Below, piece after piece: positions 1-64,000 of a stretch of 64,000 bases of DNA; the stretch's first letter is position 1; every line of letters starts with the position of its first letter. A model generated the notes under the pieces. It ran no database searches and was not told where the DNA came from. It saw only the letters and a program-made list of their open reading frames with translations. The stretch is taken from assembly GCA_963971425.1 (NCBI GenBank), contig OZ020526.1, forward strand, positions 18,939,173 to 19,003,172. Reading direction: 5' to 3'. The position numbers and the translations under genes are program-made. This DNA is from Bryoerythrophyllum caledonicum (lineage: Eukaryota > Streptophyta > Bryopsida > Pottiales > Pottiaceae).

Positions 1-124
1 GTTAATGCCTCGGGATTAACGGTAGCTGGTAGTTAATGCCTCGGAATTAACGGTAGCTGATAGTTAATGCCTCGGGATTAACGGTAGCTGATAGTTAATG
101 CCTCGGGATTAATGGTGGCTGGTG
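1..124. repeat. 31-bp tandem repeat, four copies
   Basis: Four head-to-tail 31-bp units begin at 1, 32, 63 and 94, each starting GTTAATGCCTCGG and containing ATTAACGGTAGCTG. They differ by one to a few substitutions. GTTAAT and ATTAAC are complementary, so each unit can form a short hairpin. A degenerate partial copy (GTTAACTGCGTGTTAAC) follows at 125. The array runs off the left edge, so its true length is unknown. There are no unique spacers, so it is a minisatellite and not a CRISPR array. Confidence 0.85.
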
Positions 125-1756
125 GTTAACTGCGTGTTAACTAGAAGGTCTACCTAATCCGGGTAGGTGAGCTGAATGCTCCTGATTAAGAACCCCGGAG
201 TGAATGGATGTATATTCATCCTATTTTAACAGAGGGCAAAAGGGGAGTAGGCAGCGGGCAGTGCAAGTGACGAAGCGAGAGGCGCACGAGAGCGAGAGAA
301 AGCGCCCGCGAGATCTAGGGACACAAAAGACGAGTAAATCAAAGCGAAGCGAGTAACCCCCCTTTGCTGACAGCCAGTCCAGGTCGTCGAGTCAGGGATT
401 TTAACCCTGAAGGACCCTGCCCTTAAGTTCCCTTGATTTTAAGATTTGCAAAGATCCTTTATAAAATACTAGTATGTACCCGTGTCCTCCGGACACACTA
501 AAAAACGAAGTTGAATTTGAAATAAGATTTATTAAAAAAAATTAGATTTGTGATCTCAAACATGTATAGGTTACTGGAGAAGCACATTTTTAGTGATGCT
601 TGGACAATTGGACCAATGCATGGACACTATAGTTGGGCTCGGTTTTTGATGCTTCTAAAGCTAGTGCGTGGAATCCTCTCATTTACAGCAGAAGGCAGCC
701 AAGACATCCACATCGCCATTTCAGGCCACCCTTGTACAACAAATCCCATGTACGAGATCATTTTTGGATGGTTGGGGACCCAAACCATGATCCGGAAATA
801 GATTGGAGGAGAGTTACAATGTGCGGTTGATGCCAAATTAACTTCCGTTGTAAGACATGTGTGGGTGTCCCCGGACGATTGGTCGGGCATCATTCAAATA
901 GGTCACGGCGAGCCAGGCGAAAATATGTACTGCATCTACAAGGACCCTGCTTTCCTCCTCGACGCTTAATACTTTTCCTTCACCACCATGGATACACCTG
1001 CCATTTACTCCAACGTAGCAGTTACGACCATTTTGCATTGAGACCAGCAGCAGCTGTTCCCAGGTCTTATTCACCAATATCAACGCATTTGCCTTCGTGG
1101 CCACTGGTAAATTTATTCCTCATCTTCACGCATATCAGTTCCCAATTTCAGTTTGCAACGGGGGGAGCCATTGGTTTCTCAGTTTTGTGTGCATAGAGGA
1201 CTTTCAGAGGTCATATACTGAGAGCCTTCATATCTTTGGTTGTTTGAGATGTAGAACAATAATCCATGTAATTGTTTAGAAGTTATAGCATTTACTGGGA
1301 AGGATTCTCTAAGGATTTCCTAGCAGGTCAACCTTACATTCTTCATAGCATAGTTGCATCAAGAAAACTACATCTTCTTAGCATACGGTATATGATGAGA
1401 GACTGGCTATGAGGATGTTGAAGACTTATTTGAGTGATTAGATTGTTTAGCAAAGTGTTCGGCACCCAAGGCTTGGATCAACACCTAATACATTCCAACA
1501 ATGAAGATGACTTGTGAGAGAAGAAGCAAGTCGTTTGGCATAGTATAGAAATGCAATATGTACAATTGCTAACCATTTTCTTCTCCTTTTCGTAGGGTGC
1601 TCCACCATGTCATATTTCACCTAGGAATCTAACAATTCGCAAGTCAAAATTCACGTTACAAGTTCCAATGTCTGATCTAGAACTAAATAGTGGTCCTAAA
1701 TTTTACGGTGGATAGCGGAACCGTATCAAGTAGAGCCAAAAACTAGAGCCACTTTG
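125..1756. other. unassigned intergenic region
   Basis: No gene is recognised. Around 229-372 a short segment rich in GCGAAGCGAG-like motifs starts CAGAGGGCAAAAGGGG and ends CCCCCTTTGCTGACAG, loosely inverted ends that could mark a small MITE. A TTAACCCTGAAGG end resembling the TTAA/CCCCTAAAG MITE family occurs near 402, and a GTGTCC/GGACAC hairpin near 482-498. Between 550 and 1,100 short open frames overlap on both strands; one plus-strand frame ending near 968 reads like degenerate coding sequence (…IGHGEPGENMYCIYKDPAF) but I cannot assign it. Confidence 0.4.
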
Positions 1757-2279
1757 CTACTGCGGCGGGGCGGGGTTCTGCACGGCGCGCAGAATCTCCT
1801 GCTGCGGTTCTTCCTCCAGAATCCCGAGCACCCGGTGCGAGACGTAATCTTGGATGTATGCCTTCTTGATGCGCTGCGCCCTCAACGACGCCAGCTCCTG
1901 CACACACAAGATCCGTTCGCTCAGACCATAAGAGCACCAGAGGATGAGGAGACGAAGAGGAGAGGAGAGAAGAGGAGAGAAGAGGAGACGAAGAGGAGTC
2001 GACAAAAAGAGGAGACGAAGAGAAGAGGAGAGGAGAGAAGAGGAGACGACAGAATAGGAGACAAAGAGAAGAGGAGACGAAGAGGAGAGGAGAGGAGAGA
2101 AGAGGAGACGACAAACGAGGAGACAAAGAGAAGAGGAGAGGAGAGGGGAGAAGAGAGAAGAGGAGCGAAGAGAAGAGGAGAGAGCGGACATTTACCTCGG
2201 CGACGAACCACGAGAATCCGAATTTGGCAAGGAACAGTAGGTGCTCTAGCAATAGGATGGCGGCCAGGCCGGGCTTGAT
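1757..2279 (-). pseudogene. anoctamin (TMEM16)-like C-terminal exons, gene fragment
   Basis: Two minus-strand exons fit together in phase 0. The upstream exon (2,279 to 2,196, 28 codons) ends at a GAG|GTAAAT donor; the downstream exon (1,897 to 1,757, 46 codons plus TAG) follows a TGTGTGCAG acceptor. The first encodes a hydrophobic helix with the EH…K pattern ([17 protein letters not shown]) typical of the last membrane segment of anoctamins; the second reads E-x-A-x-x-RAQRIK, like the tail of plant anoctamin-like proteins. Family knowledge: these are membrane proteins with channel or lipid-scramblase roles. Earlier exons are not visible upstream (2.3-2.75 kb), so this is a gene tail or fragment. 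The intron is filled by a polypurine minisatellite. Assignment rests on a short stretch recognised from memory. Confidence 0.5.
1940..2187. repeat. polypurine GAGGAGA(C/A)GAAGA minisatellite
   Basis: About 250 bp of almost pure purine on the plus strand, built from irregular GAGGAGACGAAGAG and GGAGAGGAGAGAAGA units. It creates long serine/leucine-rich or arginine/glutamate-rich open frames in several registers; these are repeat artefacts. It sits inside the intron of the anoctamin-like fragment. Such mirror-symmetric polypurine tracts can form triplex (H-) DNA. Confidence 0.85.
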
Positions 2280-2752
2280 CTTCCACCATTAGAGAAGTTT
2301 TGGGGTCATTGAGAGGCCCCCTGAGCCAAAAATCGGGCAGCTGTTTTGAGCGGGAAACGTACAGGACACATCAGAAAATCGTAGTAGCACATAAGGTGCC
2401 ACCTTGCTGCCACACTCGAGCTCATGCAAGTTAGCAGCCAATCACTGAACTGAAGTCCTTGCTTGGATACAGTAGACAATAAACTTTCGCATGTATGCTT
2501 AGACGTACTCTCAATATTTTAGTAGATCCACGGCCTTTGAAAAAAATTGAAAAAAACAGCGTTGTTCTAGCCGGACTAAATAAACAAACTGTAAATTTAT
2601 GGCGGGAATCTGATGACATGGATTAATGGTGCACAATCTAAGTATGTAATCATCCTCTTTCCCAGCCCCGGGCGTCTTAGATATTTAGTTTCAAAAGTTC
2701 TAAGGAGAGAAGCAAGTTACTTTGCTACAGCAAGTTACTTTGCAGTAGCTAG

Positions 2753-3979
2753 ATGTCGAAGCCATTGGAAGAGGTCCATAGTGTCGTGCTCGACAACACT
2801 GTGGATGCACGTGGTAAATGTATTCCACTGCGCATAGAAATTGGATCATGGGTGACATTGGGAGCAGCCGAAACAGGACCATGGTCTCAGGATGCTAGGA
2901 TTCATGGTGTTGACACGTTTGCTGGAGCATGGAAGGCCCAAATTTTAGAGTTTAGTTTCAAAGTGGAGGTGCAACGAGGGAAAGATGTGTTGCAGCTTGA
3001 CGATATCAAGGTGCGGCATGCTTATCAGCGATGGCAACTACAGCTTGATCCGGCGACTTGTGTCAACAAGCCACGCGCATGCAATCTGCTATATTTGTCC
3101 TACTGGGACGACTAGGTTGATCCAACGGCGATGATAGATGCCATTCTTGTCGTACATCATGAGGTTGGAGAGGCTGCAGTGCGCAATGGCCGTAGTCATA
3201 AGCAGCTCTTAGATAATGGTACTTTTTTTTTGAAAGCCATCTATGTTCCTCAATCTGGCACTTCCTTGTATGGTAGTCTAGAAAAATTGTCACTACCCGC
3301 CCTTGATGATCCGCATTGGCCCCTCCCGGACATGCACACCTCAGAGGCTTTCAGAGCTAAGCTTGCGGTGGATATTGCGGAAGCAATGAAAGGGGGCACT
3401 GGTAGTAAAGCGGCACATGTGAAGTGGTTCATGCCCGTGCATGTAATGGTGGGCTTCTTTTCGGTAGCAGACAACGTACGTCGCACTTCGACGATGTACA
3501 TCATCAAGGCACCATCAACAACAGTTCTGAATAGTTTAATGGATGTTGGATGGGACGAGAAGTTCCAAGCAGGGCAAGACGTGCTTAAGCTCACCGTTAG
3601 CAAGTCTAGCATGGTTTTCCGCTATCATTTAGCGCGACAGGTGTTGTATCTCAATTTTCAGCATGTGCGCTACAAGAAGGAGGGTAGTGTTTGGGTGCCC
3701 ATTGATCACGCTGTGCTTCAGCACATGATACCCATCATAGTTGAATTCAGAGGGAAAGAGTTGCCCAGTTTCGAGGTTGGTTCGCTTTGGCCAATTTCGC
3801 ACATTCGAGAGGAGATCTCAATTCTGCTTCTACGAGAGGTCATCCCCGAGTACTACGACCTTGTTGTGAAGCACCCTGGTTTGGCTGATTTCAAAATCAA
3901 TGCTCGATCTGAGCGAAGCACAAAAACCAAAGCGTTCTTGTTGGGGAAGTCTAGTACCTTGAAGATAGTCCCCTGCTGA
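2753..3979 (+). pseudogene. unrecognised single-exon protein gene with one in-frame stop
   Basis: One reading frame runs from ATG 2,753 to TGA 3,979 (408 codons) broken only by TAG at 3,113-3,115 (codon 121). Sequence on both sides of the stop has the same coding character, so it was one gene. There is no signal peptide or membrane segment. The N-terminal part (residues 25-115) is rich in beta-type alternation; the middle holds KWFMPVHVMVGFFSV; the C-terminal 70 residues (IREEI…LREVIPEYYDLVV…KTKAFLLGKSSTLKIVP) have the spacing of a ubiquitin-like fold, which is only a resemblance. I do not recognise a family. TAG could come from TGG or CAG by one transition. Neighbours are repeats, and no promoter was identified. 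Confidence 0.5.
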
Positions 3980-5450
3980 TGCAAGTTACAGTAGCTCAAA
4001 TTTGGTTTAGACAGAAGCTTGTTGTAGACATTCAGAGGAGGTTTAAGAATTGCAAAACTATACTTGATGTTGAAAGAGCATTTGCAGTTGTTATTCAATC
4101 TCTACATTTGTCTCTTCTACTTGATTTTGGAACTACATCTGTAAGCATTTGTCAATTCGTTTGAATGAAATAGATTCCGTTGCTGTAGCATTTCAGCCAT
4201 TGTTTGTAAACAAGAGCCGAATCTTGTCTCCTAATTTGATACATTGAGTTTATACAGATTGACCTAGGTTTGGATTCATACTACAACATTTATTACTTTT
4301 AATGTAGTGGACATTAAATGCAAGCCCGTACACCAATTGTGAAGTAGACAATTAGTATAGTGATAAAATTATACACCAAATACTAATCACTACAGTATTA
4401 GTGAGTGCTTTTGGTTTGGTAGTTGGCATTCAGTATTTTGCATTTAGTCTAATGATATATATATACCGTATCCTAGGGTAAGGTTCGGCTTTAAATAATT
4501 CTAAAAATAGCTTCCAAAATATGTTTAGATATATGATTTAGAAATATCATCAGAATTTTAACACGGTGAAAAAAAAATTGAAGAATAATAAATTTTTAGT
4601 GCAACATCCAAAAATTTAGAAAATGTAAAAATATTAATGCAACATCCAAAAATTTAGAAAATGTGAAAATGTTAGTGCGACATCCAAAAAATTTATGAGG
4701 AGGCTAACAGTTGTCAAAGAAACTCCACCTAGGAGCATGTACATGTGAGCTTGGTAGAGCAGGCCAAAAAAATTTAGAAAATGTGAAAAAGCTAAAGCAA
4801 AATCCAAAAAATATTTGAACGAGCAGTCATCCAGAAACTCCACGTGTGAGCGTGGTAAAGCAGGTTGTGTAGGAGGCTTAAGTCCGGCTCACTACCCCAG
4901 GGGTCGCCACGTCAACAAAAGCATAGAGCCTACACAAGCCGGATACACCAGAGCCGGTTATGAATTCGTTAATGGTATGTGGAGCGTTTCATTATATCGA
5001 GGTCACCTGCAGCATCAACAAAAGATATGGGACAATACCCCAAGTTAATATGTTTCTTTGCTCTAACGCTTAATCTGCTTCTTTGCTTCATTGTTGTAAT
5101 ACATTCCACGTGCATTTGAGAACGTGGTCACGCTATCCTATTCCCAAGTACTTAATCTGATTCAAAAAATTAGGTACAGACTGATACAGTGTACGTACCC
5201 TTTAGATATATATTTCAGCTGCTACAGCAATAATTCCTTATACTAATATGCCGAGGTACAAATGATTCCACGTACTAAAAAAAAACTTTGACTCATCTAC
5301 ATAAACAAGGTTAACTAACGTGTTAGTCAGCATTTAAACAAATGCAGCATGAACAGTCTTAAATCAAAGCTCTATACTTCATTGTTTGTGAATTGAGCCT
5401 TTGAGTGTCATAAGGTCTAGCAGTATGTTCACAACACAAGCAACGATTTG
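3980..5450. other. AT-rich intergenic region
   Basis: No gene is seen. The region is AT-rich and holds a short tandem repeat (4,599-4,715, listed separately) and two related GTGAGC(T/G)TGGTA segments near 4,745 and 4,846. A small open frame at 4,815-5,048 has no recognisable features. Confidence 0.5.
4599..4815. repeat. 38-39-bp tandem repeat plus dispersed copy
   Basis: Three direct copies of an AT-rich unit beginning TGCAACATCCAAAAATTTAG start near 4,600, 4,638 and 4,676 (period 38-39 bp). A further related copy (AAATTTAGAAAATGTGAAAAAGC…ATCCAAAAAATATT) lies at about 4,770-4,815, separated by 60 bp of unrelated sequence. Probably local slippage duplication. Confidence 0.7.
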
Positions 5451-6970
5451 CTAAATCGCCGAATCACAATCAACTGCAGGCTCTTTGTCATTCACTAGAG
5501 TGTTGTCATCCTTGCCGGCGGCTCGTAATACGCTCGAGAAGATAGTACAATTGGTATGGTGGTGTGGCTTCATCAGTCCCCCAAATTGTGCCACCCACGG
5601 GCCTGTGAGATGAATCGGTGATGAAGCATGGTGAGGATCCTTACACCTCTTACACTTATAATCTTGACCTGCCATCAGTTCCGCCACGCATGGAGCATGC
5701 AAGAAGCAACCACAAGATGACAAAACCGCGGCTTTCCACACAAATCCTAAACCACAATAAGCACAAGTGTCATTGCCTTCTACTCCTAAAGGGGAATAGA
5801 TGATTGTGTTGGATAATTAAACGGCCTCGGTGTTTGAAGTGTGAGGGATTGTCGCTTTGCTTTCGCAAGTTGTGCTTGAGCGCTCGTCAATGTTGCAATA
5901 GCCGCGTCGTGTGCTGTGCGTTGCGTTGCCACATCTGACTCCAGCTGCAACACCTCCGCCCGGAACTTTGTGTCTGACTCTCGCAGAGAAGCAAGCTGAG
6001 CCGACAATTCTTCCATTTCCACGGCTTTGTTAGCATACACAGTAGCTGGAGCGCCTTCACGAAGAAGACATTTTACCTGTTTTGATGCTACAATGTATGC
6101 AGCATTAAGCGCATCCTCGGCTTCGTCATCTTCCACGTGCATTTTCTCGAAAGCAGCGTTGAGTTTCAGGCGTGTCTCCTGTAGAGGGGCCGCTATCGCC
6201 TCCACTTCATTCGCGCAGATGCACTCCTCTTCCTGCGCAGCAACAAGACCAATGGAGGACGGTGGGCCGAAACTGTTTGCTTTGTTGCTTGTGCAAGATA
6301 ATTGTGAAATTATCTTGCACAAGCCTTCAACTTGGCAGTGCGTTGCCACCGGCCCAAGCTTCTGGGGATTACGGCGTTGATTCTTCAGTCGATGCTCCAT
6401 GCGCGACAGTGCTTCCGCGCACCAGTTCACAAGCTTCTGATGAACGAACGTGGCGTAGCAAGCCTTCAAGAATCACAAAGAGTAGTAAGCATTGTCGGGT
6501 TTATTACGGTAGACCTTGAAGTATTGTTGCCCGAACGTCTTCACCTGTGTTGGATCGGTGCACCTCGCCTACTCGTATTGATGGAGCTGACTGCCCGGCT
6601 CCCACACGTTGGTGACTTCCTTGTCGGTGATGAAGGGATACACCTTGGAGACTTGCTTCACAAGCAGACCTTCGGCGCAAAGACCCACCCGCGTAGTGAA
6701 GAACTGGCGCCCGTAATGTGCATCACGCCCAAGCAACATGGGTGCTGCAGCAACCATTCGCTCGCGCAAGTCGTTTCCAATATCCGCGAGGTCAAACGGA
6801 TCACCGAACTCCTCTCTGGAAATCCCATGCACAGTCAGTGCCTCGCTCTCACTGGCACCTGAAGAGGAGTCATCCGCGTGATCCTCTGGTGCAGGAAGCT
6901 GAAGCATCGGCAGTGGGCTGCAGCTCACCCTCCGCTTCCACTTCCCCTCCATTTTCTGTCGTGACGTCAT
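5451..6970 (-). pseudogene. coiled-coil protein with C-terminal RING-like zinc motif, broken
   Basis: On the minus strand one frame runs from ATG 6,970 to 5,786, interrupted by TAG at 6,569-6,571 and TGA at 6,473-6,475. Residues 1-133 are polar; residues 165-394 include a long Ala/Glu/Gln-rich coiled coil (EMEELSAQLASLRESDTKF region). Just downstream, shifted by one frame, 5,775-5,451 encodes C-x2-C (CAYC), CGC, H-x2-C (HAPC) and C-x2-C (CKRC), the ligand order of a RING or related treble-clef zinc domain. RING proteins usually act as ubiquitin ligases; here that is inference from ligand spacing only. The 28-nt GT…AG stretch at 6,541-6,568 is too short to be an intron removing the first stop. 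Two stops and a frameshift make this a pseudogene of an unidentified coiled-coil/RING-like gene. Confidence 0.5.
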
Positions 6971-8083
6971 TGAAACTCAACTACAGTACTCTACTAGGTC
7001 AGGATAATTACTACATTTTCAATTAGACCTCTCAATCTAGTTTTCTCTCATACTTCTTCTTCTCACTCCCATAGTCACTTTCTAATTTTACCAAGGCCTT
7101 GCTTTCAAATAGATATAATACTTGCTCTTCATCAATAGTTCAATTTGACTGTTTCAAGTATCTGTCTAATAGACTTTTCTTTTCATGTTGGTTTCCTTCC
7201 AACACCAACCTTTATTATTCAACCTTCTTCAATGTACCTCCTCTATAGGTTCAAACAGACAATAATAACACAACTTTCAATTAGACCCAGCATGAATGCA
7301 CATGATAATGCTGATACTCCATCATACAAACCACAGTCAGAGTCAAATTGACATTGTAACTAACCACCATGTATTTACTGTAAAATCAACTCTAAGCAAA
7401 GTTCAGCAATCAATTCTTTCTTTTTTATTTTATATTATTATTTTCTATAAATGTCAATTTGACTGGATCCACTTAGCTTTCAATTCAATTCGACTTTTAT
7501 TCAAGCATTACATTCCACAAGTAGAAAACAGTTCAATTTGACAAGCTTTTCACAGAAATTGCATCAACAAACACTTGGAATTTTTTATATTTTTCAAAGT
7601 CTACATGGGGTGACTAACACTGGCCTAGTATAGTGTTTTACTTCATCTTCCTTCTCTTGCTTATAGTGTTCAAAATCTAAAAGTCATGACTCCTGGGAAG
7701 AGCCATTTCCAAAGTGTATGCCTTTTTAAATTCTACTTGCATCCTTTGGATTCTAAGGAGTTTCTTGCAACCCGTGTGTTTCTTGAAGCAATGTTTCAGC
7801 AACGTTTTAGCAACGTGGGAACTAGTACAGAGAACGTACTGAAAGAGATCGGGAACTTTGAAGAGGTGGGTCTAATTAACCGAAATTTTAAGATGGCTCC
7901 AAGCTTATTGTTGTGATGACAAAATTATTCAGTGCTATTTTGGCACATCGATGGCAACCTGGTGGCATCAACTTCTCTTAAGTCTAACTTGAAATAGCTA
8001 GTCTCACAAAATGTAATGAGAACTATGTTCGTGTATATTGTCAGCTGTGTCTCCCAAGTTCCAACCATGCAAACGATATGAGT
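6971..8083. other. AT-rich intergenic region
   Basis: No supported gene. The stretch 7,020-7,560 is strongly AT-rich with repeated (T)CAATTTGAC and TTCAATTAGAC motifs. A 76-codon open frame at 7,686-7,916 (with FLEAMFQQRFSNVGTSTENV) looks protein-like in composition but is too short to assign and has no visible splice partners. Confidence 0.4.
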
Positions 8084-8087
8084 TTAG

Positions 8088-9010
8088 TCCCTAAAGGACC
8101 AGAGTCTCCTTCGGGGGATTTCTGATTTTGGCCAGGTTCCAAAAATTCGAAAAAAAATCTTTTTTCTTTGAAATTTTTATTCTAGATTGCCTCTGATAAG
8201 AGCTTCGTGGACATATTTTTATTTTATTTTTCGGATTTGTGGTTTGAAAGTTAGTACCACTTAAAGCCAAAAGTGGGGACACCGGGCACCTCCAAAAATT
8301 TTGACAAAAGTTTCTTTTGACATTGAGATTTTTCACACATAAAGAATATCTCCTTTACTGGAAATTTTCACAAGAAAATCTTGTCTTTAGTGTAAAAAGG
8401 CATTTTATTCCAAGTCAAACATTTTCACACATTGTCGGGCAACGGGGGAAAAGAACTTCATATTTTCTACATAAAACCTAGAGATCTTTATATTTTTTCA
8501 CTTTTTATTTCTTCAACAACAATATGTGGTGAAAACCTTCTTATTGACCGTTTGGATGATCATTTGAATACATACGTAGTTCACAAAAAAATAAAACGTA
8601 AAATGGCAATTTTTGAACCTCCACTCCTTGCACACTTGTTTTGAATATGCTACCCCCTTTTTTACCTCTAAAAATTGGTGTGTTGGGTAAAAACATCATG
8701 CTTAAGACAATGGTAAAAGATTTAGACCTTGTACAATGCAAAAATTTGATAGAGAGTGAAGTCAAAGTCTGCTGATCTACTCAAAGCAGGGAAGAAAATG
8801 AACCATTGTTTTGACTTTAAACACTAAAATCTATCAATATGTGTGGTGGATTGCAACCAAAATTCTATGGCATGTTTATATAGAAGTCTGTTTTAAGATC
8901 TTACGGTTGAAAATCTGAAATTCACTTTAAAATGTGATTTTCATGTCTCTTTTTGGCAGTGGCAGTTTTGGATTGGTTTTAGAGCGAAAGTGGTCATGGT
9001 CGTTTAGGGG
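8088..9010. mobile_element. TTAA-type MITE (923 bp), complete copy
   Basis: The element starts TCCCTAAAGGACCAGAG at 8,088 and ends GGTCGTTTAGGGG at 9,010. It is flanked on both sides by TTAG (8,084-8,087 and 9,011-9,014), a variant of the TTAA target duplication. The termini are inverted (CCCTAAA(G/C)GACCA). No transposase is encoded. Internal segments (for example CCAATTTTTAGAGGTAAA, and GGCACCTCCAAAAATTTTGA) recur at 30.7-31.5 kb in reverse orientation and, more diverged, at 23.7, 24.5, 47.4 and 53.1 kb. TTAA targets with CCC/GGG ends are the hallmark of piggyBac-like transposons, so this is probably a non-autonomous piggyBac-like family. Confidence 0.7.
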
Positions 9011-9014
9011 TTAG

Positions 9015-10580
9015 TGGGCTACTCGTTGTGAAGATGGAGACGGTGTTCCCACCCGTGTTCCATCAAAACATTGCTGAAAGCAATGTTGTCCCGCCTAATT
9101 TTTTTTCTAAGGCGAAATAGCCCTCAAACGTTATTTCGGACGGAGGGGTTGCTAAATATCGTTGCTTGACCACCCCTTTTCTACTAGTGGTAATTCAAAC
9201 CAAATCAGGCATGTTAGAAAGATGTATGTAAAGTCCCATGGTAACCACAACTATTTATTGTGTTGAACGAAGGGCTTGAAAAGGAGACTTGAAAGTGATT
9301 TGTACTTTTCCTTATTTAAAATTTTTATCCAAAAGGTGTTTCAAATATTGAAACAAATTTCTGACTGATTTCTTATCATTCATCATTGTATGACAACTTT
9401 TTTAATAATCAGTTTTAGACAATCTTAAAAATTGTATCTCATGAAGTTGTAAGGAACAATTATTTTGTTCCACTGCATATGATGTACCAAAAAGGAACAA
9501 TTATTTTGTTCCACTGCATACGGTGTACCAAAAAGGCCATGCCTCGACGGTTTAGGGTATTCTCCTAAAATACGTAGGCCACCCACGGTTTAGCGTAGGC
9601 GACCATCGCGCATGCCCAGGCTCCCCGCGATGGAGCGCAGGCCACCTCCGATCTGCACTCCCCGTTTTTTCCATCATCCGCCCGTTCTTCTTTCATCATC
9701 TGTCCGATTTTTTTTTCATCCACTGCCACGGGGTTTACTCTGTCGCGGTAGTTTGCTCTGCCGCAGGGTTTGCTCTGTCTTTGCTCTGTCTTTGCTCAGT
9801 GCCCTCGCTCCCTGACCTCCCGGCATTTTCCCTTTCATTCGAAACCAAACCGAGTTGTATCCGGTTCTCTAGGGTTTTTGCGCAACTCGGCGAACTAAAC
9901 TGATATTTGGATTCAACTTCTTGTTCTCTTGGATTCAACTTCTTGTTCTTTTTACTACTCATGAGGTTTGTGCAAATACAGATCTTAGGGTTTTGCGCAA
10001 CCGGTTCCTCTTTGGCAGGCTAGACCGATATTTTAATTCAACTTGTTATATTATTAGCCGTGAGGTTTTGCGCAATTGAGCTGAGCTGAGGGATTCTGGT
10101 CGTGCACAAACACATCGTGCCAACAGGTGAGAGCCCACACTTAGAGGCAAACTCGGAGCAATGGTGACTATACTATCACCGTTGCCTCCGTAAACAACGA
10201 AAACAATAGTTCACAAAAGAAACTAACAACCTCCAACAACCTAGGCTAGGGAAAAATAAATAAATACCGAGACCATAACATTTAGTAATTGGTCTACAAG
10301 GACCCCTTTACTCGCCCCCTTCGCCCGTGCTGAAGCCCCTTTCACACCGGTGAACCACACAATTAACGTAAAGTGTATGAACAACCGAGCATGAAAACCT
10401 CTCAAGTCCAGAAAAATCAAGGTGACCTATAGAAAAGACACTAGTAGACCGTTGTCCTGATGAAAATTCTTCCATCATGTACATACAAGTATTAGTCTTT
10501 ATATGTGTCGATTTTAATAAGTAAGGAGTTGGGGTAAAAGGGGTTGGTCGTGGTAAGAACCACGGTTTGAGGATTTGGGC
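9015..10580. other. intergenic region with short repeats
   Basis: No gene. A 41-bp unit containing the hairpin GGAACAA-TTATT-TTGTTCC is tandemly duplicated at 9,451-9,532. Between 9,600 and 9,830 the DNA is C/T-rich (TTTGCTCTG(T/C)C repeats); 9,840-10,080 holds three copies of AGGTTTTGCGCAA or close variants and a doubled TTGGATTCAACTTCTTGTTCT. Confidence 0.5.
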
Positions 10581-10585
10581 AGGTG

Positions 10586-10830
10586 TTAGCATTTAGGTGC
10601 TGCACCGTTCTTGTCACTGCTCAGGGGGGTAGGTAGCGGGTTGACTGGTATTTTTCCTGCCTCACTAGCGAGCCAAGCCGTGGGACGCCGAACCACTCGA
10701 CGGGCTCGATTGGGTTCGAACCCGGACCGGCGGCAGCCACTGACCACGACATTTCCAGCCAACCAAGTCCACGACTTGGCGATCAGGTTGTGCGAATCAA
10801 CACCTTTATACGTCCGTACCATCAGCTATC
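10586..10830 (-). mobile_element. tRNA-derived SINE-like sequence (candidate)
   Basis: On the minus strand a perfect RNA polymerase III B-box core (GGGTTCGAACCC) lies near 10,715-10,726, preceded about 20 bp upstream by TGGTCAGTGG, which resembles an A box. Spacing is shorter than in a normal tRNA. No acceptor-stem pairing is evident, so it is not a functional tRNA gene. No target duplication was found. It differs from the SINE at 52.7 kb. Confidence 0.35.
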
Positions 10831-12301
10831 TTACGATAAGTTTTATTTTTATTTTTATTTAGTTATTTTTTTTTATTTTACTTATCTTGTTGGTTGGAAG
10901 GTCTAAGTTTTTAGTCTTCCAATAAATAAAAGACTAGGGGATTTTATGTGGTTGAAAGTGGAAAGGATAAGAAAGTAATGAAGTACCTTGTGGGGAACTT
11001 TGGGTAGGGTGACATGGGCTGAAGTGCCCACGTCCACTAGAGGTGAAAAAGTTGGAAAGGAGATTCCTTAGTGAGTGGGTGTGTGTGTGTGTGTGCGGGT
11101 GAGAGAGCAAGGGTTTGGAGCAGAACTTTGACTGTGTGTAACTCGTTGAGCTTGAATGATATGGAATTGAAAATTTGTGATCTTGTTCCTTGTTTCGAGA
11201 GCTTTCCATACTCGTTTTAAATTTTGAATTTGGAGTTGTAGAAAAAAAGTTATTGAGGTTTTAATTCTGTGAAAACCCGAGGTCATCCATTGAGAGGCAG
11301 AGGTTTCGAGGAGCCATAACTTTTTCTGTAGTTCTCAATTTGATTTGAGATTTGGAGGGACTGTGCGTCTCTATCCTAGCTTTCTAGAAAGATATCACAA
11401 TTGAAATTCGGAGTTGTGAGCAAGAAGTTATAGAGATCTGAATGAATAGGGGTAGGCAGAACTTTGATTGTCCATAACTTTCGGACAGTAGTTTAGATTG
11501 ACTTGAAATTTGGAGGAGTGTTAGTTGTCTAAATTAGCTTTCCAGAGAGCTATTATACTTAGTATTTGAAGTTTTGAGTCATCGGTGTCACTTGTTTGAA
11601 GGTTACAACCTTGGTGAAACTTTTCCATTGTGTTTTTGAACACTTCTTTTGAGTTTCTTAGTGTTTTTGAACACTTGAAGACTTTGGAGTTGAAGGATGG
11701 AGGAATTGAAGACTTGAGGCTTGACTTGAAGAGAAGAGAAGATGGAGACAAGTGTGTTGTGGCTTGTGGTCCGATTTCTTTTTTTGTGATTCCAAGCCAG
11801 CTTTGGAGGCTAGTTGTATTTCAATTCTGTTCTTGTAAACTCTGTTGCGGCGAAGTGGGGTTAATTGCCCACATGGTCGTGTTTATGCCGTTCCCACCGG
11901 TGAGGCACGTTTGCTGGTCACCGTGGGTTTGAATTTTAGGAGCCAATCTTTCGGACGGTTTCAGCTTGTGGTCTGGCCGTCCCGTTTTACCCGTCCGAGG
12001 CCGTGGTTTCTTATCACCCACCTTTACCCTTAACCTTTTTGAGCCACCACAGGATAGGCCAACGGGGAGGAGTTTGAAGACTGAAGACTGAAGACTAGAG
12101 ACCGAAGACCTGAAGATTTGAAGATACGATTGGATTCCCGAGCAAACAATCTCCAGTCGCAGCCAGATTCCCTGCGAATTCTCAAGGCGCTCCCCTCTCT
12201 ACACGACACCGTGTAGACAAAAGATAGGCCGGGTGCAATGAGAGCCCCATCGTTAATCGCCTCTAACACTTTTAATGGCTAGACCTTGTCTACGTAGAAT
12301 C
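10831..12301. other. non-coding region, possible LTR remnant
   Basis: No gene. A (GT)n microsatellite lies at 11,075-11,094. From 11,100 to 11,620 sequences such as CATAACTTT(C/T)…CGGACAG, GAAATTTGGAGG and AGCTTTC(C/T)AGA recur two or three times, a texture typical of plant LTR sequence. A short GAAGACTGAAGACT repeat lies at 12,072-12,112. This lies just beyond the 3' end of the minus-strand retroelement and could be its 3' LTR, but I found no matching sequence beyond its 5' end. Confidence 0.35.
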
Positions 12302-15300
12302 TTAATGTGCTAAACAATTTGGACACGATCATTGACCCACTGGTACCTCTAGAAGAGGTGGGGTTAGACATTCTAGATGCCACCCCGTAGAACACAAGTC
12401 ACAAATGACCATTGTGGCTGCCCGTTTGGCACTACCAGACAATTGACATCGCAATCCAGAAGAGATGTGAGAAATACCAGGGTTTACCGTTCCATCAATG
12501 TGTGGTAAATGGCAAGGAGCGCAATTGCGCGTATGATTCTTCCATATTTTACCATCACGACCCTCCAACAGTAACACTCCTGAGTTCTTCACCTCACATA
12601 CTCGCAAGATCAGTCGTCCCACTATCACATCCAAAGTGGTGGGCGCTGCTTGCTGCAGATATACATAGTCTCTAGGAGTAAACCGTCGCACTTGCGGTCG
12701 GTAGCCTCCTCCCCATATTGTAGCATAACGCAACGTATCCCGATGTTGAGCAATGGAAAGATTCTCCAATGCCATAGGCATCACCCGTTTGAACAAATCC
12801 GCACGTTGCTCACATACTTGAGTCCACGTGTCTGGATTGTCCATGTTAGCCAACACGGTGTCAGCATCTGCTTGAATGGCCTTCGGTAACACCGGTTGCT
12901 TTCCAAACAACAAGAAGTAAGGAGAAAAAGACGCCAAAGATGCTTGCTTGCTAAACCGGTAGCCCATGGCTATCCACGGTAATTGCAAGTCCCAATCTTG
13001 ATGATGTCCCTTCTTCAAACTATACTTCCGAAGCCCCCTCTTGACGGTTTGCACCATGCGCTCCGCCAAGCCATCCGCTTCGGGATGATCCCTCGAAGTA
13101 GTGCGGTGATCTATCATTGCTTGCTCACACAACGTTTGAAACTCACCCAAGAATTTCCTTCCTTGGTCTGTGAGAACTTCCGCTGGAGCTCCAAAGCGGC
13201 TCAATACACGATCGAGAAAAGAATAAGCGGCCCCCTCACTAAACTTGTCAGGCAACGCCACCAATTCTATCCATTTTGAGAAGTGCTCGATCATCACCAA
13301 CACATACTTATTGTGTCGAGGTGTCATTGGCAATGGACCAGCAAAATCTAAGCTCCACCTATATCCCAAGCCCATAATTGGCAATGGTTGCAATTGTGGC
13401 ATCGGAGCGTTAAAAGACGCTCGTACTCGATCACAAACCATACACCGGGCTACTAAGGCTTGAACTTGAGTTTGCATTCTTCGCCACCAATAGTGAAGCT
13501 GGAGCAAGCTATAAGTCCTCCGCACTCCAAAGTGCCTAAGGTCTTCATGCGTGTCCTTGATGAGCTTCACTCTCTCCAATGGAGTTGGGACAACCTTCCG
13601 CGTGCCATCTGGCCACACCCTCAAAAGATGAGTCCTCTCCCATACGAACCGTTTGGCTCATTGTGAGACCCGATCTCTCTCCTTAGTGGACCACGTAGGC
13701 ACCATTTTTCCATTCTTCAGAAAATGCATCACGTTCGTGTCTTCAAAGATGTCTTTGGCGCCCCCAGATTCTTCACCGCCATCCTCATCTACCGTGGCCA
13801 CAGTAGAAGCTCCGGTGTCATCTCCACGCATCGCCAATACACTTAAAAAGGCCGAACAATGCCAACCTGGCAACAGATCAGCTTCATCCTCCCCGTGCCA
13901 CCTAGCGCCCGTAGCATCCGCTTGGTTTGGAATTGGATTGCGGCTAAGGCCGTCGGCATCCATATTCACCAATCCCGCTCTGTGCACCACCTTGAAGTCG
14001 TATTCCATCAACATCAAGGCCCACCGCGCTAGCTTGCCTGTTAGTTTGTCAGATTCCATCAACCACTTTAAAGGTTGATGATCCGTGACTAACAAGAACT
14101 CATTACCATAAAGGTAACATCGAAAATGAGCAATTGCCCATATGGCAGCCAAACACTCCCCTTCATACGAGCTATACTGGGCCTCCGCATTATTGTTGGA
14201 CCGGCTGGCGTACGCAATGACAAACTCCTTCCCATCGTCATCCATTTGCGACAACACCGCACCAATTCCCAATGCGCTCCAATCTGTGTGTAGCTGGTAT
14301 GTCCTTCCGAATATTGTCCTTCGAAGTATAGGTGCCGATGCCAAGCGGTCCTTCAACTCTTGAAAGGCCACATCTTGCTCATCTCCCCATATCCAAGGTT
14401 GATCATTCCTTGTCAACATGGTTAATGGCTTGGCAATAGCACTGAAAGTCTTCACAAACTTTCTATAGTAATTACACGATCCCAAGAATGCACGTAGCCT
14501 ACTTATATCCCTTGGTCTAAGAATAGACATCACTTCTTCAATTTTACTAGCTACCACACCCAATCCACTTGGATATATCATGTGGCCTAAGTACTCGATG
14601 CGGTCAAAGTAGAATTTGCACTTACCAGGGTGCAACTTCAAACCGTGGAGCCTCAATCTAGCAAACACTTCCATCAAGTGTAGCCTATGTTGCCTTCGAT
14701 TCGTGCTAAAGTCAACGATGTCGTCAATGTAGCATCTCACGAAATCCAAGCCCGAGAATACTCGGTCCATAACCCTCTGGAATTCGGCAGGAGCATTCTT
14801 CCATCCAAATGGTAAGAATTTCCATTGGAACAACCGGTCCTTCCCATCTTTGTCAATGCCCCAGAACGCAGTCTTCTCCTTGTCTTCCTCTCTCAGTCCA
14901 ATCTGGTGGTATCTAGAGCGCAAGTCCAACGTACTAAATACCTTGGCGTGACCAATAGCCTCAAAGTTCTCCTTCGGCGTTGGCATCGCATATCGATCCG
15001 ACTTGGTGAATTTGTTAATCCTCCTATAGTCCCCGTACATCCTCTTCTCGGTCCAATTACCGTAGATATCTTTCTTGGATGGCATAACCGTCGCCGATGC
15101 ATACTCGCAATCCGGTGGAGCCAACTCCAGTAGCCCCGCAGCCACCAACTCCTCCGTACGAGCACGTATCATCCTCCGTTCAACGTCGCTATACTTATAC
15201 GGCTTCCGGTATATTGGTGCTTTGTCCGTAAAATTGATATGTACTTATTGCCCCTTCAATACTCCAAGATCTTCAAGACTAAAGGCAAAACAATCTAAGT

Positions 15301-15841
15301 ACTACCTGAGGAACTCATGTTCCTCTCTCTCAACTGCTCCATCCGCCAGGCCTACCATCGGTTTCCAAGTATCCTTGGTCACCGCCTCCTTCGGTTCCTT
15401 TGGAGCAGGATTCTCCTTCCTTGGTTGCTATTGGATGCCATGCGAAGGAGATTCTTCTCCTTCCACCTCCACCAAGCTTCCAAGTCCTTCCAATTGGCAT
15501 AGTTTGCCAATTGTCTCCCTTTGGTGAGCTGTGTGTTCTCCCACGAACATATTCTCCACAGCTTCCTCCAAATCCTTCGTTTGGTGGGCCAATTCCCTAC
15601 TTCGGTTCCAATCCTTCACTCCATGAAGAGGATCCTCAATCCTGGGTGTCGCGAAAAGGTTCGCGGAGCTCCACATATTCCATGGGTGAGGTGCCAAGGC
15701 CTTCTCGCCCCCAACCACTTTGCCTGTCACCTTGACAGAGACAAATGGTTCTCCGGCCGCCCGCAACTCATAAGACCCCATGGAACCGGTAAAACTAGAA
15801 GCCAACCGCTTATGTTCTGCCACTAGCAACGAACGATCCAC
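12302..15841 (-). pseudogene. reverse transcriptase, RNase H, integrase and C-terminal PHD finger (broken pol)
   Basis: One frame from 15,841 to TAA 12,302 with in-frame stops at 15,428 (TAG), 15,302 (TAG), 15,245 (TAA), 13,658 (TGA) and 12,329 (TGA). Visible parts: RT with CYIDDIVDF and FLPFGWKNAPAEFQ; RNase H with LHTDWSALGIGAVLSQ and TDHQPLKWL; integrase with an HHCC zinc site (H…H…CMVC), then catalytic D (SLDFAGP), D (LTDQGRKF) and E (PEADGLAER). After the integrase C-terminal domain comes a C4HC3 PHD-like motif: RCQLSGS, CDLC, WHLEC, LTPPLLEVPVGQ, stop, SCPNC. The second cysteine of the first pair is Ser. PHD fingers read histone H3 tails, so this probably acted as an integration-targeting module, analogous to the chromodomain of chromoviruses (inference). 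Confidence 0.85.
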
Positions 15842-18717
15842 GTCAAGCAGTTTAAGTCCATCGCTTGTCCAATTAAAAATCGCCGTTGTTGCTCTGAGAT
15901 CCCGGGCGCATCGGTAGTGCCCGTGGAAAATCCCATGGCTCTCTCTCGTTCATCCGCATTAGGCTCCACCATCTCTTGAGACAAGGAATCCCACACAAGA
16001 CCCGGGCCGTTATCCTTAAAGGCATACGATCGAGCAAAACTAACCAACGTGGGTAGTGCCCTACGTGGTTCTCCTTTGCGGTTGACTACCGCCAAAGGTG
16101 CTTGGTCGTCATGATAAACGCGTCGCGTTGCCCTATGAGGATCCAAAATATCACTCACATAGACATCTGGCCGTTTAATTCGACCCACAGCGGACTGTAA
16201 CAACTCTTGAGGTGCTAAATTCGTCCACCACAACCGCGGGCGATGTGCTCGCGATCCCACCGCAGCTGCATCCAACAACACGGGCATACCCAGATTCTGG
16301 TGTATGCGGTGCATGCCCTCCAATGTCCTCGACCTCGAGCTACTCATCACTGGTACATTTTCCACAATGTAACCTGGTGGTCGCTTCTGAGAGGTTTGAA
16401 GCAAAGACAATACGCGAATCATATCATGAAACCACGAAGAACGAGTGTCTTTCAACCCGTTTTGATGTCCAGCCATTGACAATCCTTGATATGGCCATCC
16501 CGCGATGACAAGGTCCACATGGCCAGCACGGTGAATATCCTCTGCTGAAAGCAAAGCAATATCACCAACAAGGGTAGGAAATGAAGTCTTGATGGCACTG
16601 GTGGCCAACAAGTCTGGGAATTGAGTCCTCAATCGCCGTGAATGCCACTTAGCCACGTGCCTTGCTGCCTCATCAACATCTACGTAGATGTAGCGTTTAA
16701 CCTTCATCCCTTCTTCCAACACTGACGCCAAGCCACTTCCAATCCCTCCAAACAACTCCAACAACACAATACCATCCTCTGGTACCTTCCAGTGAATGGT
16801 GGAAGTGTCTAGACGTAAGCCTAAGTCTTGGTCCACTCGAGAATCATCTTCTAGTTGTGGTAGTATCGAATGCTGCCAAGCATCTTCAATGACATGTGCC
16901 GCATCCTTCTGAAGTTGAGTCGTGGTCCTCCACGCTACTTTTATGCCAGGTTGATACGTCTCTGTATCTCCACCACTTGTGTCACCCATTTGGGCATCCA
17001 TCTCGTGAAGTGTAGGAGTATCCATCGAGAAAGTATCACAACCCTTGTGAAACCATGATGGTCTCACATCCATACCTCCTGAGAAGGCAAACACGTCTGC
17101 AAGATTGCCAGTCAGAACTCGAATAAAACGAGCTGGCAGCTGAGCCTTCCGCCCATCTCCTACTTGCCATCCTGGTCTATAACTTGCGGTTTCTTCCCAG
17201 AAATCCAAGATGAATCTCATGGGGTATAGCACCGCCGAGCCCACCAAGACATCGTATGACTTGGCCTCCGTTACTATAGCTTTCACCTTCATAAAGCTTG
17301 CATCCTCGACATCATCTTCGTTGAGTCGTAAAATCAACTCCTCCTTTGTGATGCCCGTAGCATGCTCCGTACCCCCCATGGAAGTGCTAATTGCCCATGG
17401 ACACTTCTCCAAAGTGTCCCCGGTCAAACCCAACCCCTCACGGGCAGATGCACCCAACATCAATGGTTGGGCTCCTGAATCCAAAAGCACTCGTCGAGGC
17501 ACAAATACCCTCCCCTTGGGCCCAACAAGTTGGAAAATCCCCTGGGAGTTGTCAACCACCACCACACCAGGTGTAATGGATGACCTCTCGATTGCAGGTC
17601 TGGCGGCCATGGTCTTGACACGCATGGCTGCTGAAAGCAGCCCCTCCACGTTGTCCTCTTGACTCTTATCTACCTCTCCTTCAATCACTTCCGTCTTCAA
17701 CGCATTGACGCCCGTGGAGTCACCCGACTCACACATTTGAGCCGCCATCTTGAATACTGCCGCTGCATTGAAGCCCTCTTGTGACATCAATTTAGCTGAA
17801 AATAGTGAAGCCTCACAAACCACGTTTGCTGCTTCTCTCACCACAGTAGTTGGTGGCTCTACAAATCCAACGGTAGGACGAGTTGTTGACACCCCCCGAC
17901 GCCTCGGAGGCACCATGGAAGATGTTGGCACCATCTCCTCCAATGTGAAAGACTCTGGCAATCGAGCTTGCCGGTTGTCCTTACCATGTTGAGGATCCAA
18001 GGTTGGACTTGCTCCACGTGGAACCTCCTTGGTCACCGGTGTTTGACTCCGCGTAAGGGCATAAGCCTCCCGTGAGCCCTCCGTAATAGCAAGTGCCATG
18101 CCACTTAGCATATAGTCCCCGAATTCGTCATCATCGGGCCTAAACCCGCCCTCAGCATGAAAATTAGGAGTGACTTGGGGCTTCTCACTCACTGAAGCAG
18201 CATTCGCGCTCATGGCCGCCATCTTGGCCTCCAACTCCGCGAATTTGGCCTTCCAACCTTTCTTGTCTCCTCTCGAAGACTTGGACTCTTTCTCCTTGTT
18301 GCTTGCCTTGGTTCCCTTGCCTCCAGAAGGCTTCAACTCCGGGTGAAGCTTCCAACACTTAGCCTCGGAATGCCCCTTGGCACCACAACTTGAGCAATAG
18401 CCATCGGTTTGAGGGGTAGATGACTTGCTTTCCTTGCAATCCTTCCTCAAATGCCCCGGTTTGCCACAACTAAAGCATAATGCTTCAGTGTCGCTGGCAT
18501 AGGAGGGAACCGAAGCCTTGGCCACCTTGACCTTTTCAGGAATCTTCTCTTCACGTTTGAGAAATCCCATGGCCGCTTTCTCCTCCAATAAATTGATCTC
18601 AATTCTCTCGGACGTCTCGAACACAAACCTCAAAGTCGGTGGCTCATCCAATCGCAATGCCTCATTGCAAACTAATGTCTTCAGCTCCTTCTCTAAGATG
18701 TTGTACCAGTGCTGCAC
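15823..18717 (-). CDS. zinc knuckles, retropepsin and C5-cytosine DNA methyltransferase (964-codon open frame)
   Basis: This frame has no internal stop. It begins in the C-terminal part of gag: two knuckles, CFSCGKPGHLRKDC and CSSCGAKGHSEAKC (codons ~81-121). The retropepsin motif LLDSGAQ is near 17,475. From about codon 647 it is a C5-cytosine methyltransferase in canonical motif order: motif I LLELFGGIGSGLASV (S-adenosylmethionine site), a VDVDEAAR acidic segment, motif IV GWP-Y-QGLSMAG, motif VI ENVPVM (~codon 782), motif VIII RAHRPRLWWTN (~codon 821), and a motif X-like IGQAMDLNCLTWIV at the end. The spacing and RAHRxRxxW resemble DNMT3-type enzymes. The motif IV cysteine that attacks cytosine is Tyr743 (TAT at 16,491-16,489), so this copy is predicted to be catalytically dead. 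A frameshift near 15,830 separates it from reverse transcriptase. Confidence 0.85.
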   Translation of the reverse strand: MQHWYNILEKELKTLVCNEALRLDEPPTLRFVFETSERIEINLLEEKAAMGFLKREEKIPEKVKVAKASVPSYASDTEALCFSCGKPGHLRKDCKESKSSTPQTDGYCSSCGAKGHSEAKCWKLHPELKPSGGKGTKASNKEKESKSSRGDKKGWKAKFAELEAKMAAMSANAASVSEKPQVTPNFHAEGGFRPDDDEFGDYMLSGMALAITEGSREAYALTRSQTPVTKEVPRGASPTLDPQHGKDNRQARLPESFTLEEMVPTSSMVPPRRRGVSTTRPTVGFVEPPTTVVREAANVVCEASLFSAKLMSQEGFNAAAVFKMAAQMCESGDSTGVNALKTEVIEGEVDKSQEDNVEGLLSAAMRVKTMAARPAIERSSITPGVVVVDNSQGIFQLVGPKGRVFVPRRVLLDSGAQPLMLGASAREGLGLTGDTLEKCPWAISTSMGGTEHATGITKEELILRLNEDDVEDASFMKVKAIVTEAKSYDVLVGSAVLYPMRFILDFWEETASYRPGWQVGDGRKAQLPARFIRVLTGNLADVFAFSGGMDVRPSWFHKGCDTFSMDTPTLHEMDAQMGDTSGGDTETYQPGIKVAWRTTTQLQKDAAHVIEDAWQHSILPQLEDDSRVDQDLGLRLDTSTIHWKVPEDGIVLLELFGGIGSGLASVLEEGMKVKRYIYVDVDEAARHVAKWHSRRLRTQFPDLLATSAIKTSFPTLVGDIALLSAEDIHRAGHVDLVIAGWPYQGLSMAGHQNGLKDTRSSWFHDMIRVLSLLQTSQKRPPGYIVENVPVMSSSRSRTLEGMHRIHQNLGMPVLLDAAAVGSRAHRPRLWWTNLAPQELLQSAVGRIKRPDVYVSDILDPHRATRRVYHDDQAPLAVVNRKGEPRRALPTLVSFARSYAFKDNGPGLVWDSLSQEMVEPNADERERAMGFSTGTTDAPGISEQQRRFLIGQAMDLNCLTWIVRC

Positions 18718-19513
18718 CGCTTGCTACTCCGTGAGTAGCAGAAATCAGTCTCCGCAATCTCGCACGAGCTTCTTGCAAGGACTCATCTCCTCCTCGCGCA
18801 AAAGACCTCAATGCCTTCATCTTATCCGCGCGTTGACCTTGATAGTCTTGACGAATCTGTGTGAAGAACATGGCCGTAGGGTTAAACGGAGGTGGAATAG
18901 CCACCGTTTCCATCGGTTGGCTCAAGTCCTCGGCACTACTCGTGCCCTCCTCCTGCTTCCCCTTTCCCACACGTGATGGCACACCCGGCGCCCCGCCGAA
19001 TACGTCTGCGTAATTCGGTGCATAGAAATCTCTCCATGCCAATATCTCTGTGAGATAAGCCTCGAATTCTCCATAATCCGCTAACGGGGCTCCCTCTAGA
19101 CATCCAAATAACGCCCTCCACACCATGTAAGGGTTGAAGTTGGGGTTGCGAGACTTCTGGAGTTCACACCACATGGTGAACTCCCTCTTGAAGTCATCCG
19201 CTTCGATAGTGCCCGTGGCACCCGAAAACCGTCGCAACTCCCGTTCTCCTCCTCCTCCATATGGTGAAGCCATCTCCTCCCAATCAAAAATTGATTGCAA
19301 AGGCTTTCTTGGTGGGGAACTTACACTACGTGCCAAAGATTCTACTTCAAACTCACGTTCTTCTACTATCGCTTGCACCATATCCTCCTCTTCCTTCGAT
19401 TGAGTGGTAACCTCCTCCACCACTCGTTCACGAACGCCTACCGCAAATGGGGTGTTTCTCCGAGTGAAATTGGGCCCCTTCCACGTCTCCAGATTGAGAA
19501 CTGGTTGGCTCAA
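18662..19513 (-). pseudogene. gag capsid-like region of the retroelement
   Basis: An open frame of 283 codons. The stretch ADDFKREFTMWCELQKS…FNPYMVWRALFGCLEG and the later TQIRQDYQGQRADKMKALRSFARGGDES…LRRL have the tryptophan/leucine spacing of Ty3/gypsy capsid proteins (retrotrans_gag). The frame closes at 18,662, but the expected continuation (QHWYNILEKEL, then the zinc knuckles) lies in another register from 18,717, so an indel near 18,700-18,720 has broken gag. Capsid proteins package the element RNA in cytoplasmic particles. Confidence 0.7.
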
Positions 19514-20166
19514 TCACAGAAGCGCCATGCTGCATGAGTGCCCTTCTTCTCCGGAGCGTAGATAGTGGGTGGTACTTCCCAATCGAGTAGCTCCAAGGTG
19601 AGTGTGTCCCACACACTGCTGGCCCGCTCTCGCCACGTACCCACCTCCCACTGCCACGTAGTATGAAACACGAAGCCTTCACTCTCAAACTCGGTGAAGA
19701 TGAGGGAGAACGTGGGCAATTGGTTCCCTCGGCGGAAATCCACCACCTCCACGGTGTACCTTGACCCAACGTTCTTTAGGACAACGGCCTTCTCTCCAAC
19801 CACAAGATCCACGGCTTCAACTTGGCCTCGTGCACGACAAAGAGGAGCTCGAACACCCTCCTTGGCCCGAAGTGCTCGAACTTTGCGCACCCCACCAAGT
19901 GAAGTCCAATACTTCACGGACTCTACGCTTAGCACCTTCGTGCCTGGCTTTTGCAAGTCTTGAGTCCCGGTTCGAGACTTGGCTATGGGAGATAACTCAA
20001 AATCCCTACCACTAGAGCTTGCCTGGGAAGATGAAGATTTAACTTGCAAATCTTGGAGGCAAGTAATCAATTGACTAAGGGTCTCGGTGCTAATCTCTAC
20101 CGTGGATGCACTAGACTCTTTTGATTCCTTCTTCTTTCCTCCACTATCCATGTCCCATATGCTCAA
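19510..20166 (-). CDS. gag N-terminal open frame of the retroelement
   Basis: A 218-codon frame starting ATG 20,166 with a Ser/Lys-rich start, followed by a region rich in beta strands (VGEKAVVLKNVGSRYTVEVV). It ends in TGA at 19,510, where the downstream gag frame (19,513-18,662) takes over in a different register with only a 4-nt overlap. It is either an extra leader ORF upstream of gag or the N-terminal part of one gag cut by an indel. No known domain was recognised. A 70-bp minisatellite lies upstream at 20,399-20,660. Confidence 0.5.
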   Translation of the reverse strand: MSIWDMDSGGKKKESKESSASTVEISTETLSQLITCLQDLQVKSSSSQASSSGRDFELSPIAKSRTGTQDLQKPGTKVLSVESVKYWTSLGGVRKVRALRAKEGVRAPLCRARGQVEAVDLVVGEKAVVLKNVGSRYTVEVVDFRRGNQLPTFSLIFTEFESEGFVFHTTWQWEVGTWRERASSVWDTLTLELLDWEVPPTIYAPEKKGTHAAWRFCD

Positions 20167-20398
20167 TGCAACCCACTCTTTTTACGTGGTTGTATTAAGC
20201 GGGCTTACAATGGATCTTAGGGGAATGCTAGATTAGGGAAATGCTAGAATTTCACTTCTTGTTCACTATCATATGCCACACTTAGCTCACGTGATGCAAC
20301 ACATCAACGGTGTGCACAACAATTTGATGAGAACAACCCAAAGTCTAGCCATACATGATCCCCATAATCCAAATTCCTAGCCGAAGTACAAGAGGAAA

Positions 20399-20660
20399 GC
20401 GACAATGTCACTCACCATCCCATACCTCTACTAGTCACTCCCCAAAGGTGGCAAAGCGCAAGAAAAAGGTGACTATGGCACCCAATATCCCACAACTCTT
20501 CCAATCACTCTAACAAGCAAATTGGCAAGGGTAAGAACTGGGCAACAATGGTACCCACTATCCCACACCTTCACCTCTTACAAGAATGACGAAGAGCAAG
20601 AAGAAGGTGACTATGGCACCCGCTCTCCCGCACTTTCACCACTTACTAACAAGATATAAC
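20399..20660. repeat. about 70-bp minisatellite upstream of gag, four copies
   Basis: Four imperfect units start near 20,399, 20,467, 20,541 and 20,605. Each contains (G)GTGACTATGGCACCC-like sequence, then TATCCCACA and an AAG(A/G)GCAAGAA end. It lies in what should be the 5' leader or LTR of the minus-strand retroelement. Confidence 0.65.
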
Positions 20661-20989
20661 ATACAAACTTGTCACTCCCCCAAGCAACCGACTATCCCCT
20701 CCCAACGCAGGTCCGGATACGTTACCTTGTTGAAGTTGTCTTGGGCCTCCAAATAGCTACCACTAGCTACTCCTAGAGAAACCCTAAATGTAATTTATGC
20801 CTTATAATGCCTCGTGCAAGAGGCTAGCCCTTCTCTAAAACTACATAAATTCTAGGATAACACCTTAAAATTCTAAATGATCAAAATCACTAGAAACGAG
20901 CAGCTCTTGCACTAACATGTGCACAAAGCTAACATGTGCTCAAGCATGTATCATTCCAGGGTTACCAATCCGACGTCCTTGGGGGTCTG

Positions 20990-21414
20990 AGAGCGTCCTA
21001 GGGCGTCCTAGGACGTCCTAGGACGAGGACGTCCTGACGTCACGTCGGACGCAGCGTCCAGGGGGGGTAAAATGCATTTACCGAAGGCCGTAGTAAGTTT
21101 TCTGGACCGTCAGATTCGACGAAGTGCGACGCGGCGAGATCTCAGCCGTCGAAATGCGTCGAGTCGTCCGACCGGACCCCGCCGTCGGAGAGATCGGACG
21201 GCACCTCGGCCGTCCGCGTGATCGGACGGCCGATGGACAGATCGTACGGCCCCGATTTGATCGCGGGGGTGCACGACGGCCGTCCGATTAGGCCGACGGC
21301 TTTAGGGCCGTCCGATCCGCGGACGGCCGTGCGACCGGTCCATCGGCCGTCCGATTGGAGGACGGACGGCCGCGGTGGCGGTCGGCCTCATGGCTGTCCG
21401 CCACCCTATAAAAG
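20990..21414 (+). promoter_or_regulatory. GC-rich TATA promoter island of the kinase-like gene
   Basis: A strikingly GC-rich island in AT-rich surroundings. It opens with overlapping palindromes of CGTCCTAGGACG (20,996-21,030), then a perfect bZIP/CRE-type palindrome TGACGTCA at 21,035-21,042. From 21,110 on, CCGTCC/GGACGG, often within (A)TCGGACGGCCG, occurs about ten times in 330 bp in both orientations. It ends in a TATA box (TATAAAAG, 21,407-21,414) followed by GCCGTCCGCC and a CT-rich initiator. The downstream ATG is at 21,922. A related island serves the minus-strand gene at 28.6-29.8 kb. Confidence 0.65.
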
Positions 21415-21584
21415 GCCGTCCGCCAACCTCTCTCTCTCACTTTTTCCTTCCCCTCTCAAAAATTGAAATATATTTTTGAGTGGATGCGGAGTGGCTTTGG
21501 CTGGCATTTTTCCATCCATTGGCTCCTCATCTTTGGGAGGGAGAAAGTGATTCACATTTGGGGGGGAGTTTTTGCGGTTTTTTT

Positions 21585-21895
21585 AAAGTTTTTTTAAAAA
21601 CTTGTTCGAAAAATGCTTTTTTCATAGTTTTTTTATAGAACTTGTTCCAAACTAGTTTTTCTCTTCAAGTTTTTTTTAAAACTTGCTCTTAGAAGTTTTT
21701 TTTAAAACTTGTTCTTAGAAGTTTTTTCTCATAGGTTTTTTTTTTAATTTGTTCCAAACTAGTTTTTTTCTTGAACTTTTTTTTAAAACTTGTTGTAAGA
21801 AGTTTTTTCTCTTAGTTTTTTTTAGAACTTGTTCCCATCTAGTTTTTTTCTTGAAGTTTTTTTAAAAACTTCTTCTAAAAAGTTTTTTATTGAAA
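21585..21895. repeat. T-rich tandem repeat in the kinase gene leader
   Basis: Degenerate units of AGTTTTTTTTAAAACTTGTTC, alternating with CTAGTTTTT(T)CTTGAA, repeat from about 21,585 to 21,895 between the TATA box and ATG 21,922. It would be transcribed as a U-rich 5' leader or lie in a leader intron. The in-frame codons upstream of 21,922 (Phe/Leu/Ser-rich) are part of this repeat and are not taken as protein. Confidence 0.7.
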
Positions 21896-21921
21896 CTTCA
21901 AACGGCGGCGGGGTCAAGAAG

Positions 21922-23406
21922 ATGCCGAAGGACAAGAAGAAGCAGAAGGTTGCGGACTTCGGAGTGAAGCTTCATCCAATCCACGACGTTCCATCTGAGG
22001 CTTGCAAGAATTTCCTCATAGAATTGACCGTCAGATTCTATGAGAAAAATTCTATTCGATCATTGGAGAGCAAGTACGTCAGATATAGAAATGAAGGCCC
22101 CGAGAAGTTCCGGACGGACATGCGGCAGCACATGATGAACGCGCTTCAAGCCCCGATGTGGAATACGGAGACCCAGAAGCGCGGGTTTTTGAAGTTCTTG
22201 GATGCCAGAGTGCACGATTCACTTTGGAATGCCAAGAACTTGTTGACCAAGTTTGGGAGGTTCAATCGCGCGGCGGATGAAGTTTTCAACGACGTGCTGT
22301 TGAAGGCGGATTTGTTCGTGGCCCAGATGAAGCCATTCGCCAAGAATCGAAACCGGCGTGGCTCCGTGGGATGGTCGAATTCGATAGAGGGGCACCAAGA
22401 AGACCTGTTGCGTAAAGCTCATCTCATTGTCATTCCGCCAGCAGCCGCGGTTATACGAATGGACAATGCGAACAGGAGAGGTGGATACGCCACCATTCGC
22501 AAAGTCCGCATTGAGGGTGCTTCGGGCATTGAACCATTCTGGGAATTTGCCGCCAAGTTGTCCAACCAATCGGAGACACGGCCGGATTTGGCAAAAGTTG
22601 AGCATCAGAATGAGTCGATGGCGGTGAGGATTCCACATCCGGGTGTCATCCGTTTCGTGGCCATTCATCCGGACAAGTACGAAGGCTATGCGTATTGGTG
22701 GAATGGCGGGACAGTTCGAGAGATGTTGAACCGGGATATCGAGTTTGGTGACGATGTCATCACACATTTGAACTATGGGAGATTCCCCGATGATGAGATT
22801 ATTCGAGTTCAACAGTTGGTTCGTTTTCGCAAAAAACAGATCGAGCTTGCGTGGGAGTTGTTGCGCATCATGAACGAGGTCCACAAGAGCAACAATCTCC
22901 ACAATGAGTTGTCTCCGGACAATATCCTCCTCCACTTCCCTCCAGATGAATCGCGAGTGTATATTTGAGTATGCGATTGGGGGATGACCACGAAGGTTAA
23001 CGAACCAATGCAGTTTCTTTATACGTTCACAAAGCGTGAAGACATGGCCGAGACTCTGCAAAGGCGATGGTGGGTCGATCCGCGGGTTGCGTACTTGCAC
23101 AAACCAGATGCGGATGTGCAAATGATTCCGAAGTTATCAATGGCTTCGGAGGAGTTCGCTACGGCCCGAATAGCGCAACGAATCAACGGGCGGACAATGT
23201 CCATAGACTACGAGAATCTGCAACGGGAATCTCGGAGTTCCGTAGTATTCTCAAATCAAGAATTTGCGGATACATTTCATATGTACATGGAGAGAGTCTG
23301 CAACGAAAACCGAAAAAGCGCTGGAGGATTGTTTCATATCATTACATGCTTCGGCGACACATACAACTGGCCCACGCCTCATGAGCATTATCGGTCAACG
23401 TATTAG
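21922..23406 (+). pseudogene. divergent protein-kinase-like gene with in-frame TGA
   Basis: The frame runs from ATG 21,922 (MPKDKKKQKVADFG) to TAG 23,404-23,406 with one TGA at 22,966-22,968 (codon 349). Kinase landmarks in order: glycine-loop-like GGYATIRKVRI (codons 186-196); AAK lysine at 212; PHPGVIRF; hinge YAYWWNGGTVREML; catalytic loop HNELSPDN (codons 327-334); then, directly after the stop, CDWGMTTK in place of DFG. The HRD aspartate is Glu and the loop lysine is Ser, so even the intact protein may have been a pseudokinase. The first ~180 residues are helical and unrecognised; there is no signal peptide or membrane segment. It has its own TATA promoter island and no visible introns. 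TGA could be a nonsense mutation or an annotation-dependent splice problem, but no GT-AG pair removes it cleanly. Confidence 0.65.
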
Positions 23407-25348
23407 TAATACATAGGTTTTACTTTATTCCTTTCGGCATTATTAGACTATACTAGATAGCATGCACATTTTGAAGTGACTATAGCAATAGTCTTAGATT
23501 AATATGTATTACATGCCTTTATAATTTGGGCACAAGAAGTAAAAAAACCTTATTTCATATAGCCGTGCAAAGAGCGACATTTTTTGAATTTTATATGGTT
23601 TAGGTTGTGGCATAGTTCCGATTTTTTAACTTATCAATGTGTTCTATTTCAAAATTCTTGTATTTTAGAGTTTTTGTTAAAATTACCTCAAAATATCCTA
23701 ATCCAACCTTATGATGAGATTTCCCTACACACCAATTTTTAGAGGTAGAAAAGAACTGTAGCATATTCAAATCAAGTGCGCAAATACTGGAGTTTAAAAA
23801 TTGTCATTCCATGTTTTATTTTTTAGTAAAGTGAATAAGATTTCAAATGATAATCCAAACCCAGGTTTAGGAAGGTTTTCATGTGTTCAGTACATGTTGT
23901 TGAAAAAGCAAAATGTGTAAAATATGATGATCTCTAGGTTTTATGTAGAGAAGACGTATATCAAATTTTACGAGTTTGGGTTCGAACTTTTCGGATAGAT
24001 CATAGTGCCCATGGCACAAAATCATACATAACCTCAACCATTTTATGTTTCTTGAATACAATTTAGCATTTATAGGAATTTACCCCATTTGAAATGCCTC
24101 CTCATGCCCGACTCCCTACTCATACAACATGTCTCCTATATCCCCAAAAATATCGTGGCAGTTTTGATCCGGAAACATTTCAAAGTTGTTGGATTCTAGT
24201 GCAATGACCATAGAAGGAAACCAAAAGTTTGATTTCTAGTTGTGACCGTTGGAACTCAATTAAGACTTATTAAAAAATATGTTTACAAAATTTCAGAAAC
24301 TTTGACTGCACATATTGAAAGATTATAGTGTGTGAAGTGAAGCAAATGGTTTAGGGTCTTCACTGCGTTTAGTGGATCCGCAGACTTTGACTTTACCTGG
24401 CGTCAAAATTTTGAACTAGGCAAGGTCTAAATCCACTACCTTAAACATGATGGTAGTTCCTTAGACAACAATTTCTTGAGGTAGAGGACAGGTATAGCAT
24501 ATTCAAAACAACTATGGAAGTAGTGGAGGTTTAGGCTTTGCCAATCCAAACTTCTTTTTCTTGTGAACTTCATGTGTTTTGAATTACTAATCCGAATGGT
24601 CAATAAGAAGGTTTACACCACATATTAATGTAGAGAAAATAAAATGTAAGAAATACAAAGATATGTAGGTTTTATGTGAAAATTCAAAAGATCTTTTGGT
24701 ACCTCGCCCGACAATGAGTGACAATGTGTGAAAATGTTTGACTTGGGTTGGTATGCTATTTAAAAAAATTTCAATAAAGAGAAGACTTGTTTTTTCAAGG
24801 GAACGGTGAAATACATCGTTTCTCATAAGGTTTTCCATGACATTATCATGTACATTCTTCTAAATATTTACACTTGAATTAGATGCATAGAAAAGTTAAA
24901 AGTTTGATTCAAACTTTGCATGTTTAGGGTTCATGCACGCTTTGACGACGTCCCCTTCCATCCAATTGTATTCTTTCCGTGTCCGTCATCATATTATTGT
25001 TTCAAATGAGATTTCAAACGAGACACCTTACATGTCTTGTAAATGAATATCGCCATATATAACAAATTTGAAAACACAACCATCACTAACACACAAAAAA
25101 CATGCATGAGATCGAATGTGATGAACATATTCTCTAGCCATAATCTACATCCAAAGTTTAGTCCCTAAAATGTTATTTTTAAGTACACTCCAAAATGTCA
25201 AATTTTCAAAACTTTTGTAACAATTTTTTTGCTTACATACCAGATGAAAACGCACCTAAAAAGCCCAAATCCGAAGTCGGAATTGAAAAAAAAAAAAAAA
25301 ATTGGAAGTTATTAAGTCGCTGTTATGTTAATTCTGCCAAAAAAACAG
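23407..25348. other. AT-rich region with degenerate MITE fragments
   Basis: No gene. Two stretches (about 23,720-23,960 and 24,450-24,800) match the interior of the 8.1-kb MITE (ACACCAATTTTTAGAGGTAGA, TAGCATATTCAAA, GATCTCTAGGTTTTATGTAGA), implying decayed copies. The rest is AT-rich with no recognisable feature. Confidence 0.5.
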
Positions 25349-25615
25349 TTTCATCCACTGTGGATGAAATTCTATGCGGCGGAAGAAAAATCCCGCAGCG
25401 GATGGAAATTTCCGCAACGGATGAAAATTTCCGCAGCGGATGAATATTTCCGCAGCGGATGAAAAACAGCGCAACGAATTAAAAACAAGCAGCGGATGGA
25501 AAAAAAACTGCGGATGAAAAATCACCATGCGGAGGAAAATCAGAGTCTGGTTTAAATGTTTGCAGCGGATGAAAACATTCGCAGCGGATGAAAAGTAGAC
25601 TGCAGATGAAATTTT
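25349..25615. repeat. degenerate GCAGCGGATGAAA tandem repeat
   Basis: About ten copies of (CC)GCAGCGGATGAAAA(TTT), with irregular period near 19-25 bp, between 25,375 and 25,615, introduced by a near-perfect palindrome TTTCATCCAC(T)GTGGATGAAA at 25,349-25,369. An isolated inverted copy (CATCCGCAGCGGCGG) lies at 26,398-26,413, on the far side of the MITE at 25,856-26,208. Confidence 0.7.
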
Positions 25616-25855
25616 GAAAACCTCATTATAATATTAAACTACATTACAATGGTTGGACTAATGCGTTTCGAAGCAAGCGCCAACCGCTAATTTGCATCTA
25701 TAGAAGTTTGGTAGTGGTTCGTGCTTGTTTTGCAACGCATTATAACAACCACTTTAATGAATTCTCTATATTATTTAATATTAAGAAAAGCATTCATTTC
25801 AAAATTACTTTTAAAATACAGGAAGAGTAGAGAAGGAGCGGGTTACAAACGTTAA

Positions 25856-26208
25856 CCCTTAAACGACATTTCATGGCCTGGGCGGGTAGCCCGAAATTGG
25901 ATCACGGCATCTTCTGTACTTGGACATCAATGAATAGTGCACTTTTTGAACTTGGGCATCATGAATAAACCAATCAATGATGAGCTTGCACCCTCCTAAA
26001 GGTTATCAACCTACCTACCACAATCCTTTCAAAGCACAAATCACTCATACAAATTGTGATTTGAATTGTAAAATTTCACTTTGTGAATGCATCAAAAGAA
26101 GGTGATTAGAATGATATCAAAAAATATGTGAAAAGTTGAGTACAGGAAGAGTTACAGAGAAGATTCTGTAGAAACCAAGCCCCTCGGGCTGGCTCTGACG
26201 TTTAAGGG
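25856..26208. mobile_element. TTAA-flanked MITE (353 bp)
   Basis: Starts CCCTTAAACGAC at 25,856 and ends GACGTTTAAGGG at 26,208: a 10-bp terminal inverted repeat (CCCTTAAACG). Perfect TTAA duplications flank it at 25,852-25,855 and 26,209-26,212. Non-coding. TTAA target plus CCC…GGG ends indicates a piggyBac-like non-autonomous element. Segments inside (TGAATAGTGCACTTTTTGAA, TTGGGCATCATGAAT) are internally repeated. Confidence 0.75.
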
Positions 26209-26859
26209 TTAAGTGTTTCTTAATAGTGTTCGTGATGATTCTTAACACTTTGCCATAGTCATTCGCGGACGATTTTCATTATAGTGCGCTTGTGCGCACA
26301 TACCTGTGCGCCTGGCCCACGTAGCTTTTGAAGACTGTTTTTCGTCCAGAGATTGTTTTCTCAACCAAGGACTACTTTTCCATCCTCTGACTATTTTCAT
26401 CCGCAGCGGCGGAAATTGTAATTTGGCCACATTATATTAATAGTGGATATCGGCTCTATAAGTAGGGTTATATTTAGTAGAAAAAATAAATTGTGTAGGA
26501 GGTTTTCCAAAAACCACATTCTTCTGTGTGTTTATAAAGCATTTTAAGGAAGTTCAATGCCTAACTCCGTAGGTAGATTGCTACAACATATTTACTCGGA
26601 CATCTAGAATCATAACAATTTAAAGCAATGAAGTATATGCAATCATTAATACAAACATGCATACATTAAATTGTAGAGGCATTCAAATATGAATAGCAAA
26701 AATGCTTATAGGAAGATTTTGTTGTATTCATTGATATTGTATAATGTATTTGGTATACCATTTCATGTACTCTATAGAGTAATTTCCACACACTAAAATA
26801 TCCTTAGAGCATAACTTATGCCCATACACAAAACATGACAAATCATCACAACAGAGTAC

Positions 26860-28235
26860 AACAACTAACCCGCACCCATATTCACTGACTGTATCAATGC
26901 ACTTTATCTACTAAACATCCAAATAACAAACCCTATCCTCTACAATAGCCATCTCGACCAAACCATTTTAATGTCGTTGATCCACATGTTACAAAACTGA
27001 ACACATATAACAATCCTTCACAAAGTTCTGCTCAAGCAAATATCGATGGAAACGAACAAGCAAATAAACTTGGGAAAGAGGTCCTCAAAAAAACGCATGA
27101 AAATGCCAAAGACTTGTACGAACATCCACATGCTACCCCATACCACTTCCAAAAAGAATATTGGCCTCCTAAAGAGGATACCCCCATTAAGGTTCCGGTT
27201 TTATTCTTGAACAAATATCTCAAGACACAAGACCTCTATAACAACCTTGTCACAATCAAATAAAACTTCCCTAATATAGAATAATGGGTTCGCAACAACA
27301 AAATAGACTATGAACTCTCTACGAATTCTTCGAAAAATTCCATCATCCCAAACTCACAAATAACATGCGTCATCAAATTCCGTAATAGTCGATATTTGGG
27401 AAACGCCCGAAAACAACTCTTATTTGGAATAGAAAAATTCCCATATGTAACATGCCCCACATGCACTTTCTCAGACGCCGACAAATCACTCCATGTTCTA
27501 CCAAAAATGCCAAAACCATCACATACACTCCTTAATTGTCACAAGACATAACAAAGCAGTACGAGAAATTCGAAAACTATTTACCTCCCATAACAAATCA
27601 CGATGATTTATCCTCATGAATGCCGGCACCTTTAATAACAAGTTACAACCCACAAGGAAATACGGTCCCCCCATTGGCTACTCCCGAGTCCCATGTACAT
27701 GCGCAACATAGCGCTGTCTTTGTAACGCTAGACTCAAAGCCGACATACTTTGCATTCGGGGCCTACCATACAATGACCCACCATCGACCACATTAACCAA
27801 GAGTATACCATTCAATTTATCGAATTCACATATTGTAATGATAGATTCTCCCCGGAAACAATTGAAAACAAAATAAATGAATACCAACCCAGCAACCCCT
27901 TATTAATGACATCATTGCCCTCGGATGGAAAATGGACCCGCTTATTGTAATCACTGCCGATGCTCGTGCCACCACCTTTATCCCATCTATAAATATCCTT
28001 TTGAGATACCTTTAAAATCTCCATCAAAACAATTTCACACACTTTCAATATTATTAACACTGTTGCCATTCAACATGCCATGTCCATTCTACTACACCAA
28101 CGGAAAATGGAAAAGAAACCAAGCCCTCCTTGACAGGGTGTTTGGTGGGCATGGTCTCACTGATGGAACGAACAGATTCTTTATTCACGCCAGCCCCTTT
28201 GCGGAGCGGCGTTTCTCTTCTTGCTTTAACTTCTA
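26860..28235 (+). pseudogene. decayed LINE (non-LTR retroelement) RNase H and C-terminal region
   Basis: Plus-strand translation across several frames reads like the 3' half of a LINE-type ORF2: an RNase H piece with IFTDCINALYLLN near 26,878 and NIDGNEQANKLG near 27,035; then PYHFQKEYWPP; then the zinc-like GNARKQLLFG…CPTC near 27,395-27,465; then HNKAV, LMNAGTFNNK near 27,610, CNARLKADILCIRGLPY near 27,730, and QFIEFTYCNDRFSPETI near 27,810. I recognise this order from a widespread family of retroelement proteins. It is broken by indels and by stops (TGA ~26,999; TAA ~27,261 and ~27,282; TAG ~27,717), all one C-to-T step from Arg or Gln codons. The 5' half (reverse transcriptase) is absent. 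The tail at 28,150-28,225 resembles the 3' tail of the local SINE family. Confidence 0.7.
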
Positions 28236-28593
28236 GGTCAGAAATAGTCAAGGAACTTTAGAGGTACAGGTTGAAAAAATAAATTATTTAACATGTAATG
28301 ATATGAAATACTCTTTAACTTTTATGAGGTGAATGAAAAGTTGGAATGTATAAAAAATTCTCATTCCACACATCCACTTATACTAAAAAATTATCAATAA
28401 AACTCATTTGGAAACATGTAGCATGCATTGTACATTCATCATCCACATTGACATGGCCGCAACGTAGAAATATTTAATAAACATCGATTAGAAGATCTTA
28501 AAAAATGACCTTCGAAATGTACAAAATAGTCAACATTGTTCTCACATGAAGACATTATCCACATGGATTACATTACACAAAGACCATGTATGA

Positions 28594-29826
28594 TTAATCG
28601 GAATCTGAGTCAGTATCACGTCTTTGACTTGGCCCAGCGCCACTTGAGTACGGCCCGCTTGAATAAACATCATACAAGTTATTGTATTGCCTGTTCATGT
28701 AGCGAGATTCATCTTCGAGCCTACGGATGTACTCGTTCTGGCTTTGTATTGTGGCTTCATGCATTTGTCTTTCAAACTCGGCATCTTCGTTCTGACGAGG
28801 TGGAAACGTTGATGGAGGTGTGTTGTCTCTTCCATCTAATCTCCGGCCATATCCATCGTAAGGATGGCCATATACGTCGTAATAGACGTGTCCAGGGTTT
28901 GGAGTGTCGTGTTCTTCCTCTTTTCTGGGGGAATTACGACCAGACTCGTACATATCCCTTGGATGCGTTCGCGTATAGCTCTGAGGGGTGTTGGTCCCTG
29001 TACCACATTGGCCGCCATCCAAAGAACGGCCACATGCATGGTAAGAACCGCCATATCCGTCGTGATAGACGGGTGCAGAGTGTGGGGTGGTATGCTCTTC
29101 CTCTTCTCCGAGGGAATTACGACGAGACTCGTACGTATCCCTTGGATGCGTTGGCGTATAGCTCTGAGGGGTGTTGGTCCCTGTACCACATTGGCCGCCT
29201 TCGTAGTAATGGCTGCCACTCCCCCCACCAAATGTTACAGGTGTGGAACCCATATCATTGCCACGGTTGTAGTCGTTGTAGTTATGTCCCCCGTACTCTT
29301 CTGGAGGTGTCTGCTGTTGTTGGTGGGCATCGGGATCGTCCCCGGATCTTCGGTTTGACCAACGTGGCCAAGAATCACTCGGTTGATTCCAGGTGGTTGG
29401 TATAAAATGGGCAGTTCGATCCATCAGGCTGACATTGCGGCCCGCCACGGTGCGCCAGTCCACATCCTTGTGTAGGACGATTTCCGCCCAAATCATCGCC
29501 ATGTTCGAATACAACATGATCTCCGGCCTCGAGTTACGCACACCCACCGCAGCAGTGACCTCATGATATCGATGGCGGAAATGGTCGCTCAGACAATTGC
29601 TCGCTAGACCTTCGCGCCGCGGCCCTGATATCCTCGCTTGTGCTCTCGGCCACAACTTCATGAGGTGCTTCATCTTCACGTACCTCTTGCACATGGTGCA
29701 AGTCCACAACCTCTCTTCCTCGTCCTGCCATCCGAACTCCGCAACAACATCTGGATCGTCCGTTGCGTCCCAATCCATCTCGGGCGCTTTGCCCTTTGGA
29801 GCAACGGGCCGGTTGGACCTTGGCAT
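28594..29826 (-). CDS. uncharacterised low-complexity protein with Cys/His N-terminal motif (410 codons)
   Basis: An uninterrupted minus-strand frame, ATG 29,826 to TGA 28,594. Residues 35-70 hold WTCTMCKRYVKMKH followed by SDHFRHRYH, a possible degenerate zinc-binding motif. Residues ~70-160 look folded (PEIMLYSNMAMIWAEIVLHKDVDWRTV). The rest is Gly/Tyr/His/Pro-rich and disordered, with a tandem duplication of about 62 residues containing GGQCGTGTNTPQSYT…HPRD, visible in DNA at 28,990-29,175. The C-terminus is Arg/Tyr/Ser-rich (RQYNNLYDVYSSGPYSSG). I do not recognise a family. Together with eS28 it is one of only two uninterrupted, apparently complete gene-like frames. A TTAA-type MITE sits 46 bp upstream of the ATG, between it and the TATA-like island at 30.2 kb. 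Confidence 0.55.
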   Translation of the reverse strand: MPRSNRPVAPKGKAPEMDWDATDDPDVVAEFGWQDEEERLWTCTMCKRYVKMKHLMKLWPRAQARISGPRREGLASNCLSDHFRHRYHEVTAAVGVRNSRPEIMLYSNMAMIWAEIVLHKDVDWRTVAGRNVSLMDRTAHFIPTTWNQPSDSWPRWSNRRSGDDPDAHQQQQTPPEEYGGHNYNDYNRGNDMGSTPVTFGGGSGSHYYEGGQCGTGTNTPQSYTPTHPRDTYESRRNSLGEEEEHTTPHSAPVYHDGYGGSYHACGRSLDGGQCGTGTNTPQSYTRTHPRDMYESGRNSPRKEEEHDTPNPGHVYYDVYGHPYDGYGRRLDGRDNTPPSTFPPRQNEDAEFERQMHEATIQSQNEYIRRLEDESRYMNRQYNNLYDVYSSGPYSSGAGPSQRRDTDSDSD

Positions 29827-29871
29827 CTTCCCTAACTAGAACAAACAATTAAATGAATGAATGGGAATTAA

Positions 29872-30086
29872 CCCCTAAAGTTCCTTGACAATTTCCCTCA
29901 AAAACTATAAGTGATACTAACTTTCAAACCAGAAATCCAAAAAATTAAATAAAAATATGTCCACGAAGCTCTTATCAAAGGAAATGTAGAATAAAAATTT
30001 CAGAGAAAATTGAGTGGTTATCGAATTTTAGGAACCTGCCCCAAAATCAAGGAATCCACCCGAAGGAGATTCTGGTCGTTAAGGGG
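29872..30086. mobile_element. TTAA-flanked MITE (215 bp) in a 5' leader
   Basis: Starts CCCCTAAAG at 29,872, ends GTCGTTAAGGGG at 30,086, with TTAA on both sides (29,868-29,871; 30,087-30,090). The right end read inward (CGACCAGAATCTCCTTCGGG) matches the left end of the 8.1-kb MITE, so they share ends and this is an internally deleted derivative. It lies between the putative promoter and ATG of the 410-codon gene and would be transcribed as part of its leader. Confidence 0.75.
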
Positions 30087-30183
30087 TTAAACGAATTAAA
30101 AAATATTAAATATCCCACCACTCGAGGGGGCGCAAGCGATTCGGCAGAATATGCCAAAGCGACCAGCTCGCCCACTAGAGTGT

Positions 30184-30440
30184 GGGAGAAAGGTCGGCCG
30201 TCCGCCTTTTATGCCGTCCGCGAGTGGCGGATGGCCTCGGCGGACGGTCGGCGAATCGTCCGAGCCGTCCGATGGCAGACGGCCTCGGGCGTATCGCCCG
30301 ATCGGACGGCCACGATGCCGCCACGGACGGTCGCGGCCGTCCGATCGGATCCGGCCGCAGAGTCCGTCCGCGGCCGTCGGATCGAACGGCCGAGGTCTTC
30401 CGCGGGGGACCCCGATCGGTCGGCCTCCCCTCTTCGCTCC
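30184..30440 (-). promoter_or_regulatory. GC-rich TATA promoter island of the 410-codon gene
   Basis: Read on the minus strand, this island carries many GGACGG/CCGTCC motifs, several in ATCGGACGGCCG context, and ends in GCATAAAAGGCGGACGGCC (30,214-30,196) followed by a pyrimidine-rich initiator. The core matches the kinase-gene promoter (TATAAAAGGCCGTCCGCC at 21,407), including the block just downstream of TATA. It points leftward to the 29,826 start codon. The overlapping long open frames here are by-products of the GC-rich repeats. Confidence 0.55.
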
Positions 30441-30520
30441 TCCACTTCCTTGAGCCCCCTCCCCTCCCAACTCTCTCCCCTATCATCTCCCTTCCCTTGT
30501 CCTCCACTTCCTTTTCTGGG

Positions 30521-30570
30521 ACGGTTGACTTTGCACGTGCAATCCAGATCTCGAGATCCAGTCACGTGCA
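30521..30570. promoter_or_regulatory. two G-boxes and a W-box-like site
   Basis: CACGTG occurs at 30,534-30,539 (within GCACGTGC) and at 30,563-30,568, with GGTTGACTTTG (W-box core TTGAC) at 30,523-30,533. They lie upstream (minus-strand sense) of the 30.2-kb promoter island and could be bHLH/bZIP and WRKY sites. Function is inference; the palindromes are directly visible. Confidence 0.35.
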
Positions 30571-30663
30571 TTAATGGTCGGAAGAATGTCGGGAAGATTT
30601 TGTGCGCATTCACGCGGATATTCCATTGTGCGCGTGGAAGCACATATTTATATAGTTTCTTAA

Positions 30664-32350
30664 CCCCTAAAGGACCACGACCTAATTCACTCTAAAACCA
30701 GTCCAAAACTGCCACTGTCAAAAAGAGACATGAAAATCCAATTTTAAAGTGAATTTTGGATTATTAACCGTAAGATCTTAAAAAAGACTTCCACATGAAC
30801 ATGTCATCAAATTTTGGTTGCGATCCACCGCACGGATTGATAGATTTTAGTGTTTAAAGTCAAAACAATGGTTCATTTTCATCCCTGCGTTGAGTAGATC
30901 AGCTGACTTTGTCTTCATTTTGTATCAAATTTTTGCATTGTACAAGGTCTAAATCTTTTACCATTGTCTTAAGCATGATGTTATTTCCCAACACACCAAT
31001 TTTTAGAGGTAAAAAAGGAGTGTAGCATATTCAAAACAAGTGTGCAAGGAGTGGAGGTTCAAAAATTGCCATTTCACGTTTTATTCTTTTGTGAACTACG
31101 TACGTAGTCAAATGATAATCCGAACGGTCAATCAGAAGGTTTTCACCATATATTGTTGTTGAAAAAAAAAAAGTGAAAAATATGAAGATCTCTAGGTTTT
31201 ATGTAGAAAAGATGAAGTTTTTTTCCCCCGTTGCCCGAGAATGAGTGAAAATGTTTGACTTGGAATAAAATGCCTTTTTACACTAAAGACAAGATTTTTT
31301 TTTGAAAATTTCCAAATAAGGAAATATTCTTTACATGTGTGAAAAATCTCAATGTCAATAGAAACTTTTGTCAAAATTTTTGGAGGTGCCCGAAGTCCCA
31401 CTTTTGGCTTTAAGTGGTACTAACTTTCAAACCACAAATCCAAAAAAACATAAAAAAATATCTCCACGAAGCTCTTATCAGATCCTATCTTGAAAAAAAA
31501 AGTTGATTAAAAACGGATTTTTTTGTAGATTTGTGGTTTCAAATTTAGTACCACCCATAGTCAAAAAAGGAAAACACTGGCATCTAAAATCCTTTTATAG
31601 AATTGTCTGTTGACATTCACTCATTGAGGTTTTACATACTCATCAGAAGACTGAAATATTTTTTTCTTTAAACGTTTCCCAAAAAAATGATGGTCTTCAT
31701 TGTAAATTCGCATTTTATTCGAAGTAAAATCATTTCACCATTTTTTGTGCAATGTGCAAGAAAGCTTCTTCTTTTTGTCAAGAAAACTTACAATTTGTTT
31801 TTGTTTTTTCACTTCTTCTTTTGTTCTCCTAAAAGATGTGATGTACACACTTTAATTGACCAATTGGAATATGGATAAGCATTCTAAAAGATATTTAGTT
31901 CACAAGTGATTGTAACATGAATTGGCCAATCTTGAACCTCCACTTGTTGTTGAATTATCTCGAAGATGCTACACCTCTCTTTTACCTCTAGAAATTGGTG
32001 TATTGGATATGAACATGATGCCTAACTTTTAAGACAATGGTAAAAGATTTGGAACTCATGTACTTCAAACATTACATAGACACCAGTATCTATCGATTCT
32101 TGCGATAGTTTGCAACTAATACAATATGGTTCATATATTTGGTTCCTATCGACCGCATGGATAGTTAAATCATGGGGTTTACAATCCAAACAACAACTTA
32201 TTCTCTTCCCTGCGTTGATCCATATTCATGGAGGTTCAAACATGGCCAATTCACATTTCACTTCTTTGTGCACCCGACATCTTTTAGAATTTTTATCCAA
32301 ACAATCAATGAGAAGGTTTATAACACATCTTGTATAAGAGAAAACAAGAT
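30664..32350. mobile_element. TTAA-type MITE copy plus inverted second copy (degenerate)
   Basis: A left end CCCCTAAAGGACCACGACC at 30,664 follows TTAA (30,660-30,663). The sequence to about 31,510 is the reverse complement of the 8,088-9,010 element. From about 31,515 a second, more diverged copy follows in the opposite orientation (GATTTGTGGTTTCAAATTTAGTACCACC… CTCTTTTACCTCTAGAAATTGGTGT near 31,978). The right boundary is not clear. No coding capacity. Confidence 0.55.
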
Positions 32351-33655
32351 GTGTCAAATTTAATAAGGTGTACATCTATAATTGTCCCTCTCTCTCTCTG
32401 GTTCTCTTCTCCTTCTAGTTTACTTGAGAGTTTAATTTTTATTTGGTTGTCCCTCTCTTCCTTTTGTCTTTTAGAAATAAAATTGGAATGTTCCTCTCCA
32501 AACTCACACCTTCTAAATTACCTAATATCTAAATCAATAATTGTCCGTAAAGCCTAAACCCTCTTCCTTCCTTCTAATTTAATGAAGACTTCATTTATTA
32601 TTGTCCATCTCTCGTTCTTGCCTCCCTTTTTTTTTTTTGAAGAACCTTATTTATTTTTATTTATAATTTTTAGCATTCTTCTCCACTCCTTCCAATGAAA
32701 GAAAATGGAATTATTTTGCATGTTATTCTTCTTATTGAACGTTATGTTAACATGGTATTGAACATGTTATTCTTCTTATTGAACATGTTATTCTTCTTAT
32801 TGAACATGTTGGATATCAAGAATGGAATCAAAACTTTTTTTGGTATGAAAATCAAAGAAGGGGCAAAATCGAGCGTCGAGTATTTTATGATACGAAGTCA
32901 TCAAAATGCAAGTAAGTGAAATCAAAGTGGTGGATGGAAAACTTCCATTGATGAGCATTGTGACATCAATAAGGTCAAAGAAGAAAACCATCACATTATT
33001 CCAATATGCATAATCAAGTTTATTAAGGAGTTTATTGAATACTAAAAATAACCAAATACAAAATGAAATGCATGCAATAATGGCCAATATTGATTCACGT
33101 TTGTCACTTATGATGCCCACTAATATTCCATGATATCAATTCCACAAAGGATTATCAAATGCCATTTTCACAAGAAAACATCTATTTTTCCACAATTTGA
33201 GATTTATCTCAAGCACACAAAGGTTGATTTCTATTCATGAAAGGCCTACACATGTTCAAGATGATGGTTAACAATACCATAAAGACAACACTAAAGAAAA
33301 TTGGCTTCATTCCAAATTGTGTATATTTTGAAAGCTCTCGTACCAATCTTGAACAAAAGTGAGTATGAAGACATACTCTATTTGGGCATTTGATATCTTC
33401 CAAACCACAATTGAACTCCACCTCAAACTTTTTAGCATTGTGTAATACATCATGTACTACAACTTTGACTTGTACACATTTCGGTTTTGCCCACCTATAC
33501 TCATGGTATGATTTTTTGAATGGAAGTGAGTAAAAATTGTACTCAGTTTTGTTTGCCACTGTATACATTAAAACTGAACGACCCTAAACGCCTTCACATA
33601 AATTACAAATTCAATTGGTCCACTATTGAAATACTATGCAGTATCCGGTTCGAAT
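32351..33655. other. AT-rich intergenic region up to the assembly gap
   Basis: No gene. A (CT)n run lies at 32,388-32,400. A 21-bp unit (GTTATTCTTCTTATTGAACAT) is repeated about three times at 32,722-32,812. The remainder has no recognisable coding or repeat features. Confidence 0.5.
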
Positions 33656-33855
33656 NNNNNNNNNNNNNNNNNNNNNNNNNNNNNNNNNNNNNNNNNNNNN
33701 NNNNNNNNNNNNNNNNNNNNNNNNNNNNNNNNNNNNNNNNNNNNNNNNNNNNNNNNNNNNNNNNNNNNNNNNNNNNNNNNNNNNNNNNNNNNNNNNNNNN
33801 NNNNNNNNNNNNNNNNNNNNNNNNNNNNNNNNNNNNNNNNNNNNNNNNNNNNNNN
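33656..33855. other. 200-base N gap (assembly join)
   Basis: Exactly 200 N. The sequence to the left is AT-rich, that to the right is clearly more GC-rich, so the join may bring together non-adjacent contigs. Open frames that cross it are meaningless. Gene order across this point is not established. Confidence 1.
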
Positions 33856-36540
33856 CGCGTCACCAAGAGCACCACAAAAATCCACACCCCTACAAGTGAA
33901 TTCAATAAAGATTTAAGAAACCCACAAGTGTCAACCACTCACCCGGTTGCTGTGTGGATGTTTCAAAGCCAAATGAGCACTTCCGCGCTTCACTCTACAA
34001 TCACCTTCTCCTGGACGTCGCTGCTCACAGAGATGAAACCAGAATCCTAAGTTCGAGGTCCTCACCCTGATGTGAACGGTAATTGGCAAGAGTTCATTCC
34101 GGTAGAAATGCTCCTCTTCCTGCCGGCACTGTTGTCATGTTTAGAGCACTCGACCCGGTTTTCTTCAGCGAGGTGTCTATTCAACCACTTGGAGCCCGAT
34201 TTTGCATCCCTTCTCTCCAAGGAATTCTCCTTCACATGACTCAAGGAAGCCGCGACAGCTTCTAGCTCGTCCAGATGCCGAGCACTTCCTTGGTTGCAAT
34301 GCCACCAGATCTCGTGAGTTTCAAACCCTGAATCCGGAGAAGATCGCCACGAGAAAAGCTAGCGCAAGCTCAGGTAACAACTATTGTCATAGTGCGGCCA
34401 CTGATCCTCCGCTCACAAGCTCCACTGACCTCACCGAGAATTGATTCCAGTAGCCGTAAATCCAGCTGGTACTTCCAAAAGCTCCGCAAGCACTAATGCG
34501 CTTTACCTTGGTCCGCAGGCACTTTGGTGCTTCACCTTGAAATCCCAAGGAAACTGAAGAGAGGATGAACACTCGAGCGGCGTCCCTCACGCCGACGTCT
34601 CTCCACACCGACCTCGCCTGGCTCTGCACATTCCTTACTGGTTGGTGAACAATCCCCCACTTGGGAAATTTTGCTTCACAATGATAGGAACAGCCGATAT
34701 CGAAGGATCAAAAAGTAGCGTCGCTATGAACGCTTGGCTGCCACGAGCCAGTTATCCTAGTGATAACTCTTCCGCCACCTCCACACAGCGCCTTCTATGG
34801 CATCTCCGGCAGCCTTCGTCTTCTTCAAAATGGGACTCCCACCCGGCACTCAGGCCACAAGCAGGTCCTGGTCACTCTCCTATGAAACCCTAGCCTGTCT
34901 GGTATGTGAAACCATCCTCAGGCTTCACACCTGCCGCGACATCTGCATCTCCTCCTGAATCCAACCTCAAGGAAACTCCGATTCCACTGTTGGTGCCTGA
35001 GCCGAGATGCTCTCCACGTCCACTTCCGGCTACCAGCACTTGCCACCGCTCCTCCACCGGAACTTCCGCAGCAGCCACCGACTAAGTACACGGGTCCTCC
35101 TGGGCGCAGTCCAAAAGGTGTTGGATGAAGACAGGTGGTTTCGGCAAGCAATTAGTAGGTCTTGCGCTGTCAGCTGCGCCCTCGGGAGGGGCGATTATCG
35201 ATCACGCCCGGCGGTATGCACAACCGCTTTATCTCCCTCCGACGTGCACATCAAGTCAACCACTACCAATCATCACGGAATCGGGTTCTACCTCGATCAC
35301 CTCTGCTCTTGCAGGCTGGATCCCACCTAGTTCTGAGCTACACCCTCGTCTCTTTCTTTTTGATTGTAGCGCAGATCCCAAATCCAGACAGCCTAGACAT
35401 GAAGCAACCCAAGTCGTGCACGAAACAGAGCCCGCCGCAGCAGTGTTGTCTCCGCCTCAATATCCCCGATGAGAAGCTGTCAATCACCGCGTGCACGAGC
35501 AGCTCATGTTCCGCCTCGCTCTCTAGCTTCTTGATCACCAAGCCGCAGCCAGCTCCTCTCGGCCTCCCGGCGTCCGTCGGCACTCTTTGTGTCCGTCGGG
35601 CGCGGCTCCGTCTGCTTGTCCACCTAGCCGCCCTGCTAGTCGCCGTACATGTCGTCGAGGAGAGTTACCCAATCCATGACGTACCGTCGAGCACAAGCTC
35701 GTCCTCGCGCAGAAAGGCCAACACGGAGTCGCAATCAAAGTCGCCAACGGCGGGATAGAGCTCACAAAGTGAGTTGCTTGTTGGAGCTCAAGGATCGCCT
35801 CCTCGCGCAAACCCTCGTCGTCGCCAAAGACGTGCGCTCGAAACCCTCGCTCTTGCACGTCCTTGCGACTTCCCAGCCGCGCTTCTGGAGAGTGTTTGTC
35901 AGGGCTAGCATTCTGTATTTCAACCTAAAGATGAACACTTCGTTGTTAGGTTTCGGGCTCTATCTCTACTTCGCTCGAAGTTCAAGGAACACTCTAGTGC
36001 CGTAGTAGGAATTTTGAGCAACGCACACAAAACCCTAGTAGATGTATAATAATGTTGCGGTTACACCCATTTCCGCAACATGATCTTTCTCAAGTAACAA
36101 ATAAGTGATAAACACTCACAAATCACAATAAGTCAAGTCCATGCCACTCTTCAAGAGTGAAAACATGATATGGATGAGGCTAACGATGTGCAACACGCAC
36201 ACACCTTCACCTCATCACGTGGGAGACTCAACTTGAGAAAGATGAGTCTCCCTCAACCACACGTGGAGGTCACCCGGGTTCGAAGTCCCGAGATGAGGTG
36301 TCGAAAGACACCACCGTTGCCATAGCTGCCACGCGGCACTAAACCTAACACTAATCTCCCATTAGCGCTAAGTCTTGGGCTCTCCGGTAACTCCACAACT
36401 CTCTAGATGGTTTCTACCCGAATACCATCTATACAAACACCTCCATGCGCCGATCCTGACATTCTGTTAAGTTGTAGGGGAATGTTGCTTTTGATTCTCG
36501 GTGTGCGGTGGTTTTGACGAGGACTGAGATTTTTAGGTTT
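33856..36540. other. GC-richer region, possible LTR-retroelement remnant, no gene assigned
   Basis: On the minus strand AAGTGGGGGATTG ending at about 34,650 looks like the polypurine tract plus LTR start (TGTTCACC…) of a plant Copia-type element; the LTR would run left to the gap. No integrase or reverse transcriptase was seen to its right. Several open frames (34,100-36,000) are Ser/Pro/Arg-rich without recognisable domains. At 36,270 a GGGTTCGAAGTCCCG B-box-like sequence occurs. From 36,400 to 36,540 lies the leader of the eS28 gene, with a TTTTTAG that could be a leader-intron acceptor. Confidence 0.35.
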
Positions 36541-36544
36541 GACC

Positions 36545-37326
36545 ATGCAGGATACCGCCGTGAAGTTGGCCATTGTGATGAAGGTGATCGGGCGTACTGG
36601 GTGCCGAGGACAGGTGACGCAGGTGCGCGTCAAGTTTTTGGATGACCAGAACCGTTTGATCATGCGTAACGTCAAGGGCCCAATCCGTGAAGGTATTGGG
36701 ACTTTCCTTTTCATGATGTAGTTGAGATTTGAAAAGGTTTTTTAGACGTCGTGATCACATGTTGTGGATACGTTTGTGTTCAAAACAACAAATCATCAGT
36801 GGTTTAAGATAAAGTTGTAGGTATATGCTCACGCTGCTTATCTGTTATGAGAATATATCTCGTCTGGTAGGGATTTTTCTAGAACACGAGATTGTTTATA
36901 AAGAATGTATCTTTCTGTACTGCACATTGGAAGATAGAATTATGCAGTTGGGGAGTCTTTCAATCGATGCGACGGGCCATAAATGGATCTTAGGTTCACG
37001 TATTCTTAATGTAGGACATGACGATATTACCACGTAGCGAAGTATTTTTTTGGAGTGGGACTCTGGGCTCTTAATATTTAATGTTCGTATTTGGCTTCCT
37101 TGGTCACTGTCTCGTTCCAATTTTAGGTGGTATTGGACTCCAACTATAATCGAACCAGGCACAAAAAGTCTCGTATTTGGATATTTGGATGAGGATCCGT
37201 AGAATTCCACTCAAGTTGACATTTCTATTTTATTTACTTTTTTTGACATATTTGAGGTTTGAATAACTTGCAGGAGATATCTTGACCCTCCTCGAGTCTG
37301 AGCGCGAAGCTAGGAGGTTGCGGTGA
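36545..37326 (+). CDS. RPS28: 40S ribosomal protein eS28 (two coding exons)
   Basis: Exon 1, 36,545-36,692, encodes [19 protein letters not shown] through GPIRE plus one base; donor GAAG|GTATTG. Exon 2, 37,274-37,326, follows TTGCAG and encodes [17 protein letters not shown] and TGA. The joined protein is 66 residues, the normal eS28 length, with the conserved [11 protein letters not shown] and C-terminal [12 protein letters not shown]. eS28 is a small OB-fold protein at the mRNA exit region of the 40S subunit. One oddity is GRTGCRG where GRTGSRG is usual. The intron is 581 bp. The frame is fully intact, so this is probably a live gene. A possible leader-intron acceptor (TTTTTAG) precedes the ATG by about 10 bp. 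The start at 36,545 is chosen because it is the ATG nearest the conserved N-terminus. Confidence 0.92.
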
Positions 37327-37350
37327 GGAAAAACAGCCTTTCATGGCAGG

Positions 37351-37510
37351 CCGAGGGTGCAGTACGAATAGCATAGTTCTGCTCATATGTGTATCCTGAT
37401 ATTCGCATCTTGAAGGACTTAAGTGTGTATCCGAGGGTGCAGTACGAATAGAAAAATTCTGCTCATATGTGTATCCTGATATTTGCATCTTGAAGGACTT
37501 AAGTGTGTAT
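37351..37510. repeat. 80-bp tandem duplication downstream of eS28
   Basis: Two adjacent 80-bp copies, 37,351-37,430 and 37,431-37,510, each starting CCGAGGGTGCAGTACGAATA and ending GACTTAAGTGTGTAT. They differ at only about four positions. The array begins 24 bp after the eS28 stop codon, so it is in the 3' UTR and could double any processing signal there. Confidence 0.85.
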
Positions 37511-38246
37511 GATGAATCAACACATATTTTAGTTCCTGAAATGTCTCCAGAGTGTCTATCCGGTCTCCATGATATATTCTGACATTTTCATCAATTGAGG
37601 AAGTTTTCATCTCATTCTAGATCCGGTGTTGGTAGTTGCCTACTTGTCATTGTGAAAATATATTTCTCTCTCCACGACGTGGCTCACATTTTTACAGGAA
37701 ATTTTGTGGCCCTGTCCCTGAAAGCTGAAGTGTGTTCGTCCCTGCAACGTCATGGAGACCTGGACAAATTTATTCTGCAGCGGTGAACGGATCAGCAGCA
37801 ATCTGCAAACACCGTTGCATGTCAGTAAAACATGTCTAGGTTTATTCCATAGTCTATTGAATTTATTTCAAACTACTTCACATTCTGCAGCAATACCACT
37901 GCGTTCGGATTCTCGTTGCACGACCGAAATTGGACTTCTATCACAGAAATGAATACTGTCTTTCTCCTGGTGTAGTGTTTCGAAACTGGTAGAACACATA
38001 TAATGACCACCAAACTACTCTTTAATTGATTATTCACAGATTGTTTTCGGATAGGTTGTAGTTCAACACCTGCATTTACGTGTGACATTCAGTCTTGAAC
38101 TACAGATGCTGGACTCGCATATCAAATCGACATCAAGGGATGATCATTGTACACATGAGTCGCAGTGCAGATCGGATAATTGGGAGAATAAACCACATAG
38201 TATTATGATAAATGGTACATCAGGCGAGAACAAAAATTGATGGTAT

Positions 38247-38401
38247 TTACAGACCGAGTGCGTCGAGGGGAGTCAACCCCTGGCCGGCCTCGAAGTAGAA
38301 GATGAGCATCGTCACCATCGCCAGGCGGGCGTCCTTGATTTCGGCGAGTTGCAACCTCTCCAACTCTAACGTATTCGCATCTCCACTCACTGAAACATCG
38401 T
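38247..38401 (-). pseudogene. orphan last exon of a CP24 (LHCB6)-like antenna protein
   Basis: A minus-strand exon with acceptor TATACAG at 38,402 and TAA at 38,247. It encodes [21 protein letters not shown], then [10 protein letters not shown] and LTPLDALGL at the C-terminus. This is the third chlorophyll-binding helix (E-x2-x-ARLAM) and exact C-terminal architecture of LHCB6, the minor monomeric antenna CP24 of photosystem II in thylakoids. The chlorophyll-ligand Glu is present; the usual His in EIKHAR is Asp. The upstream LHCB6 exons are not found on the minus strand within the next several kb, so it is a truncated copy or a captured exon. CP24 is a streptophyte protein, useful for placing the host. 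Confidence 0.7.
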
Positions 38402-38829
38402 CTGTATATGATGGGAGTGTAGAAGGAGCAGCAGCAATTGATGGTGGAAATGTTTGATCCTAGTAGAACCCACCTATTGGCATGGTCTTCAAGGTTGAAC
38501 AAATACAAGCATTAAGTGAGAAAGCGTTCACAAATTACAACATCAGTTGCAGGCTACGGGTATCAGTACAGGAATGGAAACAAGGAGTACGAGAATGCCA
38601 TGATCCATATAAAACTTAATCACTTAAATTTTCCTAGAACGCAAGTGATCACCTTGGAGCACACCCTCTCACTCGGATCCAGCAGAAGCTGGTACAAAAT
38701 GGTTGTAAACTCACTCTTCACCTTTGGTCTATTTGCAAGTGTGAGCATTAGTGTCATCAACATAATTAAAAATGAGATAAAAATTATTATCCAAAATAAG
38801 AGGAATGAATGTACCATTGGGGATTTACT

Positions 38830-41800
38830 GATCACATGTTGCCAAAAGATCTGTCCATCGTGCTGTAGCAGATCTTTCTATACATGGTATCGACATCCTT
38901 GTAACGAGGTAGGTATAACTTCTCAAAACATGTGGATGATGTGATGAGATAATCATCATCGACGTCCATCAAATCCACTGTCACAATTTTGCCTCCAAAG
39001 TACTCATTTCCTATGATGAAAATAGCTAATCTTGCTCTTTCTGCATAGCTCATCCGGTGTACGCATGCTTCGAACATGTCTACAATCTCCTAAGGGACCT
39101 TGGTCGTGAACCTACACTTTTTCAAAAACTCCAAAGCCTCCATTGCACTTCTACCACTAAAAATCACTTTGAGATTGTCCGCGGTCAATGAATCCAACGC
39201 TGTCTTCATGATCTGCTTTCTAGAAACGGAGGTCTTCAATGAATCCACAGCAAGGTAAAATCCTTTCCGTAGCGTTGCCCCTACTAAAGCCGACCACTAA
39301 ACAAACGGCTGTAGATTATTGCTCCGAGTTTGTCCTTGACCTGCTGATCCCAAGTTGTCTCTACCAACTTAAAATCCTTGAACGTCCATTCCAGTTCATC
39401 ACTAAGCTTGTTGTTGATGATCTCTGCTACTAGTTGACTTGCCGATTCAAAACTAGTTCTCATTGGAGCTAACAAGGACCATGTGGCACCCCAGCAAAGG
39501 CAAAAATCTCTCTCCAAGGCTGCGCGAGTGCCTGGATCAACACCAACAGACAAATCCTTGCTAGAAGGAATCTGATCAGTCAACATGAGGAGTGTAGCAA
39601 AAGAAAACGGTCGTGCAACCTCAACACCTCGGAGTGACAATAAGTATATCAAATGTCCAACCATTTCAGCTACGGGTAGTTGTAAATCTAACCGTAGAAT
39701 TGCACTGTCCAACTTGGGATGCAGAATATTCCCTGCCATGTTATCTGGGTACTCAAAGATCCACTGGTAGTTGAATGGATAGTCCCAAAATTGTCTCCAT
39801 GTGTTGCTCAACCAACAATTTGTCAGGCCTGAGAAGTCTACTGCCGTGGTTTCTTTAACTCCAAGCTGGTGAGTGAATTCAACCACTAGTGCATAAAAAT
39901 ACTCCCATGTGGAGCAAATCGACCTCCAATGCTACGCAAAAGCCTGCAATTCGTTCCCTTGTCTCACCTATACATACCAAACCAATAAATTAGTACCTAC
40001 AGATTTGTAGCACATGATATACATGATACTAACCCCTAAAGGTGAGTGGCCTCAAAACAACCAAAAACCCTCAAAACTACCCTCTTTTGATGCAAGATGT
40101 AAATTTTCAAGTTTTGACAATTTTTGAAGTATGTAACAGTAAGATCTAGTACCTAACTTGTACATGTACATGCATACCGAATCTAAGATTCAAATTCCTC
40201 ACCATTTGTGAGATCGTAATGTTCAAAGTTGAAAAAAAAGATTTTTTCCTTGTTGTAGACTGGAAAACTAATGTTTTGGGGGCCAAAAAAACCATTTTTG
40301 AAAGGAAATTTGACATGAGGCTCTTCAAATTCTTGTTCCTATGTGAGTAAGGAATATGTCCATATAATTTTTACCCTCATAGGACCTATAAAACCTAAAG
40401 AAATGCTTAATTTTTCACATGGAGGTATGGTGAAATACAAATACAGATGCCCATTTTCAACAATTAAAAATTCATGTAATAAATTATTGGATTGAAAATC
40501 CAAACGGTGAGATCATGCTTTACTACCTCTTTTACATGTACGAAAAACAAAATTCGAAAAAAAACAAAAATCTCAATTTTTGGTGAAGTTTCTGCGATCA
40601 AATTGATTTTGGGCAGATTTTGAGAATGAATGAGAATATACCGCAGTTTTGGGCAGATTTCAGCATGCCCTAACAGTGTTTTCAAACTTTGACCGTGAAT
40701 ATCTCCTAAAGTATGAGGAATTTTGAAGCATGAATGGTGTCATTGGAAAGGTAGGGGAAAACTCTACAATCTACAAAAAAATTGTAACTTCATACAATCT
40801 AAATTGAGAGCCTGACCAGAGTCAGATCGACCACAATCTGGTCAATTTCTTGTTTAGGGGTTAAAGCTAGTACGTAAGACAATTAGAAGCTAGAATGTAA
40901 GACAATCATGCATACAAGAACGTATTTTTCTATGTAGTCAGATTCATAAAATCATTGTATCAAAAGTTCTTCAACTAATATCTTTCACCAATAGTCTTCG
41001 TAAACACCCACCTCAATAGCTGTAGCACGTACTTCTGGTAAGACTATTTCAATTTCATTGAAAATAGTCGAAGATAAATACAACCGCAGATACGATGAAA
41101 GTGCATGCTCTGCAGCTTCTCTCTTCAAGAGAAGATCCTGTTCCTCCTCAACACCGTCAACGGCCGTTTGACACATTCTTCTCAACTAGAAAAAGCCACC
41201 ATGGTTGTAGTTTAAAAACATGGGGTGTCAAATCAAACCAAAACCAAAGAACTACTACAATATATGTCATAACTAAGAGGGCACAATATTCATACCATTT
41301 GAGTTGTAAATGTAGAGAAAGCATCATTAGCAAAAAGGTCATCCAACTCTGCATCCGTGGGTGGAACACTTGGCAATTCTTCACCACCGTATTTTTTGAC
41401 AAACATAAGAGCATGTGCTTTCTCTCCATTTGGTGAACAATTCTCCACCGTTGCATCTAGTTGATCCCACATTCTCCAGAATCTTTGAGCATTGAGTTCA
41501 AACTCAACCTTCAAATCGGTCCCCAAATACATTGACATCGACTTGTGTGTCACTATATCAGTCAGGGCACAGTCGGGGATAGAAATACCTCTCCTTAGTT
41601 TCTTCCTTACCATCAAGTCCTTGCAAAGTTGACGAAAATCCTGTGATTGCTCTGGATCCTTCAATACCTCCTCGTGAAATGAATCAAATGCTGCCGAGAA
41701 TGTTGTTGACGTACTAGAACTTGTAGGTTTGTTTAGTGTGTCTTTGAAATCCATAGCTTCATAATACACTACGTTAGCTCGCTCCCAGGCTACAGACAAT

Positions 41801-42845
41801 CTCTCCAGCTCCGATAGATCTTCCTCTTCAATCTCTTCAATCTCATGAATCAGAATTGGTGACAATGCTGAGCCTGAGTGCACAAATGCAAAGTTTAGTT
41901 CTGACCAGTTGACTGAAGGGAGAATGTTACTACAGATGCTAGAAAATTTGAAGACAAGGTTGGAGAAGGGATTGTAGAAATACCTGGGGTATGGATTCGA
42001 GGAGATGCTCCAGAGATTGGTAGAGGAGTTGCTTCAGGAAGGGCTCGAGGAGAAACTGGAATTGAAGATGACGGAAGGTCACGGGAAGGGGCTGGAGAGA
42101 TTACCACACTTGTTGGTACATACACAGCTACAGAATTTGCGCTTAATTTCCCGTAAGGTGCATTTGTGTTCTGAGTGTAGGGTTCCAACCTGTAGGCTCT
42201 GTCCAGTCCAACACCCTTCCTTTTCCTTGATCGCTTGAAGAAAGAGCCCGTGACATATGGCATTTCCAGACCTTGGTACTGAGACAGTCCTCTAAATACC
42301 TCTGACACATGCCATTCAACACTGTCTGTAGGAAGCAATGTAGGAAAATTCACCCCTGCCCACCTCTTGGTCTTCGGTAATGAAACAAGCACACTCTGTA
42401 GTTCTTATGGCCAATGTGTAATTGATGGCACTGAATCCGCTGAGCAATTTGTCCCTTCAGGGACAACACAAAATTTTCGGTTTATGAATTTGATAGGTAC
42501 CTGCGGAGACGGCACATTCCTGTGCAATGACGAAGTGGTCCTACTTTGCGATGGTGGAGGAGAGGTGCCCTGTGGCGGTGTCGATGCCTGCAGTTCTGTC
42601 ATGGAAGAGCTACTACCAGCAGAGACGTTGTGCCGCCGGCGGGCTCTAAGCTTTGGCGGGTACGAAAAAGATGTTGCCCTCTCTGAAATGGGTCTTGAAA
42701 ACAATGTCACCCTCACAGGTGCTGCTGGTGCACGGTGTGTGGCGAGCGCCACCGGAGTTCCTGCAGCTGTTGACGTAGGTACTACAGGTATTCCAGCTGC
42801 ACGTGTCACAGGGAGAGGAGATGGTGGTTCTCTGGAGGAGTCCAT
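38830..42845 (-). pseudogene. large unrecognised multi-exon gene, multiply broken
   Basis: Minus-strand coding pieces line up in order. Exon A from ATG 42,845 (MDSSREPPSPLPV, Pro/Ser/Thr-rich) to about 41,940, with TAA at 42,405. Exon B about 41,880-41,290 (acidic EIEEIEEEDLSELERL, then FHEEVLKDPEQSQDFRQLCKDL and YLGTDLKVEFELNAQRFW), donor ATG|GTATGA. Exon C about 41,178-41,015, donor GAG|GTGGGT. Exon D from a TTGCAG near 39,948 to about 39,284 with TAG at 39,932, rich in Trp (SNTWRQFWDYPFNYQWIFEYPDN). A shifted frame continues to about 38,832 with TAG at 39,090. The stops fit single transitions from Gln or Trp codons. No known domain is recognised; no membrane segment. A TTAA-type MITE fills the intron between C and D. 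Confidence 0.5.
40033..40860. mobile_element. TTAA-type MITE (828 bp) in an intron
   Basis: Starts CCCCTAAAGGTGAGTGG at 40,033 (flank CTAA) and ends TTGTTTAGGGG at 40,860 (flank TTAA). Same CCCCTAAA terminal inverted repeat as the other TTAA elements but a different interior, with CAGAGTCAGATCGACCACAATCTGGTC near the right end. Located between exons C and D of the minus-strand pseudogene. Confidence 0.65.
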
Positions 42846-43874
42846 TTTCAAAAGCTGACAAATAGCTGCATGATAATGATTAGGTTGAGACATAAGATAA
42901 TTGATAATCAACGTTTCAACAGCAATGCAGACCAAAAAATTTGTGGCAAATTGAAGCAAACAGCCAAAAACGAAACGATCAAAAGCTATGGCAAAAGCCT
43001 TAGATGTGTCTATGCAAGTGAAGACAACACGATATTGACAGTTCTATTACCTTGAAATTTTTGTTGATACGGAAAATGCTGTGGTTGCAGACCAAAGAAA
43101 TTACGTTGCCTGAGTTGGATGAGTTAAGAATTGGGCATCTACAACTATAGGCTCCGAGTATTCTGCTGCGCTGATAGGCTTTGACAAAAAGTTGTGAGTG
43201 ACCTTCTGTCTAATTTATTGCGACCTGCTATCAACTACTACACAGTAATGTACATGTTGTAATAAGTTAGTAACCCCTTGTTTACAGCTATTGGTACATG
43301 TGATTCCAGATTGCAAAAATTGAATCTCGAGACTCGAGGGACACTCAGTCTGTTTAACGAACTCACAACTGCTGACTTCTTTGCTGCCCAAAAGATCAGG
43401 TTCAGTTCACCGGTTCATTTGTTTTATTTAAATCTGCACGAGAACAAATTAGTTAGTATGAGCTACGAAAACAAAACAAACATTCAGCGCAAGTACATTA
43501 TTGCCTCACAGTTACATTCTTTCTATGGGGCCGGCCTTGCAGACGTCGGGCCATGTACTTCCACATGCGAGCTTTCGAGACTGTAGACCTCTTTGTAACT
43601 CAAACCACTGGGTGAGCGAGCGTTGCACACAATTATTTATCAAACAAATTGCTGCTACCTTCAGCCAACTAACTCCCAGGTCATCGAATTGTTTGCAGTA
43701 CAACGGCACTAGTAATTCCACCTGTGGCTTTGCCGGTTGGGGAAAGTGATTTGACAACAACACGTAAACAAGCTAGCACAAATTAGTTGCCTCATTTATG
43801 AAAGACTCGCCATCGATGAATTTGTCTACAGCCTTGTGACACTTGTGAAAGTACCGTCTGACGCACACACTGGA

Positions 43875-44129
43875 TCCTGCATATTACGTATTGAGACTAA
43901 TTATGTTAACTGCCAATAATGTCTTCAATTGCGGTAGGTCACAAAGGTAATCTACAGAATGCTACAGACGAACGGAACTCACCTCCTCTTGAAGTTTGGT
44001 CACCACGCCAAGATTTTGTCGAGTTCAAGCACACGACAAGATTAATTCAAGTTGTGAGGCTCCCATTCTGTCGTGAAACATCGAACTTGAACATGCAACC
44101 TACAATCCTAGCTGTAGATTGGAAAAACT
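43875..44129. repeat. direct repeat copy A (255 bp) with CYP97A-like microexon
   Basis: Matches 45,716-45,972 with roughly 90% identity by eye (CTTCAATTGCGG, CTACAGACGAACGGAACTC and GTCGTGAAACATCGAACTTG are shared). Both copies contain the 33-nt CYP97A-like microexon in the same orientation. In this copy the acceptor before the microexon reads CAA instead of CAG. Confidence 0.75.
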
Positions 44130-45856
44130 TCTCCCTCTCAAGAAGCGGTGGTGCGAGAGGAGCAAGTGGAACCTTCAAGCTGGTTCTTGTAAACAATGGT
44201 CATACATGCGCAACATTAAGTAATTTCCAGGGTGACTGCTGTGTAAACTGTGCATTTCTATAGTAATTTTGCAAAGTGTCAAGTGCAATCAATCACTTCA
44301 ATTTCAGAAGGCACAAAGTTTTCAACGTCCTGAAGCAGGTGCTTGGGATGTGTCAACTGCTTCGTCAGAATATACAGATTTTTTGCAGGTTGTGGAACAG
44401 CTGCTGATATCTCACTTCGACGTTACAGAGTCTTTACTTTCCAAAGTTATTATGTAAATTGAACATTTTCACATTTTCACATTATCACATTATCACATTA
44501 TCTATGATTACTTTTCATCAACTCCTAACTTGATTGTACAAGAAGATGTTCCAAAACTGACAGAAATCAAATCACAAGTCGTATATGGTATATGTGGTGT
44601 GAGAGATCAACTATCTGAATACAAAAAAATCACATTATGATAAATCTCATTAGGCTTTCAAACAAAAATATTTTTTCATGAGGATGAGTACCACATTTTT
44701 CATGAGAATAGGACTAGGATTGTGGAATGATATGTGGCTAGATTCAAAGCAAGTAGAGATCGGTTAGCAGGACAAACCTGGGCTAGAAGATAGAATGTCC
44801 GGGTCAGCACAGCAGCAGAAGTTTCATGACCAGCGATTAACATGGTCATCAAGTCATCCCTAGTTGTTTGCTGGATACCTGAATCATATCCCACAAACTT
44901 GAGAACGCAGCCTGCCTACTACTTCATCACAATATCCACTTAGTAAAGAAATAAACACACAAACTAGTACAAAAGATATATAACTATCATTTCTGCGAAG
45001 TCCTAGTTGCCAAGAACAGTAACACTTAGACGTCATCCGTCACAAGAAGCAATGCTAAAATAGCTGCATGATGATGATTAGGTTCAAAGGTTCAAAGGAT
45101 TCTGGATTTTCCCACAATTTTGCAGATCGATGAATATTCCACGTTGAAATGAGAATGTCTTCGTCCCTATCAGACCACTGCAATCAAGGTGATTAGCATC
45201 ATACAGGGACCGCAAAATGCAAAGTTACGGATCACTCGATGGAGAAGGTAATATGCTAGCTTACCTGTTAATACGATACTTCCCCAGAGTATCAATTTTC
45301 AATGATCGTCGAATCAAGACTGGCAGTTGAGGATAAAGGCGCAGTGACTGCCACAACCATAGTCAGTGTCATCACAAAGACGACATGTGAAAGCGAAGAG
45401 AAACTGCTCATAATCTCAACACTTAAGCCAAGTCTTCGTTGCAGGATTACTTGGAGTAAATCTAGCTCGCAGTTCTAGAACCATACCGTGTGTTGAGCTA
45501 AATAATCAAACGACTCACCTCATTGATGACCCTTGTTGTGTATTTCAGCTTTTTCGTATCTTCAACACTAGGATGTCCATCTCCCAGAACTCTATCCACC
45601 TGTTACATAAAGATTCAGCCTTAGATGTGTCTATCCAAGTAAACCCGAATCGGGATTTCAGAGATGTGTCTATGCAAGTAAAGACAATACAATATCAACA
45701 ATTCTATTACCTGCATCCTGCATCTTACGTATTGAGACTAATTATAGCATCTGCCAATAATGTCTTCAATTGCGGAAAGGGCACAAGGTAATCTACAGCA
45801 TGCTACAGACGAACGGAACTCACCTCCTCTTGAAGTTTGGTCACCACGCCAGGATT
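43983..45856 (-). pseudogene. rearranged CYP97A-like carotenoid hydroxylase pseudogene
   Basis: Minus-strand exons with GT-AG borders: 45,856-45,824 (NPGVVTKLQEE, 33-nt microexon); 45,599-45,519 (VDRVLGD…KLKYTTRVINE, 81 nt); 45,347-45,265 (SLRLYPQLPVLIRRSL…INR); about 45,166-45,082 (DEDILISTWNIHRSAKLWENPESFEP, truncated); then 44,878-44,778 (DDLMTMLIAGHETSAAVLT, the oxygen-binding I-helix) and a second microexon copy at 44,015-43,983. The I-helix exon should precede the microexon, so the locus is duplicated and rearranged. It has a 1-nt deletion near its start and Arg for a conserved Trp (LTWTFYLL). ERR and haem-cysteine exons: the ExxR (ESLR) is present, the haem-binding exon is absent. CYP97A enzymes hydroxylate carotenoid beta rings in plastids. 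This copy cannot make an enzyme. Confidence 0.8.
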
Positions 45857-45972
45857 CTGTTGCTCGTTCAAGGACACGACGGGATTAATTCAAGTTGTGA
45901 GGCTCCCATTCTGCCGTGAAACATCGAACTTGAACATGCAACCTACAATCCTAGCTCTAAATTGGAAAAACT
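45716..45972. repeat. direct repeat copy B (257 bp) with CYP97A-like microexon
   Basis: Second copy of the 43,875-44,129 sequence, about 1.84 kb away. Here the microexon keeps intact splice signals (CAACAG acceptor, GTGAGT donor) and is followed downstream on the minus strand by the next two coding exons in good order. An additional short duplication of the following intron (ATTGTATTGTCTTTACTTGC) has a match at about 43,020-43,050. Confidence 0.75.
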
Positions 45973-46011
45973 ACGTTTGTTAGAGCCTGTCTCGCAACGG
46001 CCATGTTTATC

Positions 46012-46210
46012 CACTTGCTAGAAAAACACGTTGCAAATCAGCAAAAGTAAAAGGGAACTTCAGTTTAGTTAAGTTCCACACTGAACGGAGGGTACAACCC
46101 CATGCACCCCATGCACCCCATCTCCATAACTCAAGTCCTAACTCAAAAGCACGTTGCAAATCAGCAAAAGTAAAAGGGCACTTCAGTTTAGTTAAGATCC
46201 ATAATGATAT
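46012..46210 (-). repeat. short dispersed repeat (AAGTAAAAGGG(A/C)ACTTCAGTTTAG)
   Basis: A unit of about 60 bp containing GCAAATCAGCAAAAGTAAAA and ACTTCAGTTTAGTTAAG occurs twice here (about 46,030-46,080 and 46,150-46,200), separated by a GGTGCATGGGGTGCATGG-type stretch (minus strand), and once more at 50,165-50,210. Minus-strand translation gives L-x-LTKLK(F/C)PFTFADLQR, but the copies carry no longer frame, so it is treated as a repeat. Confidence 0.6.
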
Positions 46211-46664
46211 GTATCCCAAATGAGTTAAGACTCATAATGATTCACTGCTACCAGAAACCCAGCCAATATTCCATGGAACCATGAGATGGGCGCATATCTG
46301 CAAGATTGCATAACCCAAGGTCAATGAAGAATCCATAAACCCATTCAAACAATAAAAAATAAAACGTTACTCCAATTATTGAACCTCCCACCACTTTAAA
46401 AAGGCGGATGAAGTCTATTGCTTTCGGTTGTAACTAATATTGATCTCCCAACCAAATAACGTATCTCATCCACCGTCTAGAAAATCTCAATTCAACGAGA
46501 ATGCATGATGTTCGTTGAACTCACAGATAGTTTCCTTGTCTTGTGATAAAGTTAATGAAGACGGCAAGAGCAAAGGTACTTGAACACGTGAAGAGATTGA
46601 CGTAGACGATAACTTCCTAAACTCTTTAGAGCCCCAAAAAGGTTCCAGATGCCTCCCAGCCAGA

Positions 46665-47576
46665 AGTAACGCTCCAACGCTCGGCACCAACTGTAGAATA
46701 AAAGCAGAAAAAAAATAATAGAATGGATGAGGAATGGATGACCTTCCAGAATAAGTTGTTGCCGATTGTTCCAGAAGCAAGCTTGTAGGTTCTACAACAA
46801 AACGCCTCTGGGAAGACATAAACTGAAAACGCCTAGGAAGTGGTAGCAGTGAAACATAACTCAAGTCGTAACTCAAGTCGTAACTCAGATTGCTTCCCGC
46901 AACTTGGGTGTCTTTGCAGATTGCTTCCTGCGGCGCCTACCAATCTTCTCACGGCTCGCTCAGGTTGCCACTTCCATTTGGAAGCATTGTGGCATCATTA
47001 TCCTCCTCTGTGCTACGATTATGTTTTTCCGGTAACCCACATTCTCTATCTAACGGTATGTTGTTTTGTGATATCTATTATCTACTGAATATAATAAATT
47101 TAAAAAAGGACATCACCAAAAATAGAACCCAAGCTTACATAGGTGATACCCGTTGTAGGAAGCTGCGACATGCGGCATTTACTTTTTGTGTAAAGCTTTT
47201 ACAATTTTAGTTAACTTACAATGTGATTTCATTGGTGTGCAGTGGTTTCTAGGTTGCAGCCACTTCAAGTGTCCCATATGACGACTGCCTGTTTGGGATG
47301 CTAAAATTAATGGAAAGCCTTGGCTTCGTCCCGAACTCATTCTCCATCAACGGCGGAGTCAGGGTCCAGGACTCAATGGAATGGAATCCAATTTTTAGGC
47401 ATAGGAAAAAAATGTAGCATATTCAAAACAATTGTGCAAGAAGCGGTGGTTGAAAATGTTCCATTTCACATTTAAATCTTTTTTGAACTGAATATGCTAC
47501 CAAATATTAATCCAAACGGTTGATTAGAAGGTTTTCACCAGATATTTGAATAGAAAAAATAATAAGTGAAAAATTC
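46665..47576. repeat. 0.9-kb inverted repeat, left arm
   Basis: Pairs with 53,885-54,798 in opposite orientation; the arms are near-identical over about 912 bp, so both show the same open frames on opposite strands. The spacer is 6.3 kb. Contains CAAGTCGTAACT tandem triplets near 46,860 and part of a TTAA-type MITE interior at its inner edge. No protein of known type is encoded. Confidence 0.85.
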
Positions 47577-48564
47577 GATTATCTTTGGTTTTATATTAAA
47601 AGAAAATAGAAAATAATATTTTTGTTCCCCCTTGCCCGAATGGGGTGAAAATATTTGACTTTGGTTAAAATGCCTTGTTATACTAAAGAAAAAATAATAG
47701 AATATAATATCAAAAGTAGGTATATTCTTCATATGTACAAAAAATCTAGAAAGATGCGAAAATAGGAATGAAACTCAACCCATTTTATAATCATGTTTTG
47801 TATCATGATTGACAAAGAAGTACATGTGTTGTACTCTTTGTTTTAAAGTATATAGTATGATTTCCTATATATATTTGTATTAAATTATTTTCATGTCTCT
47901 TTTTGTGATCTACATTTAGAAATGTAGAGGTGCTCCATTGTGGTTTTAGTTTGTGACACTTGTTGTATGTTAATCAATGTATGTATGTTCCCATGACAAT
48001 AACCTCAAAGAGATTTAAACCCAAGTAAAATATTTTCACACATTAAGTGTCAAAGTTGGCAACAATTGAATGTTTCTCACAACTACACGTGATGGTAGAT
48101 TTAGAAATTATTTTGTTATATAAATATTTTGGCCTGCAGCTTTGAAGCACATGTAATTAATATAGATTTATTCTCCGGTCAATAATTTCAATGAAAAAAA
48201 AATGTATCCAATCTTTGGGAGTGTGTCAAATTTGGCACTTGAATGACAAAAATGACCATTGACGTTCAACTTGTTGGTCATCCACAAATGTCATCCGAGA
48301 AGCCAAAATTGGCTGCTTCGGCGTTTAAGTGTTAATGGAGACATTAAGGAATGCGCATGTATAGAGAAGAAAAATATTTTTATTTTTATTTTTGAGTGAT
48401 AGCCAATTGAATTACAATGCCAACCTAAGTGATTACATATTTTTCCGATCAAAATTAAATAAGTTATGAATTTTCAAAGTGTGCTACCATGTTCAATGAG
48501 TAAGCATGAGTAGGTACACCCCATACCCATCAACGAAAGTATTATTGTTACTAGACTACCTTAA
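47577..48564. other. AT-rich MITE-related sequence
   Basis: No gene. From 47,380 to about 48,330 the sequence resembles TTAA-type MITE interiors and ends GGCGTTTAAGTG followed by TTAA at about 48,331, like the right end of the 25.9-kb element. 48,340-48,560 has no recognisable feature. Confidence 0.45.
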
Positions 48565-49612
48565 CCCCTAAGGGCCCACGACATTTTTGCACCAAACTCA
48601 CCGAAAACTGGGAGTTTCAATGCATTCAACATAGAATGCAAATAAACACAAATTTCACATGCCTAACCGTAGGATCTTACACTTGGACTGTACAAGTGTA
48701 TGTGGTAATATAATTTTTATAGTTTGACTGTACGGATTGAAAGATATCAACTTTTGATGAGAGACATAGACTCTTTTTGAGGTCATACTAAGTACCTTCA
48801 ACAAACTTCGACCACCTTTTATGGCAAATTTTTGCACTATAGGCCATGATTTTATAATTTTTACTTAAAAAGGATCATGCTAGGTACATGTGCAATGTGC
48901 ATCAAATATTAGAAGTGTAAGAGGGGTAGAAGATGTCCTTAAAAATCCTGCAATGCAACTATGTGCTAAGAATTAACAACACACTTTAAGTTTTGCATAC
49001 ACCATATCCTTCTCATAATTTTGAAATTCAACTATTCATACAGTAGATGCAAGGACTTCCATTCTCTTTCAAAGAGAAATCTCTCTTTCTTTTGAATGGA
49101 CAAAAACTCAAATTTCTATTGAACCTAGAATCTATTTAAATTTTGCGACACAATTTGTTTTATGTCACACCAAAATGTTGCATTATTGGTATATGTTATT
49201 GGAAGAGACCTCGTTGTATAGGTATCCAAAAAGCCCTTGGGGGGGATGACATGTTGGTTGTCTTTAAGGCACTTAGTGTAAAAAGGTGTTTACCTTTGAA
49301 AGGGGGAAGTAGCTCTAGATTCACTTTCCTTTGTCCCGTGGCCATGGGATTAGTGAATTGAATGAACAAACACTATATTCACGCCGGTACCTTCGGGGCC
49401 GGAGTTCTTCTTCTTCATCTTCTATGTTATTGGGAAAAAATTGTAACATTTGAACCGTAAGTTGGATCTCTACAAAAATTATATCTACATGAAGCTAATA
49501 AAAAGATGGCCACTCAGTAAATAAAAAATTACAAAATCATGCCTAAATTTGAAATTGTCGGACCCTATCCAAACTCAAAATGTCCCCCAAGGGAACATTG
49601 GGCCTTTAGGGG
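48565..49612. mobile_element. TTAA-type MITE (1.05 kb) carrying a SINE insertion
   Basis: Left end CCCCTAAGGGCCCACGAC at 48,565 after TTAA; right end GGCCTTTAGGGG at 49,612 before CTAA. The next MITE begins at once (CCCCTAAAAGACC at 49,617), sharing the CTAA, so one inserted next to or into the end of the other. A 5'-truncated SINE copy lies inside at about 49,205-49,432. Confidence 0.6.
49205..49432 (+). mobile_element. 5'-truncated SINE copy
   Basis: Matches the 3' two thirds of the SINE at 52,734-53,076 (AAAAAGCCCTTGGGGG, ATGACATGTTGGTTGTCTTT, GTAGCTCTAGATTCACT, ATTCACGCCG) and ends in the same CTTCTTCTTC tail. It lacks the tRNA-like head. Not protein-coding despite a 72-codon open frame. 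Confidence 0.75.
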
Positions 49613-49616
49613 CTAA

Positions 49617-50783
49617 CCCCTAAAAGACCAAGTGTCCTATGGGATAACGATTGTGATTTTGGGCAGGTTCCTAAAGTTTCATTAAAAAGTTTATTTTCTT
49701 CAAAACTTCTATATTACATTTTCCTTGATAAGAGCTTCGTCCATTCACTTCAAACTATTTTTTCGGGCCCATGTTTTATAAGGTTTAGGATCATCTATAA
49801 TCAAAATTGGGGACTGTACATAGGGTGGGATTGAAAATCTTTGCATCTACCATTAATATTGATTTTTGAATTTCAAAAATATGAGAAGGATATGTTATAT
49901 GCAAAATTTGTTATTGTATAGTTAATTCTCAACACATAGTTGCATCCTAGGATTTTTACATAGTGGCATCGCAGTCATGACAAAGCATAATCTCAGATTT
50001 TCGTGCAATGTGCAAGTGCATGAGTCTGAAAAAATTCGCAAGGAATTCTCCCCCAATTTACCACTCCTAACTCCTACAATCATGTGCAAAGCAAGGGTTC
50101 TTGTGGAGGCAAAAAGTGGAGTGTCTTCAACAATATGGACCATGCCTTTACATAGAATGCGGCTTGTCAAAAGTAAAAGGGAACTTCAGTTTAGTTAAGA
50201 TCCACAGTGTACAATGTGATTTCAGCATGTAGTCTTTTTTGGGGGGAAAAAAGAGGAGCCTAAGAAAGCACCTGCCATGCGACGCGTTGTAAAAGCGGCC
50301 CAAAAAGTTGCTCCTTCTATAAACTGGAACCATAAAATGATTTACCAAACAAATTTTTTATTTTTATTTTTTTAATTTTTTTTCAATTTAAAAAAAAAGA
50401 CGGCCTGGAAAACTGCCTGCCATGCGATGCCATGCGACGCCTGCCATGCAACGAAACCAGAATTTTAAAAAATGAAAATAAAATCCTTACGTACAAGTCG
50501 ATGGCCACATTGGCACCTTTTGACGTTTCACCCCTACATGACCAACTGTTCTCTATGGAGCCACTTGTGATTTCCGACAGGTTCCTAACAAATGAATACA
50601 GTTTTTAATTTCTGAAAATTTTATATTGTATTTTCCTTTGTATGCGCGAAGTGCAAGTATTTTTACTTTAAGATATCAATTTTCATGGTTTGAAAATTAG
50701 TACCCTTCAGTATTAAAATTGGTGTCTTCGCGTAGCTCCTAAACTTATGCTAAAATTTTCTTTTGATGTTCTGAATTAATGTA
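49617..50783. mobile_element. degenerate TTAA-type MITE sequence
   Basis: Left end CCCCTAAAAGACCAAGTGTCC at 49,617, followed by the family interior (GATAAGAGCTTCGTCCATTC). A second degenerate end (CACCCCTACATGACCAAC) lies near 50,529, followed by GACAGGTTCC and AAAATTGGTG. Between them is a CCATGCGACGC repeat (50,275-50,450) and one copy of the AAGTAAAAGGGAACTTC repeat. Right boundaries are unclear. Confidence 0.45.
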
Positions 50784-52501
50784 CAGTGGGGTACAGTTTG
50801 CTTACGAATTCTGGCCGCAGTGCAGGACAGTGAAAAAACTGGGAAACTTTGGAATGCAATAACTTGCTCAAAAATTGACGGATTTTGGAATTTCAAATTG
50901 CGTTGGAATGCTAGTGAAGTCTACTTTAATATTACAAAAAGTATATACATAAAAACTTGAAAAATGAATAAGCATTTGTATTTTCTTTATACACTATCTA
51001 CCACCTAGTGCTTCCACCTCTAGCTGAGATCACTGCTTTAATACGATTGGGCATAGTTGAAATGAGGCATTTCAATTGCTCTAAAGGAACCTCATCCCAT
51101 ACTTTCTGAATGCATTCTATCAATTCTTGCTTATTTTGTGGCATGCTATGGTAACGAAGCCAATCTTTGAGTATCTTCCAAATGTTCTCAATTGGATTTA
51201 GATCAGGTGAGTTTGAAGGCCACTTCAACTTCTTCATGCCATAAGCTAGTCTCCAATTCTCTGCCAACTTACTTCGATGAACAGGAGCTCCATCTTCCAT
51301 GAGAGTGAGGTCATGAGGATTATCGTGCATGAAATAAAACCCGCTCAAAGTGCTTTCATACACATTTTTCACAAAATGTGCAACAATTCTTTCTCCTTGA
51401 GGCATAATGACTAATGGGCATTTGTCGAAACCAGTAAACGCACCCCACGTCATCACAGATGTCCTTCCAAATTTGAAGGTAGGCGCCAAACATTCTGTCA
51501 ACAAGATCGACGCCAACATCTCACTAGTCTTGCTGCAAAATATCAGGTGCATCATAATACCATGCGAAAATATATTCGGAATCTGGGCTTTGGAAATTGC
51601 ATTGCTTCAAAGAAGCCATACCTCAATCTAGTGCAGAAAGCAACTAGGTTAGCATTTGCTTGCAAATATAAGCATTGGACAGAACAAGATTGGTACAAGG
51701 TCATTTGGACAGATGAATCGTCATTTGAACTTGGAAAGAATTCTCATCAAATTCGAGTATGGCGCAAACCTTACGAAAAGTATATGACAGAATGTTTGGC
51801 GCCTACCTTCAAATTTGGAAGGACATCTATGATGATGTGGGGTGCGTTTACTGGTTTCGACAAATGCCCGTTAGTCATTATGCCTCAAGGAGAAAGATTT
51901 GCTGCACATTTTGTGAAAAATGTGTATGAAAGCACTTTGAGCGGGTTTTATTTCATGCACGATAATCCTCATGACCTCACTCTCATGGAAGATGGAGCTC
52001 TTGTTCATCGAAGTAAGTTGGCAGAGAATTGGAGACTAGCTTATGGCATGAAGAAGTTGAAGTGGCCTTCAAACTCACCTGATCTAAATCCAATTGAGAA
52101 CATTTGGAAGATACTCAAAGATTGACTTCGTTACCATAGCATGCCACAAAATAAGCAAGAATTGATAGAATGCATTCAGAAAGTATGGGATGAGGTTCCT
52201 TTAGAGCAATTGAAATGCCTCATTTCAACTATGCCCAATCGTATTAAAGCAGTGATCTCAGCTAGAGGTGGAAGCACTAGGTGGTAGATAGTGTATAAAG
52301 AAAATACAAATGCTTATTCATTTTTCAAGTTTTTATGTATATACTTTTTGTAATATTAAAGTAGACTTCACTAGCATTCCAACGCAATTTGAAATTCCAA
52401 AATCCGTCAATTTTTGAGCAAGTTATTGCATTCCAAAGTTTCCCAGTTTTTTCACTGTCCTGCACTGCGGCCAGAATTCGTAAGCAAACTGTACCCCACT
52501 G
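50784..52501. mobile_element. palindromic Tc1-type (DD34E) transposon, two 3' ends
   Basis: Both ends are CAGTGGGGTACAGTTTGC inverted, each next to TA (50,782-50,783; 52,502-52,503). The left 717 bp (50,784-51,500) is an inverted copy of the right 717 bp (51,785-52,501); the 284-bp middle belongs to the right-hand copy only. The right copy, plus strand from about 51,502 to 52,287, encodes the second helix-turn-helix and catalytic core: D in WTDESSF, D in LMEDG, E in NPIENIW with 34 residues between the last two (Tc1 family). It has TGA at 52,123-52,125 where the left arm has TGG. The left arm encodes only the C-terminal half (51,500-50,998). The first DNA-binding domain and the 5' terminal repeat are absent, so neither half is autonomous. 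Confidence 0.88.
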
Positions 52502-52733
52502 TACATGAAGAATAGATTACTTTCTTGAGAATTTTCAAAGAAAAAAAAAAAAGCCCTTATTGCAACAAAATATTTATACTTCACTCAAACATTTTCACAC
52601 AATTCTAAAAAAAACTGTCATTTTCACATAAAAACATGAGATCTTGAATTTTTTTCACTTACAATGCATTTTACAACAAAATACGGTAAAAAACTTCTTA
52701 TTGACCGTTTGGATTATCAGTCTAAAACACATT

Positions 52734-53076
52734 GGCACCACGGCCTTGGTGTAGTGGTTTGAGCCATGGCACACTGGTGAGGTGGTTGTGAGTTCAAATC
52801 CCCATGCCGGCGTGGTGCCTACCACCATAGTCCACCCAACTATGGTGGAGGGTCTTGAGACCTTGTTGTATGGGTACCCAAAAAGCCCTTGGGGGATGAC
52901 ATGTTGGTTGTCTTTAAGGCACTTAGTATAGAAAAGTGTTTACCTTCGAAAGGGAGAAGTAGCTCTAGATTCACTATCTTTTGTCCGGTGGCCATCGGAT
53001 TAGTCAATAGGATGAACCAACACTATATTCACGCCGTATCCTTCGGGAGCCGAAATTCTTCTTCTTCTTCTTCTAG
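52734..53076 (+). mobile_element. tRNA-derived SINE, full length (343 bp)
   Basis: A-box TGGTGTAGTGG at 52,747-52,757 and B-box GTTCAAATCCC at 52,792-52,802, about 35 bp apart as in tRNA promoters, show an RNA polymerase III origin. The 3' end is a CTTCTTCTTCTTCTTC tail. Target duplications AACACATT lie at 52,726-52,733 and 53,077-53,084. It inserted into TTAA-type MITE sequence. Middle segment CCATAGTCCACCCAACTATGG is a hairpin. Confidence 0.85.
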
Positions 53077-53084
53077 AACACATT

Positions 53085-53884
53085 TTGGTTACAAAACAAT
53101 TTAACACAAATTGACATTTCTTAAACCTCTACCCTTTGCACAATCTTTTTTGCATATGCTACACTCATTCTCTAACTCTAAAATTTTGTATATAAGGAAT
53201 TAACCTCATGCTTAACACAATGGTAAAAGATTTAGACCTTCTCTAGTATTGTACGTTGAATTACTTCAAATATGGTCCTATTCATTGCCAATAAATAATT
53301 TGAATACTTAAAACCAAAAACGCAAAAATACATTTTCCAAATGATGTTACCAATAAGGAACACTAATGAATAGTTAATTAGCATATTGAACGGTAATGGA
53401 CACATGGTTAAAAATATAGAAATGAAATCATATGTTATACCAAATCAATCTACTCAAATACAACTCTTGAATGCCAAAAGTCCCGAGGTGGGCTTTTGCA
53501 AATCTCATGCACATTCTCATAGTTGTGTTTTATATTCATAAATCCTCAAATTTTGTACAACAATGCAAGATGACAAGAGGTACAAGGGAATTTTATTTAT
53601 TCTTATGGGACCTATGAATAAAAAGTATTGTCATGCCAAAGAAAAAATCATCAAGTGTGGGCATGTTGGGCAACTTTGAAATTTTTTGCAAGGACACTCT
53701 TTTAAATGTGAGATTTTAAATACTCGCAAGTGATATCATTTCCTTTCATATTGTCCAAGAGCATTTCTTGTGTTCAGTGAAAAATAACATTTTAACTCAA
53801 ATTAAACATTCTCACACATTGTCATAGATTTTCCGGTAAGGAACCAAAAAAACTTCTTCTTCTCCACATGAAAATTTGAGATCT
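53085..53884. other. AT-rich MITE-related sequence
   Basis: No gene. Begins as the interrupted MITE (CATATGCTACACTC, AACACAATGGTAAAAGATTTAGACC) into which the SINE inserted, then AT-rich sequence with ATTCTCACACATTGTC motifs shared with other MITE copies. Confidence 0.45.
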
Positions 53885-54798
53885 TCGAACTTTTCACTTA
53901 TTATTTTTTCTATTCAAATATCTGGTGAAAACCTTCTAATCAACCGTTTGGATTAATGTTTGGTAGCATATTCAGTTCAAAAAAGATTTAAATGTGAAAT
54001 GGAACATTTTCAACCACCGCTTCTTGCACAATTGTTTTGAATATGCTACATTTTTTTCCTATGCCTAAAAATTGGATTCCATTCCATTGAGTCCTGGACC
54101 CTGACTCCGCCGTTGATGGAGAATGAGTTCGGGACAAAGCCAAGGCTTTCCATTAATTTTAGCATCCCAAACAGGCAGTCGTCATATGGGACACTTGAAG
54201 TGGCTGCAACCTAGAAACCACTGCACACCAATGAAATCACATTGTAAGTTAACTAAAATTGTAAAAGCTTTACACAAAAAGTAAATGCCGCATGTCGCAG
54301 CTTCCTACAACGGGTATCACCTATGTAAGCTTGGGTTCTATTTTTGGTGATGTCCTTTTTTAAATTTATTATATTCAGTAGATAATAGATATCACAAAAC
54401 AACATACCGTTAGATAGAGAATGTGGGTTACCGGAAAAACATAATCGTAGCACAGAGGAGGATAATGATGCCACAATGCTTCCAAATGGAAGTGGCAACC
54501 TGAGCGAGCCGTGAGAAGATTGGTAGGCGCCGCAGGAAGCAATCTACAAAGACACCCAAGTTGCGGGAAGCAATCTGAGTTACGACTTGAGTTACGACTT
54601 GAGTTATGTTTCACTGCTACCACTTCCTAGGCGTTTTCAGTTTACGTCTTCCCAGAGGCGTTTTGTTGTAGAACCTACAAGCTTGCTTCTGGAACAATCG
54701 GCAACAACTTATTCTGGAAGGTCATCCATTCCTCATCCATTCTATTATTGTTTTTCTGCTTTTATTCTGCACTTGGTGCCGAGCGTTGGAGCGTTACT
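53885..54798. repeat. 0.9-kb inverted repeat, right arm
   Basis: Reverse complement of 46,665-47,576 with only scattered differences (for example a missing base run near the ATTATTG tract at 54,745 and GACAAAGCC versus CGTCCCG changes near 54,135). Homology ends abruptly at AGTAACGC/GCGTTACT. The small number of differences implies a recent duplication or gene conversion between arms. Confidence 0.85.
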
Positions 54799-55233
54799 AG
54801 TACTTTCCCACGTCTGTTGTTGTTTTCTTTAGTCAATTCTAACAGTTGCTATACATCAAGTCGTATCAATGTAAACTGTCAAATCTCATGGTTGTCAGTT
54901 GTCTTCTATAGATTCTCAGGGCTATCTTCTATCAAATCTTGTGGTTGTATCATGCCAAGTCTACCATGATTGTTCCACGTCAAATTCATGGTTGTCTATA
55001 ATTCTATAATGTCTCTTAAGATGTTGTGGAAAAAAGTACAGTGACAGGAACAAGCGGAGACTTATTCACAACGACCTTCCCTAGGAGGCTGGAGTTCATA
55101 CTAATAGTATTCCCACGTCTCTTGTTGTTGCAATATCATGTCTGTTCTTATGGTTCATATTGCCTTAACATGCTCTTACAATAAATTGCTAGGGTAAAGA
55201 GTGGCATCTTTGCACACTAATATATAAATATAA

Positions 55234-55290
<57 letters not shown>

Positions 55291-56018
55291 TTGAGTGTTG
55301 ACCTTGTATAACCATGTCTTAAATACCACAATCTTCTGGATTGTTAAAAATATATTCCATATTTAGAGAAAGATGGATCTATTCTTTTAGTTGTAGGATT
55401 AAGATCCTATAATTGGAAGTAGAATGGACACATGCTTACTTATTTATGAATGTGTTCTATTGACAATCTTAACTTCTTGTGAAGTTCTTTTTCCATTTTT
55501 CCATGAACATAGTCGTTGTCCTGTACGGGTTAGAACTTATTTACGCCCCTACCCATGGGAAGCCCCTCCCTTTTCTTAGTTTTCAGTTTTGTTTTATGTT
55601 GCACTAGCATGCAGGCAAGATTCCAAGACTGGAAATCTGATCACAACCGGGCAAACTTCGGCAGCTACTTGTGCACAATCAGTGCACGGGCCGGATCAAA
55701 TCATCATATGGGACACAAGCGGGGCAAACTGGAATGTGGGAGAAGAAGAGAAAGAATCATTGGGCGACTCACCGGGGTCCAGTCCAGTGTCCACTGATCC
55801 CGGCCAAACTAGTATAATTACCACCCTGTTTTTTCCACTCTATGCCCACTGCTGCGCGAGTGAGTTCGTCAGTTGTGAGCGCGGGCGGATTAGTGAGTCC
55901 ATGAGAGATGCCGGCTCAGCGTAACGTGAATTGAGCACACAATGGTTAGCTGCGCGTCAGGCCTGCACCTGGGAGGCGCCTCTTACTTGGTGAGTGATCG
56001 GGGCCGGATTCTGGGTAG
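54799..56018. other. intergenic region upstream of the oxygenase pseudogene
   Basis: No gene recognised. A (TA)n microsatellite of about 50 bp lies at 55,239-55,287. The segment 54,800-55,150 repeats TCATGGTTGTC and TCCCACGTCT. From 55,600 the base composition becomes GC-rich approaching the gene at 56,153. Confidence 0.5.
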
Positions 56019-56024
56019 TATAAG
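56019..56024 (+). promoter_or_regulatory. TATA-like box of the oxygenase gene
   Basis: TATAAG in GGTAGTATAAGTACTGG, 129 bp upstream of the ATG at 56,153, a normal plant distance for a leader of about 100 nt. Weak evidence because it is a single short motif. Confidence 0.35.
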
Positions 56025-56152
56025 TACTGGGAGCTGCATTTGAGCAGTATGCCAGTGCGGACGTAGTCGATGCTGTGAGGGAGGAGCCTGTTTTCTGTTG
56101 AGAGCCTGCGCGTCCGGAGGAGACTTTGCTTCCTTCGTTTCTCGCGATCATT

Positions 56153-57227
56153 ATGCCGGTTGTACAGCCGCAGCAGCAGCAGCACCATCAGCCGCTCATG
56201 CATCATCACCATGAGGTGCCGGGCGGGCTTTTCCGCGGCGCTCATGCGGGCATGAATGGAGCGCTGGTGCGCGGGCAGAGTGACAACTACACGGGGCTGC
56301 GGCCGGAAGGGAAGAAGTCGAACCTGCTGCGTGGTGCTAGCGCGGACCTGTCGGAGTTCATCTAGCCCAAGGACCAGTGGCCGTCGGTGCCGCACAACGA
56401 TTTCCACCTGGCGCAGGAGCTGCCCTCCGTGGACCTGGCGGGGTTGCGAAGCGGCGACCCCGCGGAGCTCGAGCGCATCGCGCACCTGCTCGTGCAGACA
56501 TTCTCCGACTGGGGCTTCGTGCAGGTCGTGAACCACGGCGTGCCCACCGAGATCATCGACCGAATGCAGAACGAGGCGCGCAAGTTCTTCGACCTGCCCC
56601 TGGAGCAGAAGGAGAAGGGCGTGGCGCCAACCTCCAGCAAGTACGAGGGCTTCGGCTATGGCGTGGAGAGCGGCTTCTTCTACGCCGGCAAGCCCTGGAT
56701 CGACCGTTTCCAGTGCCGCTGGAGCCCCGTCTGCGAGATCCGCGAGCCCTTCGAGAAGGTCTTCACCGAAACCTCCGACGCCGAAATGTTCAGGTATAAG
56801 AGCATTGCTTATTAAGTCCCCACCTCCGTACCTGTTTTTCAGATTCAATTCACTTCAATAGACTTCCACATATTAACTCTTTTCTTCTTTCCGCTGCAGC
56901 AATAGCATCGAGGACTATAATGGCCGCTTGGACAAGCTCTCGATGCAGATTCTGGAGCTTTGCGCGCTAGGCCTAGGGCTCCCAATCGACACGTTCACTC
57001 GGCCTTTCAACGGGACCGCGGGCGATTGCATCGCGCGCATGAACTACTACCCGCCGTGCCCTCTGTCGTCTCTCACGCTGGGCCTGGGCGCGCACACCGA
57101 CCCCAACCTGCTGACCATCCTGAGCCAATGCAAAGTGGGCGGCCTGCAAGTGTGCAAGAATGGAACATGGATGTCAGTCAAGCCGAAGCCCGACACCCTG
57201 ATCAACAACATTGGGGACAAGTTCGAG
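56153..57227 (+). pseudogene. plant 2-oxoglutarate/Fe(II) dioxygenase, exons 1-2, nonsense and 3' truncation
   Basis: Exon 1, ATG 56,153 to 56,793 (donor TTCAG|GTATAAG), has TAG at 56,363-56,365 (codon 71) before PKDQWPS. It then encodes the DIOX_N domain (LPSVDLAGL, DWGFVQVVNHGVP, FFDLPLEQKEK, YEGFGYG). Exon 2, 56,900 to 57,227 (CTGCAG acceptor; GAG|GTAAAT donor), encodes MNYYPPCP and LGAHTDPNLLTIL with the first iron ligands His-x-Asp. The expected third exon with the distal His and the R-x-S that binds 2-oxoglutarate is not found before the next gene. The N-terminus is Gln/His-rich. The stop is one step (TGG to TAG) from the tryptophan often seen at this place. These enzymes oxidise hormones, flavonoids or alkaloids; the substrate cannot be told. 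GC content is well above its surroundings. Confidence 0.8.
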
Positions 57228-58868
57228 GTAAATTCACACAACCAACATCAAGTGGGTGTTTAGACGTGTTTCATAAGCGTCGTCGTTGTCGTCTCTTTCG
57301 CTTCTACTGTAGTGGTGGCTGTTTACAAGTGGCGTCGAGCGCGCACTACTGTTACTCGTTCCTGTGGGGAACGAGATTAGTAGTGGGTGGCGGGCCTGGG
57401 AGTTGGCCAAGGGCGGACTCTGGGATATCCGAACTGGGAACACAGGGGTTTTGACATCAATCGCCGCCTCAATAGGCCCGCACTGTCCCACCAATTCTTG
57501 ACGTGCTGCGCCGTGGTGCGCTGCCAATGGCCAGACCCCACCCGCCGACTCCGTCCTCGTTGGCACATCTTAACTTACACTGGATTTAATAAGATGAGAA
57601 ATGATTGTTTTGTTCTTTTTTCGAATATAATTCTTCTTAGTATTATTTTGCCCCGCTCACTAGGTTCAATCCGTGTTCGGGCTGTCAGGCCCTGTTTTGG
57701 TCTTCTTTCCGTCTCCCGCGGCCGTCCCCCAAAAGCATCTTTCCGCCCCCTTGTCCGCGTCTTTTCCTTCCAGCGCCTCTCGCCCTTTCCGAGATCCCTG
57801 CCCGATCCATCCCGATAAGCGCCTGCCCGCCCCTGCTATCGGCGCAGACCCCGAGACCCGATAACACCATATCGGCTATCGGCCTAGGAACGGATCCACG
57901 CCCACGTGTACCGGTGGGACCCATCCATCCGCCCTCCGCCGCCGATAAGCCAGTATCATCCGGGGATGGTCACAATCATCCATCGCAGGAGGGTTGCAAT
58001 CAGCCGGAATCCAAATCGATTGAATCTGAAAGCAATCATTTTTTGCATAGGGTTTCGATGGAGCTATCGCGGATTGAATGACAGGGCGGTCTCTTGATTT
58101 GGTCGAGGCGATGTGCTCTCATGGTAAAGCGTGAGATGGTTTTGATAGCTATAGTTCTGTGGTTGGCGGCTGGTAGTCTCGATAGGAGAATTAGAGTCTC
58201 ATCATTGTCGCCATCAATTTCAAATGTTCCGGCGGCATTGTTCAAATGGCGAAGGCTGTTGTTGGCTCGTTTTCTCTCTCATTTGCAAACCCGTTTGTTT
58301 GTACTCGCTATTATCGTTTGCGCTGTTCTTTTGCGAGCTCGATCTCAGAGAATTCCTTGACATCTTCCATCTCCGACGACGCCTTCTGGTAAGCATGCAA
58401 ACCCTCCCGCTCTCATTCAGTTTGTAAACCTATAGGCTCATATCGAGTTGAGAAGTGGACGCAGGAAGTTGATAGTTAGGGTTTCTGGAACTCGATATTC
58501 TCTGTACTAGTTTTTCTGGAATCATACTGAAGTTTATCTGTAGACGATAAGGATTTTGGGGTTTAGCGATCTGTCGGATTTGTTTAGCCGTATACGATAA
58601 GGCACTCAGGTGATTTTCTATTCTTACGTTGTCAGTAAGCGTGAGCATGGAGTTCATGATAGAATATACTGTGTCGATTGGAGTACGAAAGGAGATAACA
58701 ATTGGAATTCCAAGTGCCGCGCTGATAGGAGTACCAAGGGAGATACCGTTTGGAATACTAAGGGGCTTTAACTTCTCGGTTTTGGTTTAGGGTTTATAGC
58801 TTCTCATGTACCACGTTTCATAATAAGTTTCATGACTGATTTGCTCTGTATGCTGTAAGTCTGCAAAA
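57228..58868. other. intergenic and upstream region of the Ulp1-type gene
   Basis: No coding exon is recognised. 57,250-57,560 is the start of the oxygenase intron, then unrelated GC-rich sequence. From about 57,810 the motif CGATA/TATCG becomes frequent (CCCGATAAG, GCTATCGG, CATATCGGCTATCGGCC), a pattern that continues through the next gene. Two GGAGTAC(G/C)AA…GGAGATA…TTGGAAT units lie at 58,680-58,765. No clear TATA box was identified. Confidence 0.5.
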
Positions 58869-61800
58869 ATGCCGAGATGCAACTGCGTCAGTGAGTTACC
58901 GAGAGGGGTGGAGGCTGTTCCCACCCACCCGAAGTACAACGATAGGCTGAAGAGGATAGAGCAAGTTTTCAAGGTGGAGGGGCATTACTGGCAAGACAGC
59001 TGGGATCCTCTCACGGCCAGGAGAATGATTCTGGCGATGCACGGGCCAGACTCGCAGATTTACAAGACCAGTGAACTGTCTCCGGAGAAGAAAGCTTTTC
59101 ACTGTCCGTATTGCAAGGAGGTCGGGCAGAAACATAGGATCAATCTGCACCTGAATCACGCGAAGTGCCCTGGGCGACCTAACAGGAAAATGCCTGCTTA
59201 TCCGAACCTCGACATCAAGAATCAACCTCAATTCATACAGAAGATGGTGGATTCTACAACAGTGGACGAAGTCATTGCTGCTTTCCAGCATATCGTCCCA
59301 CTCGATAGGGCTAGCAGGAAGCCGAGAGGCGGCGAGAAGAGAGCGGCCGGGACTGGATCTCGGGACACGCGCGCAAGAAAGCGAGGTGCGTCGTCCTCTC
59401 GGGCATCGAGAGAAGTCCGATTGGAAGCCGATGACGAGGAGTCGTCATCGGATGATGACGATCAATACGAGGCGGGCGAGGATGGCGATAGGTCTGAGGA
59501 CCGCGAAGATGTCGATGCTAGGCCCATGGACATCGTCGCCTACAGCGTTCCAGCGACATCGGAAAGTGGGCACTTCGTTTCCGGGAATGTCGCTTCCAGA
59601 GCCCCGATAAGCCAGGCGATTGTTACATCAAGTGCTTGTGGTCGGGACATGCACTCGATAAAGCGAGGTGCATCGTCCTCTCGGGCATCGAGAGCAGTGC
59701 ATGCACAGCCCCCGTCCGATACGACCACATCGGATGAGGAGGACCAGGACGGGTCGCGAGAGGATAGCGAATCCTCTGAGGCGCGTGAAGATATCGATGC
59801 GCGTCCCAATGAAGCGATCCCGGTCAGGCATCCAGTGACGGCGAAGGGTGGGCAATGCAGCTCCGGGAACGTCGAGAAGAGGCCTACGATAGGCCAGGAG
59901 GTTGCAACATCCTCTCGGCGTGCGAGGAGCCCCAAACCGAACTTTACTGCGCGTGCGATGTGTCCCTTTGACAGCATCACTGCCCCGAATTTCCATGGAG
60001 AAGACGATCCATATTCCGTAGGGAATGCACCAGAAGTGCGCGAACAGTACAAGGTGGTGCGGAGGGACGATGGACCTAGCGCGACTCTCGCCGATATCTC
60101 CGACGAGAGGTTAAGTATCAGACAATACCTCGCGGGGGGCACTAGGCCGAGGTACAGTAACCCGGACAGAGAAGCCAGGGCGCGGGAATTGGAGGAAATG
60201 CGCATTCGCAAAATAGAGCGCATTCGTCTCGACGTGGACGAAAAGTACCCGGCGTCCATCCAAACCGACATACCTCCAGTGAGGCGAACCCGAACCCCTT
60301 TGTGGATTCTCATGAAGAATGGTTTGCTGTCTGAAGAGGAGCGTCGCAGCATATCGTCCGAGGATCATCTACTTCAGATGATGCAGGACGTTGTGGCGCA
60401 AGGGCAGTGGCGTTTTACGTCTGCTATCGGGCAAGCGTTCTGCACGCAAGCCATCTCCACCGACGAGCTAAATGAGTGCAAGCCTATCGTGGAGCTGGCG
60501 CAGTTTCCGTGGAGCGAGAAGCTGAGAATTCGGTGGGTTGCTACTGTGAGGGAGACGTGGCTATTTCTTCAACGAGAGAAGGAGGCGCAAGAATGGGAGG
60601 TCTCGGGAAGAGCTAGGGCCGCCAGGATCCAACAAGACCGCGAGGCGGAACTGGTCTCCCGAATTGCCTCCTACGACAAGGAGCGGTCTGTGGAATGGGA
60701 GGCCTTGGTGTGGGACTACAATCTCCTGTTCCACTTCTGCGCCGATAACCCCTTCATTCGCGAGCTCTTGCCGCCCATGCCATGGAAACACAACTCCGAA
60801 GAGGCGAGGGTGGTGTTATCGATCTTGAAGGCAGCAAGTATCGATCCCATGCGTCCTCCACGAGAAGCGAGGCTCCTGAAGTGCTGGTTTATCGCCAACG
60901 GTTTCAGTAACCGGTTTGTCCCCCCTCTATTATCGTCATCTATTTTACCAGCTATTTTAGGGCTTCAATGCTATCGGATTCTTGTTCCAGTTCAGAGTTT
61001 TTTGTCGTTTTAACAACTACTGGATTGGAGGTATCGCTTATGAGTTATCGGCTGACTGTTGTTTGAATTGCAGTGGAACAAATATGTGCCATCCCACGCG
61101 CGAATGACGCCGCTGATGATTGATAGGAACTCCGATAACGCACATTCGCCTTGGGATGGCGCATTATTTCTGTACGAGAAGCTAGGGAGGTTTCTCTTCG
61201 GGCATGTGGAGTACGCGGATGAAGATCCGGAGGTGGTAGAACTCCATCAGATGCTCGTTAACGAAGCGCGTGAATGCGGCAGAGCTGTAATACAGTTCAC
61301 CCATCACGTAAGAGCGCGGACAGTCATCGACATGGCCTGTAGACACGAGGTCCAGTTTGAGCTGAGGTGGTGTCAAACCGATCTGGCGTCGTACATGCCA
61401 TGGGAGCTTCTCGAAGAGCAATGCCTGTTTCGGGAAGACATCGACTTACTATATGTCGGCAGTGGATCGAGTAAGCCGTCCGCCACATCATTTACGATCT
61501 TCACTTACAATTTTATGCATATCGTGTGTGAGTACTTATGTTTATCCACTGTCACGTGTGTATAGATATGGTAGGTGGTCACCTTATTGGAGTCCATGAC
61601 GGGCCCGAGATGCAGGCTTGTCTCACGGCGATAACAAGTTTCTGCCGGAAGCAATGCGCAGCATCGGTGTCACGTATTCGATCCGAAGACGTCACGGAGG
61701 ATTTTTCTCGGAATACTCGAGACATCGAGGGTGCCCAGGCTCTTATCGCCGTCCACGATGGAACTCTGATTGGGCTCGGAGAGCGACGAGAACCTGCTCA

Positions 61801-64000
61801 AAGAAGGGAGCACGTAGAGAAGGTCTCTCTCCCGCCGCATATCGTGGTGGAGAACGTCGGCGATAAGAAAGATGAGAGTCCTTCAGAAGCTGCATCTCGG
61901 GAGGGGGAGGAGACGATGGACGTCGACTCCGAGAGGGAGGAGATCTCGGGTAACGAAAGAGATGCCAGTATCCCCGACCCCGGGTTCGATGACGTCCCGA
62001 ATTTAAGCCGTGGGAGCGAGGAGCGAGAAGCCGATGTCACACCTGACAACGCCGAGGTCAGCCAGGAAGCTGAGAACCTAGCGGACCGGCGCACTACATC
62101 TGCAGGCGGTGCTACTGCCGAAGGCGATATGTCAGGCGTCGCTTCTTACATGGTCCCGGTTCCTATCGAAGCCGAGAAGGAATGTCGGGCTAAGGAAAAC
62201 AACGATCCGCCTATCGTTGAGAGGGATTCGCAGCCATCGGAGCCTATTGTGTCTGAAGAAGAAGCGGCAATGCCTTCGGAGCCTACCGTACCTGAAGAAG
62301 GAGCGGCAACGCCATCGGAGCCTGTTGTGGCGGACGACGGGGACGAAACGCCTCTCGGATGGACCCAGGTAATGGCTGACCTCACGCTTGGAGATGGGTT
62401 GCTAAACCTACACGGGAACCGAACCCCCGAGGACTTACGATTGTTACACGGGGTAAGAACACAACGAGCCGTGAAGGTTGCCGAGGGAATAAATAGACAA
62501 AACCGTCCTTTTAACCTATCGCGATATCCGCCTATGTATGCTATGTTGTTTGCTTCCCCTCGAATCCGTGTCATTGAGACTACGCCCCTAACGACTATAG
62601 ATTCTTGGTTTTTGTAGGACGGGTTATTGGAACAATGGAGAGAGCGAACTCTAGCGCAAGTCATCGAGGGCGTGATGGAGAAGAGGGAGTCCATTGTGTA
62701 TCACCCAGGACTTCTGGAATCGCTCGGGAAACGCGTCCCTGATAACCCACCCCCGTATGAGTGTATGTTGCCCGAGAACCGCCACATCTGCACGTCTCGG
62801 ATGCCCGACTGGAATAGAGAGCCCACTCTATGCTTCGAGGCTGCAAGTCACTCTCCGGAGCTGGTCGAGCAAAGTTTGGGTCTTATCGTCGAGCTTCTGA
62901 AGCACAGGTTTAGTTTTTTTACTCTTATCGTCCGATACTTTCCGATTTGCTTCCTCAAGTATAGTTCATGTTCGATATCTTGTGAACGATAACCCCTTAA
63001 TACGATATGACTTGTACTGTACAAATGCACGTATCGTTTGCTAACTCACAGTGTCATTTCTGTCCCGCAGACCCCCTGGCAAGAAACTCGATGACATTGT
63101 AGACGATATGCTCGTCTTCGGCCCGGACAAGAGGAAAGCTGTGACCATATCGCTCAATCGTGCCGACTGGGGCTGCATTCTCCAGGACCGGCGAGAGCTC
63201 GACGGCTCTCTTATGGACTTCCTACTCCGGCATATCGTATACCGCGCTGACCCGGAGGTACGACGGCACTACGCGTTGACTCACAACTGGATGTCCAATT
63301 GCATGCAGTCGAAAATTGATGACGCAAGCACATGGGACGAAGTCGTGTATTACATCTATCGTATCGTGCGTACCGTATCTTGACTCGAGGACACACTAGT
63401 AGTGCCCTACCAGAACATGGGTCACTGGAGTATATTTGTCGTGGAGGACTCCCAGACGATACAATTCGACACGTTGAATATGCACCGGGACGAGCGAGCG
63501 GGCAACTTCGCGATTGTGTTGCACATGGCGTGGGCGATGGCGAGGGGTGTTTCGCCTAAGTCGGCCATGTGGAGGAAGTGGCAAGGACGGAAGGTGAAGA
63601 GGTTGCCGATTCCAAAGCAAGCGTTGTCGTGGGAGTGCGGTTACGTATCGTGCTTGGCATTCTGGCAGTACCTCGTCATACGTGGGAGTAGTCCAGTGTC
63701 CGATCCGGATTTGCTGCAGAACCACAAATGGCAGGACTGGGCGGGGTCAAAAGCGCGACTGTGGTTAGTTCAGGCGTTCTATCTCGAGCTTATTTCCCCG
63801 CCCAATGGGTTTTCTAAGCCTACAGTTGATGTCTGGAGTCCTGTACAGGCATATGTTCTCGCCAGCGAGAACATGGAGGGCGATGATGAAACCATGGAGA
63901 TGAGCCCGGAAACAGGAAGGAGGAATACGACGAGGGCTGCTATCGACTTGGGTATCGAGAAGACGATAGCATTGCAGCTCAAGGGATGTCGTGTGAGGCA
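58869..64000 (+). CDS. large multi-exon protein with N-terminal C2HC motif and C-terminal Ulp1/C48-type protease (partial; one in-frame stop)
   Basis: Exon 1 starts ATG 58,869 and runs to about 60,915; its donor is uncertain. Exon 2 is 61,074-61,470 (GA|GTAAGC), exon 3 61,575-62,452, exon 4 62,618-62,907, exon 5 from 63,071 and open past 64,000; these join in phase. Exon 1 has a zinc-like CPYC…HLNHAKC (codons ~79-100) and a ~95-residue acidic duplication starting KRGASSSRASR (59,381 and 59,662). Exon 3 is acidic and repetitive (SEP(I/T)VxEE). After TGA 63,381-63,383 the same frame encodes GHWSIFVVED, QFDTLN and PKQALSWECGYVSC: the His, Asp, Gln and Cys order of Ulp1 (SUMO-type) cysteine proteases. 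Such domains occur in host SUMO proteases and in plant transposons (MULE, CACTA). Nothing here proves a transposon. The stop makes the protease suspect unless spliced out. Confidence 0.6.

Follow-up and report, generated by a model that had tools for sequence, protein, structure and literature searches.

The locus and its methyltransferase-bearing frame

The window, by which we mean the whole stretch of 64,000 nucleotides analysed, carries on its reverse strand a frame of 964 codons that joins the C-terminal part of Gag, a CCHC zinc knuckle, a protease-like region and a C5-cytosine methyltransferase domain (Table 1). The sequence-only reading had recognised a methyltransferase here, in one frame with zinc knuckles and a DSGA protease, and a profile search bears this out: DNA_methylase (PF00145) matches residues 715-830 with E 5.8e-11 and 42.8 bits against a Pfam cut-off of 22, and zf-CCHC likewise exceeds its cut-off, while Asp_protease_2 (E 0.0059) stays below its own. 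The methyltransferase domain begins near 16800 rather than at 16780 as first read. NCBIfam assigns it to the dcm superfamily alone, under the cut-off, and the PHROGs match phrog_116 spans nearly all of it.

Table 1. Features of the element copy in the window
Feature	Positions	Strand	Basis or remark
Target-site duplication AGAA, 5' side	36462..36465	-	end comparison
5' terminal repeat A (A1), starts TGTCAGG	36095..36461	-	97.5% to A2 of L022
Conserved hairpin in A, loop complementary to primer-site-like stretch	36221..36252	-	sequence
Primer-binding-site-like stretch, adjoins A1	36079..36094	-	sequence
About 15 kb absent from L022, L024, L025 and L035	20957..36009	.	copy comparison
ORF0, conserved leader ORF, no Pfam match	19510..20181	-	copy comparison
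Gag N-terminal part, frame change into next ORF in window copy	18662..19513	-	ORF list
ORF with Gag C-terminal part, CCHC, protease-like region, methyltransferase	15823..18717	-	964 codons
CCHC zinc knuckle	18430..18477	-	Pfam
Aspartyl protease-like region with DSGA	17236..17499	-	Pfam match below cut-off
DNMT3-type C5-cytosine methyltransferase domain	15826..16800	-	Pfam, sequence comparison, motif alignment, predicted fold
Catalytic Cys codon of motif IV, Tyr in window copy	16489..16491	-	alignment with relatives and copies
Frame with post-methyltransferase linker (from about 15840) to leaky-type stop	15428..15949	-	frame comparison
UAG in CAA-UAG-CAA-CCA, type I readthrough motif	15428..15430	-	copy comparison
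Reverse transcriptase and RNase H	13658..15244	-	Pfam
Integrase (H2C2, rve) with C-terminal PHD-like finger, broken in window copy	12329..13657	-	Pfam
Second insertion of other DNA	10451..12207	.	copy comparison
Polypurine-rich tract ahead of B	10312..10326	-	sequence
3' terminal repeat B; window copy without A2-B2	10098..10311	-	copy comparison
Target-site duplication AGAA, 3' side	10094..10097	-	end comparison

The motifs which we take to be I, IV, VI, VIII and X of C5-methyltransferases occur in unrearranged order and can be aligned with relatives, as had been read for I, VI, VIII and X. The stretch read as resembling motif IV, however, has a tyrosine in place of the catalytic cysteine, the only one of 42 alignment columns at least 93% conserved in relatives at which the window departs. 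A phmmer comparison with PDB sequences gave DNMT3A as top match (E 3.7e-8), and among solved enzymes DNMT3 is closest both by sequence and by predicted fold, which supports the earlier suggestion of a DNMT3-like enzyme. DNMT2 methylates RNA, and an RNA substrate (element RNA or tRNA) would suit an enzyme that, in the scheme proposed below, would be packaged together with RNA, but the sequence is nearest to DNMT3A/3B with 88 bits, and DNMT2-type enzymes follow far below with 32, so that we regard this possibility as very improbable.

The element surrounding the frame is of the Ty3/gypsy type, as the sequence-only reading held, and reverse transcriptase and integrase do follow downstream on the same strand, in the window copy in another frame than the methyltransferase. 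Its extent is larger than had been noted, as it runs from 36461 to 10098 (-) and is broken up by other DNA. In place of 20957..36009, which includes a gap of 200 N, the four compared copies have a leader of about 1.9 kb; insertions nested in one another make up this region, perhaps along with a leader that has diverged. The reading frame also shifts near 18707-18735 and near 15832, and pol contains in-frame stops, so that the window holds a decayed copy that cannot be active. The true ends were found only via other copies; a repeat search within 8000-28000 gave no direct repeat pair around the 964-codon frame, and ordinary LTRs close to it were discarded. Inverted repeats around the frame (I1-I5) were also set aside, as the same repeat family recurs at 30.7-31.5, 47 and 54 kb.

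Copies, coding capacity and selection

The methyltransferase-bearing element occurs at no fewer than 47 places in this genome, in which 123 PF00145 places were scored, and the family is abundant and partly young. In ORF1, Gag, zinc knuckle and protease are followed by the methyltransferase as the last recognised domain, upstream of a conserved UAG of the leaky type; UAG-CAA-CCA is kept in 19 of 20 fetched copies and belongs to a sequence type described as type I readthrough context (PMC5382211). Only one of 19 relatives with ends shown terminates in Gln, and if these ends are true stops, the CAA before the stop is thus not common to relatives. ORF2 follows in the same frame, both ORFs being open in 6 of the 20 copies, and encodes reverse transcriptase, RNase H, a DDE integrase and a PHD finger, the latter with matches of E 1.4e-9 and 2.3e-9, both over the cut-off. 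The domains gag, protease, reverse transcriptase, RNase H and DDE integrase are therefore encountered in this order, with the gag and protease matches below Pfam cut-offs. No phage-integrase match indicative of a tyrosine recombinase was obtained in ORF2 up to E 0.1, where the rve integrase is found instead. The earlier account of the element was right in its core, and missed the leaky-type stop, the PHD finger and the split direct repeats described below.

Between families, dN/dS was 0.042 for the methyltransferase (13 x 6 copies), 0.045 for reverse transcriptase and 0.044 for integrase (5 x 2 copies, the seven with full-length ORF2), and 0.036 for the gag/zinc-knuckle part at a dS of 2.5, all of them rough ratios, as synonymous sites are near saturation between families; in ORF0 they are saturated. 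The copy L031, whose match to other copies stops inside the element, was excluded from the substitution count. Within this roughness, purifying selection on the methyltransferase appears to be about as strong as on reverse transcriptase and integrase, and because the domain is kept under such strong selection in other copies, it is probably important to the spread of the element. Could the domain be kept for a non-catalytic role, such as DNA/RNA binding or particle assembly, with a dispensable activity? The tyrosine would agree with this, and it recurs in the relative P0039 (with the window included, 2 of the 52 proteins that have a residue in this alignment column), and in the wider group P0176, a relative with the reverse transcriptase first, has no recognisable catalytic motif (no PCQ). 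The catalytic cysteine is nevertheless present in 50 of 51 aligned relatives and in 19 of the 20 copies, which makes a non-catalytic role improbable, although in the wider group, in view of P0176, some members may have one.

Relatives

Relatives of the element extend to liverworts and mosses, including Marchantia polymorpha. The unusual position of the enzyme between protease and reverse transcriptase, which had been proposed from the window, recurs in all six relatives (from Marchantia, Sphagnum and Closterium) in which gag/protease, methyltransferase and reverse transcriptase are seen in one protein. A host gene that landed once by chance in the window copy, the case that the earlier reading had named as fatal to its view, is ruled out by these relatives, by the many genomic places that the search for further copies revealed and by the purifying selection, and its probability is practically nil. 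When P0176 was used to search for further methyltransferases behind a reverse transcriptase, only P0176 itself and P0134 were returned, and among the matches listed in the relative searches there was no Klebsormidium methyltransferase. A bacterial or phage source of the domain was also considered, as eleven viral_contigs loci match it at 27-33%. Six of them were placed in a tree of 52 rows, one branch of which has all six on the same side; this tree has a midpoint root for drawing only, phage enzymes as sole outgroup without native DNMT3 genes, and long branches that meet, and 14 near-duplicate or partial relatives and domains outside about 190-480 residues were left out of it.

Terminal repeats

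The insertions have the layout A-coding-B-(A-B)n, i.e. split direct repeats, a feature of the DIRS order, with ends TGTC...GACA and a 4-bp target-site duplication in 11 of the 12 copies for which both ends were read. What flanks the coding region is not a pair of identical LTRs: the 5' end is A without B in all five copies with A1 read through, in both families, and the 3' end is B-(A-B)n. A polypurine-rich tract precedes B1, and A1 is followed by a primer-site-like stretch that does not start with TGG and is complementary to the loop of the element's own hairpin in A. The split arrangement could in principle be a recombination by-product in ordinary LTR elements with A-B as the LTR and conventional replication, as the joined A-B begins with TG and ends with CA, just as a normal LTR does, and the number of A-B units varies between copies, as expected from recombination. 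The absence of B at the 5' end of all five of these copies, the positions of the tract and the primer-site-like stretch, and the same repeat arrangement reported for KnitGypsy-Dnmt3 of Klebsormidium nitens (PMC5890265) argue against this explanation, to which we assign a low probability.

Comparison with known systems

Chromoviruses are Ty3/gypsy elements with a chromodomain on the integrase, and the moss element, like them, has an integrase with a chromatin-reading domain at its C-terminal end, but this is a PHD finger instead of the chromodomain, and the element has in addition the methyltransferase and the split repeats. Among the papers listed in literature searches on PHD fingers and LTR integrases, none deals with such a combination, judged by title and abstract opening. 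The self-primed Ty3/gypsy elements Tf1/Tf2 of fission yeast have a primer site complementary to their own RNA, as is predicted from sequence for the moss element, in which, unlike in Tf1/Tf2, the complementary part would be the hairpin loop in A.

Among the papers listed in literature searches, methyltransferase-bearing retroelements are reported from Klebsormidium and dinoflagellates (PMC5890265) and, by titles and abstract openings, from no bryophyte; PMC12344493 restates this 2018 finding, and PMC6453930 makes no mention of such elements in the passages compared. As described by de Mendoza et al. (2018, PMC5890265), KnitGypsy-Dnmt3 has Gypsy domains, an unrearranged Dnmt3-type enzyme in the coding region with conserved catalytic residues and under purifying selection, and repeats arranged as in DIRS, so that by description it shares gypsy domains, enzyme and repeats with the moss element. 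The differences are that the ORF described as encoding its enzyme is that of the Pol polyprotein, whereas the enzyme of the moss element ends ORF1 before the conserved UAG, and that the main text mentions no PHD finger; its sole mention of target duplications concerns LINE elements (PMC5890265). SymbioDIRS-Dnmt3 of Symbiodinium, with repeats A-coding-B-A-B, also carries a Dnmt3-type enzyme, but uses a tyrosine recombinase instead of a DDE integrase. CG methylation in yeast is described for the Symbiodinium enzyme, whereas the Klebsormidium domain gave none, a result its authors call inconclusive (PMC5890265).

Proposed mechanism and significance

We lean towards the view that the decayed copy in the window belongs to a Ty3/gypsy-type family of many copies in which a captured DNMT3-type methyltransferase is a working part. 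As reverse transcriptase and integrase would be made only by readthrough of the UAG, as a minor product, the methyltransferase would be made in Gag amounts and packed into the particle, where it may methylate the element's own double-stranded cDNA ahead of integration. A new copy would then enter the genome as already methylated DNA, which could protect it or let it pass as host heterochromatin, and the PHD finger might tether the integrase to marked nucleosomes. The ends found after integration match a B-A junction and not those that polypurine tract and primer site would set, and this end anatomy suggests that the cDNA goes through a joined or circular form.

What else could the enzyme do? 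It may act mainly in trans on host chromatin, by spreading methylation or silencing rival elements, and not on its own cDNA, which would suit the DNMT3-type fold, the many PF00145 loci and the PHD reader. The frame position at the level of Gag, however, favours the particle, and selection about as strong as that on reverse transcriptase and integrase speaks for a part in the replication cycle, because a host-side effect should select only weakly on single copies. We therefore consider an action in trans unlikely, and prefer methylation of the element's own cDNA.

More tentatively, and with some doubt on our side, methyltransferases may be tied to retroelements with joined or circular DNA more generally. 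The integrase of a DDE Ty3/gypsy element with DIRS-like split repeats would cut the palindromic B-A junction (GACA-GC-TGTC), so that A-coding-B-(A-B)n is inserted between 4-bp duplications, and the DNMT3-type enzyme, made at Gag level, would mark the intermediate. This would amount to a second, convergent origin of a DIRS life style.

DNA methylation is a classical host weapon against transposons, and here a transposon itself carries a methylation writer, which it seems to conserve about as well as its polymerase, with an integrase that adds a finger of the histone-reader type. An element that unites a DDE integrase with target duplications and split direct repeats raises the question of the route of reverse transcription and integration, and as relatives exist in the model Marchantia polymorpha, the benefit that a retroelement draws from DNA methylation of its own making is directly testable there.

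Distribution of the methyltransferase-bearing elements

The sequence-only reading of a Ty3/gypsy-type element with an internal DNMT3-type methyltransferase rested on a real observation and is correct in its core. A search of the 437-Mb host genome (window: C15:18939173-19003172) with the 964 residues of the window frame gave 48 rows but 47 places, because two rows are pieces of one place; identity was 89-100% at 41 places and 77-78% at 6. As 47 of 3247 candidates were scored, the element lies at 47 places at least, and an unrelated gene inserted once into this copy is therefore not what we see. A PF00145 search of the same genome gave at least 123 scored places (of 1057 candidates), every one above cut-off. 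Four of these were read: three (L055, L056, L057) belong to a second methyltransferase-bearing lineage, 88-90% identical to the related protein P0013, and the fourth (L054, G000:C14:16016250-16017450; place C14:16016358) is a bacterial-type C5 methyltransferase, whose 370-codon open frame encodes FPCQPFS and lies on a long host contig, a case of gene transfer or contamination.

Among 57 related proteins (E up to 1e-3), with Marchantia polymorpha, Calypogeia fissa, Sphagnum and Closterium as named sources, 50 also show gag/protease, RT or integrase (BLAST, 1e-4). The order protease-methyltransferase-RT, first noted in the window, is kept in all six relatives that show gag/protease, methyltransferase and RT together. 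RT and RNase H precede the methyltransferase in P0046, P0144, P0147 (Volvox reticuliferus, partial domain) and P0176, and in P0048 it stands directly before the integrase; these five suggest a second placing of the enzyme. In a tree of 52 rows, the window clusters with P0002 and the copies of both host families (families 1 and 2), P0003 and P0037 join this group next to a liverwort-moss clade, and P0046, P0176 and P0048 cluster on long branches. Of the best 120 of 1013 RT matches, three come from Klebsormidium (49, 45 and 41%), and in these three no methyltransferase was recognised. Two relatives have peculiarities: residues 491-706 of P0176, an RT-first element, form a methyltransferase-like domain without PCQ motif (one sequence only), possibly a dead enzyme retained in the element, and P0048 has after its PHD finger an extra C-terminal part (about 1000-1224) with a DPWAG motif, by eye perhaps another methyltransferase-like fold.

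Coding organization

We analyzed the anatomy in 20 of the 47 places: the window, 13 family 1 copies and all 6 family 2 copies. Where open, ORF1 comprises about 1360 codons for gag, CCHC, protease and methyltransferase, and the downstream ORF2 in the same frame 1041 codons. Six of the 20 copies have both frames open, and 19 keep the catalytic cysteine. ORF1 is closed by the UAG of CAA/CAG-UAG-CAA-CCA in 19 of 20 copies, while in L033 the frame continues past this site. PMC5382211 gives UAG-CARYYA as the tobamovirus motif for type I readthrough. The methyltransferase is thus encoded upstream of a leaky-type stop, so it would belong to the Gag-level product. A comparison of the protein ends of 19 relatives showed only one that finishes with Gln. 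At the integrase C-terminus, a PHD finger passes the cut-off (PF00628, E 1.4e-9 in L021 and 2.3e-9 in L034), with PHD finger protein 12 as best PDB match (E 5.7e-15); it is also found in P0048, and below cut-off in P0057. The upstream ORF0 had no match in a Pfam search, and its pN and pS between families are 0.19 and 0.79.

Features of the window copy and its surroundings (window positions)
Feature	Position	Strand/orientation	Remarks
A1	36461-36095	(-)	window copy
Coding part	20956-12208	(-)	window copy
B	10311-10098	(-)	window copy
ORF0	19510-20181	(-)	about 220 codons, immediately upstream of gag, kept in both families
Assembly gap	33656-33855		200-N run within DNA interrupting the window copy
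Dispersed repeats	8151-9013, 30661-31524, also 24.3, 47.4, 54 kb	both	copies about 68-90% identical
Long inverted repeat pair	46665-47584 / 53879-54798		98.9% identity
Long inverted repeat pair	50776-51500 / 51785-52509		98.9% identity; holds Tc1/mariner-like transposase frame (by eye)
Long frames	58836-61013 and 63384-64000	(+)	second resembles Ulp1-type protease (by eye)

Decay of the window copy

Among alignment columns filled by 40 or more letters, 42 reach at least 93% conservation in the relatives. The window matches 41 of them and differs at one, where the motif IV catalytic cysteine is replaced by tyrosine. Of the 51 relatives that have a residue at this position, 50 carry cysteine, and P0039 has tyrosine like the window. 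Relative to its relatives, the window shifts frame twice, near 18707-18735 within gag and near 15832 where the methyltransferase ends, and its pol contains in-frame stops. DNA that the four compared copies do not have in common with the window separates A1 from the coding part (about 15 kb) and the coding part from B (1.76 kb); as both outer positions carry the same 4-bp duplication AGAA, they very probably delimit a single insertion. Private C-to-T changes amount to 38 (CG), 43 (CHG) and 19 (CHH) per 1000 sites, and private A/T to G/C changes to 6.6 per 1000 (count over 13 rows); most other copies have the same C-to-T bias with fewer changes. Such an excess is the pattern that decay of methylated cytosines would give, whoever the methylator. 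To judge by its sequence, the window copy is dead, a fossil.

Split terminal repeats and a model for replication

The copies have the general form A-coding-B-(A-B)n. Long 5' flanks were available for four copies. In each of them A1 (about 367 bp) forms the 5' end without B, and the 3' end is B1-A2-B2, or three A-B units in L025; in the window, too, A1 is followed by leader. These four insertions are young, since A1 and A2 differ at only 0-1 of 367 positions. B1 and B2 differ at 0-3 of 231-233 positions (11 copies with at least two B ends). Seven copies have one exact B end, 10 have two and L025 has four; the window, with a different final B base, and L031 have none. Insertions end with TGTC...GACA. 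Flanks on the 5' side were obtained for 14 copies including the window (start not found in L037 and L039), and 11 of 12 copies read at both ends have a perfect 4-bp duplication, L032 having one mismatch. The B1-A2 junction is the palindrome GACA-GC-TGTC in L025 and 9 of 10 two-B copies; L032 deviates. A polypurine-rich tract precedes B1, and a conserved stretch immediately 3' of A1, CTTGAGAAAGAT, shows 12-nt complementarity to a hairpin loop within A; this hairpin is identical between the two families while the rest of A has diverged. The hairpin stretches fold with z of -2.15 and -2.82 (7 and 2 of 200 shuffles fold equally well), and a 12-nt complement arose in 0 and 2 of 5000 sequences obtained by mononucleotide shuffling of A.

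Standard reverse transcription with the polypurine-rich tract and the primer site would generate an LTR B-A and DNA with the ends B...A, whereas the integrated ends are both sides of the B-A junction. We infer that a joined form (a circle carrying a single LTR, two LTRs or more) would be opened at B-A, which would result in A-coding-B, A-coding-B-A-B and longer forms. The 4-bp duplication surrounds forms with 0, 1 and 3 A-B units. As shorter and longer forms could alternatively come from recombination between B copies, opening of a joined form is a model.

Known systems and selection

The window family is the same kind of element as KnitGypsy-Dnmt3, which De Mendoza et al. 2018 (PMC5890265) describe as a gypsy element with Dnmt3 in the Pol ORF, DIRS-like repeats, a Ka/Ks under 0.2 and an inconclusive yeast assay without activity seen; according to the same paper, SymbioDIRS enzymes methylate CG, and cDNA methylation was proposed for DIRS elements. 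In the literature searched, judged by title and abstract opening, we found no report of a bryophyte spread of such elements, of a Gag-level methyltransferase before a leaky-type UAG, of a PHD finger in such elements, or of 4-bp duplications around split repeats.

Between families (13 x 6 copies, window excluded), the methyltransferase has a dN/dS of 0.042 and the protease one of 0.085; the spacers reach 0.153 and 0.263, and the gag/zinc-knuckle part has 0.036 at a dS of 2.5, near saturation; the ratios are rough, because dS is 0.7-1.7 elsewhere. For ORF2 (5 x 2 copies) the values, biased low because only copies with full-length ORF2 entered, are 0.045 (RT), 0.056 (RNase H), 0.044 (integrase) and 0.082 (tail with PHD finger). 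Within family 1, pN/pS of the methyltransferase is 0.134. By these rough ratios, constraint on the methyltransferase is about as tight as that on the replication enzymes. The family as a whole is abundant and strongly selected, and part of it is young.
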